NCBI RefSeq assembly: GCF_014203395.1
Contig: NZ_JACHIW010000002.1
Coordinates: 248,001 to 312,000, forward strand
Source of the DNA: Saccharopolyspora phatthalungensis
Lineage (GTDB): Bacteria > Actinomycetota > Actinomycetes > Mycobacteriales > Pseudonocardiaceae
Length of the DNA stretch: 64,000 nt
Direction: 5' to 3'
The position numbers and the translations under genes were made by a program. A model generated the notes under the pieces. The model was given only the letters and a program-made list of their open reading frames with translations. It searched no databases and was not told where the DNA came from. Below are positions 1 through 64,000 of this stretch, piece by piece. Every line of letters starts with the position of its first letter. The first letter of the stretch is position 1.

Positions 1-20
1 GGTTGAGATCGATTAGAAGC

Positions 21-66
21 CCGTACGGGTGTGCCCCTGCCAGAAGGCGCGGGCACACCCGTACGG
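21..66. terminator. Perfect 16-bp stem-loop
   Basis: Perfect inverted repeat: the arm at 21-36 (CCGTACGGGTGTGCCC) is the exact reverse complement of 51-66, around a 14-nt loop. It lies downstream of the short-chain dehydrogenase gene that ends at 164 on the minus strand, so it most likely ends that transcript and perhaps one entering from the left edge. There is no T-run, so the terminator role is inferred from position and stem strength. Nothing else is seen in bases 1-163. Confidence 0.55.
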
Positions 67-163
67 AAATTAGGCGATCTCTCGTGGATCTGTTCGACGA
101 TCAGTCCCACGGAGGAGCTTCGGCTAGCCGGATCGTTTCACTGGGGGTGGGGTCCTCGCGCGT

Positions 164-997
164 TCACGCGGCGTGGGCGGTGGCAGCGGACTTCTCCCGC
201 CAGGGTGCCAGGTCGTCGTGCAGCTGGTCGATCTTGACGTGCAGCCGTTCGATGGCGTCCCGTCCCAGGGGCAGGTGCGTGGGCAGCTTGTCCTGGCTGG
301 TGACCTCGTAGATCAGGGCCGCGCCCTTGATCGGGTCGCCGAGCTGGGTGTGGTTGGCCTCGCCGACCCAGTCCAGGGTGGTGTGCGCGGGGGTGCCGTC
401 GTAGGCGGCGATGCGATTCGCCGGCAGAGACAGCGAGGTCTGGTCGAGGAAGTCGGTGCGGAACACGCCGGGCTCGACCACCATGCTCTGCACCCCGAAC
501 GGAGCCATCTCCACCGACAGGGCCTCGCTGATACCCGCAACGGCGAACTTCGACGCGCTGTACATGCTCACGCCGGGCTCGCCCTCGTAGCCGGAGCGGG
601 AACCGATGTGCACCAGCTTGCCGCTGCCCTGGGCCCGCATGACCGGCAGCACCGCGCGGGTGACGTTGATCAGACCGAAGACGTTGAGGTCGAACAGCGA
701 CCGGGCCTCGGCGTCGGTGATCTCCTCCAGTGCGCCGAGCAGGCCTCGGCCTGCGTTGTTCACCAGCACGTCGATGCCACCGAAACGGTCGACCACGGAC
801 TGCACCGCGGCCGGGATGTCCTCGGTGCGGGTCACATCCAGCGCGACGGCGAACACGCGCTCGGAGTTTCGAAGATCGTCCGGGATGCGGTCCGGGTTGC
901 GTACCGCGACCGCGACGTTGTCGCCGCCGGCCAGCGCCGTGCGAGCGATTTCCGCGCCGAAGCCGCGGGCGGCGCCGGTGATGAACCAAGTCGACAT
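164..997 (-). CDS. Short-chain dehydrogenase/reductase (SDR)
   Basis: Classical SDR of 277 residues, a soluble NAD(P)-dependent oxidoreductase of unknown substrate. It starts MSTWFITGAARGFGAEIA, which contains the TGxxxGxG dinucleotide-binding loop. VNNAG follows near residue 85, and the catalytic Ser-Tyr-Lys set is visible as HIGSRSG and YSASK. The ATG at 997 has a good AAAGGA ribosome site 6-7 bases upstream. A longer open frame to 1051 adds residues unlike the family and is not preferred. The XRE regulator gene lies upstream in the same orientation, separated by a hairpin terminator, and a second SDR sits beyond it. The regulator may control both, by inference only. The substrate cannot be assigned. 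Confidence 0.9.
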   Translation of the reverse strand: MSTWFITGAARGFGAEIARTALAGGDNVAVAVRNPDRIPDDLRNSERVFAVALDVTRTEDIPAAVQSVVDRFGGIDVLVNNAGRGLLGALEEITDAEARSLFDLNVFGLINVTRAVLPVMRAQGSGKLVHIGSRSGYEGEPGVSMYSASKFAVAGISEALSVEMAPFGVQSMVVEPGVFRTDFLDQTSLSLPANRIAAYDGTPAHTTLDWVGEANHTQLGDPIKGAALIYEVTSQDKLPTHLPLGRDAIERLHVKIDQLHDDLAPWREKSAATAHAA

Positions 998-1140
998 GAC
1001 AGTCCTTTCTGGATTTCCGTGTGAGCTGTTTTCGCCGCTCACCTCTGTCACTCAACCAACCGATGGCCAGGAAATGGGGGCCGAAGAAGGCCTTGGTTAT
1101 CGGGGGACAGACAGGGCCACCCTCGGTGCTCACACAGCAA

Positions 1141-1172
1141 AGGGCCCGCTCCGTCTGGGGGGAGCGGGCCCT
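1141..1172 (-). terminator. Rho-independent-type hairpin
   Basis: Perfect 12-bp stem AGGGCCCGCTCC (1141-1152) paired with 1161-1172 around an 8-nt loop. It lies 10 bases past the stop codon of the XRE regulator (minus strand) and in front of the SDR start, so it should end the regulator transcript. There is no strong T-run. Confidence 0.65.
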
Positions 1173-1181
1173 GGTGGGGTG

Positions 1182-2060
1182 TCAGTGGGTTTCGATCGGG
1201 ATGTCGGGCCGTTCTTGGTCGTGCCAGTGGGCCAGCAGCCGCAACGAGGTTTCCGAGGCCGAGCCCGGTTGCGTGGTGTAGACGAACAGGATCTGATCCG
1301 CATCGCCGGCGGGATGCAGGGCCTGGTATTCGACGGTGAGGTCACCGACCAGCGGGTGGCGGTAGGCCTTCGTTCCAGTCGTGCGTTGGTGCACCTTATG
1401 GTCCGACCACCACCTGCGGAACTCCTCGGAGTGGATCGACAGCTCTCCGATCAGGGCGGACAGCTGCGGGTCGTCCGGGTAACGTCCGGCGTCCAGCCGG
1501 AGCATCGCCACCGTGTCCGCCGCGACGGTCGCCCAGTCGGCGTAGAGCTCGCGGGCGTGCGGGTCGAAGAATACAAACCGGGCCTGGTTGCGTTGCGGTG
1601 CGGGCAGCGCGCGGAACTCGGTGATCAACGCGCCGGCCAGCCGATTGTGCGCCAGCACGTCCAGCCGCCGGCCCAGCACGAAAGCCGGGCAGTACACCTC
1701 ATCCAGCGTCTCGATCAGCCGCAGGGTTGCGGGGTCCACCCGCTGCGGGCGGGCGCGGCGTTTGCGCTTCGCGGGTTCAGGACGGGCGAGGTTGAACAGG
1801 TGCTGACGCTCGGCCTCGTCAAGCCGCAGCGCCACCGCCAGCGCATCCAGCACCTCGGCTGAGGCACTGCGGCTGCGGCCCTGCTCCAGCCGCGTGTAGT
1901 AGTCCACGCTGACCCCTGCCAGCCGCGCCAGCTCCTCCCGCCGCAGACCCGGCACACGGCGGCGTGCGGATTCCGGCTCCAGACCGACCTGGTCCGGGCT
2001 CACCCGCGCGCGGCAGGTGCTCAGGAACTCCGCGAGCTCCGAGCTGTCCATAGCGTTCAT
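1182..2060 (-). CDS. XRE-family regulator with MmyB-like ligand domain
   Basis: A 292-residue transcriptional regulator. A helix-turn-helix of XRE type occupies about residues 10-75 (REELARLAGVSVDYYTRLEQG is the recognition region). It is followed by the MmyB-like/PAS-type sensor domain typical of actinobacterial regulators (FVFFDPHARELYADW). ATG 2060 is chosen because the domain begins right after it and the frame further upstream is not protein-like. The gene is divergent from the SDR at 2220, with 159 bp between starts, and is followed by the SDR at 164-997. MmyB-like XRE regulators next to SDR genes commonly control them. The ligand is unknown. Confidence 0.88.
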   Translation of the reverse strand: MNAMDSSELAEFLSTCRARVSPDQVGLEPESARRRVPGLRREELARLAGVSVDYYTRLEQGRSRSASAEVLDALAVALRLDEAERQHLFNLARPEPAKRKRRARPQRVDPATLRLIETLDEVYCPAFVLGRRLDVLAHNRLAGALITEFRALPAPQRNQARFVFFDPHARELYADWATVAADTVAMLRLDAGRYPDDPQLSALIGELSIHSEEFRRWWSDHKVHQRTTGTKAYRHPLVGDLTVEYQALHPAGDADQILFVYTTQPGSASETSLRLLAHWHDQERPDIPIETH

Positions 2061-2219
2061 ACCAACCCAGTCTGCCCGTCCGCGTCCTGGGCACGCGCGG
2101 CGAAGGTGGCCCTTCTTGTCCCCCGATACGCACGGCCCTGTTCGGGCCACCCTGGGGGCTTGCCGGCTGGTTGTGTTGGTGCCGCAGACCTGGCCCCGAC
2201 TTCGAACGGACAAGCAAAC

Positions 2220-2996
2220 ATGTCAGCAGTCATCACCACCAGCCCGCTAGCCGGCCGTGTCGCTCTCGTCACCGGAGCCTCCAGCGGCATCGGGGAAGCC
2301 ACCGCGGAACGGCTGGCCGCGTTGGGCGCCAAGGTCGCCGTGGCCGCCCGCCGCAAGGACAACCTCGACGCCCTCGTGGCCCGCATCGCCGCTGCGGGCG
2401 GCACCGCGCTGGCCGTCCCGCTCGACGTCACTGACCGGGATGCTGTCACCGCCGCCGCTGAGCAGATCACCGACCAGCTCGGCCGAGTGGACTTGGTGTT
2501 CAACAACGCCGGCGTCCAGCTGATCTCCCCGATCGAGGACCTGCAGGTCGACGACTGGCAACGCCAGATCGACCTCAACATCACCGGCGTCATGAACGTC
2601 ATCGGCGCATTCGTGCCCCACCTCACCGACGCCGCCGTGGCGGGCGGCTCCGCTGACCTGATCACCACGTCCTCGATTGCGGCAACCCGGGTCCTGGAAA
2701 AATTCTCGATCTACTCCGGCACCAAGGCCTACATCAGCCAGCTCACCCGGCTACTCCGCGTCGAGCTGGGCCGCAAGATGGTACGGGTGGCCACGATCGA
2801 ACCGGGCATGGTCGACACCGAGTTGCCCGACCACGTCACCGACCCCGACGCCAGCAAGCTGATGGCCGACCTGATCCACGATATCGACGTCCTCAGCCCG
2901 GCCGACGTCGCCCAAACCGTCGCATTCATCGCCTCAATGCCCCGACACGTCAACCTCACCGAGATCACCATCCTGCCCACCGCCCAGGCTGTCTGA
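2220..2996 (+). CDS. Short-chain dehydrogenase/reductase (SDR)
   Basis: Classical SDR of 258 residues with TGASSGIG at about residue 16 (cofactor loop), NNAG near 92, and the catalytic set TTSSIAA and YSGTK. It is NADP-type by the RRK after the second strand. It is divergently transcribed from the XRE regulator gene, which probably controls it. The ATG at 2220 is the first Met before the Rossmann fold; an upstream frame extending to 2106 lies across the shared promoter region and is not preferred. The substrate is unknown. YdfG/serine-dehydrogenase-like SDRs are the nearest general type by sequence look, which is only an impression. Confidence 0.9.
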   Translation: MSAVITTSPLAGRVALVTGASSGIGEATAERLAALGAKVAVAARRKDNLDALVARIAAAGGTALAVPLDVTDRDAVTAAAEQITDQLGRVDLVFNNAGVQLISPIEDLQVDDWQRQIDLNITGVMNVIGAFVPHLTDAAVAGGSADLITTSSIAATRVLEKFSIYSGTKAYISQLTRLLRVELGRKMVRVATIEPGMVDTELPDHVTDPDASKLMADLIHDIDVLSPADVAQTVAFIASMPRHVNLTEITILPTAQAV

Positions 2997-3030
2997 GCAG
3001 CTCAGCAAAATTGGGCAAGATGGATCCTCT

Positions 3031-4032
3031 TCACCGGCGGCTGTCGCCGGGTGCCAGCAGGCCGGTGATCTCGGCCAGCGCTTGGTCGGAGGGTTTGAAG
3101 TAGCTGCGGACGTTCTCCGGCTTCTTGTGCCGGGACTTCGCCATCAACAGCAACAACGACGCACCGGCCTCGCCAAGGTGGGTCAGCGCGGAATGCCGAA
3201 ACTCGTGCAGGTCCCACCCGGTGCCCGGGCCCCGGTGCGCGGTGTGGGCGTCGAGCAGGGCCCGGGCCTGACCGGGCGACCCCGGTATCCGGGCAGGTGT
3301 CGCGGGGACCGAGGACCTTGCCGGGGCCGGGACGCCGGTGAGTGGTGAACACCGGGCCCCTGCAGCGGCCCTTGAGCAGCCGAGGCAGCAGCCGGGCGGT
3401 GCGAGCGTCCCAGTAGACGGTCTCCAGCACCACGTCGTCGCGGGTCTGCCCGCGACGACGGGTCTTCGCCCACGCGCCCTTGGCCTACACCGCCGCGCGA
3501 CGCCCCGCGAGATCGAGGTCCTCGACGTTGAGCCCGAGGATCTCCTCAGCGCGGCCGGCGGTTTCATAGAGCATCCGGTAGAATGTCTTCTCCCGGAGCG
3601 CGACCTCGCGACGCGTTACCAGCCGGTCGATCGCCAGCCGGGACCGCACCGGAGTCTCGGAGTCCGGGGACGCAAGGCGCTTGCACCACCCTGGCACGGC
3701 CGGGGCCTCGTGCCGTTCCCAGCACCAGGACAACCACGAACCCACCGCCGCACGGCGCGCGTTCCAAGTACCCACCGCCGCCTGACCCACAGCGATTCCA
3801 GGGCCTCGCCGACCTCGTCGTCGGTCACCGTCGCCAGCGGCCGGTCCTCGCCGAGCTTCGCAGCGGTCTTGCCGACCGCCGTGGCGTAGCCGCGGCGCGT
3901 GTTCGGGTTCGCCAGCGAATCGAGGAACACCTCGGCCGCCCGGCCGACGGTCAACGCCGAGGGGTTCGTCGGCGGCGCGACGACGGTGGACACTCGCGTT
4001 CTCGCTTGCCACAGATAACAGGGTCGCTTCAC
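3031..4032 (-). pseudogene. Decayed tyrosine recombinase (integrase)
   Basis: Pieces of one phage-type integrase are spread over all three minus-strand frames in the correct order. The N-terminal SAM-like/core-binding part is at about 3790-4032 ([20 protein letters not shown]). The start of the catalytic domain with its first Arg is at about 3490-3790 ([19 protein letters not shown]). A middle part is at about 3270-3490. The C-terminal [16 protein letters not shown] box (HxxR) and GHK-like [13 protein letters not shown] end come last, at 3031-3270. At least three frameshifts separate them, so the protein cannot be made. It is a relic of an integrated element; no matching attachment site or tRNA was found beside it. 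The 342 bp up to the next gene (4033-4374) hold nothing recognisable. Confidence 0.8.
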
Positions 4033-4374
4033 ACCAGGACCAACGCAGGCTTAGCGCACGATCCGCCACGGATGTTTCCTCAACTCCTGGAATGTACCCA
4101 CCAACGCAGTCACGCTGTGTGACAGTGCCTTTCGTCTGCATGGTGTCTTTTGTCGCCCGGTCGGTCAGCGGCGAGGCATGTCACCACCCCAATGTCACCT
4201 GATCGAGACCGAGCATCACACGAACGTGGCGAGCCTTGTTGGGTGAGCGAGCGGCTCCTACGGTGGGAGATGCGGTTGAGCAGCCGCCACGGCGTACCCC
4301 TTGCGTTGAGCGCAGCGGCGAGTTCCCGGGCCCGTGGCCAACCGAACCGTCGATACGCAACCAGGGGAGGTAGC

Positions 4375-4836
4375 GTGATCGTCTCCAGATCAGGCATGCC
4401 ACCGGCCGCGTGGACCGATCATGGCCACGCGATCGTCACACCATGCACCGCTGACGATCCCGTCGCCACGCACGCGACCAGCGTTTCCGCGCTGCGGCTA
4501 GCCGTGGAATGGCCCGCCGCGGGGGTCGTGGTGGTGCGCATCGGGGGTGAGATCGACCTGTCCACGGTGCCCAGGCTCACCGAGGTGATCCGCCAGCGCC
4601 TGACCGCCGCGGCGTTGAACACCGTGATCCTGGACCTCTCCGGGGTGTCCTTCGCCAGCAGCGCCGCCATTGAACTGCTGCTGCACTCCCAGCGCCGGGC
4701 CGATCATCGGGGCGTCCAGCTTTTCGTCGTGCCCGGCGGTGGCGCGATTCTGCGGCTGCTGACGATCACCGGGCTGCGCGAACGGTTCGTGTGCCGGGAA
4801 ACCGCGGCCCAAGCGGTGGCCGACGCAGGCGTGTGA
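4375..4836 (+). CDS. STAS-domain anti-sigma-factor antagonist-like protein
   Basis: A protein of 153 residues with a single STAS domain in the C-terminal two thirds (VVVVRIGGEIDLSTVPRL, then VILDLSGVSFASSAAIELLL). The SpoIIAA/RsbV-type phosphorylatable serine loop is present as FASSAAI. Such proteins release sigma factors from anti-sigma kinases. GTG 4375 is chosen for its strong AGGGGAGG ribosome site; the next Met is at 4396. It stands alone between an integrase relic and a DUF1697 gene, with no kinase partner nearby, so its partner is unknown. Confidence 0.82.
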   Translation: MIVSRSGMPPAAWTDHGHAIVTPCTADDPVATHATSVSALRLAVEWPAAGVVVVRIGGEIDLSTVPRLTEVIRQRLTAAALNTVILDLSGVSFASSAAIELLLHSQRRADHRGVQLFVVPGGGAILRLLTITGLRERFVCRETAAQAVADAGV

Positions 4837-5025
4837 GTCCGCGACCGGCACGGTTGCCCGAGCATGGCAAGGCGCCGGTCTGGGGCGCGACCGTCCGGAA
4901 GGGATTCCCAGACCGCGCAGTCCAGACCGGATCCGCGCAGTCCTGACCGGAACACACCGCGGCCTTTTCCCGGGTTCGACGGAAAGCCGGGAACGGCGGC
5001 GCCGCTGGATGGCAGGATTGTCGCC

Positions 5026-5571
5026 GTGAGCACCTACATCGCGTTGCTGCGTGCGGTCAACGTCGCCGGGCAGAGCCGGATCGCGATGGCAGACCTGCGT
5101 ACCCTCGTGATCGCCGCCGGGCACGGCGAGGTCGCCACCTACCTGCAAAGCGGCAACGTGGTCTTCACCTCCGATCTGACCGACGCCGAGGCGGTGGCCG
5201 CCGGCCTGCGGCAGCGACTGGCCGCCGAACTCGGCGTGGACACCGCGGTCATGGTGCGCACAGGCACCGAGATCACCGGCATCGCCGCGCACAACCCGTT
5301 CCTGGACCGGCAAAGCGATCACGCCAAACTGCACGTGGCGTTCCTGGCCGCCGAACCCGACGCCCGGCGCGCCGCGCAACTGAGGGTGCCCGCCGGCGCA
5401 CCCGAAGAACTCCACCTGGATGGGCGGCAGCTGTATCTGCACTACCCGCACGGCGCGGGCCGCTCCAAAGTCACCGCCGCCTACCTGGAAAAACAGCTCG
5501 GCGTCAGACTCACCGCCCGGAACTGGAAAACCGTTACCGCGCTGGCCGGCCTGGCCCAGCAACGCTCATGA
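5026..5571 (+). CDS. DUF1697 family protein
   Basis: 181 residues matching the DUF1697 family along its full length: the family opening MSTYIALLRAVNVAGQSRIAM, then TYLQSGNVVF, and the C-terminal YLEKQLGVRLTARNWKTVTAL. The function of the family is unknown. GTG 5026 is chosen because it begins exactly at the family start. Its 3' end overlaps the end of the dehydrogenase remnant on the opposite strand by 38 bases. Confidence 0.92.
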   Translation: MSTYIALLRAVNVAGQSRIAMADLRTLVIAAGHGEVATYLQSGNVVFTSDLTDAEAVAAGLRQRLAAELGVDTAVMVRTGTEITGIAAHNPFLDRQSDHAKLHVAFLAAEPDARRAAQLRVPAGAPEELHLDGRQLYLHYPHGAGRSKVTAAYLEKQLGVRLTARNWKTVTALAGLAQQRS

Positions 5572-7707
5572 GCGCCACGGCCGCCCCGAAGCCCGCACTG
5601 CCTGGTTCGGGCGAGAAGACGTCACGCGGCCCGCGGATCGGAACTGATCTGCGCGAGGTTGCGCAGATCCTGCAACGCCACCCGTATCGGGCCAGCGCCA
5701 CCCCGGTCAGCCGCCGCCGCTGCGCGAACAGGTCCTCCCGCAACGAGATCTTGGCCAGCAACTCCCAGTGTGACTCCGAGGGCAGCTCGACGATCTGCTC
5801 CTGCAACCAGTCCATCCCCAAACCCACGTCCAGCGCCGAATACACCGCCGCTACGAACCCCACGTCGCGGCGGTCGGCGGCGATCTCTACCACGTCCAGC
5901 GATGCCGCCAGCGGCCCCAGCGCGGCGATCCGGCCCGCCAGCACTCCCGGCACCCCGTATCCGGTCAGCTCGGCGGTGCGGCGCTGCACCATCTCGGCCA
6001 GCGCCGCGGGCAGCACCGGCGCCAGCTGCCGGATCTGCCGTCGGAAATGTTCGACCTCACCGGCGATGTCCACCGGTGGCCGCCGGTTACGCAGGAACCA
6101 CAACGTGCCCAGCTGGCAGAACCGCTGCAAGTCGTGGAACATCTCGGTGCGCACTCCCGGCGGACAGGCCGTCGCCAGCGAGTCCACTTCGGACCACAGG
6201 GCGTTGAGTCCGAAGATGTCGCGCACCGCAAGGTACGCGCGTACCGCATCGGGCGTGCTGACGCCGGTGGTCTCCTCCAGCCGGGAGAAGAACCCGGTCC
6301 CGACGTGGTCGGCCAGGTCGTTGCTCAACACGGTGGTCAGGATCTGCCGCCGCAGTGGGTGCCGGGCCATCGTCGGCCCGAGCCGCTGCCGCAACCCTGG
6401 CGGCACGTACCGCAGCAGCTCGCCGGCCAGATACGGTTCGTCGGGCACCGGCGAATCCGAAAGCTCCCGCGCGAGGCTGTTTTTGGCGTGCGCTAGCAGC
6501 ACCGCAATCTCCGGTCGCGCCAGCCCCAGCCCCAGCCCCGCCTTGCGCCGTGCGGCAAGCGCCTCCTCATCGAGTAGGCACTCTAGTTCGCGGTCGAGGT
6601 TGTCGCGCTGTTCGAAGCTGCGGATGCTCTGCGCGTGCTGGTCCAGGAACACCGGAGCGTCCGACTCCACCACCCCCAGCACCCGCGACTGCAAGCGGCT
6701 GTCGGTGAGCACCGCGGTGGCTACCTCGTCCTGCACCGCCGCCAGCGGGCCGTCGCGGATCGCCGCATCCAGCAGGATCTTCAGGTTCACCTCCCGGTCG
6801 GAGGTGTCGATGAAATCGGTGTTCATCCGGCCCCCGGCCAGCGCGTACTCGACGCGGGCCCGTTGCGTGAAGCCCAGATCGCCGCCCTCGACCACCACCC
6901 GGGCCCGCACCTGGTCGGCGTCGACCCGGATGGCGTCGTTGGCCGGGTCCGCGGCCTCGGGATGGGTCTGGCTGCTGGCCTTGACGAACGTGCCGACCCC
7001 GCCGTTGCACAACACATCCACCGGCGCCCGCAGCAGCGCGAAATACGCCAGCAGGGCCCGCACGAACTCCGGGCGGCCCGCCAGCGTCGCCTCCACATAG
7101 GGGCGGCTGAAGGTGAACCCGGCCTCCACAGATAGCGGTACGCCGCCTGCCGCCACGGCAACCCCGCGGTCAGCACCAGCCGGTTGAACCCGTCCTGCTC
7201 GGCCCGCGCGGTCCACATCGCCGCGAACGCGTCCTCCACCAGCCGGGCGGCGTCCTCGGTGAGGTCCCCGAAGTCGTGCAGCAGCCCGAAATCGTCGATC
7301 CGGGCAGGGTCCCGCCCCGCCGGGCGGATCTCGTAGCTGCGATGGTCGGCCACCCGCAACCCCAGCCCGGCGAAAATCGGCAATACTTCCTGCACCAGCG
7401 GCGCGGCAGCCGCCCAGCAGATCCGGAACCGCACCCAACCGGCGGGCTCGCCCGGGATCCGGTACAAGCGGCCCAGCGGTGGTCCCGAGGGGTGGCCCTG
7501 CATGCTGGCGATGTCCTCGACCGCTTGCGCCACCGGCGAATCCTCCCGGTATCCCGGGGAGAACGCCCGCCCGTAGGTTGCCGTCGCCGCGCGGCCCTGC
7601 TGCGTGCCGAAGGTGGCCAGCAGTTTGGCCGCCAGTTCCCGGTCCCACTGCTGGTACCGCCGCGTGTAGGTCTGGGATTGCTCGGTCACCGGTGCGCCTG
7701 GCTGCAT
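5534..7707 (-). pseudogene. gdh: NAD-glutamate dehydrogenase remnant without catalytic core
   Basis: Remnant of the large (about 180-kDa) NAD-dependent glutamate dehydrogenase of actinobacteria. ATG 7707 has a good AGGAGG site, but the sequence begins in the middle of the family's N-terminal half. It runs through WTARAEQDGFNRLVLTAGL and shifts frame near 7128 by one missing base. It continues with FTFSRPYVEATLAG and at about 7035 jumps directly to RAPVDVLCNGGVGTFVKAS. In intact enzymes a catalytic and NAD-binding segment of several hundred residues lies between these two points, so it has been deleted. The C-terminal domain is otherwise intact (VVVEGGDLGFTQRARVEYAL, EVNLKILLDAAI). No dehydrogenase activity is possible. 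The long clean C-terminal frame suggests recent decay. Confidence 0.82.
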
Positions 7708-7780
7708 GGCCTGCCTCCTCACCTGCGACCGGACCAGTGTCGGGTGCGACCGCCCCGGCCGACCGGGGCAGTTGGACCGC

Positions 7781-8695
7781 TCAGGGCCCCAGCGGCACCA
7801 GCGCCTCGGCCACCGCGACCTGCACTTCGTTCAGGGTGGTCTGGCCGTCCTCGACGTCCCACAGGCAGTTCTGCAGCGCCCGTCCCAGCGTCCAGCCCGC
7901 CGCGCGCTGGCGTTCCAGGCCCAGTGCCTCGACCATCACCCCGAACCGGCGCCGTACCGCCGCGGCGACATCGCCGGTGGCCACCACGTCGTCCCACCGG
8001 TTGTCCAAGGCCGGCATCAGCTCGAAACCCGGGTCACCGGCCAGCGGCTGCGGGTCGATGGCCAGCCACGGTTCCCGCTGCGCGGCCAGCACGTTGTCGT
8101 AGTGCAGGTCCCAGTGCAGCAACCGGTCACCCGACTCGCCGCACAGTTCGGCGACCACGCCCGCGCAGTGCTCCAGCAACCGCCGCTGCGCCGGATCGGC
8201 CAGCCGCGCGCACGCCCCGGGAACCGCAGTGAGCATCGCCGCGGCGATATCGGCCAGCCGCCGCAACCCAGGGGGAGCGGGCACCGCGCTCAACCGCGCC
8301 AGCAGCCCGGTCAGGATCCGCAAGGCCGCTAGATCGTCCTCCACGCTCGACAACGACCGGGCCGCGAGCCGTTCCAGCAGCATGCTGCCCGACGCCGGGT
8401 CGTGCGCCAGCAGCCGTACCGCGCCCCGTCCGGCCCACGTGCGCAGGCCCAGCGGCTCCCCGGCGGTGTCGTCGGTGACCGGCTGCAACTTCAGCACCGC
8501 GTAGCTGCCGTCGGCGCGGACGACGGGCAGCACCAACGCCACCATGCCGTGCCGGGCGGCCCCGTTCAGCCGCAGGTCCCACGCCGCCAACCGCTGCTCG
8601 GCCAACCCGGGCAGCTCGGCGATCCAGGTGGACGCACCGAAGATCTTGCGGTGGGTGGCCGCCAACTCGGCCGGAACCACAAAGGCAGAAGGCAT
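7781..8695 (-). CDS. APH(6)-type aminoglycoside/hydroxyurea phosphotransferase
   Basis: 304 residues of the APH_6_hur family (streptomycin 6-phosphotransferase, hydroxyurea/viomycin-type kinases). It opens like the family (WIAELPGLAEQRLAAWDLRL), with the catalytic loop LLHWDLHYDNVL near residue 195 and the metal site AIDPQPLAGDPGFEL about 20 residues on. It should phosphorylate a hydroxyl of a small molecule with ATP in the cytosol. Whether that is an aminoglycoside or an endogenous substrate cannot be read from sequence. ATG 8695 starts the family pattern. It lies upstream of the dehydrogenase remnant, on the same strand, with 73 bp between. Confidence 0.9.
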   Translation of the reverse strand: MPSAFVVPAELAATHRKIFGASTWIAELPGLAEQRLAAWDLRLNGAARHGMVALVLPVVRADGSYAVLKLQPVTDDTAGEPLGLRTWAGRGAVRLLAHDPASGSMLLERLAARSLSSVEDDLAALRILTGLLARLSAVPAPPGLRRLADIAAAMLTAVPGACARLADPAQRRLLEHCAGVVAELCGESGDRLLHWDLHYDNVLAAQREPWLAIDPQPLAGDPGFELMPALDNRWDDVVATGDVAAAVRRRFGVMVEALGLERQRAAGWTLGRALQNCLWDVEDGQTTLNEVQVAVAEALVPLGP

Positions 8696-8835
8696 CGTTC
8701 AACCGCCCCTTCGTCTTGAAATGAACACCAGGACGAAGAAGCGCTAGGCGGGCCGCGGATGCGTCAAAGCACGACAACCACTCTAGCTAGACACTTGCGG
8801 CAAATCATTTCCGCGGCGATCAGTGACGCAGCGAA

Positions 8836-9630
8836 TCAGAACGGCACCCGCGCCGCACGCATCGCGCCCAGGACAGTGGGATCACCACGCCGCGTGATCA
8901 GCTCCGGTTCCGGCTCGGCGCGCCCCGAGAGCGTGCGCAGCACATCCACGGCATCGCCCTGCACGGTGGCCACCGGCACCCCGGTACCGATCTGCCAATC
9001 ACCGGCCACCGCGCCGGTGAGCTCCAGCACGAACGCGGGCCCGCCCCACACATCGTCGAGGTCCCGCAACACCTGTTCCACCACGCCGCGATCATGCTCG
9101 TGCGGCATCAACGCTCGCCCTGTGGCACGGCAGATGTCGACGCGGTGCATCCACATGTCCCGGGCGAGGATCACGTCCACGACATAGCCCAACGACACCG
9201 GCGGCGCACCGGGATACCCGCTGTCGAACAGCTGAGCTCGCACCGACTCACCCAGGCCGGGCAGTGTTTCGACCACCCGTCGCCACAACGGTGTGAACTC
9301 GGCCAGCAGCTCACGGGGCTGCCGGTCGCGCCAGGCGTCCACCGCCATCTCGTTCATCGCATCCAGCCGCATCAGCTGCGGATACCGCGTGGCGCCGTCG
9401 CGCAGCCGCAGCGCCATGAGATCCGGAGCGAGCGTGACCTCGGCGTTGCCCAGCACATGGGAGACGACCTCACGCACGGCCCACCGGGGGCACTCGGTGG
9501 GCGCCAGCCACTCCTGGTCGGACAACCCAGCCAGCACCGTCCGCATCGCCTCGACTTCCGGGCGCAGCAACGCGGCCGCGTGGTCATGCTCGGTTCGAGC
9601 CACATCATGTGCTCGTACGACGGTGGCCAT
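8836..9630 (-). CDS. Maleylpyruvate-isomerase-family (mycothiol-dependent fold) protein
   Basis: 264 residues of the actinobacterial TIGR03083/DinB-like family. An N-terminal four-helix domain carries W-A-V-R-E-V-V-S-H-V-L-G, with the family's first metal-type His, then DxxxHR (RDMWMHRVDICRATGR) for the other metal ligands. A C-terminal SCP2/MDMPI-like domain follows (GDWQIGTGVPVATVQGDAVDVLRTLSGR). Members use a metal and mycothiol or have unknown roles. ATG 9630 has a GGGGTGG ribosome site; the frame extends upstream to 9654 without support. Monocistronic. The 393 bp from 9631 to 10023 hold nothing I can support. Confidence 0.85.
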   Translation of the reverse strand: MATVVRAHDVARTEHDHAAALLRPEVEAMRTVLAGLSDQEWLAPTECPRWAVREVVSHVLGNAEVTLAPDLMALRLRDGATRYPQLMRLDAMNEMAVDAWRDRQPRELLAEFTPLWRRVVETLPGLGESVRAQLFDSGYPGAPPVSLGYVVDVILARDMWMHRVDICRATGRALMPHEHDRGVVEQVLRDLDDVWGGPAFVLELTGAVAGDWQIGTGVPVATVQGDAVDVLRTLSGRAEPEPELITRRGDPTVLGAMRAARVPF

Positions 9631-10023
9631 GATCCACCCCCTTGCTCGATGCATCCGACGACCCCCGGGTACCCAAGTGACGCGGTCCGGACGAGCCTGG
9701 GGCGTGAGCTCCCGGTGGTGTGCATCGTCGCCAACGGCGCGGCCATGAACGCGCGCCGATCCCGGACACCGTGATCGTCATCACCCGGCTTTCGTCTACA
9801 GCGGGCAGAGCGAAGCTGACAGGCTTGCGCATCGACGTTGCTCCAGGCGGACCAGCGCACGGCCACCGGTGTCACACTGCCCGGAAGGAGAGACCGCTGG
9901 TCGTGACAGGAAGACGGCCCGCCCGCCGAGCCTGGTGGAACCGGATGACCACCCGCGCGGCCGACCACCCGGCCGCCATGGAGTGCGCCCGAGCCTGGCC
10001 GAGGTCTCGCGCGCCACCGGCCG

Positions 10024-10152
10024 ATGACCATCATCGAGCTCGCCGCGCACGGCGAGCGCACCTGGCACGGCATCAAGACCACAGTGGACGGACACGCCGA
10101 TGTGGCGCTGCAATGGCTGCGGCGGCAACGCAAGAAAAAGGAGGACACGTGA
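10024..10152 (+). CDS. Small hypothetical protein coupled to the carbonic-anhydrase-like gene
   Basis: A 42-residue open frame starting MTIIELAAHGERTWHGIK and ending in a lysine-rich tail (RRQRKKKEDT). Its stop overlaps the GTG of the split gamma-carbonic-anhydrase gene (GTGA), the usual sign of translational coupling. No family is recognised and the ribosome site is poor. It could instead be the end of a longer, decayed gene. Confidence 0.35.
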   Translation: MTIIELAAHGERTWHGIKTTVDGHADVALQWLRRQRKKKEDT

Positions 10153-10282
10153 ACTCAGGGCCCTCGTGCACGCTGGCCATCGACGGGATCACCCCGCAAA
10201 TCGACGCCGACGCCTTCGTGGCACCCGGCGCCGCGCTCATCGGCCGCGTGCGACTGGCCGCCCGCGCCAGCGTCTGGTACAA
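10149..10282 (+). pseudogene. 5' part of gamma-carbonic-anhydrase-like gene, split by transposon
   Basis: Codes for the first 44 residues of a left-handed beta-helix (gamma-class carbonic anhydrase/YrdA-like) protein: GITPQIDADAFVAPGAALIG, then VRLAARASVWY. GTG 10149 has a very strong AAGGAGGA site. Reading is broken at 10283 by the left end of the Tn3-type element. The rest of the gene is found at 26052-26441. Joining the parts across the TACAA duplication gives SVWYNAVLRGD, the conserved family sequence, without any frame change. Interruption is therefore recent and precise. The fused frame into the transposon stops at the TAG at 10329. Confidence 0.92.
10278..10282 (+). repeat. Target-site duplication TACAA (left copy)
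   Basis: TACAA just before the left inverted repeat, matched by TACAA at 26052-26056 just after the right inverted repeat. Five bases is the duplication length of Tn3-family transposons. Confidence 0.95.
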
Positions 10283-10320
10283 GGCCCAGGACTCCCGAAG
10301 CTACGGCCAGGTGCAAAGTA
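10283..10320 (+). repeat. Left terminal inverted repeat of the Tn3-type element
   Basis: 38 bp beginning GGCCCAGGACTCCCGAAGCT, the exact reverse complement of 26014-26051. After a short mismatch a further run (TTGTAGCTGGTCA, 10326-10338) also matches in inverted orientation near the right end (25996-26008), so the paired ends extend to about 56 bp, as expected for transposase binding sites. Confidence 0.95.
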
Positions 10321-10335
10321 GATCGTTGTAGCTGG

Positions 10336-10635
10336 TCAGCTGACGTGCCATCCGCTGTTCCAGCCGGGGAACTTCTCGGTGAATACCGCGAATTCAAGGT
10401 TCAGGGTGTGGGCTGCCGGGGCGAACATGGCCGTGTAGTCCGGGTCGGGTGAGTACAACGTCCATCGGCGACCGCGGGCGTCGTTGACCAGGAGCAGTCC
10501 CCATTCCTCGGGCACATGACCGGCCAGCTCGACGAGCCGGTGAGGATTGGGCAGGTGAGTGTGGCGGATGCGGCCGTGTCCGGTGATGGTCATCGGGAAG
10601 GTCGGTTCGCCGCGTGGCCACCGCCAGCGCCTCAT
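10336..10635 (-). CDS. Hypothetical protein, transposon cargo
   Basis: About 99 residues, starting MRRWRWPRGEPTFPMTITGH and ending WNSGWHVS. It contains an acidic/aromatic C-terminal half (GLLLVNDARGRRWTLYSPD). No family is recognised. Its start overlaps the end of the upstream gene at 10644, so the two are probably co-transcribed and coupled. The 3' end reaches to 15 bases from the left inverted repeat. The start is uncertain: the frame is open to 10710. Confidence 0.55.
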   Translation of the reverse strand: MRRWRWPRGEPTFPMTITGHGRIRHTHLPNPHRLVELAGHVPEEWGLLLVNDARGRRWTLYSPDPDYTAMFAPAAHTLNLEFAVFTEKFPGWNSGWHVS

Positions 10636-10643
10636 GCGCGCGG

Positions 10644-11204
10644 TCACGGCTGCTGGTCCGCGGTGTGGCTGGAGATGGCGGCGGCGCCGGTGAGTGCGTC
10701 GTCGACCCACTGGATGAACTTCAGCGGTGAGCTGTCGAAGTGTTCGCGGACGCGGGCTTGGATGGCGCGCACGTCGTGGCCGGGCAGGAAGTCGCGGTCG
10801 GTGTTCTCGTCGCAGCCGCAGGCGCAGGGGCGGTAGAGGAACTCCTTTTCCTCGGGTAGTTCGCAGTAGCCGACCGGGTTCTGCGAACCGTTGACGACGG
10901 GGTCGGGTTTGCCGAGCCAGGCGTCACGCACCGGATGCCCGGAGGGCAGGGCGGTGCCCTCCAGAGCGATGCGGTCGCCTTGAGCTGTCACGCCGGTGAC
11001 CTCGCCGACGGCGCGGATGTGTCCTTCGCCGACGATGACGGCGAAACGCTGCCGGCTGGCCTTCTCGGCGTTCATCCGCCACACGCCTCGGCCCGCTTCC
11101 CATGCCTCTGTCTCTGTCATCCGGGGGAAGTACCCGATGAACGAGCGACCGAGGGGGTCGCCCTGCACAGTCTCGTAGTTACCGAGCTTCAACCGGATCG
11201 CCAC
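10644..11204 (-). CDS. Hypothetical protein with possible PUA/EVE-like N-domain
   Basis: 186 residues. The N-terminal half (EAWEAGRGVWRMNAEKASR, then IRAVGEVTGVTAQGDRIALEG) has the look of a PUA/EVE-type base-reading domain followed by a family-like NPVGYC stretch. This is a weak impression. The C-terminal half has a CACGC cluster and a well-ordered region FLPGHDVRAIQARVREHF, then FIQWVDD. GTG 11204 is preferred for its GGAG site; a TTG at 11216 is also possible. It is the first gene of a two-gene unit at the left end of the transposon. The function is unknown. If the domain guess is right, recognition of a modified cytosine would fit the neighbouring operon. Confidence 0.6.
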   Translation of the reverse strand: MAIRLKLGNYETVQGDPLGRSFIGYFPRMTETEAWEAGRGVWRMNAEKASRQRFAVIVGEGHIRAVGEVTGVTAQGDRIALEGTALPSGHPVRDAWLGKPDPVVNGSQNPVGYCELPEEKEFLYRPCACGCDENTDRDFLPGHDVRAIQARVREHFDSSPLKFIQWVDDALTGAAAISSHTADQQP

Positions 11205-11369
11205 AGCCCGCTCCAATCTTCCGTAACCGGTTCATGTCAGAACCAAGTGCATCACTGTCAACCGGAAATAAAAAGACGATGCACCGCGGGAACTAGGCCA
11301 GGTTCACGCTGATGGCGTAGCGACAGTGGCTACCGGTGCGTCCGTGATACCGGACGCACCGGGTCCTAT

Positions 11370-11466
11370 TTCTGATACTTGTGAGTATCAGAAGTAAACT
11401 ACCGGAATGGCTTCTGATATTGCCGCCGACAGCGATCATCGGGGACCGGGTTTTACTTCCGATATT
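11370..11466 (+). other. Putative internal resolution/recombination site
   Basis: Perfect inverted repeat TTCTGATACT (11370-11379) and AGTATCAGAA (11384-11393) around the 4-base spacer TGTG. Two further direct copies of the arm follow: TTCTGATATT (11412-11421) and TTCCGATATT (11457-11466). A palindromic core plus two direct accessory repeats beside a tyrosine recombinase gene is the layout of TnpI-type internal resolution sites in Tn4430-like Tn3 transposons. It may also serve as recombinase operator. The assignment rests on layout, not on a sequence match. Confidence 0.65.
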
Positions 11467-12435
11467 TCGGCCGTTGTTGACGGTGATGTGAGCGGCGGAA
11501 CCCGGCGCGGTCCTGGGGCGCGGGCGACCCTCGTGCCCGAGGCGTTCGCCGAGGTGTTCTCCGGGTATCAGGCGGCGGTGTCCCGGCCGGGTGGCCCGTT
11601 GGATGCCGATACCGTCCGGGCCTACTGCTCGCGGGTGCGGCAGTACCTGGCGTGGCTGGACACTGCCGATGTCGATGGTGATCCGCTGGCCGATGCGGAC
11701 GCACGCAACGGCGCGGTGCGCGACTACCGCACTTACCTTCTGACCGTGGTGAAGCGGAAGTTGTCGACGGTGAACGCGCACTTGACCGCGGTCGATGATC
11801 TCTACCGGCACCTGGGGCTGGGGCCGGCGGTGGTGAAACGCCAGGAGGTGCCCAAGGCCGCGCCGCGGGCGCTGCCCGACAGGGCTCGGACCCGGTGGCT
11901 ACGCGCGGCCCAGCGAGCCGACGCACGCGGGAAAGCGCTGGCCTACACCGGTTACTACGCCGGGCTGCGCGGCGGCGAGGCCGTCGCCCTCGACCTTGAC
12001 GACGTGCGGATCTCCGCTCGCAAGGGCGTGCTGATCGTCCGCTACGGCAAGAACGGCAAGTACCGGGAGGTGCCACTGCACCCGCAGCTGCGCACCGCCC
12101 TGGACGAATGGATCATCGAACGCGCCACCCACCCAGGTGCGAAGGACACCCCGGCGCTGTTTGTCAATCAGCGTGGCGGACGGCTGTCCACGCGCGGGGC
12201 CTACGACGTGCTGAAGGAGATCGCCAATGACGCGAATCTGGAGTTCGGCCGCGACGGCGACCTCACTCCGCACTCATTGCGGCACACCACGGGCACAAAC
12301 CTGGTTCGCGACGGCGAGGACATCGTGACCGTCGCCGAAATCCTGGGCCATTCCATCGAAACCGCCCGCCGCTACAGCCTTCCCACCGACGCCGACAAAC
12401 AGGCCGCGATCGAGCGCCTGGCCGTGGATGAATAG
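11407..12435 (+). CDS. Tyrosine recombinase, probable transposon resolvase (TnpI-like)
   Basis: 342 residues. An N-terminal core-binding domain (about 45-150; YCSRVRQYLAWLDTADVDG) is followed by the catalytic domain with all key residues visible: Arg in GYYAGLRGGEAVAL, Lys-type beta-hairpin YGKNGKYREVPL, HSLRHT, GHS, and the nucleophile Tyr in ARRYSLP. It sits at the left of a Tn3-type element that has no serine resolvase, next to a palindromic site, so its likely task is resolving transposition cointegrates. ATG 11407 overlaps two accessory repeats of that site; a later start is possible because the first 40 residues look unstructured. An integron- or phage-type role is the alternative. Confidence 0.88.
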   Translation: MASDIAADSDHRGPGFTSDISAVVDGDVSGGTRRGPGARATLVPEAFAEVFSGYQAAVSRPGGPLDADTVRAYCSRVRQYLAWLDTADVDGDPLADADARNGAVRDYRTYLLTVVKRKLSTVNAHLTAVDDLYRHLGLGPAVVKRQEVPKAAPRALPDRARTRWLRAAQRADARGKALAYTGYYAGLRGGEAVALDLDDVRISARKGVLIVRYGKNGKYREVPLHPQLRTALDEWIIERATHPGAKDTPALFVNQRGGRLSTRGAYDVLKEIANDANLEFGRDGDLTPHSLRHTTGTNLVRDGEDIVTVAEILGHSIETARRYSLPTDADKQAAIERLAVDE

Positions 12436-12516
12436 CCCCTGCGAGAGTGGTGGCCCGGAGCCGCCCATACCGGCTCCGGGCCGTAGGTGAGTACATCACG
12501 ACGCGCTGACGTTTTT

Positions 12517-12574
12517 CAGCGTGAATAGGACGGTGCCCCCAGAAAACTCTGAGGGCACCGTCCTATTCACGCTG
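12517..12574. terminator. Strong bidirectional terminator
   Basis: Perfect 22-bp stem (12517-12538 with 12553-12574) around a 14-nt loop. It sits between the recombinase gene (plus) and the DUF397 gene (minus), which converge here. It shields the two transcription units from each other. Confidence 0.85.
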
Positions 12575-12575
12575 G

Positions 12576-12794
12576 TCAGTGGTAGTCGAGTCGTCCGGAT
12601 TTCGCGGCCGTGATCAGTGCGGCGAATGCGGTTGCAGAGAAGGCGAGGATGGGTGATGCGGCACCGAGTTTGGTGTCGCGGACCCCGATTGTTCCTGGGA
12701 CTGAGCCGATTTCGACGCAGTTGTTCTCGCCTTGGCTACGGGTGGGCTTGCGCCAGTTGGTGGCGTGCGCCAGAGCGGTATGGGCGCTCTGCAT
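12576..12794 (-). CDS. DUF397 protein, partner of Scr1-type regulator
   Basis: 72 residues with the DUF397 pattern: NWRKPTRSQGENNCVEIG, then IGVRDTK, and the FAALITAAKSGRL end. DUF397 proteins occur in actinobacteria almost always beside an XRE/DUF5753 regulator and act with it in developmental or antibiotic regulation or as toxin-antitoxin-like pairs. Here the start is 4 bp after the stop of such a regulator. Gene order (regulator first) fits one operon. Confidence 0.92.
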   Translation of the reverse strand: MQSAHTALAHATNWRKPTRSQGENNCVEIGSVPGTIGVRDTKLGAASPILAFSATAFAALITAAKSGRLDYH

Positions 12795-12798
12795 GGCT

Positions 12799-13671
12799 TT
12801 ACAGCTCCTTCATGATCGTGCGGATGTAGGTTGGCGCCTCCTCCGGTTTGCACGCCTGGACCTGCAAGAGCCGGAGTGCTTTGCGGTAGCGCACCAATTC
12901 CTCGGGCTGCTCATAGTAGAGACTGCGGATCAGCGTCTCAGTGTGCACCAGCCCGGGGTCTTCGAGCTCAGGCGCGAAGGTCAGGAAGGTGAAAGATCCC
13001 TCGATACCGGTGTGCGCGCCGGCATCAACCGGCAGCACCTGAACGGTGATGTTGGGGCGCCCCATCAGTGCCAGCAGGGCTTCGAGCTGCTCACGGGTGA
13101 CCTCGGGTCCGCCGACGGGGAGCCGCAGCGCGTTCTCGTGGATCACCCGCCATACGGCGGGTGGCTGCTGCCTGTCCAGGACGGTGCTCTGGCGGGCCTG
13201 GCGGAGTCTGACCCGGCGGGCGACTTCATCATCGGGCAGCTGTGGGTCGTCGGCACGCACGACCGCCTCGGCGTAGGTCGGTGTCTGGAATAGTCCCGGT
13301 ACGACACGGGCGTCCCAGCCTTCGATCTGCTCGGCCTCGGATTCCAGGCCGAGGAAGAGTTTGAAGAACTCAGGGAGCTCGTCGGCTTCGAAGTCGAAGT
13401 TAACCCACCAGTCGCGGCCCTTCTTGGCCCGTACCAAGAGATCTTGGAAGAACTCGGTGCGCTCGGGGACGCCGTAGAGTTCCAGCAGTTTGTCGAGCTG
13501 CAGTGGTGTGGGCAGCCGTCTGCCGACCTCGACGTGCTCGATGGTCTTGACCGTGCCCCGGATGGCCGTCGCCGCGTCACCGCGGGAGAGGTCCTTCTTC
13601 TCGCGCAGGCGCCGGAGGGTGAAGAAGAACCAGCGTTTGAGCGCGGTGGGGTTGCTGGGGCCGGTGCTCAT
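12799..13671 (-). CDS. Scr1-type XRE regulator with DUF5753 domain
   Basis: 290 residues. An N-terminal helix-turn-helix (about 10-70; LRREKKDLSRGDAATAIRGTVKTIEHVE region) is followed by DUF5753 (about 95-285; WDARVVPGLFQTPTYAEAV and NALRLPVGGPEVTREQLEAL), which is thought to sense ligands or bind the DUF397 partner. ATG 13671 begins the protein-like part. It forms an operon with the downstream DUF397 gene and is the only dedicated regulator in the transposon, so control of the divergent nine-gene operon is plausible but not shown. Confidence 0.92.
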   Translation of the reverse strand: MSTGPSNPTALKRWFFFTLRRLREKKDLSRGDAATAIRGTVKTIEHVEVGRRLPTPLQLDKLLELYGVPERTEFFQDLLVRAKKGRDWWVNFDFEADELPEFFKLFLGLESEAEQIEGWDARVVPGLFQTPTYAEAVVRADDPQLPDDEVARRVRLRQARQSTVLDRQQPPAVWRVIHENALRLPVGGPEVTREQLEALLALMGRPNITVQVLPVDAGAHTGIEGSFTFLTFAPELEDPGLVHTETLIRSLYYEQPEELVRYRKALRLLQVQACKPEEAPTYIRTIMKEL

Positions 13672-13891
13672 CGAGCGCGCGTCCTTCTTCCGAGGTAACG
13701 GACCAGCCGATCGGAGCATTTCGTGTGGAATCCCAATTCTGTACCGTCCCACAAGTGTGCTTGGTCACCAGGTGACTACCCACGTTACAAGGTGATCGGC
13801 ACGCAGTGAAGGAGCCTCTGGGGAAGCGCGCTCCAGCCGGATTTCCCAGCTGGGTGGCTGTCGAGTGCCTTCCCTGGAGGTCGCGAACGGT

Positions 13892-13928
13892 GGTGGATCG
13901 GCCATGACCCCGACCTGGCCGATCCACC
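13892..13928 (+). promoter_or_regulatory. Stem-loop upstream of the cargo operon
   Basis: Perfect 12-bp arms GGTGGATCGGCC (13892-13903) and 13917-13928 around a 13-nt loop, with no T-run. It lies in the space between the Scr1-type regulator (minus) and the genes to the right (plus). It could be a terminator, an attenuator or an operator for the regulator. Which one cannot be told from sequence. Confidence 0.45.
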
Positions 13929-13951
13929 ACCCACCGGCGGGAGGGCCAGGG

Positions 13952-14164
13952 ATGACTACAGCTGTCAGCGACCAGTGCGCCGAGGTATGGACTGATCACC
14001 TCGGGATCGTGCACGAACGCGAGCCCGGTGAGCGGCACCGCACGCTGTGCGGTCTCAACGCTGGCGAGTCGAACCCGGTCGTTGGTGCACGGGTGTGCCG
14101 CTGCTGCGTGGCGGAGCACTTCGCGATCGAATCCGCTGGTGATGCTGTGCCCGCCGTGGCCTGA
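13952..14164 (+). CDS. Small cysteine-containing protein
   Basis: 70 residues starting MTTAVSDQCAEVWTDHLGIV. It has four cysteines in CGLNAG and RVCRCC that could bind zinc, with HREREPGERHRTLCG-like spacing typical of small actinobacterial zinc proteins of unknown role. ATG 13952 has a GGGAGG site 7 bases upstream and is preferred over the Met at 13904 inside the stem-loop. It precedes the nine-gene operon by 110 bp. Confidence 0.55.
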   Translation: MTTAVSDQCAEVWTDHLGIVHEREPGERHRTLCGLNAGESNPVVGARVCRCCVAEHFAIESAGDAVPAVA

Positions 14165-14274
14165 CTCAGGTTCTATTTGACAGGCCCTCAATCCGGACCA
14201 GCGCGTCCGCCATTCCTTTCCGTGCTGGCCCTGGTTATTGAACCGATCCGAACCAGACGACATCGAGGTATCCC

Positions 14275-15312
14275 ATGTCGACAGTGCTCATGACCGGCTC
14301 AACCGCCTCGCGTAGCACCATCCACGATGCGTGTGGCGGTGCGAATCCGATGCGGCGGGTGGTTGTTACCGGTGCGGCTGGGTTTATCGGTGGGCATCTC
14401 GTGGAACGGTTGGTCAGGGCCGGGGTGCTGGTGATCGGCGTTGACCGGCGAGATCCGGACCGCGATGTCGCCGCCGCGGCGAACGTGGAGGCTGTCCGGG
14501 CGGCGCCGAACTTTGTGTTCGTTCCGGCTGACCTGGCCCACTGCGCGGTGGAATCGCTGGTGTTGGACGCCGACGTGGTGTTTCACCTGGCCGGTGTGCC
14601 GGGGGTTCGGCCTTCGTGGGGGCCGGGGTTCGCGGAGTACGCCGAAAGCAACATCGTGGCGACTCAGCGTCTGATGGAAGCGGCTGTGCGGTTGAAGGTC
14701 CCGCGAGTGGTGCTGGCGTCCTCATCGAGCGTGTACGGCCGGACCGGTGGTGGCGCGTCACCGGAGACCGCTGCGACGGCGCCGCTGTCGCCGTACGGGG
14801 TGAGCAAGCTGGCCGCCGAAACGCTGTGCCTGGCATACGCGCGGCGAAGCGACTCGGCCACAAGAGTGTCGGCGCTGCGCTACTTCACCGTGTACGGGCC
14901 GCGCCAGCGTCCGGACATGCTGATCGGACGGGTGCTCTCGGCGGCACTGGGTGGTCCGCCCGTGCGGTTGTTCGGTGCGGGCGATCAGCGACGCGACTTC
15001 ACCTTCGTCGACGATGCGGTCGCGGCCACGCTCACGGCCGCCACCGTGCCAGCGTCGGGTGTGTTCAACATCGGCGGCGGCCGGGCGGCCAGCGTCGCCG
15101 ATGTTGTGCGCATCGCCGAAGACATCACCGGTACCCGCATCCCCACCCGCCCCGTCGCCGCCCGGGACGGTGATGTGCCCGCCACCTTGGCCGACCCGAC
15201 CCGCGCGCGTGAGGAGCTGGGGTGGCAACCGCGGGTGAATCTGGTCAAGGGCATGACCCGGCACTGGCAGTGGCTCAACGCCGAAGTCGGCCACGACGAA
15301 GCCGCTTCCTGA
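14275..15312 (+). CDS. NAD-dependent sugar-nucleotide epimerase/dehydratase
   Basis: 345 residues of the extended-SDR family. The NAD-binding VVVTGAAGFIGGHLVERL begins at about residue 29. AGVPGVRPS is followed by the active-site Ser region ASSSSVYG and YGVSK (catalytic Tyr and Lys). ALRYFTVYGPRQRPDM and FNIGGG are the substrate-domain boxes of UDP-sugar 4-epimerases/decarboxylases. Its likely role is making or reshaping a nucleotide sugar for the product of this operon. ATG 14275 has GAGG at a fair distance; Met 14350 begins right at the fold and is the alternative. First gene of the operon, 16 bp before the next. Confidence 0.88.
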   Translation: MSTVLMTGSTASRSTIHDACGGANPMRRVVVTGAAGFIGGHLVERLVRAGVLVIGVDRRDPDRDVAAAANVEAVRAAPNFVFVPADLAHCAVESLVLDADVVFHLAGVPGVRPSWGPGFAEYAESNIVATQRLMEAAVRLKVPRVVLASSSSVYGRTGGGASPETAATAPLSPYGVSKLAAETLCLAYARRSDSATRVSALRYFTVYGPRQRPDMLIGRVLSAALGGPPVRLFGAGDQRRDFTFVDDAVAATLTAATVPASGVFNIGGGRAASVADVVRIAEDITGTRIPTRPVAARDGDVPATLADPTRAREELGWQPRVNLVKGMTRHWQWLNAEVGHDEAAS

Positions 15313-15328
15313 CGAAAGGACCTGATCA

Positions 15329-16315
15329 GTGCACACCCTGTCAGCAGGATCGGCCACCGAACTGTTCACCACGGCCTGCCGTTGCCTTCGTACGCACGGT
15401 GCCGCGGTGGCGCCCCGTGGATTGGCCACCACTGAACTCCTTGGCACGCACCTGCACTTGACGCGGCCGCGGTACCGGTTCGTCGACGCGGTACCGGCAC
15501 GGGTGATCAACGCCGCGTTCGCGGCCGCCGAGGCGGTCTGGATCCTGTCCGGATCCGACGAGCCGTGGATCTTCGACTTCAACAAGCGGCTGCGCCGTTT
15601 CACCGACCACGGCCGCTTGCAGGGAGCCTACGGGCCACGGCTACGGAACTGGCAGGGACGGGATCAGCTGGACGCGGTGCGGCGGCTGTTGGAAGACGAC
15701 GACCAGTCGCGGCAGGCGGTGATCCAGCTGTTCAACCCCGCTCGTGATTTCTCCGGCCACCGCGATGTTCCGTGCACCTTGGGCTATCGCTTCTACATCC
15801 GGTCCGGGCGGCTGGTCATGTTCACCACGATGCGCAGCCAGGACACGTGGCTGGGCTTTCCCTACGACATCTTCACCACGACCTTGCTGCAGGAACTGCT
15901 GGCTGGGTGGCTGGGCGTCGGCCTCGGCGAGTATCACCACCTGGTCGACTCGCTGCACCTCTATGACGACCACCTGAGCCTGGCCGAAACACTCGACACC
16001 CAGCCCGTCGACGGCCAGGCCGAGACCGGGGCGCAGCTGGATCTGCGGGTGCCGTGGGAGGACTTCGACGCGCTGCTGGCCCAGATCACCGCAGGGGAAC
16101 TCGTCGGCCACGCCGGTTGGGATGACTTCGCGATCGTGCTGGCCAGTTACCGCCGCTGGAAGGCCGGTGATCGCGACAATGCCCGAGCTCTGCTGACCAG
16201 CTCGGATCAGCTGCTGTCGGCCGCGCTGCGCCGGTGGTACGAGCTGCTGGAATCCGAGCCGCACCGGATCGCGCCCGCACCGGCCACGCCCAACGCTCGC
16301 GGGAGGCTGGCATGA
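15329..16315 (+). CDS. Thymidylate-synthase-family (d)CMP hydroxymethylase
   Basis: 328 residues of the thymidylate synthase fold. By its spacing it lines up with E. coli ThyA with a constant offset of 3: nucleophile Cys149 (DVPCTLGY), phosphate-site Arg169 and Asp172 (MRSQDTWLG), and His210/Tyr212 (DSLHLYDDH). At the base-recognition position, Asn177 in ThyA, it has Asp180 (GFPYDIF). Asp here is what T4 dCMP hydroxymethylase has and is the change that switches the fold from uracil to cytosine. It should therefore add a one-carbon unit from methylene-tetrahydrofolate to C5 of CMP or dCMP, giving the 5-hydroxymethyl derivative. GTG 15329 has a GAAAGGA site. Its stop overlaps the next start (ATGA). 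Confidence 0.88.
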   Translation: MHTLSAGSATELFTTACRCLRTHGAAVAPRGLATTELLGTHLHLTRPRYRFVDAVPARVINAAFAAAEAVWILSGSDEPWIFDFNKRLRRFTDHGRLQGAYGPRLRNWQGRDQLDAVRRLLEDDDQSRQAVIQLFNPARDFSGHRDVPCTLGYRFYIRSGRLVMFTTMRSQDTWLGFPYDIFTTTLLQELLAGWLGVGLGEYHHLVDSLHLYDDHLSLAETLDTQPVDGQAETGAQLDLRVPWEDFDALLAQITAGELVGHAGWDDFAIVLASYRRWKAGDRDNARALLTSSDQLLSAALRRWYELLESEPHRIAPAPATPNARGRLA

Positions 16316-18030
16316 GCCGATCGGTTCCGAACGTGGTGCTGGGGCTGTGCGCGTTCACCCATGACTCGGCCGCCGCGCTGCTGATCGACGGGCGCCTGGT
16401 GGGCTTTGTCGAGGAAGAACGGCTTTCCGGCGTCAAACATGACCGCTCGTTTCCCCGGCACGCGGTGCAGTGGCTGCTGGGCCAGCAGGGCTTGAGCGTC
16501 GCCGACGTCGACGAGGTCGCCTACAACTTCGTGCCCGCCCGCTACCTGCCCGCCGCGATCCCGGCCCCGGCGCAACTGGTCGGCGACCCGCACCGGGCGA
16601 TGGCGCGGTCTCGGTCCTTCGTCAAGGTCGCCGCCCGCACCCACGCCCGGCTGGCCGAGCTGCGCGCATGGTTCCCCCGCGCCCGGGTGCGGGCGATTCC
16701 GCATCACCATGCCCACGGGCTGTACGCCTTTGCCGCATCCGGTGCCGACGACGCGGCCGTACTCATCGTCGACAGCCTCGGCGAGACCGAAACCACCACG
16801 ATCGCCTCCGCACACCACTCCGGGAACGGTCGGCTGGCCTACCGGCAGCGTGAGGCAATCACCGACCCCGCCTCGCTGGGATACGTCTACGGCGCGATGA
16901 CCGAGCACCTGGGATGGCGCCGCGGTGATGAGGAAGGCACCGTCATGGCCCTGGCCGCGCTGGGCGACCCGACCCGATTCCGGCAGCTGCTCGCCGACGC
17001 GGTGCGCATGACCAGACGCGGATTCACCGTCGACCCGCGGCTGATCGCGCTGCGAGTGCTCTCCGGGCGCGCGCAGCGGCTGACTCCCGAATTCATCGCC
17101 CGCACCTGTCCACCTCGGCACAGTGACGAGCCGGTGACCGACGTGCACCAGGATCTGGCCGCGGCTCTGCAGGAGCGCACGGAGCAGATCATGCTGCACC
17201 TGGCCCGGCGGGCACGGCAGGCCACCGGAGCCTCCACGCTGTGCGTCGGCGGAGGTGTTGCGATGAACTGCTTGAGCATCGGCCGAATCGCCGACGCCGG
17301 AATCTTCGAGGCCGTGACCGTCCCGCCCGCACCCGGTGATTCCGGCACCGCCACCGGCGCCGCGCTGGCTTCCTGGCACCACCACAGCGGGCACATAGCC
17401 ACCGGAGCCGGAAACGCCTGCTACCTCGGCCCAGCCTTCGGCGGCCTCACCCTGGCCACCACGCCTCGGCCCGGCGCCCGCGCCCGACGCCTGCAGCACC
17501 GAGCCCGCTACCTCGCCGAACAACTCGCCGCCGGCCTCATCATCGGCGTCTTCACCGGAGCACTGGAAGCCGGTCCCCGGGCACTGGGCCACCGGTCCAT
17601 CCTGGCCTCACCGCTGGATTCGTCGGTCGTCGACCGGCTCAATGCCACCGTGAAATACCGCGAGCCGTTCCGGCCGTTCGCGCCGGTCATCCTCGCCGAC
17701 AAGGCATCCGACTACGTCCGCCTCGGCGCACCCTCGCCGTTCATGTCACGAGCGCACCCCGTCACCGACCTGGCGCTGGAGCGGATCCCCAGCATCGTGC
17801 ATGCCAACGGCACCGCTCGCGCGCAAACCGTCGATGCGGCCCAGAACCAGTTCCTGACCGAGGTGCTCACCGAGTTCGCCGCGCTCACCGGCACCCCGGT
17901 GCTGATCAACACCTCGCTGAACGTCAAAGGCAAACCCATCTGCGGCACCCCGGACATGGCGCTGGACTGCTTGGCTGAATCCGGAATCGATGCGCTGCTC
18001 CTGGAGGACTGGTGGGTGGTGCGCCAGTGA
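16312..18030 (+). CDS. O-carbamoyltransferase (NodU/CmcH/TobZ family)
   Basis: 572 residues, full family length. The N-terminal Kae1-like domain makes carbamoyl-adenylate from carbamoyl phosphate and ATP: LGLCAFTHDSAAALLIDG, the metal-binding HHHAHGLYAF, and CVGGGVAMNC. The C-terminal YrdC-like transfer domain has EAGPRALGHRSILASP and REPFRPFAPVIL. Known members carbamoylate hydroxyls of nodulation factors, cephalosporins, tobramycin and novobiocin. Directly after a cytosine hydroxymethylase, the 5-hydroxymethyl group (or a sugar hydroxyl) is the natural acceptor; this is inference. The start overlaps the previous stop by ATGA, and its own stop overlaps the next GTG. Confidence 0.92.
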   Translation: MSRSVPNVVLGLCAFTHDSAAALLIDGRLVGFVEEERLSGVKHDRSFPRHAVQWLLGQQGLSVADVDEVAYNFVPARYLPAAIPAPAQLVGDPHRAMARSRSFVKVAARTHARLAELRAWFPRARVRAIPHHHAHGLYAFAASGADDAAVLIVDSLGETETTTIASAHHSGNGRLAYRQREAITDPASLGYVYGAMTEHLGWRRGDEEGTVMALAALGDPTRFRQLLADAVRMTRRGFTVDPRLIALRVLSGRAQRLTPEFIARTCPPRHSDEPVTDVHQDLAAALQERTEQIMLHLARRARQATGASTLCVGGGVAMNCLSIGRIADAGIFEAVTVPPAPGDSGTATGAALASWHHHSGHIATGAGNACYLGPAFGGLTLATTPRPGARARRLQHRARYLAEQLAAGLIIGVFTGALEAGPRALGHRSILASPLDSSVVDRLNATVKYREPFRPFAPVILADKASDYVRLGAPSPFMSRAHPVTDLALERIPSIVHANGTARAQTVDAAQNQFLTEVLTEFAALTGTPVLINTSLNVKGKPICGTPDMALDCLAESGIDALLLEDWWVVRQ

Positions 18031-19067
18031 AGATCGGCTACAGCTTCTGGGGATTCCTCGGTCCTGGGATCACTGACACCCCAGACGGCGGGCGCAGCCA
18101 CCGCCGCACCCTCATCGACGGACTGCGCGAAGCCGGGCACGACATCGTGTTCCTGCAAACCAACCGCGACCTCACCGAAGCCGGTACCGACCTGCGGCAG
18201 ACCTACCGCTGGGACACCGGGTTCCCCGAGATCGACGCACTGTTTCTGGAGTGGCGCTGGCCCCTCGCGGGCCGCAACACCACCCCATGCGGCGCACCCG
18301 GGCACACCTGCGACCTGCACCGGCAACAGCAGCTGGTCGAGCACTACACGCAGCACAGTCTGCCGACCCTGCTCTGGGACAAAGACCAGCAACTCCCCAC
18401 CGCCGATCCACTGCGCAGTCATCCTGCGGTGCGGGTGTGCGAGCCAGCGCTGTACCCGAAGCCAGGGGCGCACAGCCTGCTGTTCCCGGTCGCCGACGAC
18501 ACGCTGGACACGGTTGACCCCTCCGAACTCGCGCGAGGCCGGAGGTCATGGCCAGTGGTGTATATCGGTAACCAGTACGGCCGTGACGAGGCGTTCGACA
18601 CCTACTTCGCGCCAGCCGCCGCCGAGCACCACCACCAGGTCGCCGGGAAATGGACCGACACCGACCGGTGGCCGCACGTGCATTTCATCGGCCGGATCCC
18701 GTTCACCGCGGTGGACCCGCTGTATCGCGACGCGCTGGCGACGGTGCTGCTGTTGCCGCCGCGCTACGCCGCCAGCGGCCACATGACCCAGCGGCTGTGT
18801 GAAGCCGTCCTCGCCGGATGCCTGCCGCTAGCCCCGACCACCATCCGCGGGATCGAGCACTACGTGCCCGCCGACCTGCACATCACCAGCGGCCAGCACG
18901 CCACCGAGCTGATCAGCGAACTGCGCCTCACCGGGACAGCCCAGCACGCCGACCTCCTGGCCGAGTGCCTTCACCACCTGAAGATCTTCCGGCTACACCA
19001 CCAGCTGGACATGATCGACACACTGCTGAACCAGCCCCACCCGACACCACCGGGCCTGCCACGGTAA
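18027..19067 (+). CDS. Glycosyltransferase-like protein (GT-B/CgeB-type)
   Basis: 346 residues. The N-terminal part opens like a GT-B domain (KIGYSFWGFLGPGITDTPDGG). The C-terminal half has the donor-domain pattern VHFIGRIPF, then HMTQRLCEAVLAGCLPLAPT, as in CgeB/Glycos_transf_1-like proteins. It is likely to transfer a sugar, perhaps one prepared by the first gene of the operon. GTG 18027 overlaps the preceding TGA. Acceptor and donor are unknown, and I have no close family member in mind; assignment to a glycosyltransferase is moderately sure. Confidence 0.65.
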   Translation: MKIGYSFWGFLGPGITDTPDGGRSHRRTLIDGLREAGHDIVFLQTNRDLTEAGTDLRQTYRWDTGFPEIDALFLEWRWPLAGRNTTPCGAPGHTCDLHRQQQLVEHYTQHSLPTLLWDKDQQLPTADPLRSHPAVRVCEPALYPKPGAHSLLFPVADDTLDTVDPSELARGRRSWPVVYIGNQYGRDEAFDTYFAPAAAEHHHQVAGKWTDTDRWPHVHFIGRIPFTAVDPLYRDALATVLLLPPRYAASGHMTQRLCEAVLAGCLPLAPTTIRGIEHYVPADLHITSGQHATELISELRLTGTAQHADLLAECLHHLKIFRLHHQLDMIDTLLNQPHPTPPGLPR

Positions 19068-19106
19068 ACAACGGGCCCAGAGCCTGACCAACCGGAACGG
19101 AGGACC

Positions 19107-19637
19107 ATGCGCAAGATCATGATCTGCGGGTGCGGCGGCAGCGGCAAATCCGCACTGGCGCGCCAGCTCAGCCAGCGACTCGGGCTGCCGGTGACGCACC
19201 TGGACACGGTGTTCTACGACGACGACTGGAAACCCCTGGACCACGAGGCTTTCTCCGACAGGCAACGCACGCTGGTAGCCCGGCCAGAGTGGATTATCGA
19301 TGGCAACTACGCCAGCACCATGCCGATCCGGCTTACCGCCGCTGACACCGTGATCTTCCTCGATCTCCCCGCGCTGACATGTCTATGGGGAATCCTGCAG
19401 CGCCGCCTCCAGCACCGCGGCGACGACGAACTCTCCCGTCACCTGCGTGGCCGAATCACCTGGGGATTCATCCGCTACATCCTCGGCTACAGGCGCACGA
19501 TGCGCCCGAAGGTCGAAACCCTGATCGCCGAGCACACCAGCGGCACGGCAGTCACCCTGCGCTCCCGCCGCGAGATGCGCCGGTTCCTGCGCTCGGTGCC
19601 CAGCAACGGCAGCCACCCGGACTCGGCGCGCACATGA
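19107..19637 (+). CDS. P-loop kinase, FlaR/adenylate-kinase-like
   Basis: 176 residues with a Walker A loop at the N-terminus (MICGCGGSGKSALARQLS), HLDTVFYDDDWKPL after strand two, IIDGNYASTMPIR and a DTVIFLDLP strand. This is the pattern of the small 'topology modulation' (FlaR) kinases related to adenylate and shikimate kinases. In this operon it could phosphorylate a modified CMP or another small molecule. There is a strong GGAGGACC site, and the end overlaps the next ATG. Confidence 0.82.
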   Translation: MRKIMICGCGGSGKSALARQLSQRLGLPVTHLDTVFYDDDWKPLDHEAFSDRQRTLVARPEWIIDGNYASTMPIRLTAADTVIFLDLPALTCLWGILQRRLQHRGDDELSRHLRGRITWGFIRYILGYRRTMRPKVETLIAEHTSGTAVTLRSRREMRRFLRSVPSNGSHPDSART

Positions 19638-20428
19638 GCACTAACCCGTTCCTGAATGGACAGCAGGAGCTGTACGGGACCAGCCAGCGGCTGGCCAGGC
19701 GCACCGGCGCGCTGCATGGCGCCAAAATCCAGGGCCGACCGGTGCCCGAAGTCATCAGCGAACTCCCCGACCCCGAACGAGCCCGTGCAACCGTGATCGA
19801 CGTCGGCTGCGGCCGCGGTTCCACCACCGCGCACTTGGCCCAGCGGTGGAACCCCGTGCTTCTGGCCGGCATCGACCTCTCCCACGCGTTGCTGGTCGAC
19901 GCCCGACGACGCCTTCCGCAGCAGGCCCGTGCGCGGTTCTTACGTGCTGACTTTCACGCACTGCCCCTGGCCGAAGCCAGCGTGGACGTTGTGGTGGCGG
20001 CGTTCTGCCTCTACCACGCACCCCAGCCTCAACGGGTCATCGTCGAGTTCGCCCGCTGCCTGCGCCCTGGTGGCCAGGCAGTGCTGGTCACCAAGTCCGC
20101 CGACAGCTACCGCGAACTCGACGAGCTCGTCACCGCAGCAGGACTCGACCCACACGCCACGCGCCGGCCCAGCCTGTACGAGACGTTCCACAGCGGCAAC
20201 GCCGAGCACATCACCACACACCACCTCGCCGTGCTCAAGACGGTCAACCACCAGCATGTGTTCCGCTTCCGCGATGCCGCGCACACGGCGCGCTATTTGA
20301 CCACCACTCCGAAATACGACCTCGGCGCCGACGAACAAGCCATCACTACCGCACTTCGTCCCCTTGTCGGCCAGTCCAGGGTGACCGCGACCTCGACAGT
20401 TACTTACGTCCTGGCGGAGCGGCGATGA
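19634..20428 (+). CDS. SAM-dependent methyltransferase (class I)
   Basis: 264 residues. Rossmann-type methyltransferase with motif I VIDVGCGRGSTTAHLA (about 55-70), the acidic motif II GIDLSHALL, and LRPGGQAVLVTKS as motif III/post-III. The C-terminal half is of the kind found in UbiE/Methyltransf_11 small-molecule enzymes. Probably methylates an intermediate of the operon product. The ATG overlaps the kinase stop and its stop overlaps the next start (ATGA). Confidence 0.85.
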   Translation: MSTNPFLNGQQELYGTSQRLARRTGALHGAKIQGRPVPEVISELPDPERARATVIDVGCGRGSTTAHLAQRWNPVLLAGIDLSHALLVDARRRLPQQARARFLRADFHALPLAEASVDVVVAAFCLYHAPQPQRVIVEFARCLRPGGQAVLVTKSADSYRELDELVTAAGLDPHATRRPSLYETFHSGNAEHITTHHLAVLKTVNHQHVFRFRDAAHTARYLTTTPKYDLGADEQAITTALRPLVGQSRVTATSTVTYVLAERR

Positions 20429-21195
20429 CCCCCCGGCGATTCATCAAGACCTACCGCGACGCCCGCGCCGCGGACACCGCACGCGAGCACTACCGGTGGC
20501 TGACCGGCCTCAACGCCGGGATCGAGTACCCGGAAATGATCGGCGGGACCGACATGACCCTGGGCTTCGCCCACGTGACAGGCCGGGCCGCCGAACTCGA
20601 CGATCTCCCTGCTGTCGCCGCCGTACTGGGGCGTCTGCACCACGCCGCCCGCCGGGCAGGAATAGACCGGGCGCAGGTCAACTCCCGCTACATCACCCCT
20701 GGTGGGCTGTGGCTAGCCTCGTTCGCCGGACCCCGCCGCACACGGCTGCACCATCAACGCGATCTGATCCCGGACTCGCCACTGGATCATCAGGACATCG
20801 ACGCATGGCTGGACCACGCCACCCTGTTCCCTGCTGCGATCTACAAAGACTCCAACCCCCGCAACTTCCTCATCACCCCCGACCGCGGTCCCGTCCTGGT
20901 CGACTTCGACTCCCTGACGCTGGCCCCCGTCGCCTATGACCTGGCCAAACTCCTGGTCACCACCGGAATGACCTACGGCCGGCTCCCCCGAAGCGCCGCC
21001 GATGACGCGGTGACCGCCTACACCCACGAACTCGGCGAACCCTGCTCCCACACCGAAATCGCCGTCTGGGCGGAGTTTCACGACCTCCTGACACGCCGCT
21101 ACCTCGGCCGCCACGGCTACCGCCATCCGTGGCCGGCCGTACGCCCCTGGCCCGCGCACGACGTGACCAGCACGCCTACTAAACGGAGCCGCTGA
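20425..21195 (+). CDS. APH-fold small-molecule kinase
   Basis: 256 residues with the aminoglycoside phosphotransferase/choline kinase C-lobe: the catalytic loop YKDSNPRNFLI and metal site VLVDFDSLTLAPVAYDLAKLLV. The usual HxD is YKD here, so the His is replaced while the catalytic Asp and Asn remain. The N-lobe is short. It likely phosphorylates a hydroxyl of a pathway intermediate or the product. Coupled to both neighbours by overlapping start and stop codons. Confidence 0.8.
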   Translation: MTPRRFIKTYRDARAADTAREHYRWLTGLNAGIEYPEMIGGTDMTLGFAHVTGRAAELDDLPAVAAVLGRLHHAARRAGIDRAQVNSRYITPGGLWLASFAGPRRTRLHHQRDLIPDSPLDHQDIDAWLDHATLFPAAIYKDSNPRNFLITPDRGPVLVDFDSLTLAPVAYDLAKLLVTTGMTYGRLPRSAADDAVTAYTHELGEPCSHTEIAVWAEFHDLLTRRYLGRHGYRHPWPAVRPWPAHDVTSTPTKRSR

Positions 21196-21851
21196 TGCCC
21201 GTCACCACCGAACTCGTCCTCGCACGCCACGGTGAAGCCGCCTGCAACGTCGCCGGATTCGTAGGCGGCTCCCGCACCTGCACCGGGCTCACCGACCACG
21301 GCCGCGAGCAAGTCGCTCGCCTAGCCACCCGTCTCACGGGCGAACCCGCCTTCGACGCGCTCTACACCAGCCCCCGCCAGCGCACCCAGGACACCGCCGC
21401 CGCACTGGCCCACGCGCTGAACCTCACCATCCGCACCGACGACGAACTCCGGGGACTCGACCACGGCGCGGCCGACGGCTGCGACTGGACCAGTATCAAA
21501 ACCCGCTTCGGTGGCCGCCCCCAGCGCTATCCGCACCAGCCGATCGCCGAAGACGCCGAAGCTTGGAACACCTATCTCGACCGCGCCAGCCGGATCCTGG
21601 CCAGCCTCATCCGCCGCCATGAGGGCCAGCGCATCCTCATCGCCGCCCACGGCGAGACCATCGAAGCCAGCTTCGCATTCCTGCTCGGCCTCCCGCGCTC
21701 AGAGGCCGAACAACCCGGCATCGTCACCAGCCACGCGAGCCTGACCCGCTGGCAGCAACACCGCAACCGCTTCGGCCACACCGTGTGGATGCTGGCCGCC
21801 CACAACGACATTCAGCACCTCGCCGCTGCAGCGGAAGCCGCAACCGGATGA
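21195..21851 (+). CDS. Histidine phosphatase (PGM/GpmB-like)
   Basis: 218 residues of the RHG phosphatase superfamily: LARHGEAACNVAGFVGG with the phosphohistidine, YTSPRQRTQDTA with the second Arg, and AAHGETIEASFAFLLG with the second His. All catalytic residues are present. It should remove a phosphate from a small molecule, possibly one added by the flanking kinases. TGATG overlap at its start and ATGA at its end keep it in the translational chain. Confidence 0.88.
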   Translation: MPVTTELVLARHGEAACNVAGFVGGSRTCTGLTDHGREQVARLATRLTGEPAFDALYTSPRQRTQDTAAALAHALNLTIRTDDELRGLDHGAADGCDWTSIKTRFGGRPQRYPHQPIAEDAEAWNTYLDRASRILASLIRRHEGQRILIAAHGETIEASFAFLLGLPRSEAEQPGIVTSHASLTRWQQHRNRFGHTVWMLAAHNDIQHLAAAAEAATG

Positions 21852-22708
21852 ACGACCAGAACCTTGAGCGTCTGCGGGCCCTCGCACGCTCCGCCGGCTA
21901 CGACCCGGCCGACATCACCTCACCGCCGCTCACGCATGCCACCGGCACGGTGGTGCGGATGCGCAGCACCGAAACAAGCCTCATCGGCAAGATCCACCGA
22001 TCCCGCACGCTGCACCAACGCGAGGTGAGCGCCTACCGCGACTGGACCCCGCACCTCGCCGACGCCACACCCCGGCTCCTGGCCGTCGATACGGACCTGC
22101 CCGGGATCGTGATCACCGCAGTCCCTGGTCGGCCGCTGGACGAACTCGGCCTTCCCCAAGAAGCCGAACGCGCCGCATTCCGCCAAGCCGGGCAATTTCT
22201 CCGCCGCTTGCACCAGGTCCCCGTCACAGGCCACGTCCCAGAGATCACGTCCTACCTTGCTGAACGCGCGGAACATTGGATCACCCGCACCGCTGCACAT
22301 CTCACCCGCCACGACACCCAACTCGTCCGGCACCATATGCGGCGACTCATGAAGATCACGACAGCACGCGTGACCGCATGCCATCTTGATTTCCAGCCCC
22401 GCAACCTGCTCTGGCATCCCGGCGAAGGACTACTCCGGCTCATCGACTTCGAACACGCACGCATCGACCTCGCGGCACGAGACCTCGTCCGCATGAACAC
22501 CCGCCACTTCACCCACCGCCCCGATCTGAAGGCCGCCTTCTTCGCCGGATATGGGCCACTCAACGAATCCGATGCCGCAGTACTGGCCCACTGCACCGTC
22601 CTCGACGGCCTCACCACACTTGCGTACGGACACCGAAACGCTGACCCCGCCTTCATTCACCACGGCCGCGCCTTGCTCAGCACACTGCACCAGCCAACAC
22701 CCAGATGA
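21848..22708 (+). CDS. APH-fold small-molecule kinase
   Basis: 286 residues of the aminoglycoside phosphotransferase family. The N-lobe has a Lys-containing strand (TSLIGKIHRSRTLHQREVSAY). The C-lobe has the catalytic loop CHLDFQPRNLLWHP and metal site LRLIDFEHARIDLAARDLVRM, all intact. It is the last gene of the operon and its start overlaps the phosphatase stop. Self-resistance by phosphorylating the product, or a biosynthetic step, are the two likely roles. It is not a close paralogue of the other kinase by eye. Confidence 0.85.
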   Translation: MNDQNLERLRALARSAGYDPADITSPPLTHATGTVVRMRSTETSLIGKIHRSRTLHQREVSAYRDWTPHLADATPRLLAVDTDLPGIVITAVPGRPLDELGLPQEAERAAFRQAGQFLRRLHQVPVTGHVPEITSYLAERAEHWITRTAAHLTRHDTQLVRHHMRRLMKITTARVTACHLDFQPRNLLWHPGEGLLRLIDFEHARIDLAARDLVRMNTRHFTHRPDLKAAFFAGYGPLNESDAAVLAHCTVLDGLTTLAYGHRNADPAFIHHGRALLSTLHQPTPR

Positions 22709-22838
22709 GTTCCTCACCCCGCGTGTTGGCCTGTGTGCGGCGGGACCAGCGCCGCGATCAGAGCTGGCTGATCGGATCCCGGCCGAGACCGGTTACCGGG
22801 TCTGACCACGTTTACGCCACGCTGACCAGCAGATACCG

Positions 22839-22876
22839 GAGATCGCGGCTGGCGGGAGCTTCGGGAGAACTGGGCC
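22839..22876 (+). repeat. Third, degenerate copy of the Tn3-type end inside the element
   Basis: 38 bases that match the right terminal repeat at 28 positions, including AGCTTCGGGAG and CTGGGCC, and are in the same orientation as the right end. The outer edge faces the transposase gene, whose stop codon is 3 bases away. The segment before it (GACCAGC region, about 22824-22833) also resembles the extended right end. It makes 10283-22876 a potential cargo unit with its own pair of inverted ends. Confidence 0.7.
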
Positions 22877-22878
22877 GG

Positions 22879-25806
22879 CTACGCGGCCAGGTCGAGATCC
22901 AGGTGGGTGTCCATATCCAGCAGAAACCGGCCGTAGGGATTGACGTTGGTCCAGAACAGCGCGTTGAGCGCCCGCCGATCGTCGTCGGTCAGTTTCGTCG
23001 CCCACTCCGGATCACCCAGAACCCGTTGCAGCAGCAGGGTATTGATGTAGACCAAGCAGCTCTGCAGCAAATGCAGTGCCAGCATCGACACTTCCACATG
23101 CTCCTGATCGGCACCGGTGAGCTTGCCGTCTTTGCCGTAGAAGACGACCTCGTTGGCGGAGTTCCAGTTCTCCACCACCTGCAGCCCGCCGTGGATCTCC
23201 CGGCGGAGATCCTCCGAGGTCAAGAATTCGCAGGCGAAGATCGTCCGCACGACCCGTCCGAGTTCCTCCATCGCCAAGTAGGTGGGGTTCTTCGGGCCGC
23301 CGCCTTTGGTGAACCGGCGCAGCATCTGCTCGGCCTCGGCCGTCCCGAGCCGCAGCGCGGTCGCGTACTTGACCATCTGGTCGTACTGCTGGCCGATCAG
23401 CTCCCAGTTGATCGGCCGGTTCACCATCACCTTGCCCAGCTCCGGCCAGGTCGACGCCGGCGCGTCCGGGCTGTACAGCTTGATCGCGCCGATGTTCTTC
23501 AACCGCGGCAACAAGCGGAACCCCAGCAGCTCGGTGAACGCGAACCCGACCACGCTCGCGCCGTGCGTGTCGGTGTAGTTCGCCTCGATCTCAGCGTCCG
23601 TGCAGTGCCGCAGCAGGCCCTCGATCATCGACGCGACCTCCGACGAGGAGGTGTCCTTGATCTGAGAGTAGATGCAGACCCGGCCCTTCTCGACGTGCCA
23701 GTAGATCATGATCCCGCCCGCCCCGTACCGGGCATGGAACCGCGTCATCAGGTTCGAGTCCCACGACCCGAACCGCTTCGAGTCACTCGCGGTCGTGGTG
23801 GCCTTGCCCCACCACCGCGGATCCCGCGCGGCGAACGTCGCGTTGACCACGGTCACGATCGCACGGCGCAGGTTCTCCCGCGTGATGTGGCTGGCCCGCA
23901 CCCGCCGCAACGCGCCCTCGTCCTCGTCATGCTGCCCGGTGGACACCAGCGCGCGGATCCCCATGTTCGTGCCCAGCGCGAACAGGCACATCAACAGCCG
24001 GCGCCGCAACACATCCTTCGGCAAGGCTTCCCTGGTCGCGACCGACACGAACTCGGACGTGAAGTCGGTGAACAGGTCGGTGTTCTTCAGCATGTCCAGC
24101 AGGTCGATCGTGCCCCACCGCCGCGCCACCTCGGCCTTGAGCGCCGCAAGGTTCTGCGGCTCGGGCAGCTTCTCCAACGCCGGCACCGTGATCCACGGCT
24201 GCCCCTTCTTCGTAGTGATCTTCACCCCGCCCGTCGTCCCCTTGACCATCGCGGTGTTCAGCGTGTCCAAGGCAGCGCGGTGGCGACGCTTGAGGTCCTC
24301 GACGAATTCCTTCGCCTGCAGGGGTTTACCCAGCGCGGCGTAGTGCACATCGCGGTTCTCCTCGAAGTTCTGCGGCAGGTCTTCCTCCGGGTCGCGCCAC
24401 CGCCCGGCGCCGGCCACCCAGATCTCCCGGCGCCGCAGTGCTTCCCGCAACGCGATCAGCACGCACAGCTCGTAGGAGATGCGCTCGACCTGGCCGTTCT
24501 CGTCGGTGACCGCGTCCCGCCACGCCTTGGGCACCACACCCTCGATCGGCGGACGGTCATCCGGGCCGTACACCCTGACCTTGCTGTCCACCGCGGCGTA
24601 AGAGCCGAGCAGTTCGACGGCATCCATCACCGGCCGGTAGGTGGTGTTGTTGCACTGAAAGTCCAGCGCGGCGAGCACCGGTGCCAGCATCCGCCGGTAA
24701 TGGTGGGTGTAGGAGCCGCGCAGCTGGTAGCGAACCCGTTCCCGCACCACCCGGCTCCCGGCGAGCAGCTCCTTGACCAGCTTGCGCAGCGTCTTCTCCC
24801 CGCCCGGCACCACCGGCCACACCGCCGCACGCACCTGCTCGTCCGGGTGCTCCAGCACCGCGTTGACCATCTTGAGGAAGATGCCCTTCTTCCCCGGCAC
24901 CGAGCTCATCTCACCGAGCAGTTCCTTCTCCACCCGCCGCTCCGCGCGGGCGTTGATCTTGTGCACCAGATCCACCAGCAACCCGACCAGATCATCGGTG
25001 ATCTCAGCCTGGCGAACCCAGCACAACGCCGCCAGCAGCGTGTACCGCACCGGCTCGGAGCACTCGGCGAAGTCCGACGGGAACATCCGCGCCGCCCGCG
25101 ACCGCCACGCCGCGATCAGCCGGTCCGACACCCCGGCGAACACCTCGCCCGGCAACCCCAGCCCACGCACCGTGCGCAGCTTCGCGATCTCGCCCAGCAG
25201 TGTCTCCAGCCCGAGCGGCCCGGGATCGGCCTTCACCTCGGCCAGGCGGCCCTCGGACTCCAGCAGCGACTGCATCGCCGCGCAGGGCGCCGACCCCAGC
25301 CGGTCCATGATCAGCGCGGCGAACGCTGTCTCGTGCTGGCGCAGCGCCGAGCCGATCACCCGCTCAATCTGGCCCTCGCTGGGTGGCTCGACGCTCTCGC
25401 TGCGGCACCGCTGCCGCAGCGCCACCTCCAGCCGGTCCCGGTTCTGTTCCACCGGACACTGCTCGGTCGCCAGCCACTGCACCCACCGCGCCCCGTCGTC
25501 CTCGGTCGCCGGGCGGAACCCCAGCGCCTCCCGGATCTGACCGCGGTGATACTTCGCCGAGCGGTTCTCGAAGGAGTACTTGCCGAACTCGGCCGGATCG
25601 ACCTTCACCAAATCTGCTACGAACTCCACCGCCGCCGCCGGCACCTGCTCGCCGTAACGCGGGAACTCGGCCTCGATCTCGAAGTACTTCAGCACCAGCG
25701 CGAACCCCAGCCGCGTAGCGCCGGTCTTATTGCCCAGCAGCCGCCAGTCCTCCTCGACCAGCGTCCACGCCACGATCAGCTCATCGGGATCCCAATCCTG
25801 CTTCAC
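22879..25806 (-). CDS. tnpA: Tn3-family transposase TnpA
   Basis: About 975 residues, the usual length for Tn3 transposases, uninterrupted. The N-terminal DUF4158 DNA-binding domain starts [20 protein letters not shown]. The RNase-H-like catalytic domain has Asp in [14 protein letters not shown], Asp in [16 protein letters not shown], and Glu in the [15 protein letters not shown] region. It ends [20 protein letters not shown]. It cuts and joins the 38-bp ends of this element and probably those of the related small element at 49242. GTG 25806 starts the family pattern; the frame is open to a GTG at 25869. It reads away from the right end, unlike the textbook arrangement where the gene ends at the repeat. 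Confidence 0.95.
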
Positions 25807-25898
25807 CGCGCGGACGGTAGCACCCACGACACCATCGAGTGACCAACCCTCTACCGTGCGGTAACGCACCCATTGTGATCACCAAGAACGAGCCCTAA

Positions 25899-26033
25899 AT
25901 GTCCACAGTAGACACTGCGGTGCCCGCATCCTGCGCAGACGACAAAGCCGCCAAGCCCGGACCGGAATCTACCTACGACGACCGCGCCGAGCTCGTGACC
26001 AGCTACAACACCCTACTTTGCACCTGGCCGTAG
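25899..26033 (+). CDS. Short open frame running into the right inverted repeat
   Basis: 44 residues, MSTVDTAVPASCADDKAAK onward, ending CTWP with a TAG inside the right 38-bp repeat. It is divergent from tnpA. No family is recognised and the ribosome site is poor. It may be the stump of a gene truncated when the end was formed, or chance. Confidence 0.25.
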   Translation: MSTVDTAVPASCADDKAAKPGPESTYDDRAELVTSYNTLLCTWP

Positions 26034-26051
26034 CTTCGGGAGTCCTGGGCC
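26014..26051 (-). repeat. Right terminal inverted repeat of the Tn3-type element
   Basis: Exact reverse complement of 10283-10320, ending ...AGTCCTGGGCC, followed directly by the TACAA duplication at 26052-26056. Confidence 0.95.
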
Positions 26052-26441
26052 TACAACGCGGTGCTGCGCGGCGACCTGGAGAACATCAGCCTCGGCGCCG
26101 GCAGCAACATCCAGGACGGCTGCGTCGTGCACGCCGACCCCGGCTTCCCGGCGGAGATCGGAGCCGGTGTCACCGTCGGACACAAGGCGGTGCTGCACGG
26201 CTGCACCGTGGCCGACGACTGCCTGATCGGGATGGGCGCGGTGGTCCTCAACGGTGCCGGATCCCTGATCGCCGCCGGCGCGGTCGTGCTGGAGGGCACC
26301 GAAATCCCGCCCGGCTCGATGGTGGCCGGCACCCCCGGCAAGGTCCGCCGCGACCTCAGCGACGACGAGCAGGCCCGCCTGAAGCTCTCCGCCGAACACT
26401 ACGTCGCCCTGGCCGCCAAACACCGGGAAGCCCTAGGCTGA
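26052..26441 (+). pseudogene. 3' part of gamma-carbonic-anhydrase-like gene
   Basis: C-terminal 130 residues of the left-handed beta-helix protein begun at 10149: NAVLRGDLENISLGAGSNIQ, the metal-binding histidines VVHADPGF and TVGHKAVLHGC, GMGAVVLNGA and the typical end GTPGKVRRDLSDDE. These histidines are those of gamma-carbonic anhydrases and YrdA/CaiE-like proteins. The first five bases are the right TACAA duplication. Separated from its start by the 15.8-kb transposon, it cannot be expressed as one protein. Confidence 0.92.
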
Positions 26442-26481
26442 ACGCCCCCGTGGCGCACCGCCGGTACGGCCGCTCACCCGG

Positions 26482-27354
26482 TTAGCCGGGCAGTGCACCC
26501 ACGACGATGGTGGCGTCGAGATCGTCGCAGCGGACCGTGCGCGGGACCAGCCCGGCACGCGCGACGATCTTCGCGGTGTGCGGTGCCTGACGGCGGCTGG
26601 TCTCGATCAGCAGGTGCCCGCCCGGCGACAGCCAGTCCGGTGCCCCGGCGGCCACCCGGCGCTGGATGTCCAGCCCGTCGCCGCCGCCATCCAGCGCCAC
26701 CTGCGGCTCGTGCAGCCGCGCCTCCGACGGCATCAAAGCCACCTCATCGGTGGGCACGTAGGGGGCGTTGGCCACCACAACCTCGACGCCACCCCGTAAT
26801 CGCCCGGGCAGCGCCTGATAGAGGTCGCCTTCGAAAACAGCACCGGCCTCGGCGATGTTGCGGCGCGCGCAGCGCACCGCGGCGGGATCGACGTCTGCGG
26901 CGTACAACCGCACCTGCCGCAGCTTCGCGGCCAGCGCGGCGCCGACCGCTCCCGAGCCACAGCACAGATCGACCACGACCGCGTGCGGCCGGGCCACGGC
27001 CGCGGCCTGCTCGACGAGGAACTCGGTGCGGCGGCGGGGCACGAACACCCCGGGATCCACGGCGATGCGCAGTCCGCAGAACCGCGCCCAACCCAGCACA
27101 TGCTCCAGGGGCAGACCGTCGACCCGGCGCCGCAGCATCTCGGCGAGTTCCACCGGACCGGCGGCCGAGGCGATGAGCAACTGCGCCTCGGCCTCGGCGA
27201 ACACGCAACCGGCGGCGCGAAGGCTGGCGACCACAGCGGACGGGGACAACGATGATCGGAAAACGGAAATGGGAGCGCCTTTCGGTATCGACGAGCGCTC
27301 TCCGGCATCACCGACGCGGAACACGACCGCGAGAGGAGAGCACCCGACCTGCAA
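26482..27354 (-). CDS. PrmC-related protein N5-glutamine methyltransferase-like
   Basis: About 270-290 residues resembling the actinobacterial PrmC-related methyltransferases (TIGR03704 type), distinct from the release-factor methyltransferase PrmC. The N-domain is LRAAGCVFAEAEAQLL, with GLPLEHVLGWARFCGLRI. The substrate-side VPRRRTEFLV is followed by motif I VVDLCCGSGAVGAALA and NAPYVPTDEVALMP, where PrmC has NPPY. The change to NAPY is characteristic of this subfamily. The start is uncertain: the frame opens at a TTG at 27354 but the conserved part begins near 27250. The target is unknown. Confidence 0.82.
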   Translation of the reverse strand: MQVGCSPLAVVFRVGDAGERSSIPKGAPISVFRSSLSPSAVVASLRAAGCVFAEAEAQLLIASAAGPVELAEMLRRRVDGLPLEHVLGWARFCGLRIAVDPGVFVPRRRTEFLVEQAAAVARPHAVVVDLCCGSGAVGAALAAKLRQVRLYAADVDPAAVRCARRNIAEAGAVFEGDLYQALPGRLRGGVEVVVANAPYVPTDEVALMPSEARLHEPQVALDGGGDGLDIQRRVAAGAPDWLSPGGHLLIETSRRQAPHTAKIVARAGLVPRTVRCDDLDATIVVGALPG

Positions 27355-27452
27355 CAGCGGTAATGGGTCTCACCTCCTCGGTCGTGCGCGGTGCCGGCAA
27401 CACTACCGCAGCGCTACTGGCCGGGATCGCACGGCCGAGCGTCCTGCGGCGC

Positions 27453-27498
27453 AAAACGCACTGGTGCCGTGGCCTCCGGGCCACGGCACCAGTGTTTT
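27453..27498. terminator. Bidirectional Rho-independent terminator
   Basis: Perfect 16-bp stem (27459-27474 with 27479-27494) around TCCG, flanked by AAAAC on the left and TTTT on the right, so it works on both strands. No gene on the plus strand ends just before it; it may end minus-strand transcription coming from 27625. Confidence 0.85.
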
Positions 27499-27624
27499 CA
27501 GCAAGTCCTGGCATCAGGCCCCCGGTTGTTGGTTGCCCCGGTGTTGCGTTGCGGCACGCGCCGCCGGACTGATGCCTCGACCGCGCCCGGCCGGTGACCG
27601 GGCAGGGGAGCGAACTGACGAATG

Positions 27625-27726
27625 TCAGCGCCGGGCGTGGCTGCTCAACGCCGGGTGCCGCATCACCGTGCGGGCCCGCTGCATCTCGCGCGCCATGCCG
27701 CCCAGCCAGCGAACCAGACCTGCCAT
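27625..27726 (-). CDS. Small basic hypothetical protein
   Basis: 33 residues, MAGLVRWLGGMAREMQRARTVM and a basic tail, preceded by a GGAGG site 9 bases upstream of ATG 27726. No family is recognised. Included because of the ribosome site and the terminator downstream. Confidence 0.35.
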   Translation of the reverse strand: MAGLVRWLGGMAREMQRARTVMRHPALSSHARR

Positions 27727-27975
27727 CGGGGCGTCCTCCAGTACTCCGAGGGATGAATCGACGGTCCTGCGTCCCGTTGTCAAATCCGGTTCACGACAAC
27801 CGGCGCGAACCGGACGGGAACGATCCGTCTCACCCGCCATGTCGTCGCAGGTAGTCCCGGTGTTTCCAGCAATTCATAACGTAATGATAACGAGTGATCG
27901 AGTGCGGCCTCGCCCCTCGAACGAGGCGAGGCCGACCCGCCATTCGGACGCCGCGCGCATACCCCGAACAGAGCA

Positions 27976-28236
27976 TCAACCGGGATGCACACCCACGGTG
28001 TCCCGCAGCTCCCCGGCCATCGCCAGATCCGACTGGCGCGCACAGTGCGCGCAGCAGAAGAACCGGCCACTGGCCTCCACGCCGTGCCCGAGGATCCGCG
28101 TCCCGCAGTGCTCGCACTGCGGCGCGAGCCGCTGCACGGCGCATTCGAAGCAGTCGAAGGTGTGCACCCCGCCGCCCACGGTGTGCACCTCGAAGGTCAT
28201 CCAGTAGTCATTGCCGCAGACTTCGCAGGTCGCCAT
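27976..28236 (-). CDS. Cysteine-rich metallothionein-like protein
   Basis: 86 residues with metal-binding pairs in order: CEVCGNDY, FDCFECAVQ, CEHCGTRILGHG, and FFCCAHCARQ, with several histidines. This is the pattern of small actinobacterial zinc-binding/prokaryotic metallothionein-like proteins. It probably binds Zn or Cd in the cytosol. ATG 28236 has AAAGG 7 bases upstream; an ATG two codons earlier lies too close to it. Divergent from the alpha-mannosidase gene. Confidence 0.85.
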   Translation of the reverse strand: MATCEVCGNDYWMTFEVHTVGGGVHTFDCFECAVQRLAPQCEHCGTRILGHGVEASGRFFCCAHCARQSDLAMAGELRDTVGVHPG

Positions 28237-28405
28237 GATCATGCCTTTCCGCGCCGATGGGGCAGATACCCGCAGCATGCGGTCCTGCCCAGGGGTCGGC
28301 AACCCGCCGCCGCCGACTTCGCCGCACCGCCCGCGCCGCACCCACCACTCGTCGCCCAGGTGTGCCAGCATGATCAGGATCACATCGAGCACATCGGGGG
28401 AGCAC

Positions 28406-31402
28406 ATGCACGACGACCGCCGCATCGTCGAACAACGCCTCGACCGGGTGCTGGCCGAACGCCTGCGCCCCGCCCGCTACACCGAAACACTGCCCTGCAC
28501 GGTCGCGGTCTGGCACGTACCCGGCGAACCAGTGCCGGTCGCCGAGGCGCTGCGCGCCGACTACACGCCCACCGCCGTCGGCGAAGCCTGGGGCCCGGCA
28601 TGGGGCACCAGCTGGTTCCGGCTGTCCGGCACCGTGCCGCCGCAGTGGCACGGGCGCACCGTGGAAGTGGTCGTGGACCTCGGCTTCGACGAGGACCTCC
28701 CCGGATTCCAGTGCGAAGGCCTGGCCTACAGCGCCGAAGGGACCCCGATCAAAGGACTACACCCCCGCAACACCCACCTGCCCACAGCAGACAACACCAC
28801 CGCAGACAACCGCACCTGGTACATCGAAGCCGCCGCCAACCCGATCATCCTGGGCCCCAGCGGCTTCCAACCCACCGACCTGGGGACCAAACCCACCACC
28901 ACAACCCCGCCCCTCTACCGGCTGCGCCGCGCCGACCTCGCCGTGTTCGACGAACCGGTATGGCAGCTGATCCAAGACACCGAGGTCCTCGACCAACTGA
29001 TGCGGCAACTGCCCGTGGACTCCCCACGCCGCCACGACATCCTGCGCGCACTGGAACGCATGATCGACCGCCTCGACCTGCACGACGTCTCCGGCACCGC
29101 GGCCGCCGCCCGCACCGAACTCGCCGACACCCTGGCCCGGCCCGCCCACGCCAGCGCACACGTCATCTCCGCGGTCGGCCACGCCCACATCGACTCAGCC
29201 TGGCTGTGGCCGCTACGCGAAACCATCCGCAAGGTCGCCCGCACCGTCGCCAACGTCACCGCACTGATGGCCGAGCACCCCGACTTCCACTTCGCGATGT
29301 CGCAAGCCCAGCAACTGGCCTGGATCAAACAGCACCACCCCCAGCTGTTCGACCGCGTCCGCACCTTCATCCACACCGGACAGTTCGTGCCGGTCGGCGG
29401 GATGTGGGTGGAAGCCGACACCAACATGCCCGGCGGCGAGGCGATGGCCCGCCAGTTCGTCCACGGCAAACGCTTCTACCTCCAGGAATTCGGCATCGAA
29501 ACCCGCGAGGTGTGGCTGCCCGACTCCTTCGGCTACAGCGCCGCCCTGCCGCAGCTGGTCGCCCTCTCGGGCTCCCGGTGGTTCCTGACCCAGAAAATCT
29601 CCTGGAACCAGACCAACAAGTTCCCGCACCACACCTTCTGGTGGGAAGGCATCGACGGCACCCGGGTGTTCACCCACTTCCCGCCCGCCGACACCTACAA
29701 CTCCGAGATCACCGGAGCCGAACTCGCACACGCCACCCGCAACTTCGCCGAACACGGCCGCGCCAGCCGCTCCCTGCTGCCCTTCGGACACGGCGACGGC
29801 GGGGGAGGCCCCACCCGCGAAATACTCGCCCGCGCCTACCGCACCGCCGACCTAGAAGGCTCCCCACGCGTCCAGCTCGACACCCCGGCGGAGTTCTTCA
29901 CGGCCGCCGAAGCCGACCACGACCACCCGGCCGTGTGGTCCGGTGAGCTGTACCTGGAAATGCACCGAGGCACCTACACCTCCCAAGCCAAAACCAAACA
30001 AGGCAACCGCCGCAGCGAACACCTGCTGCGCGAGGCCGAACTGTGGTGCGCCACCGCCACCATCGCCACCGGCCACGACTACCCCTACCAAGCCCTGGAC
30101 CGGCTGTGGAAGCAAGTGCTCCTGCACCAGTTCCACGACATCCTGCCGGGCTCGTCGATCGCCTGGGTACACCAGGAAGCCGAAGCCGCCTACGCCCGCA
30201 TCGCCACCGAACTCGAGACGATCATCGCCAACGCATTGCAGGCCCTGGCCGGTGCACCCGCCACCCCGCTGACCTTCAACGCAGCACCACACACCCGACA
30301 CGGCGTGCCGGCCCTAGGCGCGGCCACCGCCACCCACACCGCGACACCCACCGCCACCCGACACCCCGACGGCACCATCACCCTCGACAACGGACTGCTA
30401 CACGTCGCCATCGACCACCGCGGCCTGCTGACCTCGGTCTACGACCACGCCCGCGCACGCGAAGCGCTGGCGGCACCGGCGAACCTGCTGCAACTGCACG
30501 CCGACCACCCCAACGCCTGGGACGCCTGGGACCTCGACGCCTTCTACCGCCACCACACCCGCGACCTCACCGACATCGACGAACTGGAACTCGACGCCGG
30601 CACCGTCCGCCTCCGCCGCAGCTTCGGCAAATCCGCAGTAGTGCAACGCATCAGCCTCGCCGCCGACACCCGACGCGTGGACATCGACACCGACATCGAC
30701 TGGCACGAGACCGAGAAACTACTCAAGGTCGCCTTCCCCCTGGACGTGCACGCCGACCGCTCCGCCGCCGAAACCCAGTTCGGGCACGTCATGCGCCCCA
30801 CCCACACCAACACCTCGTGGGACGCCGCCAAGTTCGAAATCTGCGCGCACCGCTTCCTGCACGTCGCCGAACCCGACTACGGACACGCCCTGGTCAACGA
30901 CGCCACCTACGGCCACGACGTCACCCGCGACACCCGCCCCGACGGCGGCACAACCACCACCGTCCGGCTGTCCTTGCTGCGCGCGCCCCGCTTCCCGGAC
31001 CCCGACACCGACCACGGCCCACACCGGCTGCGCTACGCCCTGATCGCCGGGGCCGACATCGGCGAAGCCGTCCGCGAGGGCTACCGGATCAACCTGCCCG
31101 AACGGACCGTCAGCGGCTCACACCCGGTGGCGCCGCTGGTGACCATCGACAATGACGCCGTGGTCATCGAAGCGGTCAAACTCGCCGACGACCGCAGCGG
31201 CGACCTCGTCGTCCGGCTCTACGAATCGCGCGGCGGCCGGGCTCAAGCGCGTCTGAGCATCTCCTTCCCGGCCACCTCGGTCACCCGCACCGACCTGCTG
31301 GAACGGCCCCTGGCGCAACCGGATGCCACCACCGACGCCCTCGACCTGCGGCTGCGGCCCTTCGAGATCCGCACACTGCGCTTCGCCCGCCCGACCCGCT
31401 GA
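28406..31402 (+). CDS. Alpha-mannosidase (GH38)
   Basis: 998 residues, the full length of GH38 family bacterial alpha-mannosidases. An N-terminal jelly-roll-like ancillary domain (to about 240) precedes the catalytic barrel, with metal-binding GHAHIDSAWLWPLRETIRK, the nucleophile region GGMWVEADTNMPGGEAM, WLPDSFGYSAALPQ, and LLPFGHGDGGGGPT. The middle alpha-helical domain (HQFHDILPGSS) and C-terminal beta domains follow. It hydrolyses alpha-mannosides with a zinc-type metal. No signal peptide is seen, so it is cytosolic, suggesting turnover of mannosides imported or made in the cell. ATG 28406 has a GGGGGA site. Monocistronic. Confidence 0.93.
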   Translation: MHDDRRIVEQRLDRVLAERLRPARYTETLPCTVAVWHVPGEPVPVAEALRADYTPTAVGEAWGPAWGTSWFRLSGTVPPQWHGRTVEVVVDLGFDEDLPGFQCEGLAYSAEGTPIKGLHPRNTHLPTADNTTADNRTWYIEAAANPIILGPSGFQPTDLGTKPTTTTPPLYRLRRADLAVFDEPVWQLIQDTEVLDQLMRQLPVDSPRRHDILRALERMIDRLDLHDVSGTAAAARTELADTLARPAHASAHVISAVGHAHIDSAWLWPLRETIRKVARTVANVTALMAEHPDFHFAMSQAQQLAWIKQHHPQLFDRVRTFIHTGQFVPVGGMWVEADTNMPGGEAMARQFVHGKRFYLQEFGIETREVWLPDSFGYSAALPQLVALSGSRWFLTQKISWNQTNKFPHHTFWWEGIDGTRVFTHFPPADTYNSEITGAELAHATRNFAEHGRASRSLLPFGHGDGGGGPTREILARAYRTADLEGSPRVQLDTPAEFFTAAEADHDHPAVWSGELYLEMHRGTYTSQAKTKQGNRRSEHLLREAELWCATATIATGHDYPYQALDRLWKQVLLHQFHDILPGSSIAWVHQEAEAAYARIATELETIIANALQALAGAPATPLTFNAAPHTRHGVPALGAATATHTATPTATRHPDGTITLDNGLLHVAIDHRGLLTSVYDHARAREALAAPANLLQLHADHPNAWDAWDLDAFYRHHTRDLTDIDELELDAGTVRLRRSFGKSAVVQRISLAADTRRVDIDTDIDWHETEKLLKVAFPLDVHADRSAAETQFGHVMRPTHTNTSWDAAKFEICAHRFLHVAEPDYGHALVNDATYGHDVTRDTRPDGGTTTTVRLSLLRAPRFPDPDTDHGPHRLRYALIAGADIGEAVREGYRINLPERTVSGSHPVAPLVTIDNDAVVIEAVKLADDRSGDLVVRLYESRGGRAQARLSISFPATSVTRTDLLERPLAQPDATTDALDLRLRPFEIRTLRFARPTR

Positions 31403-31510
31403 CATCTGCCCCGGCACGCGGTCCGCGGCAGCCCTTGCCTCCGCCGGCACGGGCTGCCACCAGACCCTTCCGGGCGTCGGCCACGATGAGGTCGCGTCGG
31501 GGCAGGGCCT

Positions 31511-31819
31511 TCAGTTCGTGGCCGCGGTGTCGCTGAAGACGTGGTCCATTCGCTCGTCGTAGCCCGTCAGGGGGTTGACCGTTCGACCGGCTGCCCACCA
31601 GTTCTCGCTGTTCGTCTCGACCACGCACAGGAGAATGTCCTCCTCCGGGACGTCCGCGAACAGCCGGAGGTTCGTGCGGATCGCTGCGTACAGATCCGCC
31701 TTCTGCAACTCGGCGTCGTCCATGCGGGATTCGCCGCCGGAGGCGTGGATGAACTCCGAGAGGGAGCCGGTGCGAGGATGCACCTCTAGCAGGAGCTCGG
31801 GCAGGTCGACCTGCGGCAT
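31511..31819 (-). CDS. Tautomerase-family protein
   Basis: 102 residues starting MPQVDL, which provides the N-terminal Pro used as general base in the tautomerase/MIF superfamily. LYAAIRTNLRLFADVPEEDI, then VVETNSENWWAAG, matches the second half of small tautomerases. A loop (SGGESRMDDAELQKA) is inserted compared with minimal members. The substrate is unknown. Confidence 0.7.
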   Translation of the reverse strand: MPQVDLPELLLEVHPRTGSLSEFIHASGGESRMDDAELQKADLYAAIRTNLRLFADVPEEDILLCVVETNSENWWAAGRTVNPLTGYDERMDHVFSDTAATN

Positions 31820-31906
31820 CACTATCAAACCCCGTCATGACCGAGCCGCCTCCGCGTCCCCGTCTGTGACCGATCAACCCCACCGCGGACAACGGGAGTG
31901 CCCCAG

Positions 31907-32215
31907 ATGGACCGGTTCGTCCAGTTCCTGCGCCGCCAGCTCGACGTCGACCTGGAACTGCTGCGGATAGCCAGGCAGAACGCCGAAACCGGCACGACCC
32001 GCCCATGCCTGATCACCCACATCCGTGGCTTCCGCGAATGCGAACTCAAAACCCGCCTGCTGACCACCCACCGCAGCTGCGGCTCCGGCGGCGGCCCCTG
32101 CGACGCACTGGGGGAGAGCTACCCACCCGAGGACGAACGCGGCTGCCCCACCCGAGCCCTGCTCGGCCTGCCCTACGCCGACCGCCCCGGCTACGCCCCC
32201 CGCTGGCGCCCCTGA
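31907..32215 (+). CDS. DUF6221 family protein
   Basis: 102 residues with the pattern of DUF6221, small actinobacterial proteins often found near mobile or phage genes: MDRFVQFLRRQLDVDLELLR, a middle CD pair, and the C-terminal GCPTRALLGLPYADRPGY. The function is unknown. Confidence 0.85.
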   Translation: MDRFVQFLRRQLDVDLELLRIARQNAETGTTRPCLITHIRGFRECELKTRLLTTHRSCGSGGGPCDALGESYPPEDERGCPTRALLGLPYADRPGYAPRWRP

Positions 32216-32413
32216 ACCTCCGCCCGGCCGCGCCCGACCAGAACCCGGCCCGGCAGATCACCGAACACCGAAAACGCCACAAACCCCGCACGAACAACCA
32301 AACCCCGAAAAAGCCAGCACCCCACTCACCAGGGTCCTTCGGCCCTAGCCCCGCCCCAGGCGAGACACCCGACGATGGGCGGCGACACCGCCGAGGCGAG
32401 GGGAACGGCGATC

Positions 32414-32941
32414 ATGCGCGCACTCGTGGTCTACGAATCCATCTTCGACAACACCGCAGCCATCGCCGAGCACGTCGCAACGGGCCTGGCCCGCTGGATG
32501 GACGTCGACCTCGCCAAGGTCTCCGACGCGCCCACCTGCATCGGCGACCACGTCGGCCTGCTCGTCGTCGGCGGGCCCACCCACCCCTCTGGCCCAAACC
32601 GCCGAACCCCCCGCAAGGCCGCCGTACCAGCCCCGCGCGGCCCCGGCTCAGCCGACCACCACGGGCTGCACGAATGGCTCAACTCCATCCACAAAGGCCT
32701 CGGGCTCGTACACGCCGCCGCCTTCGACACCCGCACCGAGAACCCGAACACACCCGCCTCCGCGGCCCGAACCGTCGAAGAAATCCTCCGCAGCAACGGC
32801 TTCCACCTCACCGAACCGACCCACACCTTCCACCTGGAACACCCAGCCGGGCCACTACAACCCGCAGAGGCACAACGCGCCCAACACTGGGCCGAACACC
32901 TCGCCGCCAAACTCGCCACCCACAGCCGCCCCCCACGCTGA
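32414..32941 (+). CDS. Flavodoxin-domain protein
   Basis: 175 residues. MRALVVYESIFDNTAAIAEHV is the FMN phosphate-binding loop region of flavodoxin-like proteins. GLLVVGGPTHPSG is the second FMN loop and HEWLNSI begins the third section. A low-potential electron carrier or FMN-dependent accessory protein; no partner gene is adjacent. ATG 32414 fits the family start exactly. Confidence 0.85.
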   Translation: MRALVVYESIFDNTAAIAEHVATGLARWMDVDLAKVSDAPTCIGDHVGLLVVGGPTHPSGPNRRTPRKAAVPAPRGPGSADHHGLHEWLNSIHKGLGLVHAAAFDTRTENPNTPASAARTVEEILRSNGFHLTEPTHTFHLEHPAGPLQPAEAQRAQHWAEHLAAKLATHSRPPR

Positions 32942-34231
32942 TAACGGGACTCACGTCGAGGATCGCCGGTGTCAGGGGAGGAGACCGAAGCCCGGACGGA
33001 CGGCAGGGGAGAGGAGTAAGCCCAGCAAGGGCGGCGAGGAAGCCCAAAACTCCAGGAGAATTGCGCGGTGCCCGAACCCCGGACACACACTGCGCACGTA
33101 TCAACGCTCAGTGCAAGGGATGCCCCTTGGTCAGCTCCACCTTTTCTCCATTTGATGGATAATATTCGTTATCCATCAAAGATCGATGTCGGTAGAAGGG
33201 ACGCGGTCTGGCGCTCCGGGGGATCGCGGACCATCCGCTCTCGAACACTGGGTGCTCGCACTTGATGGCTGCACCGCTCGCCAGTTCGCATCGCATTGCG
33301 GTAGCTGATGTCGAGCCGATGCACTGATCACCAGGCCCTCGCCAGCCTGAACCAAGATCTTGATCAACCGACACCAGAACCGTTTCCGCGCCAGCAATCC
33401 CAAAGTTTCCGCTAGTTATCCGATTTTGTCACGGTGACGTTTTTGCACGAGGGATTCCCGGGTCGTCAGAAGCCGGAGGGGCAGCCGCTGGCCCTCCGGC
33501 AAGCCCATCGATTGCCGGAGGCAGGCTTGAACGGCTGTCGCCAACCGGCCGGCTCGGCCATCACACAACACGAACGCGCCGTCAACGCGCCGCGTCCCGA
33601 GGGTCCGACATCGCCGAATCACGCCAGTTGTCACAGCGAAGGCCCCGAGACCAGATCCGTTGAGACCTGTCAGACGGCTCTTCTGCGTGCCCCCGCCACA
33701 GGTCGATAAAACGCCGATAATGTACATTATGTTAAGTAGATCGTGAGCGGCTCGCCAAACCCGCCTCGACGGGCTCCCCTTGTCAGGCGCTAGCCACACC
33801 ACGAAGGTGCTTCGAAGTTGACCGTAGCTCGGCGCGGACCGCTGTAGCCTCGGACTCGCTGCCTTGCCAAAGCGTCAGCTGACGACGCCGTTACCGGCCG
33901 TGCACCGCCGATCACCGCATGAACTGCCGGGCCCTGCGCCGTGGTCGGCAATTCCGCGACGATAAGTGGTGCCTCTCCCCTTGTTCTCCACTGGATCGAA
34001 CCGTCGCGGCCAGCAACCGCTTCGGTCGAACAATCTTCATGTGAGTGGGGCTCACAATGCGTCCTCTCACGGTGTGCGTGCACCGCCGCGCAGTTCCTCC
34101 CATCAGTGGTTATGCCGGGGGAAAAGGTGTTCTGACCGGTCGCCGCACCGCAGAAACCGCCGGATGATGAGAGGCACACCGTTTCGCTCCTCAGCAGCTA
34201 GTCCCGTGCGCTTGTACCGATGGAGGCATTG
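32942..34231. other. 1.3-kb gene-free stretch
   Basis: No open frame here has a plausible ribosome site and protein-like content. The stretch is lower in GC than its surroundings around 33140-33440 and 33700-33760, and contains one striking palindrome (33151-33180). The last 200 bp should hold the promoter of the rppA operon, but I cannot place it. Confidence 0.5.
33151..33180. promoter_or_regulatory. Perfect AT-rich palindrome
   Basis: TTTGATGGATAA (33151-33162) and its exact reverse complement (33169-33180) around a 6-base spacer. At 12 bp per arm and AT-rich in GC-rich DNA, it looks like a dimer-binding operator or a tyrosine-recombinase core site. No gene starts within 1 kb on the plus strand. 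Confidence 0.5.
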
Positions 34232-35350
34232 GTGGCAGTTCTGTGCAGACCGGCGGTCGCCGTACCCGAACACGTCATCACGGTGGAGGAAACCCTGGAA
34301 CTGGCCCGTCGAGTCCACGCCGGGCACCCGCAACTCCCCCTCGTTCTGCGGTTGATAAGCAACACCGGGGTCCGCAAGCGCCACCTCATCCGCTCCATCT
34401 CAGAGACGCTGCAGCATCCGGGTTTCGAGGTGCGCAACAAGATCTACGAGGAGCATGCCAAACAGCGGGTGCCTGCCGTGATCACCCAGGCCCTGGTCAA
34501 TTCGGGTCTGCGGGAAGAGGATATCGATCTGCTGGTGTACGTCTCGTGTACCGGTTTCATGATGCCTTCGATGACCGCGTGGCTGATTAACTCGATGGGC
34601 TTCCGCCACGACACCCGGCAGCTGCCGATCGCCCAGCTGGGGTGCGCTGCCGGCGGTGCGGCGATCAACCGCGCCCACGACTTCTGCACCGCCTATCCCG
34701 AATCGAATGCACTGGTCGTCGCCTGCGAGTTCTGCTCGTTGTGCTATCAGCCCGACGACCACGACATCGGGTCGTTGTTGTCCAACGGGCTGTTCGGTGA
34801 TGCGGTCGCTGCCGCCGTTGTACGGGGCAGCGGTGGCAACGGGGTTCTTCTGGAGCGCAATGCCGCGTCCATCATCCCCAACACCCCGGAGTGGATTTCC
34901 TACCAGGTCAAGGCCACCGGTTTCCATTTCCGGTTGGACAAACGGGTTCCGACGACCATGGAGCCGCTGGCACCCGCGCTGCGCGCGTTGGTGGAGCGTC
35001 ATCGGTGGAACGTCGGCGAGCTGGACTTCTACATCGTCCACGCCGGCGGGCCGCGGATCCTCAACGACCTCACCAAATTCCTGGGCGTGCCGCCGGTGGC
35101 CTTCCGGCATAGCAGGGCCACGCTCACCGAGTACGGCAACATCGCCAGCGGAGTCGTGCTCGACGCGTTGCTGCGGATGTTCGACGAGGGCTCGCTCGCC
35201 GATGGGGCGCGTGGGCTGATCGCCGGTTTCGGGCCCGGGATCAGTGCGGAGATGGCTGTTGGCAGCTGGCTGCCGGCCGGTTCCCGGCGCCCCATCCCCC
35301 AGCCTCGGGACGAGTCGATGACCGTCGTACGTTCGGTGGGAGGTCGCTGA
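34232..35350 (+). CDS. rppA: Type III polyketide synthase, 1,3,6,8-tetrahydroxynaphthalene synthase
   Basis: 372 residues, full length for RppA. The opening AVLCRPAVAVPEHVIT is the RppA signature. Catalytic Cys in AQLGCAAGGAAINRA, His in FYIVHAGGPRIL and Asn in EYGNIASGVVLDALL are all present. RppA condenses five malonyl-CoA to 1,3,6,8-tetrahydroxynaphthalene, the start of HPQ melanin. GTG 34232 is chosen because the GGAGG site is 5 bases upstream and the family begins there. Its TGA overlaps the ATG of the P450 gene. Confidence 0.95.
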   Translation: MAVLCRPAVAVPEHVITVEETLELARRVHAGHPQLPLVLRLISNTGVRKRHLIRSISETLQHPGFEVRNKIYEEHAKQRVPAVITQALVNSGLREEDIDLLVYVSCTGFMMPSMTAWLINSMGFRHDTRQLPIAQLGCAAGGAAINRAHDFCTAYPESNALVVACEFCSLCYQPDDHDIGSLLSNGLFGDAVAAAVVRGSGGNGVLLERNAASIIPNTPEWISYQVKATGFHFRLDKRVPTTMEPLAPALRALVERHRWNVGELDFYIVHAGGPRILNDLTKFLGVPPVAFRHSRATLTEYGNIASGVVLDALLRMFDEGSLADGARGLIAGFGPGISAEMAVGSWLPAGSRRPIPQPRDESMTVVRSVGGR

Positions 35351-36558
35351 TGTCGGATCGGTGCCCTGTCCGGTGCTATGAACCGGCCAACATTCCCGGG
35401 GTGGCTTTCGACCCGTTTCTCGCCGAGTTTCTCCAGGATGCACCGGTGGCGCGGATCCGGATGCGTTTCGGCGAAGGCGAAGCGTGGCTGGTGACCCGGT
35501 ACGAGGATGTCAAGTTCGTCACGTCGGATCCCAGGTTCAGCCGGGCGGCGATCGCGGGCCGCCCCTTCCCCAGGATGACCAAGCACGTCATCCCGTTGGA
35601 CCGGGCGCTGAGCTATTCGGACCCGCCAGAGCATGCGCGGATCCGGCGGGTGGCGGCGAAGATGTTCGCGCAGCGTAGGGTCGAGCAGTTTCGGGTGCGT
35701 GCCGAGCAGGTGATGGCCGAACGGGTGGCTGCGTTGGTGGCTGCGGGTCGGCCGGCCGACCTGGTGGAGCACGTGGTGGCTCCGTTTCCGATGACGATGA
35801 TCGGTGAGGTCGTGGGTATTCCGGTGGCCGACCGGCCCTGGTTGACCTGGTGCGCGGAGACGCTGTTCAGCATGGCGCACGACCAGGCGGAGGTGGATCG
35901 CAATGGCCGGGTCAAGGCTGAGCTCTACGAGTATTTCCACCAGCTCGTGGCGCAACGTCGTGCCGGGCCGCGTGATGATTTGGTGACGGTGTTGGCCGAT
36001 GCCCGCGACCGTGGCGAGATCAATGACGAGGAATTGGGTGCGTTGGTCGTGCTGGTGTCGCTGAATGGGTGGCATGCGGTTCGTTACAACAGTTCGAACA
36101 TGGTGTATGTGCTGTTGACCGAGCCGGGGCTCAAGGATCGGTTGGTGGTTGAGCCGGGGCTGATTCCGCATGCGGTGGAAGAGCTGCTCCGGTTCATCCC
36201 GCACAAGCGTGGTGTCGGTCAACCTCGTGTCGCCACCGAAGATGTCGTGATCCGGGGTGTCCGGATCCGGGCGGGCGATGTCGTGCACATTTCGTATGTG
36301 ACCGCGAATTGGGATGCGGAGATCTTCCCGAATCCGGAGCGAGTCGATCTGGATCGTGCGGACATCCCGCATCTTGCCTTCGGGCATGGTCCGCACTACT
36401 GCGTGGGGCCGCTGTTGGCTCGGATGGAGGCGCGGGTTCTGCTTGCCACCTTGCTGGATCGGTTGCCCCGGCTGCGGTTGGCGGTGTCGCCCGAGGAAGT
36501 GCGGTGGCGGCAGGACGTCATGATCCGCGGTCCGGTTGATCTGCCGGTGACCTGGTAG
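35350..36558 (+). CDS. Cytochrome P450 of the rppA operon (P450-mel/CYP158-like)
   Basis: 402 residues. The heme ligand loop is LAFGHGPHYCVGPLLARME, ExxR is in EELLRFI, and the B-C region is SDPPEHARIRRVAAKMF. The middle of helix I reads LVSLNGWHAVRYNSS and lacks the usual acid-alcohol (A-G-x-D/E-T) pair, so oxygen activation must differ. Translationally coupled to rppA, it probably couples or oxidises tetrahydroxynaphthalene/flaviolin, as P450-mel and CYP158A2 do in streptomycetes. The role comes from context. Confidence 0.9.
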   Translation: MSDRCPVRCYEPANIPGVAFDPFLAEFLQDAPVARIRMRFGEGEAWLVTRYEDVKFVTSDPRFSRAAIAGRPFPRMTKHVIPLDRALSYSDPPEHARIRRVAAKMFAQRRVEQFRVRAEQVMAERVAALVAAGRPADLVEHVVAPFPMTMIGEVVGIPVADRPWLTWCAETLFSMAHDQAEVDRNGRVKAELYEYFHQLVAQRRAGPRDDLVTVLADARDRGEINDEELGALVVLVSLNGWHAVRYNSSNMVYVLLTEPGLKDRLVVEPGLIPHAVEELLRFIPHKRGVGQPRVATEDVVIRGVRIRAGDVVHISYVTANWDAEIFPNPERVDLDRADIPHLAFGHGPHYCVGPLLARMEARVLLATLLDRLPRLRLAVSPEEVRWRQDVMIRGPVDLPVTW

Positions 36559-36587
36559 CGGCGTTGGTGAAGGGAGGGTGCAGGACA

Positions 36588-37103
36588 ATGCGGGGTTTGG
36601 TGGTTCCGCCCGGCCGGGGCAAGCGCATCATGACCGGTGCGCAGGAGGTGACGTTCAAGGTCACGGGGGTGCATTCGGTGGCGGCGTCGAGTTTCGAGGT
36701 GGTGGTGCCGCCGGGTTTCGATGTCGGTGCACATGTGCACGGCCGTAGCGAGGAGCTGTTCTACGTGCTGGAGGGTGAGCTCGACCTGTTGGCGTTCGAG
36801 CCGGTCGTTCGCAGTGGGGATTGCTGGTCGGAGTGGGAGAGCGATTCCGGGCAGCGGGTCTATCGTGCTGGTCCGGGTAGTGTCATGTTCGTCCCGCCTG
36901 GTTGTCCGCATGCCTTCGCCAATCGGGGCGATGTGCCGGCGCGGATGTTCTTCCAGTCTTCGCCGCCTTCGCATCATGAGCGGTATTTCGAGGAGTTGCT
37001 GGAGATCCTGGACGCTCCGGGCGGTGTGGATCATGCTGCGGTGGCCGAGTTGCGGCGGCGGCATGACATCGAGCAGCTGACGCCGCTGCGTTTCGAGGCT
37101 TGA
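36588..37103 (+). CDS. Cupin-domain protein, probable quinone-forming oxygenase
   Basis: 171 residues with one cupin barrel: HVHGRSEELFYVLEGELDLL gives His, His and Glu ligands, and VPPGCPHAF gives the fourth. Cupin monooxygenases such as MomA oxidise tetrahydroxynaphthalene to flaviolin and are encoded with rppA in streptomycetes, so the same step is likely here. There is a strong GGGAGG site and a 29-bp gap after the P450 gene. Third and last gene of the operon. Confidence 0.82.
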   Translation: MRGLVVPPGRGKRIMTGAQEVTFKVTGVHSVAASSFEVVVPPGFDVGAHVHGRSEELFYVLEGELDLLAFEPVVRSGDCWSEWESDSGQRVYRAGPGSVMFVPPGCPHAFANRGDVPARMFFQSSPPSHHERYFEELLEILDAPGGVDHAAVAELRRRHDIEQLTPLRFEA

Positions 37104-37258
37104 ATTCTGGTGGTCTTGGCGCGTCGTGGGTTGTTTGGTCTTGCGGTGCCGCCAGGCTTCTCCCCTGCCGGTGCTCGCGGTCGAGCTGGCGGACCGGGAG
37201 GAGCCCGGCGTGTGGCCTGGATGTTCCCCTTGCGTGAGGGGCCTCTCCGTGACGCGTC

Positions 37259-38062
37259 TCAGTCGTGCTGGGCGGGGGGCTCGGGCAACGCTTCGCCGGT
37301 TTCCAGCAGCGTCTTGAGGCTGGAGAGCAGCGCTGGCCATCCTTCGCGGATCATGCCCAGGACGGTGCTTGCTGGGTCGAAGCCGTCGTGCACGACGGTC
37401 AGTTTGACCGTCTCCCCGACCGGTTCGATGTGGAAGGTCACCTTCGACCGGGGTTCGGCGGCGATCTTGGCGCGGGTTTCTTCGTCTACGCCGGCGGTTT
37501 CGGCCCATTGTGGGGTGAAGGTGTGCCAGGTGTAGGAAAGCGTGCGGTAGGGCTCGGATTCGAGGACCACCTGGGCGGGGTCGGCGGTCGTGCCGCCGCG
37601 CTCGTGCCAGGTCATCGTGGATCCCACCTGCCAGTCGGTGTCGAAGGCCACTCCCCAGTAGCGGCGGGTGAAGGCCGGGTCGGTCAGCGCTTGCCAGAGC
37701 CGTTGGGGTGTGGTGTTGATGTAGGTGGTGTAGACGAATTCCGCGTTGCTCATCGGTTGTTGCTCCAATGCGGTTTTCAGGTCCGCGAGCGCGTGTACCC
37801 GCTTGCGGTCGTACTGGTTGATCCAGCGTTCGGCGATGGCGTTGATCGGTTCGGCGTTGAGGTAGTGCAGCTTTTCCCGGCCTCGCCGGAGGGTGGTCAC
37901 CAGGTTGGCCGCTTCCAGCACGGCGAGGTGCTTGCTGACTGATTGCCTGGCCATGTCGAGTCCGGTGCACAGTTCGCGCAGGGTTTGCCCGTTGCGGGAG
38001 TTCAGGCTGTCCAGTAGTCGGCGTCGGTTGCCGTCGGCCAATGCCTTGAACACCGTGTCCAT
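37259..38062 (-). CDS. ArsR-type regulator fused to SRPBCC/AHSA1 domain
   Basis: 267 residues. A winged helix of ArsR type occupies residues 1-95 (FKALADGNRRRLLDSLNSR, LDMARQSVSKHLAVLEAANL). An AHSA1/SRPBCC ligand-binding domain occupies about 105-265 (FVYTTYINTTPQRLWQALTD, PAFTRRYWGV). Such fusions repress their own or nearby genes until a hydrophobic ligand binds. ATG 38062 begins the regulator exactly. A large inverted repeat just upstream is the probable operator. The metal-site cysteines of classical ArsR are absent. Confidence 0.9.
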   Translation of the reverse strand: MDTVFKALADGNRRRLLDSLNSRNGQTLRELCTGLDMARQSVSKHLAVLEAANLVTTLRRGREKLHYLNAEPINAIAERWINQYDRKRVHALADLKTALEQQPMSNAEFVYTTYINTTPQRLWQALTDPAFTRRYWGVAFDTDWQVGSTMTWHERGGTTADPAQVVLESEPYRTLSYTWHTFTPQWAETAGVDEETRAKIAAEPRSKVTFHIEPVGETVKLTVVHDGFDPASTVLGMIREGWPALLSSLKTLLETGEALPEPPAQHD

Positions 38063-38079
38063 TTCACCTACCCGAAATA

Positions 38080-38124
38080 TGCAGCCTGTTGGCTGCGCGA
38101 AATATAGGCAGCCAACAGGCTGCA
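38080..38124. promoter_or_regulatory. Operator-like inverted repeat upstream of the ArsR-SRPBCC gene
   Basis: 17-bp arms TGCAGCCTGTTGGCTGC (38080-38096) and 38108-38124, exact reverse complements, 11 bases apart. Each arm is itself a 6-4-6 palindrome (GCAGCC/GGCTGC), so there are two dimer sites. They lie 18-62 bases upstream of the start codon, over the expected promoter, fitting autoregulation. Confidence 0.8.
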
Positions 38125-38252
38125 TGTCAACGGGGCCGGTACGGCTCGGCCGGGGCTGGCCAGGTCGGTGTGGGCACCGGACACCGGGCTTGGTGTGCCG
38201 GCAGCTGTGGGACATGCGCTTGTGCGTGGGCTTTCGCGCCTAGGATTCGGGC

Positions 38253-38940
38253 ATGGCGGCGACGGCGGTGCTGGTGCACGGCAGTTTTCTGGGGCCGTGG
38301 TCGTGGCGTGATGTGGTTGTGGACCTGGCGGACTCGGGAATCGGATGTGTGGTCGCGGATCTTCCCAGCGGATTCGGCGGGATCCGCGACGCCGCCGGTG
38401 ATCTGCACGACGATGCCGCGCAGGTGCGGGAGATCCTGGATGCTGCCGCGGGGCCGGTGGTGCTGTGCGGGCACTCTTACGGAGGGGCGGTGATCACCGA
38501 AGCGGCCGCGGGGCATCCGGCTGTGCGGCGGCTGGTGTACCTGGTCGGCGCGCTGCCCGATGCCGGCCAGAGCCTGGCTGATCTGGCGCCGGCTCCCGGG
38601 TCCGCGCCACGTGCGCGGGAAGCGGTGCGATGGCGTGCCGACGGCTTGGTGGAGCTGACCGCGTATTCCGCTCGCGAGGCGTTGTTCCACGACTACTCAC
38701 CACTGCGGGCCGAGGAGGCGATTTCGTTGCTGCGGCCCAGTAATCCGGTGATCGGCGGGCAGGCCGTGCGGGCGGCGGCATGGCGGCAGGTGGCGACGAC
38801 CGTCGTGCGGGCCGCATTCGACCGGATGGCGGAGCTAATCTCGGCCGCGCTGCCCCGGGACGAGGTCGAGACCGTGTCCTCACTGGTCCCGGCCCGATCT
38901 GGTCGCCACCCTGCTGGCCGACCTGGTGCGGTCGCGGTGA
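38253..38940 (+). pseudogene. Alpha/beta hydrolase with C-terminal deletion and frameshift
   Basis: Family start MAATAVLVHGSFLGPWSWRD, nucleophile GHSYGGAVI, then a normal course to DEVETVSS near 38880. The expected SSHSPFWSRPDLVA with the catalytic His is missing. After SS the family sequence resumes in another frame (WSRPDLVATLLADLV) and stops at 38940. A small deletion has therefore removed the His and shifted the frame. In the original frame reading runs on for 1.5 kb across other genes. The enzyme should be inactive. Confidence 0.78.
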
Positions 38941-39022
38941 ACGCGAGAGCGAGCGTTTCCCGGCTCAGTGACCCGTGGGCGGTGCGGGATGTACCCGCAC
39001 CGCCCACGCGACAGGTGAGCTC

Positions 39023-39355
39023 TCAGTTCTGCTCGGGTACGGCCATCTCGCCCAGCAGTGACCAGTCCTGCTGCGGCACGGTCGTGTTGATGATCCGCGG
39101 CGTTTCGGCGAGGTGTGGTGGCAGGGTTTGCCGGGCCTTCTTGAAGTGTTCCGACTGGACGTGCGCGGCACCGGCCTCGCCGTCGCGGAATGCCTCGATC
39201 AGGACGTACTCGGTCGGGTCCGCGACGCTGCGGGACCAGTCGAACCACAGGCAGCCCGGCTCGGCGCGGGTGGCCCGGGTGAATTCCCCGGCGATGTCCG
39301 GCCATTGGTCGGCGTGTTCGGGCCGGATTCGGAATTTGGCGGTGATGAAGATCAT
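39023..39355 (-). CDS. ABM-domain antibiotic biosynthesis monooxygenase-like protein
   Basis: 110 residues with a ferredoxin-like ABM fold: MIFITAKFRIRPEHADQWPD, TRATRAEPGCLWFDWSRS, EYVLIEAFRDGEAGAAH. YgiN-like quinol monooxygenases are of this size and pattern. ATG 39355 has GAAGGAG 8 bases upstream. The substrate is unknown; it may act on quinones. Confidence 0.88.
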   Translation of the reverse strand: MIFITAKFRIRPEHADQWPDIAGEFTRATRAEPGCLWFDWSRSVADPTEYVLIEAFRDGEAGAAHVQSEHFKKARQTLPPHLAETPRIINTTVPQQDWSLLGEMAVPEQN

Positions 39356-39455
39356 CGCGGGCACTCCTTCGAACCAGATTGGACGCTGCGTTTCCGTTGG
39401 TACCGCTGATCCTAAGGACTCGTCCGGGCACGCATCCGGGCTGGTAGGCCGTGAT

Positions 39456-40391
39456 TCAGTCGCCGAGCCGCCGCGTGTAGTGCTCGCGCAACACCTCGGT
39501 GCGGTCGGTGGGCCAGGGGCCGCGGATGTCGCCGTGCAGGGCGGCGAACAGGATCTCGAAGTACACCTGCCACGCGGCCAGCAGGGTGGCTCGCTGGTCG
39601 GCCTGAGCGGTGGGCACGGTGTGGGTCAGTCTCAGGCGGGTGCCGATCGGATGCTGGGTGCGGAGTTGGAAACGCACGGTTCCCCCGGGTTGCCAGGCGT
39701 ATTCCAGGACGTGCGGGGCCTCGACGGTGGTGAGCGCGGCGGCCTGACCGAAGCCGTGGGTGCTGTGCAGCGGCGGTTGGTCACCGGTAGCGGGTTGGCC
39801 GTTGTCGGTGATCAGGGCCCAGACCTGTTCGGGTGGCTGGACGAGGTCGCGTTCGAAGTGGATCGTCCAGCCGTGCTCGGTCGGGTCCAGTTCTCCTTCG
39901 CCGAGGCCGAACTGCTCGATGTAGGACTCGGCGCGTTCGAACCAGGTCTGCATGCAGAATTCGGCGGTCGTTCCCGAGAGCCGGGCGGACAGGCCGTCGA
40001 GGCAGGCGTCCCAGCCTGCGGCGTGGCGGGCGGCCGACGGGCGGTCGCTGTCGGGGCCGTGCAGGGTGTGGCTGAATACCAGCAGGCAGCCTTCGGGGTG
40101 CGGGAGCAGTTCGCAGCGGATGACGTCGCTGTCCCAGCGGAACGCGAAGACTTTCGGCGGGTCGGCCTCCAGGATTTCGCCCTCGTCGGAGTCGGCGGAG
40201 CCTTCGAAGGTGAAGCGCATCGGTGCGCCGATGACTGGCTGGTCGAAGTCGATGCGGGCGGGGAACCAGTGGGCCAGTTCGGCCGGGTCGGTGATGGCCT
40301 GCCACACCTTCTCCGGCGGGTGGTGCAGCAGGCGTTGCAGGCGCAGTACGGGACGGTCGCCGATCATGGTGAGGGTGGTGTTCGTGGTCAT
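39456..40391 (-). CDS. Tandem SRPBCC/AHSA1 domain protein
   Basis: 311 residues with two AHSA1-type domains, about 10-160 (RLLHHPPEKVWQAITDPAEL, AHWFPARIDFD) and about 170-305 (HFERDLVQPPEQVWALITDN). The pattern is of hydrophobic ligand binding. The start overlaps the stop of the upstream ArsR gene (ATGA), so regulator and ligand-binding protein are co-translated. This resembles, unfused, the ArsR-SRPBCC protein at 37259. The ligand is unknown. Confidence 0.87.
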   Translation of the reverse strand: MTTNTTLTMIGDRPVLRLQRLLHHPPEKVWQAITDPAELAHWFPARIDFDQPVIGAPMRFTFEGSADSDEGEILEADPPKVFAFRWDSDVIRCELLPHPEGCLLVFSHTLHGPDSDRPSAARHAAGWDACLDGLSARLSGTTAEFCMQTWFERAESYIEQFGLGEGELDPTEHGWTIHFERDLVQPPEQVWALITDNGQPATGDQPPLHSTHGFGQAAALTTVEAPHVLEYAWQPGGTVRFQLRTQHPIGTRLRLTHTVPTAQADQRATLLAAWQVYFEILFAALHGDIRGPWPTDRTEVLREHYTRRLGD

Positions 40392-40714
40392 GGCTGGGGG
40401 GCCTCCTGGTCGGGCATGGTGTCGAGGTGGCGTTGCAGGGCGTCGAGCCGGTCGTTCCACATCCGGCGGTAGGGCGCCAGCCAGGCGTCGATTTCGGCCA
40501 GCGGCTCCGGGCAGAGCCGGTACCAGCGGCGCTGGGCGTCCTGGCGGACGTCGACCAGTCCCGCTTCGCGTAGCACCTTGAGGTGCTTGGACACGGTGGG
40601 CTGGCTCAGCGGCAGCCGGTCGACGAGGTCGCCGACCGCCCGTTCCCCGGTGCGCAGCAGGTCGAGGATGTCCCGTCGGTGCGGTTCGGCCAGGACTTCA
40701 AAAGTACTTGCCAC
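40388..40714 (-). CDS. ArsR-family regulator
   Basis: 108 residues with one winged helix: FEVLAEPHRRDILDLLRTGE, then LPLSQPTVSKHLKVLREAGL and the wing VRQDAQRRWYRL. The C-terminal tail (WLAPYRRMWNDRLDALQRHL) is that of the ArsR regulators paired with SRPBCC genes. GTG 40714 is chosen at the family start. The region upstream (about 40720-40745) is AT-rich with a partial repeat ATATAGCC...GGAAATAT that could be the operator. Confidence 0.87.
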   Translation of the reverse strand: MASTFEVLAEPHRRDILDLLRTGERAVGDLVDRLPLSQPTVSKHLKVLREAGLVDVRQDAQRRWYRLCPEPLAEIDAWLAPYRRMWNDRLDALQRHLDTMPDQEAPQP

Positions 40715-40781
40715 CCCATCAATATAGCCAACCGGAAATATATTGGGCGAGGCGGCGGGCCACACCAGCTGGCGATCGATC

Positions 40782-41183
40782 TCAGGGGTTCAGCACGGAC
40801 TGGGTCTGGGTGGTGTGCCCGATGCGGCGCCCGGAATCGTCGAACAGCTCGGTCTGCACCGCGATGTTCGTGCGGCCCACGTGCAGCGGACGGCTGACCG
40901 CGTGCAACGCGCCGTCGCGCACCGCGCGGAAGAAGTTCGTCTTTGACTCGATCGTGGCGGTGCGCGTGCCCTCGGGCAGGTTCAGGTACGCGCAGATCGC
41001 GCCGATCGAATCGGCCAACGCCATGACCGCGCCCCCGTGCAGCACTCCCCCCGCCGTGCAGCGTTGGGCGGCCCAGTCCAGATGCCCGCGGACCTCCTCG
41101 GTGCTCGCGGAGTCGATCCGCACTCCCAGCGACACCGCGAACGGCATGAGAGCGAGGAGTTGCTGATGATCGACGGCGGTCAC
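40782..41183 (-). CDS. PaaI-type hotdog thioesterase
   Basis: 133 residues of the 4HBT/PaaI fold: LLALMPFAVSLGVRID, the active-site region GGVLHGGAVMALADSIGA, and ESKTNFFRAVRDG. It hydrolyses acyl-CoA thioesters. GTG 41183 has AGGAGG 4 bases upstream and overlaps the stop of the BKACE gene (GTGA). Coupling with a beta-keto acid cleavage enzyme suggests release of an acyl-CoA formed by it. Confidence 0.9.
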   Translation of the reverse strand: MTAVDHQQLLALMPFAVSLGVRIDSASTEEVRGHLDWAAQRCTAGGVLHGGAVMALADSIGAICAYLNLPEGTRTATIESKTNFFRAVRDGALHAVSRPLHVGRTNIAVQTELFDDSGRRIGHTTQTQSVLNP

Positions 41184-41902
41184 GGGGCCTCCTGGGCGAG
41201 GATCCGGGTTGCGGCGGCGACGAGTTCGGCGTTGTCGGCGGCGACCTGCCCATCGGGCAGCCGCAAGGTGTCCTCCAGCCCGATGCGAGTGGCGAGACCG
41301 CGGCGCGCGGCGACAGTGAGCACCGTCCATGCCCCGGCGGCCTCGCCGTGCAGCAGGATCGGCGTCGCCGCCGGGCGCAGCCGATCCAACAACGCTTCGG
41401 CGGTGGTCGGGGCGCCGCGTGCGGTCAGATCGGTGACCTCTGCCAGCACCCGCAGCACCCTGCCGCGATGCGGCGAGAGCAGGAACTGGCGGTCGCCGTC
41501 GGTGCCGGAGTGGATACCGGCCTCGATGCCGACACCGCGTTCCAACAGCGCGGCCGCGACGACGTCGGCGCCGGGTTCGTGCCAGTTGACCGAGGCGTGA
41601 TCGGGCAGCACTGTCCACGCCCGGATTGCCCGGATCCGATCGGCGGGGTCCGGGGCGGTCCACGCGCCCGTGGTGACGCCGACCGGGACGGCGGGCGCGG
41701 CGGCCCGCACCGCCCGCAACGCGGCGGCGACCAGGTGCGGATCCAAACTGTCGGTGCCGTCGGGCGCCTTGGGATGCAGGTGGATGTCGGTAGCACCGGC
41801 AGCGACGCTGTCGGCAGCCGCCTTGGCCAGCTCTTCCGGGCGCACGGGCAGGTGGAAGTGCTCGCGCGGCGACCGCGCGCCGTTGAGGCAGACCTGCAGC
41901 AT
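41180..41902 (-). CDS. BKACE-family beta-keto acid cleavage enzyme
   Basis: 240 residues, shorter than most members but with the core pattern MLQVCLNGARSPREH, the metal site GATDIHLHPKAPDGTDSL, and later WHEPGADVVAAALLERGVGI with HGEAAGAW. The family (DUF849, Kce) cleaves a beta-keto acid with acetyl-CoA to acetoacetate and an acyl-CoA. ATG 41902 starts the family pattern; the frame upstream to 42016 is not family-like. Translationally coupled with a thioesterase gene. Confidence 0.87.
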   Translation of the reverse strand: MLQVCLNGARSPREHFHLPVRPEELAKAAADSVAAGATDIHLHPKAPDGTDSLDPHLVAAALRAVRAAAPAVPVGVTTGAWTAPDPADRIRAIRAWTVLPDHASVNWHEPGADVVAAALLERGVGIEAGIHSGTDGDRQFLLSPHRGRVLRVLAEVTDLTARGAPTTAEALLDRLRPAATPILLHGEAAGAWTVLTVAARRGLATRIGLEDTLRLPDGQVAADNAELVAAATRILAQEAP

Positions 41903-42096
41903 GCGCCGATTCTCCCCCGATCCGGCAAGCGCGCGGAAGCTGACGTCCCGTTTCGTGATCATCTTCCGGTGCCATGCGTCGCCCGGATCGGTGACGCCGG
42001 CGTCCAGCTTGGCCACGGCCGGTCAGCCACGCGACCCCGGATGAGGACGCGTGATCTGTGCACCGGGGATCGTGGCGGAGGCGTTAGCGTGGTGAG

Positions 42097-42669
42097 GTGG
42101 TGTTGAGCAATCGGATCCTGCGGGGCGTGGCGGCCGGCGAGATCACCCTGGCGTTCCAGCGCTGGCCAAGCCCGCAGGCAAACGCCGGATCGCAACTGCG
42201 CACCGCGGTCGGGTTGATCGGCATCGGCGAGGTCGCCGAGGTTGACCCGCACGAGATCACCGACGGCGAGGCCCAGCGGGCCGGCTTCACCTCCGCGGCC
42301 GGCCTTCGGTCCTCTTTGGACAAACACGGGCGGGGCGCGGTCTATCGCCTCACGCTCAGCTACGGTGGCCCCGCCCCGGCGCTGCCTCCGGAACCGGTGG
42401 AGCTGCACCCGCGCGAGCGGGCCTCGATCGACCGGCGGTTGGCGCAACTGGACGTCTCTTCCCCGCGCGGACCGTGGACCAAAGCGATCCTGGAACTGCT
42501 GCGGCAGCGTCCCGGCCTGCGCCCCGCCGAACTCGCCGCCGACCAAGGACGCCCGGTATCGCGGTGCAAATCCGATGTGTGGCAACTGCGCGAGCTCGGC
42601 CTCGTCGAACCCCTCGAAACCGGATTCCGGCTGTCCCCGCGCGGACAGTCCTACCTCGACAGTCCCTGA
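42097..42669 (+). CDS. ASCH/PUA-like domain hypothetical protein
   Basis: 190 residues. The N-terminal part (AAGEITLAFQRWPSPQANAGS, LRTAVGLIGIGEVAEVD) has the look of the ASCH/PUA-like RNA-binding fold. The C-terminal 80 residues (WTKAILELLRQRPGLRPAEL, LRELGLVEPLETGFRLSPRG) form a winged-helix-like region. Function unknown. The exact start (GTG 42097 or 42100) is uncertain. The 195 bp between its end and the TrpRS gene hold nothing I can support. Confidence 0.75.
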   Translation: MVLSNRILRGVAAGEITLAFQRWPSPQANAGSQLRTAVGLIGIGEVAEVDPHEITDGEAQRAGFTSAAGLRSSLDKHGRGAVYRLTLSYGGPAPALPPEPVELHPRERASIDRRLAQLDVSSPRGPWTKAILELLRQRPGLRPAELAADQGRPVSRCKSDVWQLRELGLVEPLETGFRLSPRGQSYLDSP

Positions 42670-42864
42670 TGAACGGAAAACGCATGCCGCTCAACCAGGT
42701 CCACCTGGTCCACCAGCGCGGTGGCAGGCCCGCGGACACCAGCGCCGACGATGCCGAGTCCGCACTGTACGTGGCGATCTGGGCGCATAGCAGCGGCAAT
42801 GACGCCACTGCGCGACGTGCCGATGCGTTCCCGCAACGTGGTCAACCTGTGACGGCCGACCCGA

Positions 42865-43917
42865 TCAGTAGCGGGTGCCCATCGCTGAGCGCACCTCGGC
42901 GAGGGTGGTTTCGGCGATGGCGTTGGCCCGCTCGTTGCCGTCGCGCAGGATCCGACGCAGGTAGCCGCGATCCCGCGCGAAGGAGGCCCGCCGCGCCCGC
43001 ATCGGTGCCAGGTGCTCGTTGACCGCCTCGGTGACCGTGCGTTTCAACGCCGCCGCACCACCGGAACCGATGCCCTGGGCGACCTCGTGGGGATCCCGGC
43101 CAGTGCACAACGCCGCCAGCAGCACCAGGCTGGAGACCTCGGGGCGGGACTGCGGATCGTAGCTGATGTGGCGCTGCGAATCGGTTTTCGCGCCTCGGAT
43201 CAGCCGCGCGGTCTCATCGGCGCTGGCCGACAGCGTGATCGCGTTGCCGCGGCTCTTGCTCATCTTCGCCCCGTCGGTGCCCAGCAGCAGCGGCGCCGGT
43301 GACAGCAGTGCGTCCGGCTCGGGCAGCAGCCGGCCGTAGCGTTCGTTGAACCGGCGCGCGATCGTGCGGGTCAGCTCCAGGTGCGGCAGCTGGTCCTGGC
43401 CCACCGGCACCAGATTCGCCTTGCAGAACAAGATGTCGGCGGCCTGGTGCGCCGGGTAGGTGAACATCAGGCCGCTGACCGCGGACTGCCGCGAATGGTT
43501 GATCTCGTCCTTGACCGTGGGATTGCGGCCCAGTTCCGGGACCGACACCAGGCTCAGGAACGGCAGCAGCAACTGGTTGAGCGCCGCCACCGCGCTGTGG
43601 GTGAAGATCGTGGCGCGCTGCGGGTCGATCCCGGCGGCCAGGTAGTCCAGCACCAGGTTCTCCACATGCTCACCGAGGCGCTCGGCGACATCCCGGTCGG
43701 TGAGCACCTGGTAGTCGGCGATGATCAGCAGCACCTCCACGCCCAGGTGTTGCAACCGGACCCGGTTGTGCAGGGTGCCGAAGTAGTGGCCCAGGTGCAG
43801 CGGTCCGGTCGGGCGATCCCCGGTGAGCACCCGGAAATCGGCGGGGCGCAGCGGGATCAGCTTTTCCAGTTCGGTGCTGCGACGGGCGGCGGTAGAGGTC
43901 GCGGTCGTGGTGGTCAT
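42865..43917 (-). CDS. trpS: Tryptophanyl-tRNA synthetase
   Basis: 350 residues, full length for bacterial TrpRS. It has the HIGH-type motif TGPLHLGHYFGTL, AGIDPQRATIF, the tryptophan-site region EINHSRQSAVSGLMFTYPAHQA, and GAKMSKSRGN (KMSKS). It charges tRNA-Trp. ATG 43917 begins 15 residues before the conserved part. A leader with tandem Trp codons and a terminator precedes it, so expression answers to charged tRNA-Trp. Inducible TrpRS genes of this kind can be auxiliary, indolmycin-resistant enzymes; whether this is the only copy in the genome cannot be seen. Confidence 0.95.
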   Translation of the reverse strand: MTTTTATSTAARRSTELEKLIPLRPADFRVLTGDRPTGPLHLGHYFGTLHNRVRLQHLGVEVLLIIADYQVLTDRDVAERLGEHVENLVLDYLAAGIDPQRATIFTHSAVAALNQLLLPFLSLVSVPELGRNPTVKDEINHSRQSAVSGLMFTYPAHQAADILFCKANLVPVGQDQLPHLELTRTIARRFNERYGRLLPEPDALLSPAPLLLGTDGAKMSKSRGNAITLSASADETARLIRGAKTDSQRHISYDPQSRPEVSSLVLLAALCTGRDPHEVAQGIGSGGAAALKRTVTEAVNEHLAPMRARRASFARDRGYLRRILRDGNERANAIAETTLAEVRSAMGTRY

Positions 43918-43982
43918 TGAGGTTCTCCTCATCCGGTGGCGGGGTCCGGCCGGCGCCCTGGACGTGCGGAGAACACGAAGAA

Positions 43983-44004
43983 GGGCCGTCCATCCGAACG
44001 GCCC
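43983..44004 (-). terminator. Attenuator terminator hairpin upstream of trpS
   Basis: 7-bp stem GGGCCGT/ACGGCCC around an 8-nt loop, followed on the transcribed strand by TTCTTCGTGTTC. It lies 66 bases before the trpS start. Confidence 0.75.
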
Positions 44005-44034
44005 GAGGTGTGCGCAATGCTGGTGCGGCCGCTC

Positions 44035-44076
44035 CTAACCGGAGCGCCACCAGGCAAGGCACGATGCGCGAATCAC
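44035..44076 (-). CDS. trpS leader peptide
   Basis: 13-residue frame read from GTG 44076: MIRASCLAWWRSG, stop TAG at 44035. An AGGG ribosome-site-like sequence lies 8 or so bases upstream. Two adjacent Trp codons (TGG TGG) sit over the pause hairpin, as needed for tryptophan attenuation. Confidence 0.75.
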   Translation of the reverse strand: MIRASCLAWWRSG

Positions 44077-44307
44077 GGCATCACCCTATCCGAGTGCCGG
44101 TGTGTCGTGCGCCAGCAGCCCGGCCCCGTTCTCGGGCACCACGGCCTCACGGGTGTGGCTCTGCTGCGGCATGCGACAAGGTCTACGTCCAAAAGCCCTG
44201 CTAGGAAAGCGGATTTTCCCCGCGGCTGCGAGGCAGTAGAAATGCCTTGCGTCAAGGACGCTGGGGATCTACCTTGCCCATATACTTTAGACTTAAAGGA
44301 GTTTGGC

Positions 44308-45024
44308 GTGCGTCAGATCATCGTCACCGGCGGCGGCACCGGCATCGGCTACGCCATCGCCGAACACTTCGCCACCGCAGGCGACGTGGTCACCATCACC
44401 GGCCGCCGCCGCGACGTCCTCGACGCCGCCGCTGCCGCACTCGGCGTGACGGCACTGCCTTTCGACGCCGCCGACCCCGAGGCCGTCGCCGCCGCGGCGG
44501 CCCAACTGCCCGGCCACGTCGACGTCTTGGTCAACAACGCTGGCGGCAACACCGACTTCGACCGGTCCGCACCGCACGACCTGGCCGCGATCGCCGCCGG
44601 GTGGGAAGCCAACCTGCGAGCCAACGTGCTCTCCGCGGTTCTGGTGACCACCGCCGTGACCCCACGGCTGGCCACCGGCGGCCGGGTGATCACCATCGGC
44701 TCGATCGCCGCCCGCACCGGCACGGGCTCCTACGGCGCCGCCAAAGCCGCCATCGAAGCCTGGACCGCCGATCTCGCCGGTCGGCTCGGCCCACACGGCA
44801 TCACCGCCAACGTCGTCTCGCCCGGCCTGATCGAAGACACCGAATTCTTCCGCGGCAACCTCACCGAAGACCGCCGCCGAGCACTCATCGACGCCACCAG
44901 CACCGAACGCGCCGGAACCCCCGCCGACATCGCCGGCCTCGTCGGCTTCCTCGCCGGCCCGCTGGCCGGTCACATCACCGGCCAGGTACTGCACGTCAAC
45001 GGCGGCGCCTACCTCGGGCGATGA
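44308..45024 (+). CDS. Short-chain dehydrogenase/reductase (SDR)
   Basis: 238-residue classical SDR: IIVTGGGTGIGYAIAEHFA, VNNAGG near residue 78, and catalytic SIAARTGTGSYGAAK. It ends GQVLHVNGGAYLGR, the FabG-like C-terminus. GTG 44308 has AAAGGA 7 bases upstream. The upstream stretch has TATACT (44281-44286) and a small palindrome CTTTA/TAAAG just after it (about 44285-44298), a likely promoter and operator. Substrate unknown. Confidence 0.9.
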   Translation: MRQIIVTGGGTGIGYAIAEHFATAGDVVTITGRRRDVLDAAAAALGVTALPFDAADPEAVAAAAAQLPGHVDVLVNNAGGNTDFDRSAPHDLAAIAAGWEANLRANVLSAVLVTTAVTPRLATGGRVITIGSIAARTGTGSYGAAKAAIEAWTADLAGRLGPHGITANVVSPGLIEDTEFFRGNLTEDRRRALIDATSTERAGTPADIAGLVGFLAGPLAGHITGQVLHVNGGAYLGR

Positions 45025-45095
45025 ACCTGAGACAGCGCGAATGCGGCGGAAAATCGCTTGCCCCGGCCCGCCCCGGAGTCACTAGCGTCTGCCGG

Positions 45096-45563
45096 ATGAG
45101 CCTCGTCCGCCGAGCACAGGCCGCAGACGCCGCCGAACTCGTCCGGCTCCGGGAAACGGTGATCACCGGAGGAACCGGAACCTGGCAGAAAAACGCCCTG
45201 GCGACCTTGCGGCGGCACCTGTCCGACCCCGCCGCATCACTGGCCGCCTACGTCGTCGACGCACCAGACGAATCCAACCGCCTCGCCGCGTGCGCCGTGG
45301 GGGCGATCGACCAGCGACTGGAAGGGCATGCCTGCCCGACCGGCCAGGTCGGATTCGTGTTCAACGTGACCACCGACCTCGGCCACCGGCGGCGCGGGTA
45401 CGCCCGCGCGTGCATGCAAGCCCTTCTCGCCTGGTTCCAGCGGCGCGGCATCACCCTGGTCGACCTGCGCTGCTCGCCGGAGGCAGAGCCGCTGTACCGA
45501 TCGCTCGGCTTCGTCTGCCTCCCGGATCCGGCGATGCGTTTGGCCTTGCCGGCCGACGGGTGA
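45096..45563 (+). CDS. GNAT-family N-acetyltransferase
   Basis: 155 residues: MSLVRRAQAADAAELVRLRE opening, beta-4/acetyl-CoA loop NVTTDLGHRRRGYARACMQALL (Q/RxxGxG/A type: HRRRGY), and the C-terminal DLRCSPEAEPLYRSLGF. Acetyl donor acetyl-CoA; acceptor unknown. Adjacent to the SDR, same strand, 71 bp gap. Confidence 0.88.
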   Translation: MSLVRRAQAADAAELVRLRETVITGGTGTWQKNALATLRRHLSDPAASLAAYVVDAPDESNRLAACAVGAIDQRLEGHACPTGQVGFVFNVTTDLGHRRRGYARACMQALLAWFQRRGITLVDLRCSPEAEPLYRSLGFVCLPDPAMRLALPADG

Positions 45564-45595
45564 ATCCGGCCCGGATCCCCGAGAGGATCACCTCG

Positions 45596-45802
45596 TCACT
45601 CGCCCTGCCCGTCCTCGCTCACCGTGGCGTGCGCGACAGCGTCCTGCCCGTTTGCGTCCTGCCCGTTGGAGCATTTGCCGCTCTCGCACGCCGGAGCGGG
45701 CAGGATGACGGCCGACGGCTTGGCTTGAGCGTGGGCGAGGGCGGTGCAGGTCCCGGCGAAAGCCGCGGTGGCGAGGACGATGACGCTGAGGGTACGGCGC
45801 AT
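45596..45802 (-). CDS. Small secreted protein
   Basis: 68 residues with a clear signal peptide: MRRTLSVIVLATAAFAGTCTALAHAQA, positively charged start, hydrophobic core and AHA-Q cleavage region. The mature part is about 42 residues with two cysteines (ACESGKC). No family. ATG 45802 has GGGAGA 8 bases upstream. Confidence 0.65.
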   Translation of the reverse strand: MRRTLSVIVLATAAFAGTCTALAHAQAKPSAVILPAPACESGKCSNGQDANGQDAVAHATVSEDGQGE

Positions 45803-45944
45803 GATCACAGATCTCCCATCTGCTCGGCCCCGGGATCGGGGCGGGTGTTCCCAGGCCAACATCGGCGGGCACGGCGCGCAGACTGGATCACCACGACAGG
45901 CGAGCCCAACCACCCCGTTCCGGCGAAAGACCGACCCGCACGAG

Positions 45945-46466
45945 CTAGGGGCGGTCCTCGGCCCCGAAGCGTTCACCCAGATCCCGCAACAGGATCCGCA
46001 ACAACTCGGTCAGCTGCTCCTGCTGTCCGGCATCCAGCGAATTCAGCAATGTCTCCTCGTGCCGCAGCAACTCATCCACCCGCTGCTCGATGAGCTGGTG
46101 TCCGGCGTCGGTGAGCTCCACCAGCACCGAACGACCGTCGGCACCGCCCTTGCCGCGGCGCACCAGGCCACGCTGTTCTGCTCGCGCGACCCGCTGGGAG
46201 ATCGCTCCCGCGCTCACCAGCGACTGCCGTGCGATCTCCCCGGCGGCCAGTCGGTACGGCGGCCCTGACCGGCGCAATGTGCTCAAGAGGTCCCGGGTGG
46301 CTGCGTCCAGGCCGATGCGCGCATCGGTGCGGCGGCGCTCGTCCTCCAGCAGCTTCGCGATCCGCCACACCCGGGTGATGATCCCGATCGACGACACCGG
46401 CATACCCGGGCGTTCCCGCTGCCACGCCTGCTGGATCCGGTCCACGCCGTCCTCGGTCTGCGACAT
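45945..46466 (-). CDS. MarR-family regulator
   Basis: 173 residues with the MarR winged helix: LSTLRRSGPPYRLAAGEIAR, LVSAGAISQRVARAEQRGLV and the wing KGGADGRSVLVELTDAG. Helical dimerisation ends flank it. ATG 46466 is chosen as start. It diverges from an ABC-F relic and a Vat-type acetyltransferase and may have controlled them. Confidence 0.9.
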   Translation of the reverse strand: MSQTEDGVDRIQQAWQRERPGMPVSSIGIITRVWRIAKLLEDERRRTDARIGLDAATRDLLSTLRRSGPPYRLAAGEIARQSLVSAGAISQRVARAEQRGLVRRGKGGADGRSVLVELTDAGHQLIEQRVDELLRHEETLLNSLDAGQQEQLTELLRILLRDLGERFGAEDRP

Positions 46467-46549
46467 GACCGCACAGCGTAGAGCGCCGGCGGCGATGTCG
46501 GAAAACGCGTTGCCGGTCGGCGTGGCCGCGGCGCTAGGATCATCGCCGC

Positions 46550-46783
46550 CATTCGGTCGGCCAGCGCCGCCGGCTGGCCCTGGCGCTGCTGCTCGCCGAC
46601 CCACCACAGGTGTTGTTGCTGGACGAACCCGCCAACCACCTCTCCCGGACCCTCGTCGGCGAGCTCGAAAACGCCCTGCACACCGCGCCCGGGGCCATCG
46701 TGGTCGCCAGCCGCGACCGCTGGCTGCGGCGACGCTGGAACGGGCCCACCCTGAAGTTGCACGACGGTCGTTGCTGTGCCTGA
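46550..46783 (+). pseudogene. C-terminal relic of an ABC-F ATPase
   Basis: About 78 codons that begin at the ABC signature motif (SVGQRRRLALALLLADP), then Walker B LLLDEPANHLSRTLVGELE, a switch-like VVASRDRWLRRRW and the end of an ABC-F (antibiotic target-protection type) protein. Everything before it, including the Walker A motif and the whole first ATPase domain, is missing, and no start codon is near. It ends 17 bp before the acetyltransferase, so the two probably formed a resistance operon once. Confidence 0.75.
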
Positions 46784-46800
46784 GGAAGGGAGCCAGCGCC

Positions 46801-47466
46801 ATGCCCGACACACCCGACCCCGCCCAGGTGCACCCCAGCACCCGGCCCGAGCTGACCAACGTCACCTTTCTGTCCACAGTGGTCCGCTCCCCGCTGATCG
46901 AGATCGGCGAGTACACCTACTACGACGACCCCGACGGCGCCGCAGAGTTCCAGAGCCGCAACGTGCTCTACAACTACGGCCCCGCCAAGCTGCGCATCGG
47001 CCGGTTCTGCGCACTGGCCACCGGGACGCGGTTCATCATGCCCGCCGGCGACCACCCCATGATCGGCTGCGCCACCTACCCGTTCACGATCTTCGGCGGT
47101 GACTGGACGCAGGCCACCCGAGACATCGCCACCGGCCTGCCCAGCAAGAGCGACACGGTCGTCGGAAACGACGTCTGGTTCGGCCGCGACACCACCATCA
47201 TGCCCGGCGTGCACATCGGTGACGGAGCCATCATCGCCACCGGCGCGGTGGTCACCGGCGACATTCCCGCATACGGAATCGCCGGCGGCAACCCGGCCCG
47301 AGTGATCCACCGCCGCTTCTACGACGCCGACGTCGAACTGCTGCAGCGCATCGCCTGGTGGAACTGGCCCATCCAGGCCATCACCGACCACGTGCGCACC
47401 ATCATGGCCGGACACCCCAAAGAACTCGCCGCACTGGCCCGCCGGGAAGGACTGCTCGATGCCTGA
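46801..47466 (+). CDS. Vat-type xenobiotic O-acetyltransferase
   Basis: 221 residues with the left-handed beta-helix of the CatB/VatD family: IEIGEYTYYDDPDGA, LRIGRFCALATGTRFIMPAGDH (His of the active site in the GDHP stretch), VGNDVWFGRDTTIMPGVHIG and GGNPARVIHRRF. It transfers acetyl from acetyl-CoA to hydroxyls of streptogramin A or chloramphenicol-like molecules; the actual substrate is unknown. The start has GGAAGG 9 bases upstream; its end overlaps the next gene by 8 bases. Confidence 0.92.
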   Translation: MPDTPDPAQVHPSTRPELTNVTFLSTVVRSPLIEIGEYTYYDDPDGAAEFQSRNVLYNYGPAKLRIGRFCALATGTRFIMPAGDHPMIGCATYPFTIFGGDWTQATRDIATGLPSKSDTVVGNDVWFGRDTTIMPGVHIGDGAIIATGAVVTGDIPAYGIAGGNPARVIHRRFYDADVELLQRIAWWNWPIQAITDHVRTIMAGHPKELAALARREGLLDA

Positions 47467-48355
47467 ACGCCGCATCACCACCCCCGACGGGCTGCAACTG
47501 TGGACCGAATCCCGCGGCGACCCCACCGCCCCACCTGTGCTGCTGATCATGGGCGCCAACGCCAACGCGCTCGGCTGGCCCGACGAATTCGTCGACACCC
47601 TCGCCGCGCGACGGCTGCATGTGCTGCGCTACGACCACCGCGACACCGGCCGCTCCACCCACCTCGACATCACCGGCTACTCGCTGGCGGACATGGCACG
47701 CGATGCCGTGGCCGTGCTCGACGGGCACGGCATCGCCACCGCGCACGTCGTCGGCCTGTCCCTGGGCGGCACCCTCGGCCAGCTGCTCGCCCTGGATCAC
47801 CGCCACCGGCTGCGCACCCTGACCCTGATGGTCACCGCGGCCCTCGACGTCGACTTCGCCGAGGCGATGCGCCGCGCCATCGAAGGCGAACCCACCGATC
47901 TGCCCACCCCCACCCCGCGGATCGTCACCGCGATGGCCCACCGCAGCGACCCCGCACCCGACCGCGACACCGCGATCGAGCGCCGGGTGGCCCAGTGGCG
48001 GCTGCTCGCCGGCGACGAAATCCCTTTCGACGCGGCGGAATTCCGCCGCTGGGAGAACGCCGCGATCGAGCACGCCGGCAGCTACCAGCAACCCGGCGCG
48101 CACGCCTTCGCCAGCCCTGTGCCCACCGAACGCGGCGCCGAACTGCGGCATGTCACCACCCCGACCCTGATCATCCAGGGCCCGCTGGATCCCATCAACC
48201 CGCCCCCGCACGGCCAGCACCTCGCCGACCTCATCCCCGGTGCCCGCTGCACGAGCATCCCCGGGCTCGGCCACGCCCTGCCCAGCGCCCTGCACCAGAC
48301 GATCAGCACCACCATCACCGACCACATCGCACGATTCGAGAGGACCACCGCGTGA
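47459..48355 (+). CDS. Alpha/beta hydrolase (RdmC-like)
   Basis: 298 residues: LLIMGANANALGWPDEFVDT and LRYDHRDTGRST are typical of the RdmC/aclacinomycin methylesterase group. The nucleophile is GLSLGGTLG, Asp is in QGPLDPINP and His in IPGLGHALP, so the triad is complete. Hydrolyses an ester or amide of an unknown substrate. Overlaps both neighbours, so it is part of a three-gene operon with the Vat-type transferase and the SDR. Confidence 0.9.
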   Translation: MPERRITTPDGLQLWTESRGDPTAPPVLLIMGANANALGWPDEFVDTLAARRLHVLRYDHRDTGRSTHLDITGYSLADMARDAVAVLDGHGIATAHVVGLSLGGTLGQLLALDHRHRLRTLTLMVTAALDVDFAEAMRRAIEGEPTDLPTPTPRIVTAMAHRSDPAPDRDTAIERRVAQWRLLAGDEIPFDAAEFRRWENAAIEHAGSYQQPGAHAFASPVPTERGAELRHVTTPTLIIQGPLDPINPPPHGQHLADLIPGARCTSIPGLGHALPSALHQTISTTITDHIARFERTTA

Positions 48356-49185
48356 TCGACCCCCGCCTGCGCGACCGCGTCGCCGTGATCACCGGCGCGA
48401 ACAGCCCGCTGGGCATCGGCGCCGGCATCGCCCGCGCCCTGGCCCGCCAAGGTGCCAAAGTCGTGCTCGCTTCCCTGCCAGACAAACCCCCGACCAGCGC
48501 GGCCCGCGGCGCCGACCGCTCCTACGGCGCGGCCAAGGCCACGGATACCGATCACGTGCGCGACGCCTTACGCGCCGATGGCGTCGAGGCCGAATCCCTG
48601 GCCGTCGACCTCGCCGATCCGGCCGCCGCCCCGGCGATCTTCGACCACGCCGAGGCCCGCCTCGGGCCGGTGGAGATCCTGGTCAACAACGCCGCCCGCT
48701 GCGTGCCGGACACCTTCAGGCCCGAACCCACACGCGGCCTGACCACCGTCGACGCGGCCAGCCTGGACGCCCACCACGCCGTCAACACCCGGGCCCCGGC
48801 ACTGCTGATGGCCGAATTCCACCGCCGCCACCTACGCCGCAAGGCCACCTGCGGCCGCATCATCAACATCTCCACCGACGCCGCGCCCGGCGCGGCCGAC
48901 CAGATCTCCTACTGGGCCACCAAGAACGCACTGGAATCGCTGAGCCGGTCGGCGGCCATCGAACTCGGCCCGGCCGGCATCACGGTCAACGTCATCGCGC
49001 CCGGCCCCGTGCAGACCGGCTGGATCAGCGACGCCATGAACGCCCGCTTCGCCGAACTCAGCCCGCTGGGCCGCGTCGGCCGCCCCGACGACATCGCCGA
49101 CCTCGCGGTCTTCCTCGCCTCCCACCAAGCCCGCTGGGTCACCGGCCAAACCATCTACGCAGGCGGCGGAAAACGCATGATCTAA
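48352..49185 (+). CDS. Short-chain dehydrogenase/reductase (SDR)
   Basis: 277-residue SDR with an expanded cofactor loop (ITGANSPLGIGAGIARALAR). It has an insert after strand two (RGADRSYGAAKATDTDHV), VNNAARC, and the catalytic SYWATK. GQTIYAGGGKRM is the FabG-like end. GTG 48352 overlaps the hydrolase stop. Last gene of the operon; the 3' end is 56 bp from the small Tn3-type element. Confidence 0.9.
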   Translation: MIDPRLRDRVAVITGANSPLGIGAGIARALARQGAKVVLASLPDKPPTSAARGADRSYGAAKATDTDHVRDALRADGVEAESLAVDLADPAAAPAIFDHAEARLGPVEILVNNAARCVPDTFRPEPTRGLTTVDAASLDAHHAVNTRAPALLMAEFHRRHLRRKATCGRIINISTDAAPGAADQISYWATKNALESLSRSAAIELGPAGITVNVIAPGPVQTGWISDAMNARFAELSPLGRVGRPDDIADLAVFLASHQARWVTGQTIYAGGGKRMI

Positions 49186-49236
49186 CACCAGGTGTCATGG
49201 GCGCACAACGAAAACCCGCACCCCGCGTCGCCGTCC

Positions 49237-49241
49237 GTCAC
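49237..49241 (+). repeat. Target-site duplication GTCAC (left copy)
   Basis: GTCAC directly before the left end of the small element, repeated at 51278-51282 directly after its right end. Confidence 0.92.
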
Positions 49242-49313
49242 GGCCCAGGACTCCCGAAACTACGGCCAGGGGTCATCTAGCGCGTCCGGTGGAATCGCCA
49301 CCGACCTGCCGGG

Positions 49314-49865
49314 CTAGGTGGCCAGGGGAGGATCAATCACCTCGTCGCTGGGTATGACCACCAGGCTGACGAGGCGGCGCGTGCGGTCCGGACCGGGATC
49401 GCGGCCGGCTCGGGCGGTGACGGCCGTGCGTAGTTCGGCAAGCAGTTCGGCGAGTTCCTCGTTGGTCAGCCACAGTGCGACCTGCTGGTAGGTCACGCCG
49501 TCCGCCGTAGGGTCGGCCGACTCCCCCGCCAGGTACTGGTCGAAGTCGGCCAGCAGGCTGCCGGTGAAGGCGGTGAAGGCGCGCCTGTGGTCGTCGGGAG
49601 TCATGGCGGCGCGGTCGGCCGCGTCGATCGCGCCGCGATCCCAACGCAGCCGGTAGGTGCGCTCCACCATGCCGCCTACCGGCTTCTCGGCCAGCACTTC
49701 CAGCACGCCGGCCTCGGCGAGGACAGCGACATGCCGATACATCGTCGCCGGCGCAATGTCGGGCAACCGCCTGCGCAGCTGCGTGGTCGTGCTAGGCCGC
49801 CCGTCCAGCAGCGCTCGCAGGATACGCAGCCGTACGGGGTGCAGCAGAAGATCCAGGGTTGCCAT
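49314..49865 (-). CDS. Winged-helix regulator (ArsR/HTH_20-like)
   Basis: 183 residues. LDLLLHPVRLRILRALLDGR, then PDIAPATMYRHVAVLAEAGVL, form the helix-turn-helix in the first 80 residues. The C-terminal part (YQQVALWLTNEELAELLAEL) is the helical domain of this family. Divergent from the hydrolase gene in the same mobile element; a palindrome lies between them, so it probably represses both. Confidence 0.88.
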   Translation of the reverse strand: MATLDLLLHPVRLRILRALLDGRPSTTTQLRRRLPDIAPATMYRHVAVLAEAGVLEVLAEKPVGGMVERTYRLRWDRGAIDAADRAAMTPDDHRRAFTAFTGSLLADFDQYLAGESADPTADGVTYQQVALWLTNEELAELLAELRTAVTARAGRDPGPDRTRRLVSLVVIPSDEVIDPPLAT

Positions 49866-49884
49866 GACCTTAGTTTCTCATGAA

Positions 49885-49898
49885 TGATATCGGTATCA
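49885..49898. promoter_or_regulatory. Operator-like palindrome between regulator and hydrolase
   Basis: TGATA-TCGG-TATCA in the 55-bp divergent space, 20 bases before the regulator start and 23 before the hydrolase start. AT-rich surroundings fit overlapping promoters. Confidence 0.6.
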
Positions 49899-49920
49899 CA
49901 ATTGATAAACCGGAGGATGG

Positions 49921-50877
49921 ATGAACACCCCGCACGACTCGACCACGCAGCCGACACCCGCCGCACCAGGCGGATCACGTGACGTCGAGACGACGCTGGC
50001 CGCCGCCGACGGCATTCCCCTGCACGGCACGCTCACACTGCCCGCCGGCCCCGGCCCACACCCCGCCGTGCTGTGCCTACCAGGCTCGGGACGGCTGGAT
50101 CGCGAATCCAACGCCGGACGAGTGCGGATGGCCCTGGGCAGCCCCCTGGCCCAGGCCCTGGCCCGACACGGAATCGCATCACTGCGCTACGACCGGCGCG
50201 GCGTGGGCGCGACACCTGGCGACTGGCGGAGCGTCGGCTTCCTGGACAACCGCGCCGACGCCGCCGCCGCGCTGCGAGCCCTCCGCGCACATCCGGAAAT
50301 CCAGGCACACGCGGTCGGCGTGGTCGGGCACAGCGAAGGCGCAGTGCACGCCATATGGCTGGGCGCCCACGCACACCCGGCGGCCCTGGTGATGCTCGCC
50401 GGCTACGCCCGTCCCGGCAAACAGGCGCTGCGGTGGCAGGCCGCACGCATGGCCGCGACCCTGCCACGCCCGCTTCGGCCGCTGCTGTCGGTCCTGCGCC
50501 GGACCGCCACTCGTCAACTGACCAAACTGCAGAGCACCACGACCGACGTGGCCCGGATCGGCGGGGCGCGGCTCAACGCCCGTTGGTGGCGCGAGCAACT
50601 GGCCTACGATCCCGGCGCCGACTTGGCCCGCGTCCATGCCCCGGTGCTGGCGATCACCGGCGAGAAGGATCTCCAGGTCGATCCCGACGATCTCGGCGTG
50701 ATCGCGTCCCTGGTGCCGGGCGGAGCCGACATCCGGCGCGTCCCTGACCTGACCCATCTGCTGCGGCGTGATTCGGGTCCGGCGTCGCTGCTGTCCTATC
50801 CTCGACTGTTGCGCCAGCCGGTGGACGCCGACCTTCTGACCGATGTCGCGCGGTGGTTGGCTCAACGGCTTCGCTGA
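49921..50877 (+). CDS. Alpha/beta hydrolase (dienelactone hydrolase/S9-like)
   Basis: 318 residues: GIPLHGTLTLPAGPGPHPAV, CLPGSGRLDRESN, LRYDRRGVGATPGDW, nucleophile VGHSEGAVHAIWLG, Asp in ITGEKDLQVDPDD and His in DLTHLLRRD. The triad is complete. No signal peptide. ATG 49921 has CGGAGG 6 bases upstream. Cargo of the small Tn3-type element, probably regulated by the divergent repressor. Substrate unknown. Confidence 0.9.
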   Translation: MNTPHDSTTQPTPAAPGGSRDVETTLAAADGIPLHGTLTLPAGPGPHPAVLCLPGSGRLDRESNAGRVRMALGSPLAQALARHGIASLRYDRRGVGATPGDWRSVGFLDNRADAAAALRALRAHPEIQAHAVGVVGHSEGAVHAIWLGAHAHPAALVMLAGYARPGKQALRWQAARMAATLPRPLRPLLSVLRRTATRQLTKLQSTTTDVARIGGARLNARWWREQLAYDPGADLARVHAPVLAITGEKDLQVDPDDLGVIASLVPGGADIRRVPDLTHLLRRDSGPASLLSYPRLLRQPVDADLLTDVARWLAQRLR

Positions 50878-50972
50878 GCCACAACAACCACGGCACAAGC
50901 CGCCCGCAGTGGGCCGCCCCCTCATCTGCCGCATAGCGCGTGTTGACCGCCCCGGCTACGCAGTCCTGGCGC

Positions 50973-51231
50973 CTAGGCCGGTTTGGTCATGTCCAAGCGG
51001 AACCTTCCGTACGGGTTCACATGCGACCAGAAAAGCGCGCTCAAGGCTCTGCGGTCCTCGGCGATCCGCCGCTTCTCCCAGGATGGATCGTCCAAAACCC
51101 GTGGTATCAACAGGGTATTGATGAAGACGAGACTGCCCTGCAACAGGTGGAGAGCCAAAGGCTCGGTGAACGCGAACCCGTGCGTGTCGGTGTAGTTGGC
51201 CTCGGCGTCCGCGTCCGTGTCGTAAGGAACT
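50973..51231 (-). pseudogene. Internally deleted Tn3 transposase relic
   Basis: Reads [14 protein letters not shown] (around the second catalytic Asp) and continues in frame into LALHLLQGSLVFINTLL and the normal end FWSHVNPYGRFRLDM. In the intact transposase at 22879 these two parts are about 180 residues apart. The deletion is in frame, the first 75% of the protein is absent and the last catalytic Glu is missing. It is inactive; it marks the small element as a derivative of a full Tn3-type transposon. Confidence 0.88.
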
Positions 51232-51278
51232 ACCCCGCGCTACATGCCCCTGGCCGTAGTTTCCGGAGTCCTGGGCCG

Positions 51279-52658
51279 TCACCGCGCGGCGGGCGTACAG
51301 TCGGCGGCGCTTCGGCATCGCCCGCCCCCGGATTCGCGGGCGAAGACGCTGACCACGATCGCCACCAGCCACAACAGCACCGCCACCACGGCCACGTGGT
51401 GCAACCCGGTGACGAAATCACCCCGCACCGCAGGAGAACCAGCGACCGTGCCGAACACCGCGACCCCCAGCGCGGTACCGGTCTGCCGCATGGTGTTGTT
51501 CACGCCGCTGGCCAGCCCTGACCGCTGCGGCCCGAGCGCCCCGACCGCGGTGGCCACCACCGATGTGGTCAGCAACCCGGCGCCGACCCCGCACGCCACC
51601 AGCACCGGCACCACCGCGTCATAACGGCCCTCCGGAGTCGCCAGACCCCAGCACACCGACCCGGCCGCCGCGATCGCTGCCCCGCACAGCATCGGCACCC
51701 GCGGCCCGAACCGTGCCACCATCCACCCGGCCACCGGGGCCAGCAGCACCAGCGGAACCAGCAGCGGCAACAGCAGCACACCGGTGCGCGCGGGTGTGTT
51801 CCCACCGAGGCTCTGCAAATACAAGGTGAGCACGAACAGCGTTCCGTTCACGCTGAGATTCATCAGCAGCGCCACCACGTTCGCCGCCACGAACGGCCGG
51901 TTGGCCAGCAGCGTGCGTGGCACCCGGCGACCGGCCAGGCCCAGCGCGATCACCGCCACCACCAACGCCCCCAGCACCACGGCATTCCCCCCGGCTTGAC
52001 CGGTCTCGATCACCGCGAACACCACGGCGGTCAGCCCCAGGACCGCGCCGGTCAGCGCCCCGACGCGCACCCGCTGCCCGGGATCGCCGGGCAGGTCCGG
52101 CACCAGCAGGCGGATCCCCGCGACCGCGGCGATGACAACGGGCACGTTCAGTGCGAACACCAATCGCCAGCCACCCCATTCGATCAGCACCCCACCCAGC
52201 AGCGGCCCGGCAGGCAGTGCCAGTGACGACACCGCCGCCCACACCCCCAAGGCCCGCGCCCGCGCAGCCGGATCCGGATACACCGTGGTGATCACCGCCA
52301 TGCTGCCCGGCAGCAGCAACGCCGCCCCGAGCCCCTGCACCGCGCGCGAGACCACGAGCACCCCGAGACCGGGGGCCACCGCGCACCCCACCGACGCCGC
52401 CCCGAACAGCACCATCCCGGCCAGCACCAACCGACGGTGCCCGAACCGGTCGCCCAGCATGCCGCCGATCAGCAACACCCCGGCGATGCTCAGCGCATAC
52501 CCGTCGACCACCCACTGCGTGCCGGCCATCCCGGCACCGAAGGCGTCGCGGATGCTGGGCAGCGCCACATTGACCACCGTGACATCCAGCAGCACCAGGA
52601 ACATGCCCGCGCACGTCACCGCCAACACCAGGGCGGGAGAACCACCATCTCGTCGCAT
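51279..52658 (-). CDS. MFS multidrug efflux pump, DHA2 (EmrB/QacA) type
   Basis: 459 residues with about 14 membrane segments, as in DHA2 proteins. The first is LVLAVTCAGMFLVLLDVTVVN with the D-x-T-V-V-N motif, then GQWVVDGYALSIAG-like loop 1 and GGMLGDRFGHRRLVL (motif A). LGAALLLPGSMAVIT (motif C-like) follows. Proton-driven export of drugs from the cell. ATG 52658 is taken; GTG 52688 is possible. The stop codon lies in the target duplication of the small Tn3-type element. A palindromic operator and an ArsR gene diverge from it. Confidence 0.92.
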   Translation of the reverse strand: MRRDGGSPALVLAVTCAGMFLVLLDVTVVNVALPSIRDAFGAGMAGTQWVVDGYALSIAGVLLIGGMLGDRFGHRRLVLAGMVLFGAASVGCAVAPGLGVLVVSRAVQGLGAALLLPGSMAVITTVYPDPAARARALGVWAAVSSLALPAGPLLGGVLIEWGGWRLVFALNVPVVIAAVAGIRLLVPDLPGDPGQRVRVGALTGAVLGLTAVVFAVIETGQAGGNAVVLGALVVAVIALGLAGRRVPRTLLANRPFVAANVVALLMNLSVNGTLFVLTLYLQSLGGNTPARTGVLLLPLLVPLVLLAPVAGWMVARFGPRVPMLCGAAIAAAGSVCWGLATPEGRYDAVVPVLVACGVGAGLLTTSVVATAVGALGPQRSGLASGVNNTMRQTGTALGVAVFGTVAGSPAVRGDFVTGLHHVAVVAVLLWLVAIVVSVFARESGGGRCRSAADCTPAAR

Positions 52659-52688
52659 CACCACGTCCCGAGCCTGCCCCACGGACAC

Positions 52689-52704
52689 TTCAGGGCAGCC
52701 TGAA
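52689..52704. promoter_or_regulatory. Operator-like palindrome between MFS pump and ArsR gene
   Basis: TTCAGG-GCAG-CCTGAA in the 62-bp divergent space, 16 bases before the ArsR start. Fits a site where the ArsR protein represses both itself and the pump. Confidence 0.65.
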
Positions 52705-52720
52705 ACGTCGTGGACGCATC

Positions 52721-53569
52721 ATGGAGCACATGGCAGTTCAAGGAGACAGCGACATCGCCCCGGTGGCCGCGCTGTTCGCCGAGCCCGGCCGCGCCAACGT
52801 GCTGCAGGCATTGGCCGACGGACGTGCGCTGCCCGCCTCGGTGCTGGCCGGCGAAGCCGGGCTGTCGGCCAGCGCCGCCAGCGCGCACCTGGCAAAGCTT
52901 CGCGACGGCGGGCTGATCGAGGTCGAACGGTCCGGGCGGCACCGCTACTACCGCATCGCCGACAACCGAGTGGCCGCCGTGCTGGAAGCCCTGGCCGCCA
53001 TCGCCCCGGCCCGACCGGTGCGCTCGCTGCGCCAGGGCACCCGCGCGGCCGCCGTGCGGGAGGCCCGCAGCTGCTACGACCACCTCGCCGGGCGCCTCGG
53101 TGTCGCGGTCACCGCGGCGCTGCTGGACCACGGAGCCCTCGCGGCCGCCGACGGCATCCCCGACACCCGCCGCCGCCCCGGCGACGGACTGTCCGTGCAG
53201 CTCAGCGAGCACCCGTACCGACTCGGCCCGCACGCCGAGCCGGTCTTCGCCGCCCTCGGGGTGGATCTCGACGCCGTGCGGACCGGGCCGTCCCGGCGAC
53301 CGCTGCTGCGGTTCTGCGTCGACTGGAGCGAGCAACGGCATCATCTCGCCGGGCGCCTCGGCGCGGCGTTGCTGAGCGCGCTGCTCGACTCCGGCTGGCT
53401 AGCCCGCAAGCCCCAGCAACGGGCGCTCAAGCTCACCGACACAGGCGCCGACGGGCTCCACTCTGTTCTCGGGGTCAGGGTTCTCGGGGTCGGAGCTCCG
53501 GGTGTCACGCCGGGCGAGTCCGGTCGGTCAGCAACCGCACCGCCAACCCAGCCAGCACCGTGCCCATGA
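52721..53569 (+). CDS. ArsR-family regulator with C-terminal extension
   Basis: 282 residues. The winged helix is in the first 100 (VLQALADGRALPASVLAGEA, LSASAASAHLAKLRDGGLIE, RHRYYRIAD). A long C-terminal domain follows, typical of the actinobacterial ArsR regulators that sit by MFS pumps (CYDHLAGRLGVAVTAALLDH, LRFCVDWSEQRHHLAGRLGA). The last 40 residues (after LTDTGADGLHSVL) look like read-through over the adjoining LysE relic, so the original stop may be lost. Divergent from the pump it likely controls. Confidence 0.87.
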   Translation: MEHMAVQGDSDIAPVAALFAEPGRANVLQALADGRALPASVLAGEAGLSASAASAHLAKLRDGGLIEVERSGRHRYYRIADNRVAAVLEALAAIAPARPVRSLRQGTRAAAVREARSCYDHLAGRLGVAVTAALLDHGALAAADGIPDTRRRPGDGLSVQLSEHPYRLGPHAEPVFAALGVDLDAVRTGPSRRPLLRFCVDWSEQRHHLAGRLGAALLSALLDSGWLARKPQQRALKLTDTGADGLHSVLGVRVLGVGAPGVTPGESGRSATAPPTQPAPCP

Positions 53570-53803
53570 AGTAGCGCTGCACCCGAAGCCACCGCGGACG
53601 CCGCGCCAGCGCACCGGCTACCGAACCGGCAGTCACCACCATCACGGCGTTGACCGACAACGCCACCACGATCTGCACCAGGCTCAACGTCAAGCTCTGC
53701 ACCGCCACCCCGCCCCGCGCGGGATCATGTTCGGCCCCGGCGAAAGCACCAGGCCCAGCGCCACCCCCGCGATCGCCACCACTGCCGAAAGATCGACCAC
53801 CAC
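53505..53803 (-). pseudogene. LysE/RhtB exporter relic
   Basis: The first about 27 residues of a LysE-type exporter (VVDLSAVVAIAGVALGLVLSPGPNM, family SPGPN motif) are followed within a few codons, in another frame, by the last about 65 residues (LVQIVVALSVNAVMVVTAGS, VQRYFMGTVLAGLAVRLL). More than half of the protein is deleted between them. The 3' end overlaps the ArsR gene end. Confidence 0.78.
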
Positions 53804-53904
53804 CGCGCCTCCCGCTGCCAACGAACGTGGTGATCGCACGGTAGACAGCCGCGACAGCGGCGCCAACGGCCAATCCGGCACTCCTGGCCTGCTGGGCTGC
53901 TGGG

Positions 53905-54771
53905 CTACCCGCCGAGCTCGGCCAGGTCGCCGGGCCCAAGCCGCAGCCCGGTCGCCGCGACGTTGTCCTCCAGATGCGCCACCGAACCCGTGCCCGGAAT
54001 CGCCAACGCCACCGGGGAAACCGCCAGCAACCAGGCCAACGACACCTGAGCGACACTCGCCGAAAGCCGCCGCGCCACGGACCGCACCCCGGCCATGTCC
54101 ACCGGCAAGCCACCGCCGAGCGGAGCGAAGGGCACGTAGGCGATTCCGAGCCGCTCGCAGTCGGCCAGCACCTGGCGGTCCGCGTTGTGCCGCACGTGGA
54201 AGTGGTTCTGTACGGCCACGACCGGAGCGATCGAACGCGCCTGCGCGAACTGTGCGGCGTCCACATTGCTCAGCCCGAGGTGGCGGATCAGCCCGGACTC
54301 GCGTAATTCCGCCAGCACCGCGAACCGATCCGCCACCGAAGTCCCGTCCGGCTCCAGCCCGCCCGGCCGCAAGTACACCAGGTCCAGCCGCGGCACCCCG
54401 AGCCGCCGCAGATCCTCCTCGACCAGACCGCGCAAGTCCGCCGGCCGCGCCTGGCCCCGGAAGATCCCGTCGGCGCCGCGCATCGGCCCCACCTTCGTCG
54501 CGATCACCACATCCTCGCGAAGCGGCGACAACGCCTCCCGGATCACCTCGTGCGCCTGCGTGCCGCCAAGGCGGTAGAAACCGGCCGTGTCGATGTGATT
54601 GACGCCCAGCTCCACGGCCCGCCGCACCACCGCCACTCCCGTGGCCGGATCGCGCGGCGGCCCCGCTAACGAATTCGCGACCAACCGCATCGCCCCGAAA
54701 CCAAGCCGATTGACCCGCAGGTCGCCACCCAGCAGAAACTCGCCGCCCACCGCGGCCGTCACGTTCGTCAT
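53905..54771 (-). CDS. Aldo/keto reductase
   Basis: 288 residues with the AKR barrel: VNRLGFGAMRLV, GVNHIDTAGFYRLGGTQAHE (catalytic Asp and Tyr), VVIATKVGPM (catalytic Lys), IRHLGLSNVDAAQ, and IPGTGSVAHLEDNV (NADPH-binding end). Reduces carbonyls with NADPH; substrate unknown. ATG 54771 fits the family start. Confidence 0.93.
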   Translation of the reverse strand: MTNVTAAVGGEFLLGGDLRVNRLGFGAMRLVANSLAGPPRDPATGVAVVRRAVELGVNHIDTAGFYRLGGTQAHEVIREALSPLREDVVIATKVGPMRGADGIFRGQARPADLRGLVEEDLRRLGVPRLDLVYLRPGGLEPDGTSVADRFAVLAELRESGLIRHLGLSNVDAAQFAQARSIAPVVAVQNHFHVRHNADRQVLADCERLGIAYVPFAPLGGGLPVDMAGVRSVARRLSASVAQVSLAWLLAVSPVALAIPGTGSVAHLEDNVAATGLRLGPGDLAELGG

Positions 54772-54902
54772 GGCCACCAGCGTCGTGACCACACCCGGCC
54801 GCCGCCACCACCTGGCAGCTTGCTGCCACCAGCGGTCTTCTCGGTGGCTTTCCCGCCGCAGAAGATGATCAGGCTGCCTGCGCCGCGATTAGACTGGGCG
54901 GC

Positions 54903-55553
54903 GTGGCAGACGAGGCGATCACGGTGCGCGGGGAGCAAGAGCTCACCCGCCGCGCCGCGCACCTGTTCTCCGGTGCCCGCACCGAGTTCGTGTGCGCGGC
55001 CACCGACCTCAACACCTGGTCACATCCGCGCATCCACGCGCGCCGCAGCGTCCCGCACCCGCCCGGCCTGCGGGTGCGCAAGCTGTTCACCCCGGCCGCG
55101 CTCACCGATCCGCACCAGCAGCAGCACCTCATGCGGATCGCCGAAGCCGGCGCGCAGGTGCGCATCTGCGCCGCACCGCTGCCACACGAGACGATCATCA
55201 TCGACCGCCAGGCGATGATCCTTGCCGGTGCGCGTATCGCGGGCGAGCGCGAGTTCACCGCGACCACGAAGCCGGCCCTCATCGACGGGGTGCACGCCCT
55301 GTTCGACGCCACCTGGCAGGCCGCCACCCCGCTGACCGACTACCTGCGCCAGGACCTGCCGCAGATCGACCCGACCGGCCGCAGCATCCTGCAGGCGCTC
55401 GGTGCCGGGCTCACCGACGAAGCCGCCGCCCGCCGCATCGGCGTCTCGCTGCGCACCTACCGGCGGCGCGTCGCCGAACTCATGACGCTGCTGCAGGCCC
55501 AGTCCCGCTTTCAAGCCGGTGCCCGGGCCGGGGAACTCGGCCTCATCCGCTGA
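54903..55553 (+). CDS. Transcriptional regulator with LuxR-type HTH
   Basis: 216 residues. The N-terminal 150 resemble the TrmB/PLD-like sensor domain of actinobacterial regulators (RTEFVCAATDLNTWSHPRIH, PLPHETIIIDRQAMILAGAR). The C-terminal helix-turn-helix is LGAGLTDEAAARRIGVSLRTYRRRVAELM. GTG 54903 starts it. Divergent from the aldo/keto reductase gene, with 131 bp between, a possible target. Confidence 0.82.
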   Translation: MADEAITVRGEQELTRRAAHLFSGARTEFVCAATDLNTWSHPRIHARRSVPHPPGLRVRKLFTPAALTDPHQQQHLMRIAEAGAQVRICAAPLPHETIIIDRQAMILAGARIAGEREFTATTKPALIDGVHALFDATWQAATPLTDYLRQDLPQIDPTGRSILQALGAGLTDEAAARRIGVSLRTYRRRVAELMTLLQAQSRFQAGARAGELGLIR

Positions 55554-55720
55554 CCCGCAGCGCAAGCCCACCCCTGGTCGGCACGATCAGTCGTCGTCCT
55601 TGACCCGGGCGCTCACCGGAAGGGCACCCAGCCCCGTGGGCAGCCCAACGATTCCTCACCCCAGGCGCAGCCGGGAAGGCTCATCACGTGCACATCCACG
55701 TGAATTCGCCTTGCACCACA

Positions 55721-55728
55721 GGCAAAGC
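55721..55728 (+). repeat. Target-site duplication GGCAAAGC (left copy)
   Basis: GGCAAAGC before the left end of the IS21 element, repeated at 58957-58964 after its right end. Confidence 0.85.
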
Positions 55729-55985
55729 TGTTTTTGCCGGTGTTTTCTGGACCCGTTGGTCCGGGTTGTTCAGGCTCCGGTGCCGGGTGTGTCCGGCGGG
55801 CTGGGCCGCCGGGGGCTGACGGTGTCCGGCGAGTTTTGGCCCCGCCCCTGGATGGGTGAAACTTCGCGGGTGCCGAGTGGTGTGCGCTCCGGTGAACGGG
55901 GTGGAGAGCTAGCGTTCTGCTCGCCGGGTGTTCATGGCTCCGCCTCCGACAAGGCTGGATCCGTGAGCAGTCGGCCCTTTTTCGT

Positions 55986-56234
55986 TTAGGGCCTTGGCTG
56001 AGCGGCGGCGGTGAGGGCCAGCTGGTCGAGGAACGCGGGCAGCCCGGCGATGGCGTGATCTCCGCGGGCGATGAGGAACACGCGCAGCTCGTGGTGCACC
56101 GCGGGGCTGGCGGTGCCGAGGAAGTCCGCGCAGACGCCGAGGAGCTCGAGCAGGTGCGACCGGCTCGGCCCCTCGGCCGGGTCAGCGACGGACAGGTCGT
56201 CGGGTGGTTCGTCGCCGATCCAGAGTTGCGGCAT
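55986..56234 (-). CDS. Small accessory protein of IS21 element
   Basis: 82 residues, MPQLWIGDEPPDDLSVADPA onward, with a helical middle (SRSHLLELLGVCADFLGTAS). It lies 7 bp after istB on the same strand. Small third frames of this kind follow istB in some actinobacterial IS21 elements. No function known. Confidence 0.6.
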   Translation of the reverse strand: MPQLWIGDEPPDDLSVADPAEGPSRSHLLELLGVCADFLGTASPAVHHELRVFLIARGDHAIAGLPAFLDQLALTAAAQPRP

Positions 56235-56241
56235 CAGCGGG

Positions 56242-57063
56242 TCAGCCGCGCGGGCGTTGCTGGGTGGCGCGCAGCCGGTAGGACTCGGCGCCGGTCTCGA
56301 TGATGTTGCCGTTGAAGGTGAGCCGATCGACGATCGCGGAGCAGAGCCGTTTGTCGGTGAAGGTCTGGTCCCATTCGGAGAACGGGGCGTTGGAGGCGAT
56401 GGCGATCGCGCTGCGTTCCTCTCGGTCGGTGAAGACCTGGAACAGCAGCTTCGCGCCGGCCTTGTCCAGGTCGAGGTAGCCGAATTCGTCCAAGCAGAGC
56501 AGGTCGACCTTGCTGTAGCGGTTGAGCACGCGGGTCAGCTGCCGGTCGTCGGCGGCCTCGGCGAGCTCGTTGACCAGGTTCGCTGTCGTGGTGTAGCGGA
56601 CTTTCAGCCCGGATTCGGCGATCGCGGTGCCGATGCCGATCAGCAGATGCGACTTGCCGGTGCCGGACTGGCCGATCAGGCAGAGCGGCTGCCCGGCGTT
56701 GACCCAGCCTGGGGTGGTGAGGGTGTTGATGACCTCGGGAACGACGTTCGGGTTGGCGGCGAAGTCGAAGTCGTCGAGCCGCTTCGAGCGGGGGAAGTTC
56801 GCCTCGCGGACGCGGCGGATCTTGCGGCGTTCGTCGCGGTGCTCGCATTCGGCGTCGAGCAGGGTGAGCAGGAACGCCTTGTAGGACGCCTGTTCCCGCA
56901 ATGCCGCGGCGGCGAGTTCCTCGAACCGGGAGCCGATGGTGGGCAACCGCAGCGTGCGGCAGGCCTGGTCGATCAGGGCGTCCATGCTGTCGACGCCGGG
57001 CGCGACGGCCGGAACGGTCGCCGCGGTGGCAGAGGTGGTGGGCGCGGGCAGGGTGGCGGTCAT
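56242..57063 (-). CDS. istB: IS21 helper ATPase IstB
   Basis: 273 residues, a DnaC/DnaA-like AAA+ ATPase. Walker A is in CLIGQSGTGKSHLLIGIGTA, Walker B in DLLCLDEFGYLDLD. SNAPFSEWDQTFTDKRLCSA is the sensor region, and IVDRLTFNGNIIETGAESYR is the family end. It regulates target choice and activates IstA. The start overlaps the istA stop (ATGA). Confidence 0.95.
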   Translation of the reverse strand: MTATLPAPTTSATAATVPAVAPGVDSMDALIDQACRTLRLPTIGSRFEELAAAALREQASYKAFLLTLLDAECEHRDERRKIRRVREANFPRSKRLDDFDFAANPNVVPEVINTLTTPGWVNAGQPLCLIGQSGTGKSHLLIGIGTAIAESGLKVRYTTTANLVNELAEAADDRQLTRVLNRYSKVDLLCLDEFGYLDLDKAGAKLLFQVFTDREERSAIAIASNAPFSEWDQTFTDKRLCSAIVDRLTFNGNIIETGAESYRLRATQQRPRG

Positions 57064-58844
57064 GCGGAGGTGCCTTTCGTGCGGCGAAGCAGCTGGTCGT
57101 AGATCGCCACCGAGGGCAGCGGGGTCGAGGTCGCGGGCAGTTCCCGGCGCGAACGCAGGGAGATCACCGGTGCAGCGGTGCTCACCGGCGTGGGTGGGGC
57201 GTGCTCGCGGGGATCAGGGGTGTCGTCGATGATCTTCGGGATCACCGTGGTGTCGATGCCGAGGTCGGACAGGTCGGCATCGTCGAGCAGCGGCTGGTCG
57301 CGGGCGGTGCTGGCGGCGGCCTTGCGGGCTTCGATCGCGACCAGCTCCGGGCTGGTCGACCCGGCGTCCAGCGCGGTGGTGATGCCGGTGATCACCGCCT
57401 CGGCGGGCAGGCGGCGGTGCAGCAGCAGGACCTCGATCAGCGCACGGGTCCCGTCGCCGTTGCCGTGCGCGGCGCGAGCGGCCGACCAGAACGCCTCGTG
57501 CGCCGAGGTGAAGGTGCCCTCGGCGCGGGCGGTGGCCAGCGCGGTGGACCCCGCCAGCGCGCCGGGCTTGCCGAGCAGGATCTCCAGGTAGTGATCCAGC
57601 TCGTCATGCGACTCGCCGCGGCGGGTGAGCCGGACGTGCCGGGCGATGATCGTGGTGCGGTCGAACACCAGCACCTCGTTGGCGCGCAACGAGACTCGCA
57701 CTTTCCGGCCGATGAACCGCGCCGGCACCGAGTACTGCGACTGCCGCACGGTGATCCGCGAATCCCGGCCGACCTTCGGGGTCAGCGTGCTGCCGGTGTC
57801 GAACTCCTCGAACGGGACCGGCGCGAGCAGCTCGGCCTCGTGGGCGAAGTTGAACCCGATGCTGACCCGTTGTCCGTGCAGGATCCGCTCGTCCTCGGCC
57901 AGGTCGATCGCGGCGATCTTCTCATTCAGCTCGGTCAGGCTGGCGACCTCCGGGACCGGGACCAGATGCGTGCGGCGGAACCGGCCGCCTTCCTGCTCGA
58001 CGCCGCCTTTTTCGTGCGCGCCGTCTTTGCCCGGGATGCAGTAGAAGGCATCGAAACCGAAGTGTGAACGGAATTTGACCCAGTTCTGGGACTCGACGCG
58101 AGAGCGGCCGAAGCAGACCCGCTGGACCGCGGGTCGCAGGTTGTCGTAGCGGATGTGGCGGGTCGGGATCCCGCCCAGCGCCCGGAACGCCTCGACGTGG
58201 CCTTCCATGAACGCCTCCTGCCCTTCGGACAGGAACACGCGGTGCACCGCGCGACCGCTGAAACTGAGCCGCAGCGTGAACAGGTGACACTTCAGCACCG
58301 TGCCCGCGACGCGGACCCACACGTCGGCGAAGTCGACCTCGGCTTCCTCGCCGGGCTGATGCTGCTGGGGCACCATGCCCTGCAGGTGCCGCTGTTCCTC
58401 GCGCAGCTCGGCCACCAGCTCCGGCCGCCGCCGGGCGACGTACTCGTAGACCACGGTCCGGCCCGCTGCGGTGAACCCATGCTCTGTGATCAGCCGCTGG
58501 TAGATCCGCGCGGTCGTGTGCTTCTGCTTGCGCGGCGCCGACAGATCCGCGCGCAGCATCTCGTCGATCAACCCATAAGCCGGCTCCAGCACCGAGCGGC
58601 GCGGCGGCGGCTTCTTCCGTTCCTTGGGCACCGCAGACTCCAGCGCTTCCCGCACCGTCCGGCGGTGCACCCCATACCGCTCGGCCAACGCCCGGACCGA
58701 CAGGTCCGGCTCCAACCGCCGATCACGGCGTATGCGTGCGAACAACTCAACGCGCGACAACGACAACTCCGGCCTCCGACACGACCGCTTGGATTCAAGG
58801 CGCACATCGTTGCCCGTACCAACGGGGGAAGACCGGTCCTTCAC
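57060..58844 (-). CDS. istA: IS21 transposase IstA
   Basis: About 590 residues. The N-terminal helix-turn-helix is RALAERYGVHRRTVREAL. The DDE core has Asp in EEAEVDFADVWVRV, Asp in RHIRYDNLRPAVQ and Glu in AHEKGGVEQEGGRFRR. The C-terminal Mu-type barrel has QYSVPARFIGRKVRVSLRA. GTG 58844 is an estimate; the frame is open up to 58928 but that part reads through the end repeats. A start near 58805 is possible. Confidence 0.93.
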   Translation of the reverse strand: MKDRSSPVGTGNDVRLESKRSCRRPELSLSRVELFARIRRDRRLEPDLSVRALAERYGVHRRTVREALESAVPKERKKPPPRRSVLEPAYGLIDEMLRADLSAPRKQKHTTARIYQRLITEHGFTAAGRTVVYEYVARRRPELVAELREEQRHLQGMVPQQHQPGEEAEVDFADVWVRVAGTVLKCHLFTLRLSFSGRAVHRVFLSEGQEAFMEGHVEAFRALGGIPTRHIRYDNLRPAVQRVCFGRSRVESQNWVKFRSHFGFDAFYCIPGKDGAHEKGGVEQEGGRFRRTHLVPVPEVASLTELNEKIAAIDLAEDERILHGQRVSIGFNFAHEAELLAPVPFEEFDTGSTLTPKVGRDSRITVRQSQYSVPARFIGRKVRVSLRANEVLVFDRTTIIARHVRLTRRGESHDELDHYLEILLGKPGALAGSTALATARAEGTFTSAHEAFWSAARAAHGNGDGTRALIEVLLLHRRLPAEAVITGITTALDAGSTSPELVAIEARKAAASTARDQPLLDDADLSDLGIDTTVIPKIIDDTPDPREHAPPTPVSTAAPVISLRSRRELPATSTPLPSVAIYDQLLRRTKGTSA

Positions 58845-58985
58845 ACCATCGTGGGCGTGTCCACATCGGACACGGTGGGGCCAAAACCCACCGGACGAAC
58901 TCAGCCGGGGCCAGAACTCACCGGACAACCGGGGCCGGAACTACCCGGCATAAACAGGCAAAGCCGCAAATAGCCGCAGATCCCA

Positions 58986-60215
58986 TCACGCCGGGCCCCG
59001 GCCCAGCGCCTGGCGTGCGCGCTGCAGGAAGTCACGTTCGGCCGCGTTGCCGGTGCCTGCGATCGCGGCATCGTAGGCACCGGCGGCCTCCTCGGTGCGG
59101 CCCAGCCGACGCAACAGGTCCGCGCGGACGGCGTGGAACACGTGGTAGCCACCGAGATCGAGCTCCTCGACCAGGGCGAGTGCGGCTTGCGGCCCCTCGA
59201 CCTCCGCTATCGCCACCGCGCGGTGCAGCGCCACAACTGGGCTCGGTGCGACCGCCAGCAACTGGTCATACAGCGCCAGGATCTGCCGCCAGTCGGTGTC
59301 CGCCGCGGTCGGTGCGTCGCTGTGCACGGCGTTGATCGCCGCCTGGATCTGGTATGGGCCGGGCTGGTTACGGCGCAGGCATCGCTGGACGATGGCCTGC
59401 CCTTCGGCGATCAGGACCGGATCCCACCGGCTGCGGTCCTGATCGGCCAGCAGCACCAGCGCACCCTCGGCGGTGGTGCGAGCGGCCCGCCGCGACTCGA
59501 TCAGCAGCATCAGCGCCAGCAGACCCATGACCTCGGGCTCATCGGGCATGAGCCCGGCCAGCAGCCGTCCCAGCCGGATGGCCTGCGCGCACAGGTCCTC
59601 CCGGGCCAGCTGCTGCCCCGAGCTGGCCGTGTATCCCTCGTTGAACACGAGGTAGATCACGGCCAGCACCGCGCGCAACCGGACCGGCAGGTCGGCCTGC
59701 TCCGGCACCCGGTACGGGATGCCGGCGTCGCGGATCTTGTTCTTGGCGCGCACCAGCCGCTGGGCCATCGCCGGCTCGGCCACCAAGAGCGCCCGGGCGA
59801 TCTCGGCGGTGGTCAGCCCGCCCAGCAAACGCAGCGTCAGGGCCACCTGCGCGGCGGTGGCCAGCGCCGGGTGACAGCAGGTGAAGATCAGCCGCAACCG
59901 GTCGTCGCGCACGGGCCCCTCCTCGGCGGGTTGCTCACGGGCGTGCAGCAGCGCGGCCTGGGCGTGCCGGTCCGCGCGGGAGGACTCCCGGCGCAATCTG
60001 TCGATCGCCCGGTTGCGGGCCGTCGTGATGATCCAGCCCGCCGGGCTCGGTGGTAGCCCGGTAGACGGCCACCGAGCCACCGCCGCGGCGAAGGCGTCCT
60101 GGACCGCCTCCTCGGCGATGTCGATGTCGCCGAACACGCCGACCAGGGCGGCGACCGCGCGGCCGTACTCCGCGCGGAAAACCCGGTCGATCTCCGCTAC
60201 GCCGGCGGTTGGCAC
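58986..60215 (-). CDS. ECF42-type RNA polymerase sigma factor
   Basis: 409 residues. Region 2 is [42 protein letters not shown]. Region 4 is [38 protein letters not shown] long C-terminal helical-repeat domain ([40 protein letters not shown]) is characteristic of ECF42. No anti-sigma factor; the partner is the DGPF protein encoded just upstream and overlapping by 19 bp. GTG 60215 begins the family. Directs RNA polymerase to unknown promoters. Confidence 0.93.
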
Positions 60216-60574
60216 GTCATCTCGGCGGCCTCGCCCTGCAACGGCCGCACCTCGATCGGCAGCGTGATCATCCTGGCCAGCTTGCGCCCCCATGCCAAGG
60301 CGGCATCCAGATCCGGTGCCTGGATGACGGTGAACCCGCCGAGGTGCTCCTTACCCTCGGTGAACGGACCGTCGGTGGTGAGCACCTCCTCGCCCCGCGC
60401 GCGCAGCACGGTGGCGGTGCTCGGCGGGTGCAGGCCCCCGGCGAAGACCCACGCCCCGGCGGCCCTCATCTCGGCGTTCAATGCTTGCAGGTCGCGCATG
60501 ATCGGCTCCAGGACATCCGGCGGCGGCGGGGGACCGTCGGGCTGGTAGATGCTGAGCAGGTACTGCTTCATCAT
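60197..60574 (-). CDS. DGPF/YCII-domain protein of the ECF42 pair
   Basis: 125 residues with the DGPF motif [19 protein letters not shown] and the YCII-type fold ([28 protein letters not shown]). DGPF proteins are the constant partner of ECF42 sigma factors and may sense a small molecule. ATG 60574 has AGGAG, formed partly by the CTAG at the edge of the IS1182 element just upstream. Its natural promoter now lies beyond that element. Confidence 0.93.
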
Positions 60575-60653
60575 GGTCTCCTAGGTGGCTGGTGTTTTGG
60601 GTTGCTAAGGATCGGGGTGTGTCGGTGTTCCGTCGGGGTGATCGTTTGGCAGG

Positions 60654-62357
60654 ATGTCGGGGGTGACGTTGGGACGCGCGCCGCGGCAGGGTGATCTGCT
60701 GCGATCGACGGTGGATTACTGTGAGGGCCGGGTCGCGGCGGGTTCGATTTATGGGGTGTTGCATCGGGAGTGCTTCAGTCTGTTCCCGGATGAGATGTTC
60801 GCGGATCTGTTCACCGATGTGGGTCGCCGGTCGGTGCCGCCGATGATCGTGGCGGTGGTGATGGTGTTGCAGCGTGTCGAGGGCCTGTCGGATCGGGAGG
60901 CGGTGGAGCGGTTCGCATTTGACACGCGCTGGAAGTACGCCGCCGGTGGCCTGGATTTCGACTATCCGGGGTTCGTGCACACCGTGCTGGTGGACATGCG
61001 GGCCCGGTTGGCCCGCTCGGCTCGGCCGGACCGGATCTTCGAGACGGTGCTGGATGTCGCGCGTCAGGCGGGTCTGGTCGGGTGCAGGAGGGTGCTGGAC
61101 TCGACCCCGTTGTATGACGCGGTCGCGACGATGGACACCATCACCCTGATCCGCTCGGCGATCCGTGGTCTGCTGGCCACCGCTGAGGCCGGACTGGCCG
61201 CCCGGTTGCGGGCGGTGCTCACCTCCGGAGATGACTACGCCGGAGCGGGCAAACCCCTGATCGACTGGGACGACCAGGCCGCCCGGGAGGCGTTGATCGA
61301 CTCCCGGGCCCGGGACGGGTTCGCGATGCTGACCCTGATGGAAGGCCAGAAGTGGACCAAGTGCGTGGATGAGGCCGCGCGCCTGCTGGCCACGGTGCTG
61401 GGCCAGGACCTGACCGAAGACAGCGACGGGGTGTTCCGGATCGCCCGCCGGGTCGCCCCGGACCGGGTCATCTCCACCGTCGATCCCGAAACCCGCCATG
61501 GCCACAAAACGCAGGCCCGCGGTTTCGACGGCTACAAAGGACATCTCGCCATCGACCCCGACAGTGAGATCGTCACCGCCACCGAAGTCACCCCCGGCAA
61601 CAGCGGCGACGCCGAGACCGCCGAGACCCTCCTGTCCGACATCCTGCCCTCCGAAGCCGAAGCCGAAGCCGAAGCCGAAGCCGAAGCCGAAGCCGAAGCC
61701 GAAGCCGAAGCCGAAGCCGAAGCCGAAGCCGAAGCCGAAGCCGAAGCCGAAGCCGAAGCCGAAGCCGAAGCCGAAGCCGGGGATGAGGGTCAGGCCGCGG
61801 TATATGGGGATGCGGCCTATGGGGCGGGGGAATTGCTGGAAAGGCTGGACGAGAATGGGATCCACAATGGGCTCAAGGTGCAACCGCCGGCTGCGGTGAA
61901 AGGCCATTTTCCCAAGGACCGTTTCGATATCGACCTTGAGCAGCAGACCGTGACCTGCCCGGCCGGGCATACCGCACCCATTCGCGCCCGTGAGCGTCAC
62001 GCTGGGGCGGCCAACTTCGGCGTCGTGTGCGCCACCTGCCCGCTGGCCGCACAGTGCACCACCGCCAAGACCGGCCGCACCATCACCATCAGCCCCCACG
62101 AAGCCGCACTGGCCGCCGGTCGTGCCCGCCAGACCGACCCCGCCTGGAAGGCTGACTACCGCGCCACCAGGCCCAAAGTCGAACGCAAGATCGGCCACCT
62201 GATGCGCCACCGCCACGGCGGACGACGGGCCCGTGTCCGAGGACTGCGGAAAGTGGCCGCTGATTTCTCGCTGCTGGCCGCCGCGGTCAACCTCGCTCGA
62301 CTGGGCGTGCTCGGGATAACCCGCAAGGCAGGCGGATGGGCCGTGACGACCGCCTGA
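60654..62357 (+). CDS. IS1182-family transposase with Glu-Ala repeat
   Basis: 567 residues. The N-terminal family domain (YGVLHRECFSLFPDEMFADL, VERFAFDTRWKYAAGGLDFD) is followed by the DDE domain with Asp in VLDSTPLYDAVA, Asp in VYGDAAYGAGELLERL and the C-terminal GRRARVRGLRKVAADFSLLA. At about residues 334-375 it carries an uninterrupted Glu-Ala repeat from a 21-copy hexanucleotide array. It lies in the region between the first and second catalytic parts (after GNSGDAETAETLLSDILPSE), where related proteins have a short linker. The frame is kept, so the protein may still work. Confidence 0.93.
   Translation: MSGVTLGRAPRQGDLLRSTVDYCEGRVAAGSIYGVLHRECFSLFPDEMFADLFTDVGRRSVPPMIVAVVMVLQRVEGLSDREAVERFAFDTRWKYAAGGLDFDYPGFVHTVLVDMRARLARSARPDRIFETVLDVARQAGLVGCRRVLDSTPLYDAVATMDTITLIRSAIRGLLATAEAGLAARLRAVLTSGDDYAGAGKPLIDWDDQAAREALIDSRARDGFAMLTLMEGQKWTKCVDEAARLLATVLGQDLTEDSDGVFRIARRVAPDRVISTVDPETRHGHKTQARGFDGYKGHLAIDPDSEIVTATEVTPGNSGDAETAETLLSDILPSEAEAEAEAEAEAEAEAEAEAEAEAEAEAEAEAEAEAEAEAEAGDEGQAAVYGDAAYGAGELLERLDENGIHNGLKVQPPAAVKGHFPKDRFDIDLEQQTVTCPAGHTAPIRARERHAGAANFGVVCATCPLAAQCTTAKTGRTITISPHEAALAAGRARQTDPAWKADYRATRPKVERKIGHLMRHRHGGRRARVRGLRKVAADFSLLAAAVNLARLGVLGITRKAGGWAVTTA
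61653..61778 (+). repeat. Hexanucleotide tandem array (GAAGCC) x 21
   Basis: 126 bp of perfect GAAGCC repeats inside the IS1182 transposase gene, coding for Glu-Ala 21 times. The unit is a multiple of three, so slippage changes length without breaking the frame. The opposite strand reads Gly-Phe. Confidence 0.97.
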
Positions 62358-62787
62358 CCAGACCAACGCCCAGCCCATCACCAACACCACACGTCCTCCC
62401 CACCGATAACCGGCACACGCGACACACAAACCCACCGACCACACTCGAAAACGATCGGCAATCACACCCACCGCCCGCCACGCTAAGACCAGAGCAAACA
62501 CCTCAAAACCCCGTTCGACACCAGCCACCTAGCACTAGCGAAACCGGCACCACGCCGGCTTCTCACCCACTAGACGAACGGCCGCGGAGCGGATCGACAC
62601 ACCCTGCGAAGAGATTTCCCGGGCCGCCGACAGCGTCACTCACGACGGTGAACGTGGCCGTGCTCACGGCCTCGTCCGGTGGGTTGTGTCCTGCCTCTCC
62701 CCAGGCGCAGGGCGGCTGAATCGGTCCGGCATGCCGTCCACTGTGATCCGTGGCGGTCCGGCAACGGCACCGCCGCGCTGGGGATAG

Positions 62788-63819
<1,032 letters not shown>

Positions 63820-63837
63820 GCCCATCCGCACTGTGCT

Positions 63838-63870
63838 GGGGTCGTCCCGGAACGGGACGGCCCCCGTTTT
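63838..63870 (+). terminator. Rho-independent terminator of mdh
   Basis: 11-bp stem GGGGTCGTCCC with GGGACGGCCCC (63838-63848 and 63854-63864, one G-T pair), followed by CGTTTT. It lies 19 bases after the mdh stop. Nothing recognisable follows to the end of the window. Confidence 0.85.
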
Positions 63871-64000
63871 GCCTCAGTCGACCGGCGAGCCCTTCCGGCA
63901 CGGATCCGCTGGGGACGCCTGCGGCGCCGGGATATCCCGTTGCCAGGACCGGCTACCGGACAGCACCCTCGGCGCATGGCCCATCCCGCGGAAGTGATCA

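Follow-up and report, generated by a model that had tools for sequence, protein, structure and literature searches.

What could an actinobacterium make with a thymidylate synthase (TS) homolog of the cytosine type that is encoded beside a carbamoyltransferase and a glycosyltransferase? The question arises from a nine-gene operon in the window, which is the whole 64,000-nucleotide stretch of Saccharopolyspora phatthalungensis DNA that was analysed. An earlier sequence-only reading took the operon to be a transposon-borne pathway for a 5-hydroxymethyl- or 5-carbamoyloxymethyl-cytosine nucleoside. The evidence described below moderately favors, as the product, a small 5-hydroxymethyl-cytosine nucleotide or nucleoside that bears a sugar.

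Organization of the operon

Nine open frames, all on the plus strand, extend from 14350 (or 14275) to 22708, with a regulator gene divergent from them:

12799..13752 (-), XRE-DUF5753 regulator, divergent from the operon
14350..15312 (+), NAD-dependent epimerase; an in-frame ATG also lies upstream at 14275
15329..16315 (+), predicted TS-superfamily (d)CMP hydroxymethylase, with Cys149, Glu68, Asp180, Arg128, and Ser170
16312..18030 (+), O-carbamoyltransferase (CT) of the NodU/TobZ/GdmN family
18027..19067 (+), GT-B glycosyltransferase (GT), relative of T4 DNA beta-glucosyltransferase (BGT, the 5-hydroxymethylcytosine glucosyltransferase)
19107..19637 (+), small P-loop protein, putative nucleotide kinase, with likeness to "DNA topology modulation protein"
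19634..20428 (+), SAM methyltransferase, Methyltransf_11
20425..21195 (+), predicted APH-family small-molecule kinase 1
21195..21851 (+), histidine phosphatase, His_Phos_1, with likeness to PspA and alpha-ribazole phosphatases
21848..22708 (+), predicted APH-family small-molecule kinase 2

The junction spacings are, in order, +16, -4, -4, +39, -4, -4, -1, and -4 bp, in agreement with the tight one-strand arrangement first noticed in the sequence, and Pfam backs the gene kinds listed at that time, namely epimerase, Thymidylat_synt, Carbam_trans_N/C, Methyltransf_11, two APH, and His_Phos_1. The epimerase, whose nearest solved structures are MoeE5 (6kv9) and 6zl6, is probably a UDP-hexose or UDP-hexuronate 4-epimerase. 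The P-loop protein matches Pfam AAA_18, and its match to the NCBIfam model "DNA topology modulation protein" is under the cut-off. In APH kinase 1, the usual HGD loop is replaced by YKDxNPRN, of which the Asp and Asn are invariant in 18 sequences; a PDB profile search gave no match for this protein and returned general APH entries for APH kinase 2. The regulator gene is missing beside the S. elongata operon, while a 39% relative is found divergent upstream in locus L066, and it is probably not a fixed part of the operon. Between 13600 and 14600, a promoter scan found none and one terminator-like match was observed against 0.6 expected; Rfam (at gathering threshold) and tRNA scans gave no match.

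Conservation of the gene set

All nine genes are present in 29 of 42 actinobacterial loci, the window counted in, and at least seven in 40. Thus the gene set is conserved, and the contrary case that had been envisaged, in which each gene travels independently with no conserved set, did not occur. These genes are again neighbors in other genera at ~30-77% protein identity, where the -4 bp overlaps between TS and CT and between CT and GT also recur, and this side-by-side recurrence argues that the grouping is more than chance. The full pathway is not constant, because the phosphatase and the second kinase were not found in L088-L093 and the methyltransferase, present in 36 of 42 loci, was not found in L075, L078, L086, and L102. 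In two sampled families, strong TS matches were obtained for 18 of 250 genomes, a sample centred on a carrier, and for 19 of 249, so a comparison of carriers should make it possible to find a product; the host family also has twenty weaker TS matches (1e-22 to 1e-38). No conserved exporter or self-resistance gene was found in the flanks examined.

Substrate of the TS homolog

The nucleophile Cys149, together with Glu68 and the cytosine-specific Asp180, is conserved in 41/41 aligned orthologs, which bears out the assignment to the cytosine type. Among solved structures, MilA comes closest (E 1.9e-36), and the active-site residues governing the choice of (d)CMP in TS-superfamily hydroxymethylases have been described (PMC5175136). 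At the positions of MilA residues 133 and 176, the window TS has Arg128 and Ser170, which is the deoxyribose pattern of the dCMP enzyme T4 CH, and the CMP-type pair of MilA and BcmA, Lys133 and Ala176, is not in it. A deoxynucleotide substrate is therefore more likely than the CMP of the precedents on which the question of CMP or dCMP had been raised. The Arg is found in all 41 orthologs, but the pattern is not uniform because position 170, Ser in 28 of them, is Gly or Ala in the remaining 13.

Relationship of the glycosyltransferase to T4 BGT

The fourth protein gives only a sub-threshold Pfam match, to Glyco_trans_1_2. Its profile similarity and GT-B fold are closest to T4 BGT, with GT4 enzymes only 2 Z units below, and the donor-site residues Arg195, Tyr261, Arg269, and Glu272 of T4 BGT align with residues invariant in 30 sequences. 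T4 BGT acts on DNA. A BGT-like enzyme is paired with a hydroxymethylase-type TS in three separate settings. In a second (sister) cluster, the same glycosyltransferase family lies beside a MilA-like TS, and this pairing suggests that the family can use free nucleotides and not DNA alone, while a CMP preference of that TS is not certain because MilA's ribose-binding Tyr is replaced by Asn in 14 and by Gly or Ala in 2. Viral GT homologs also adjoin TS homologs; the rough base rate for this pairing is a TS match in 816 of 50,697 phage records (1e-5, one query), whereas the viral pairing was counted with a larger query set, in which some of the viral TS came from the very contigs examined.

Proposed pathway and its alternatives

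The reaction sequence that we consider best is as follows. The TS homolog would, judging strongly from its active-site residues, hydroxymethylate dCMP at C5, and clade B relatives may use CMP instead. The epimerase would provide a UDP-sugar, probably a hexuronate or a hexose in view of its closest relatives and of the UDP-glucose dehydrogenase gene adjoining the operon at four loci. The BGT-like enzyme would then very likely transfer that sugar to the 5-hydroxymethyl group, as its homology and its repeated pairing with TS indicate. CT would add a carbamoyl group, probably to a hydroxyl of the sugar, and at loci that have the methyltransferase this enzyme would add a methyl group. The P-loop protein, the two APH kinases, and the phosphatase might add or remove phosphates. 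Of the two products proposed at the outset, hydroxymethyl-cytosine is favored, as is its glycosylation, while the 5-carbamoyloxymethyl form is less likely: because the GT-B protein is a BGT relative, the hydroxymethyl is most likely glycosylated and the carbamoyl is probably elsewhere, for example on the sugar.

The 5-carbamoyloxymethyl-cytosine nucleoside, for which CT would act directly on the hydroxymethyl and GT on another hydroxyl, is a rather unlikely alternative. In 40 of 42 loci, CT begins -4 to +8 bp from the stop codon of TS, and a metagenomic carbamoyltransferase adjoining a TS is reported to carbamoylate 5-hydroxymethylcytosine (5hmC) in nucleotides and DNA, with distinctive residues at TobZ positions W408, G421, and R423 (PMC8670742). 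A BGT relative would, however, compete for the same hydroxyl. In addition, CT, which has PF02543 and PF16861 in one chain as expected of a NodU/TobZ O-carbamoyltransferase, is closest to GdmN (E 1.8e-78) and NovN and has only 27-32% identity to phage records (among the matches listed, 30 of 140). GdmN and NovN are antibiotic-tailoring enzymes.

Modification of the cell's own DNA is somewhat more improbable still. The P-loop protein, whose gene is in 40/42 operons, would phosphorylate hydroxymethyl-dCMP for incorporation by the host polymerase, the BGT-like enzyme would, in the manner of T4-like phages, glycosylate the 5hmC of the DNA, and the other enzymes would decorate the sugar. The dCMP-type residues of the window TS and the action of BGT on DNA are consistent with this scheme, as are the viral GT homologs beside TS, of which those in L108 and L109 neighbor genes resembling, by eye, DNA polymerase and small P-loop kinases. 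Against it, neither a dCTP-removing enzyme nor a polymerase is among the nine, relatives of the operon CT, P-loop, methyltransferase, APH, and phosphatase proteins were found at 0 of 80 viral GT loci (1e-8), and a ribonucleotide made by the MilA-like TS of the sister cluster would be no DNA precursor.

An unrelated pathway, with the TS homolog as a methylase or in another role and an ordinary carbamoylated sugar metabolite as the product, is very improbable: sugar-bearing antibiotics are commonly tailored by CT, epimerase, methyltransferase, and APH enzymes, but all 41 aligned orthologs keep Asp180 and the catalytic residues, the pairing of TS with a BGT-like enzyme is steady, and ~107 residues follow the TS domain, a possible parallel to the C-terminal extension that replaces the TS tail in MilA (PMC5175136).

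Transposon carriage and history of the operon

In the window, the operon is indeed located on a transposon, as had been proposed:

10283..10338, left inverted repeat of a Tn3-family element, with the TACAA duplication at 10278-10282
11407..12435 (+), internal tyrosine recombinase (Phage_integrase), a possible resolvase
22879..25869 (-), Tn3-family transposase, 996 codons open
25996..26051, right inverted repeat, with the TACAA duplication at 26052-26056

The inverted repeats are identical at 53 of 56 positions, and the 5-bp TACAA flanks both. Mobility by Tn3 is local to the window: its transposase and recombinase have no counterpart in the 41 other stretches (about 12.6-21 kb each) or in 40 control stretches, so a general role as Tn3 passenger was rejected. 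The operon tree (40 loci, with the decayed L087 and L097 left out) mostly follows host family, with 4 label changes where the minimum is 2 and shuffling gives a mean of 17.7, and frequent hopping between families is not supported. Given these two results, the operon is an old pathway that was transposed in this genome.

The window and S. elongata operons share 95.2% identity across 8.6 kb, compared with 93.2% and 96.2% around rpoB (two overlapping stretches); the similarity ends sharply at its edges, and the flanks differ. Two further DNA searches returned only short matches, of which the longest had 72-73% identity, and provided no orthologous core for comparison. Recent transfer between the two genomes is only suggestive. 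Megablast found no close plasmid copies of the operon, and TS tblastn matches in plasmids and phages are all <60%. Among 150 flank proteins, those of the window and S. elongata left out, Phage_integrase (4), MobC (3), and DDE_Tnp_4 (2) were found, and none of these is among the 25 families listed, down to single-member families, for 143 control proteins, a weak indication of mobile genes near the operons.

Possible biological role

Among ten proteins, PADLOC 2.0.0 detected no known anti-phage system beyond a mad2 match of the methyltransferase (1.8e-17), which is generic because a control methyltransferase matches the same model. At 1e-10, 32 PADLOC families were found in 150 flank proteins (302 called) versus 46 in 143 control proteins (528 called), almost every family being represented by a single protein, and a defence-island setting is not supported. 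The product is most likely a sporadically held specialized metabolite, either antibiotic or anti-phage. A dCMP-derived product would be unusual among nucleoside antibiotics, which counts against this best reading. More tentatively, actinobacteria might share the DNA-disguise machinery of phages, dCMP hydroxymethylase plus beta-glucosyltransferase, in a cellular pathway to a heavily decorated deoxycytidine nucleotide, which would either act as a diffusible or intracellular anti-phage compound, poisoning the replication of DNA that enters the cell, or modify the cell's own DNA in a new way. If the proposed pathway is true, it would show the T4 beta-glucosyltransferase family at work in cells, possibly on small molecules, and would connect the hypermodification of phage DNA with the natural-product chemistry of actinobacteria.

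Comparison with known systems

A bacterial pathway of sugar-decorated, carbamoylated hydroxymethyl-cytosine appears to be absent from the literature searched, where no cluster with this gene set was found, as the sequence-only reading had supposed; a xinaomycin paper offered nothing relevant to it, and the search closest to the gene set turned up capuramycin alone. The capuramycin/A-503083 clusters, in the portion of the report available, likewise combine a nucleoside with a carbamoyltransferase, a putative 4-epimerase, a glycosyltransferase, and an APH-type resistance kinase, but the product is uridine-derived and that portion does not mention a TS-type hydroxymethylase (PMC6384614). The MetaGPA phage-contig module for 5hmC carbamoylation also has a TS adjoining the carbamoyltransferase (PMC8670742), whereas the operon has a CT nearest GdmN, NovN, and TobZ and adds GT, kinases, and phosphatase.

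The T4-type system of dCMP hydroxymethylase and DNA beta-glucosyltransferase resembles the operon in two enzyme kinds, in the dCMP signature predicted for the window, and in their pairing. The operon, in contrast, is cellular, adds a carbamoyltransferase, a methyltransferase, two APH kinases, and a phosphatase, and has no polymerase or dCTP-removing enzyme among its nine. The hydroxymethyl-CMP pathways of mildiomycin and bacimethrin (MilA, BcmA, MilB, MilC) share the hydroxymethylation of a cytosine nucleotide by a TS-superfamily enzyme in actinobacteria, and mildiomycin formation is likewise reported to couple hydroxymethylcytosine with glucuronic acid (MilC). No Pfam match for a MilB-like N-glycosidase, which releases the 5hmC base, was found among the nine operon proteins. 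The Lys133/Ala176 of those pathways is replaced by Arg/Ser in the window, and the sugar, which is placed on the base in mildiomycin, is probably attached to the hydroxymethyl group in the operon product.

Organization of the operon and residues of its TS homologue

The operon consists of nine open frames on the + strand of the window at 14275-22708, and with the likely starts its junction distances are +16, -4, -4, +39, -4, -4, -1, and -4 bp, which bears out the nine tightly joined one-strand genes described in the sequence-only reading. Eight of the proteins were assigned by Pfam and NCBIfam as an epimerase, a thymidylate synthase (TS), a NodU-type carbamoyltransferase, a small P-loop protein, a class I methyltransferase, two APH kinases, and a histidine phosphatase; the fourth, a relative of T4 DNA beta-glucosyltransferase (GT), gave a sub-threshold glycosyltransferase match only.

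The best solved relative of the window TS is MilA, the CMP hydroxymethylase of the mildiomycin pathway (E 1.9e-36). Lys133 and Ala176 of MilA are reported to favor CMP, Arg and Ser at these positions dCMP, and Asp186 to go with cytosine (PMC5175136). The window TS has Arg128, Ser170, and Asp180 at the three places. In an alignment of 41 orthologues, from which a length filter had removed L066, neither the Arg nor the Asp varies, and at position 170 Ser occurs in 28 sequences, Gly in 12, and Ala in 1. The invariant Asp upholds the earlier assignment of a cytosine-type TS, and because of this residue pattern the window's clade looks dCMP-type, and the pattern may be relaxed in the other clade.

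Conservation of the gene set

Of 297 host-family genomes, the window's own included, 7 gave strong TS matches (E 6.7e-114 or better), with 20 weaker matches besides; a phylum-wide search gave 2 of 396 genomes at E <= 1e-50, again counting the window's own. In a second family, whose sample was centered on a carrier, 18 of 250 genomes had strong matches, as did 19 of 249 in a third. We compared 42 loci, i.e., 40 neighborhoods, the Saccharopolyspora elongata locus, and the window, which represent 42 of 44 carriers (G750 and G1004 were left out). All nine genes are present in 29 loci, eight in 4, seven in 7, and three only in 2 (L087 and L097). Among the 42 loci, the methyltransferase was not found in L075, L078, L086, and L102, nor the phosphatase and second kinase in L088-L093 and L070, the last of which is cut by a contig edge. 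Gene order is constant except for the epimerase, which stands at the start of the operon in one clade and at its end in another, and protein identity to the window is 30 to 77% outside S. elongata. Because the nine-gene set and its order recur across these loci, the genes do not appear to travel independently, the pattern that would have counted against the sequence-only reading. Protein searches returned at least 1223 TS and at least 1056 GT homologues; wherever an organism is named in the 120 matches listed for either protein, it is actinobacterial. In one operon variant, L089, the GT and P-loop genes are separated by a radical SAM gene (13196-14029, oriented on the operon). In L067 and L068 a further TS homologue, weaker and 32-35% identical, lies upstream of the one in the operon at a distance of about 2.6-2.8 kb.

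The closest relatives of the epimerase are MoeE5 and 6zl6, enzymes of UDP-hexuronate chemistry, and in four host-family loci (L066-L069) a UDP-glucose/GDP-mannose dehydrogenase gene, identified by Pfam on one member, follows the operon. A uronic acid as the sugar would fit both observations. The carbamoyltransferase is nearest to GdmN and NovN, and the histidine phosphatase is similar to PspA and to alpha-ribazole phosphatases. Of 302 proteins called in the flanks, 150 were scanned; HAD phosphatases, with 14, are the most frequent neighbors and are absent among the control families listed. HTH_31 regulators account for 11 of the 150, compared with 3 of 143 control proteins scanned (of 528 called).

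Mobility of the operon

The operon of the window lies within a transposon:
10283-26051, Tn3-family element holding the operon, with inverted repeats, duplication, transposase frame, and tyrosine recombinase

The inverted repeats match at 53 of 56 bases, TACAA flanks the element on both sides (10278-10282 and 26052-26056), and the transposase frame is open. The element interrupts a frame resembling, by eye, gamma-carbonic anhydrase; with the element and a single TACAA removed, this frame runs on without a break. Between the recombinase and the regulator of the element lies a near-perfect hairpin (12517-12574), with a 4-nt loop and 27-nt arms that are 96% complementary, which may be a terminator or a resolution site. 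A second, shorter element occupies 49242-51277. Its inverted repeats are similar, it is flanked by GTCAC at either end, and some of its segments are like the Tn3 transposase gene at the DNA level.

The proposal that the operon is carried on a transposon thus holds in the window; transposase or recombinase relatives were found in none of the 41 other fetched stretches. Similarity to S. elongata is confined to the operon (14181-22821, 95.2%), with different flanks, and in a TS, carbamoyltransferase, and GT tree of 40 loci the host families mostly stay together. In our reading the pathway is old and has passed mostly by descent or by movement within families, and its presence on a transposon is a local event.

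Pairing of GT with TS beyond the operon

GT is present in all strongly TS-positive genomes of two families (19/19 and 18/18), and 24 further genomes in those samples (3 and 21) have a GT match. Twenty were fetched, the remaining four having fragmentary GT matches. A cytosine-type TS directly follows GT in L203-L216 and lies about 5 kb upstream of it in L218 and L219; none was found in the fetched stretch of L217, and L221 has a GT fragment. L220 and L222 are apparently decayed nine-gene operons that keep GT fragments, kinases, and the phosphatase but match neither TS nor carbamoyltransferase. At the three diagnostic positions the 16 TS proteins read Lys, Gly/Ala, and Asp; they are 45-53% identical to a MilA segment, versus 40% for the window TS. 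MilA's ribose-binding Tyr is replaced by Asn in 14 and by Gly or Ala in 2, which leaves their preference uncertain. The 16 loci with such a TS form a second actinobacterial cluster, perhaps a ribonucleotide counterpart, in which a MilA-like TS is paired with the same GT family. In many of them the neighbors include an NDK, an RNase T-like exonuclease, and a conserved protein without a Pfam match, by eye a probable radical SAM enzyme.

An IMG/VR search with the operon GT profile gave 6 loci, 4 with an adjacent TS, and a viral GT profile gave 83, of which 80 were kept (L108 and L223-L301). TS lies on the same strand within the fetched flank in 67 of these, within 2.5 kb in 54, and in 53 of 63 groups formed at 85% DNA identity; 65 of the 67 viral TS have Arg-Ser-Asp and 2 have gaps. 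An epimerase relative occurs in 43 of the 80 loci, and relatives of the operon carbamoyltransferase, P-loop, methyltransferase, APH, and phosphatase proteins in none at 1e-8. This large viral family of beta-glucosyltransferase relatives offers candidates for new phage DNA sugars.

Proposed pathway and comparison with known systems

Strong homology supports a route in which dCMP would be hydroxymethylated first and the hydroxymethyl group would then be glycosylated from a UDP-sugar that the epimerase had shaped. Carbamoyl and methyl groups might be added to the sugar or the base, and the kinases and phosphatases might manage phosphates. Since the sister cluster pairs GT with a MilA-like TS, this GT branch is suggested to be able to take free nucleotides. 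Among the matches listed from PMC full text, whose scope leaves most subscription papers and bioRxiv outside, none described this gene set or placed a cellular relative of beta-glucosyltransferase in a pathway of this kind, in agreement with the earlier statement that no described cluster with this set was known. As far as the literature searched shows, the parts are of known kinds and their combination is new.
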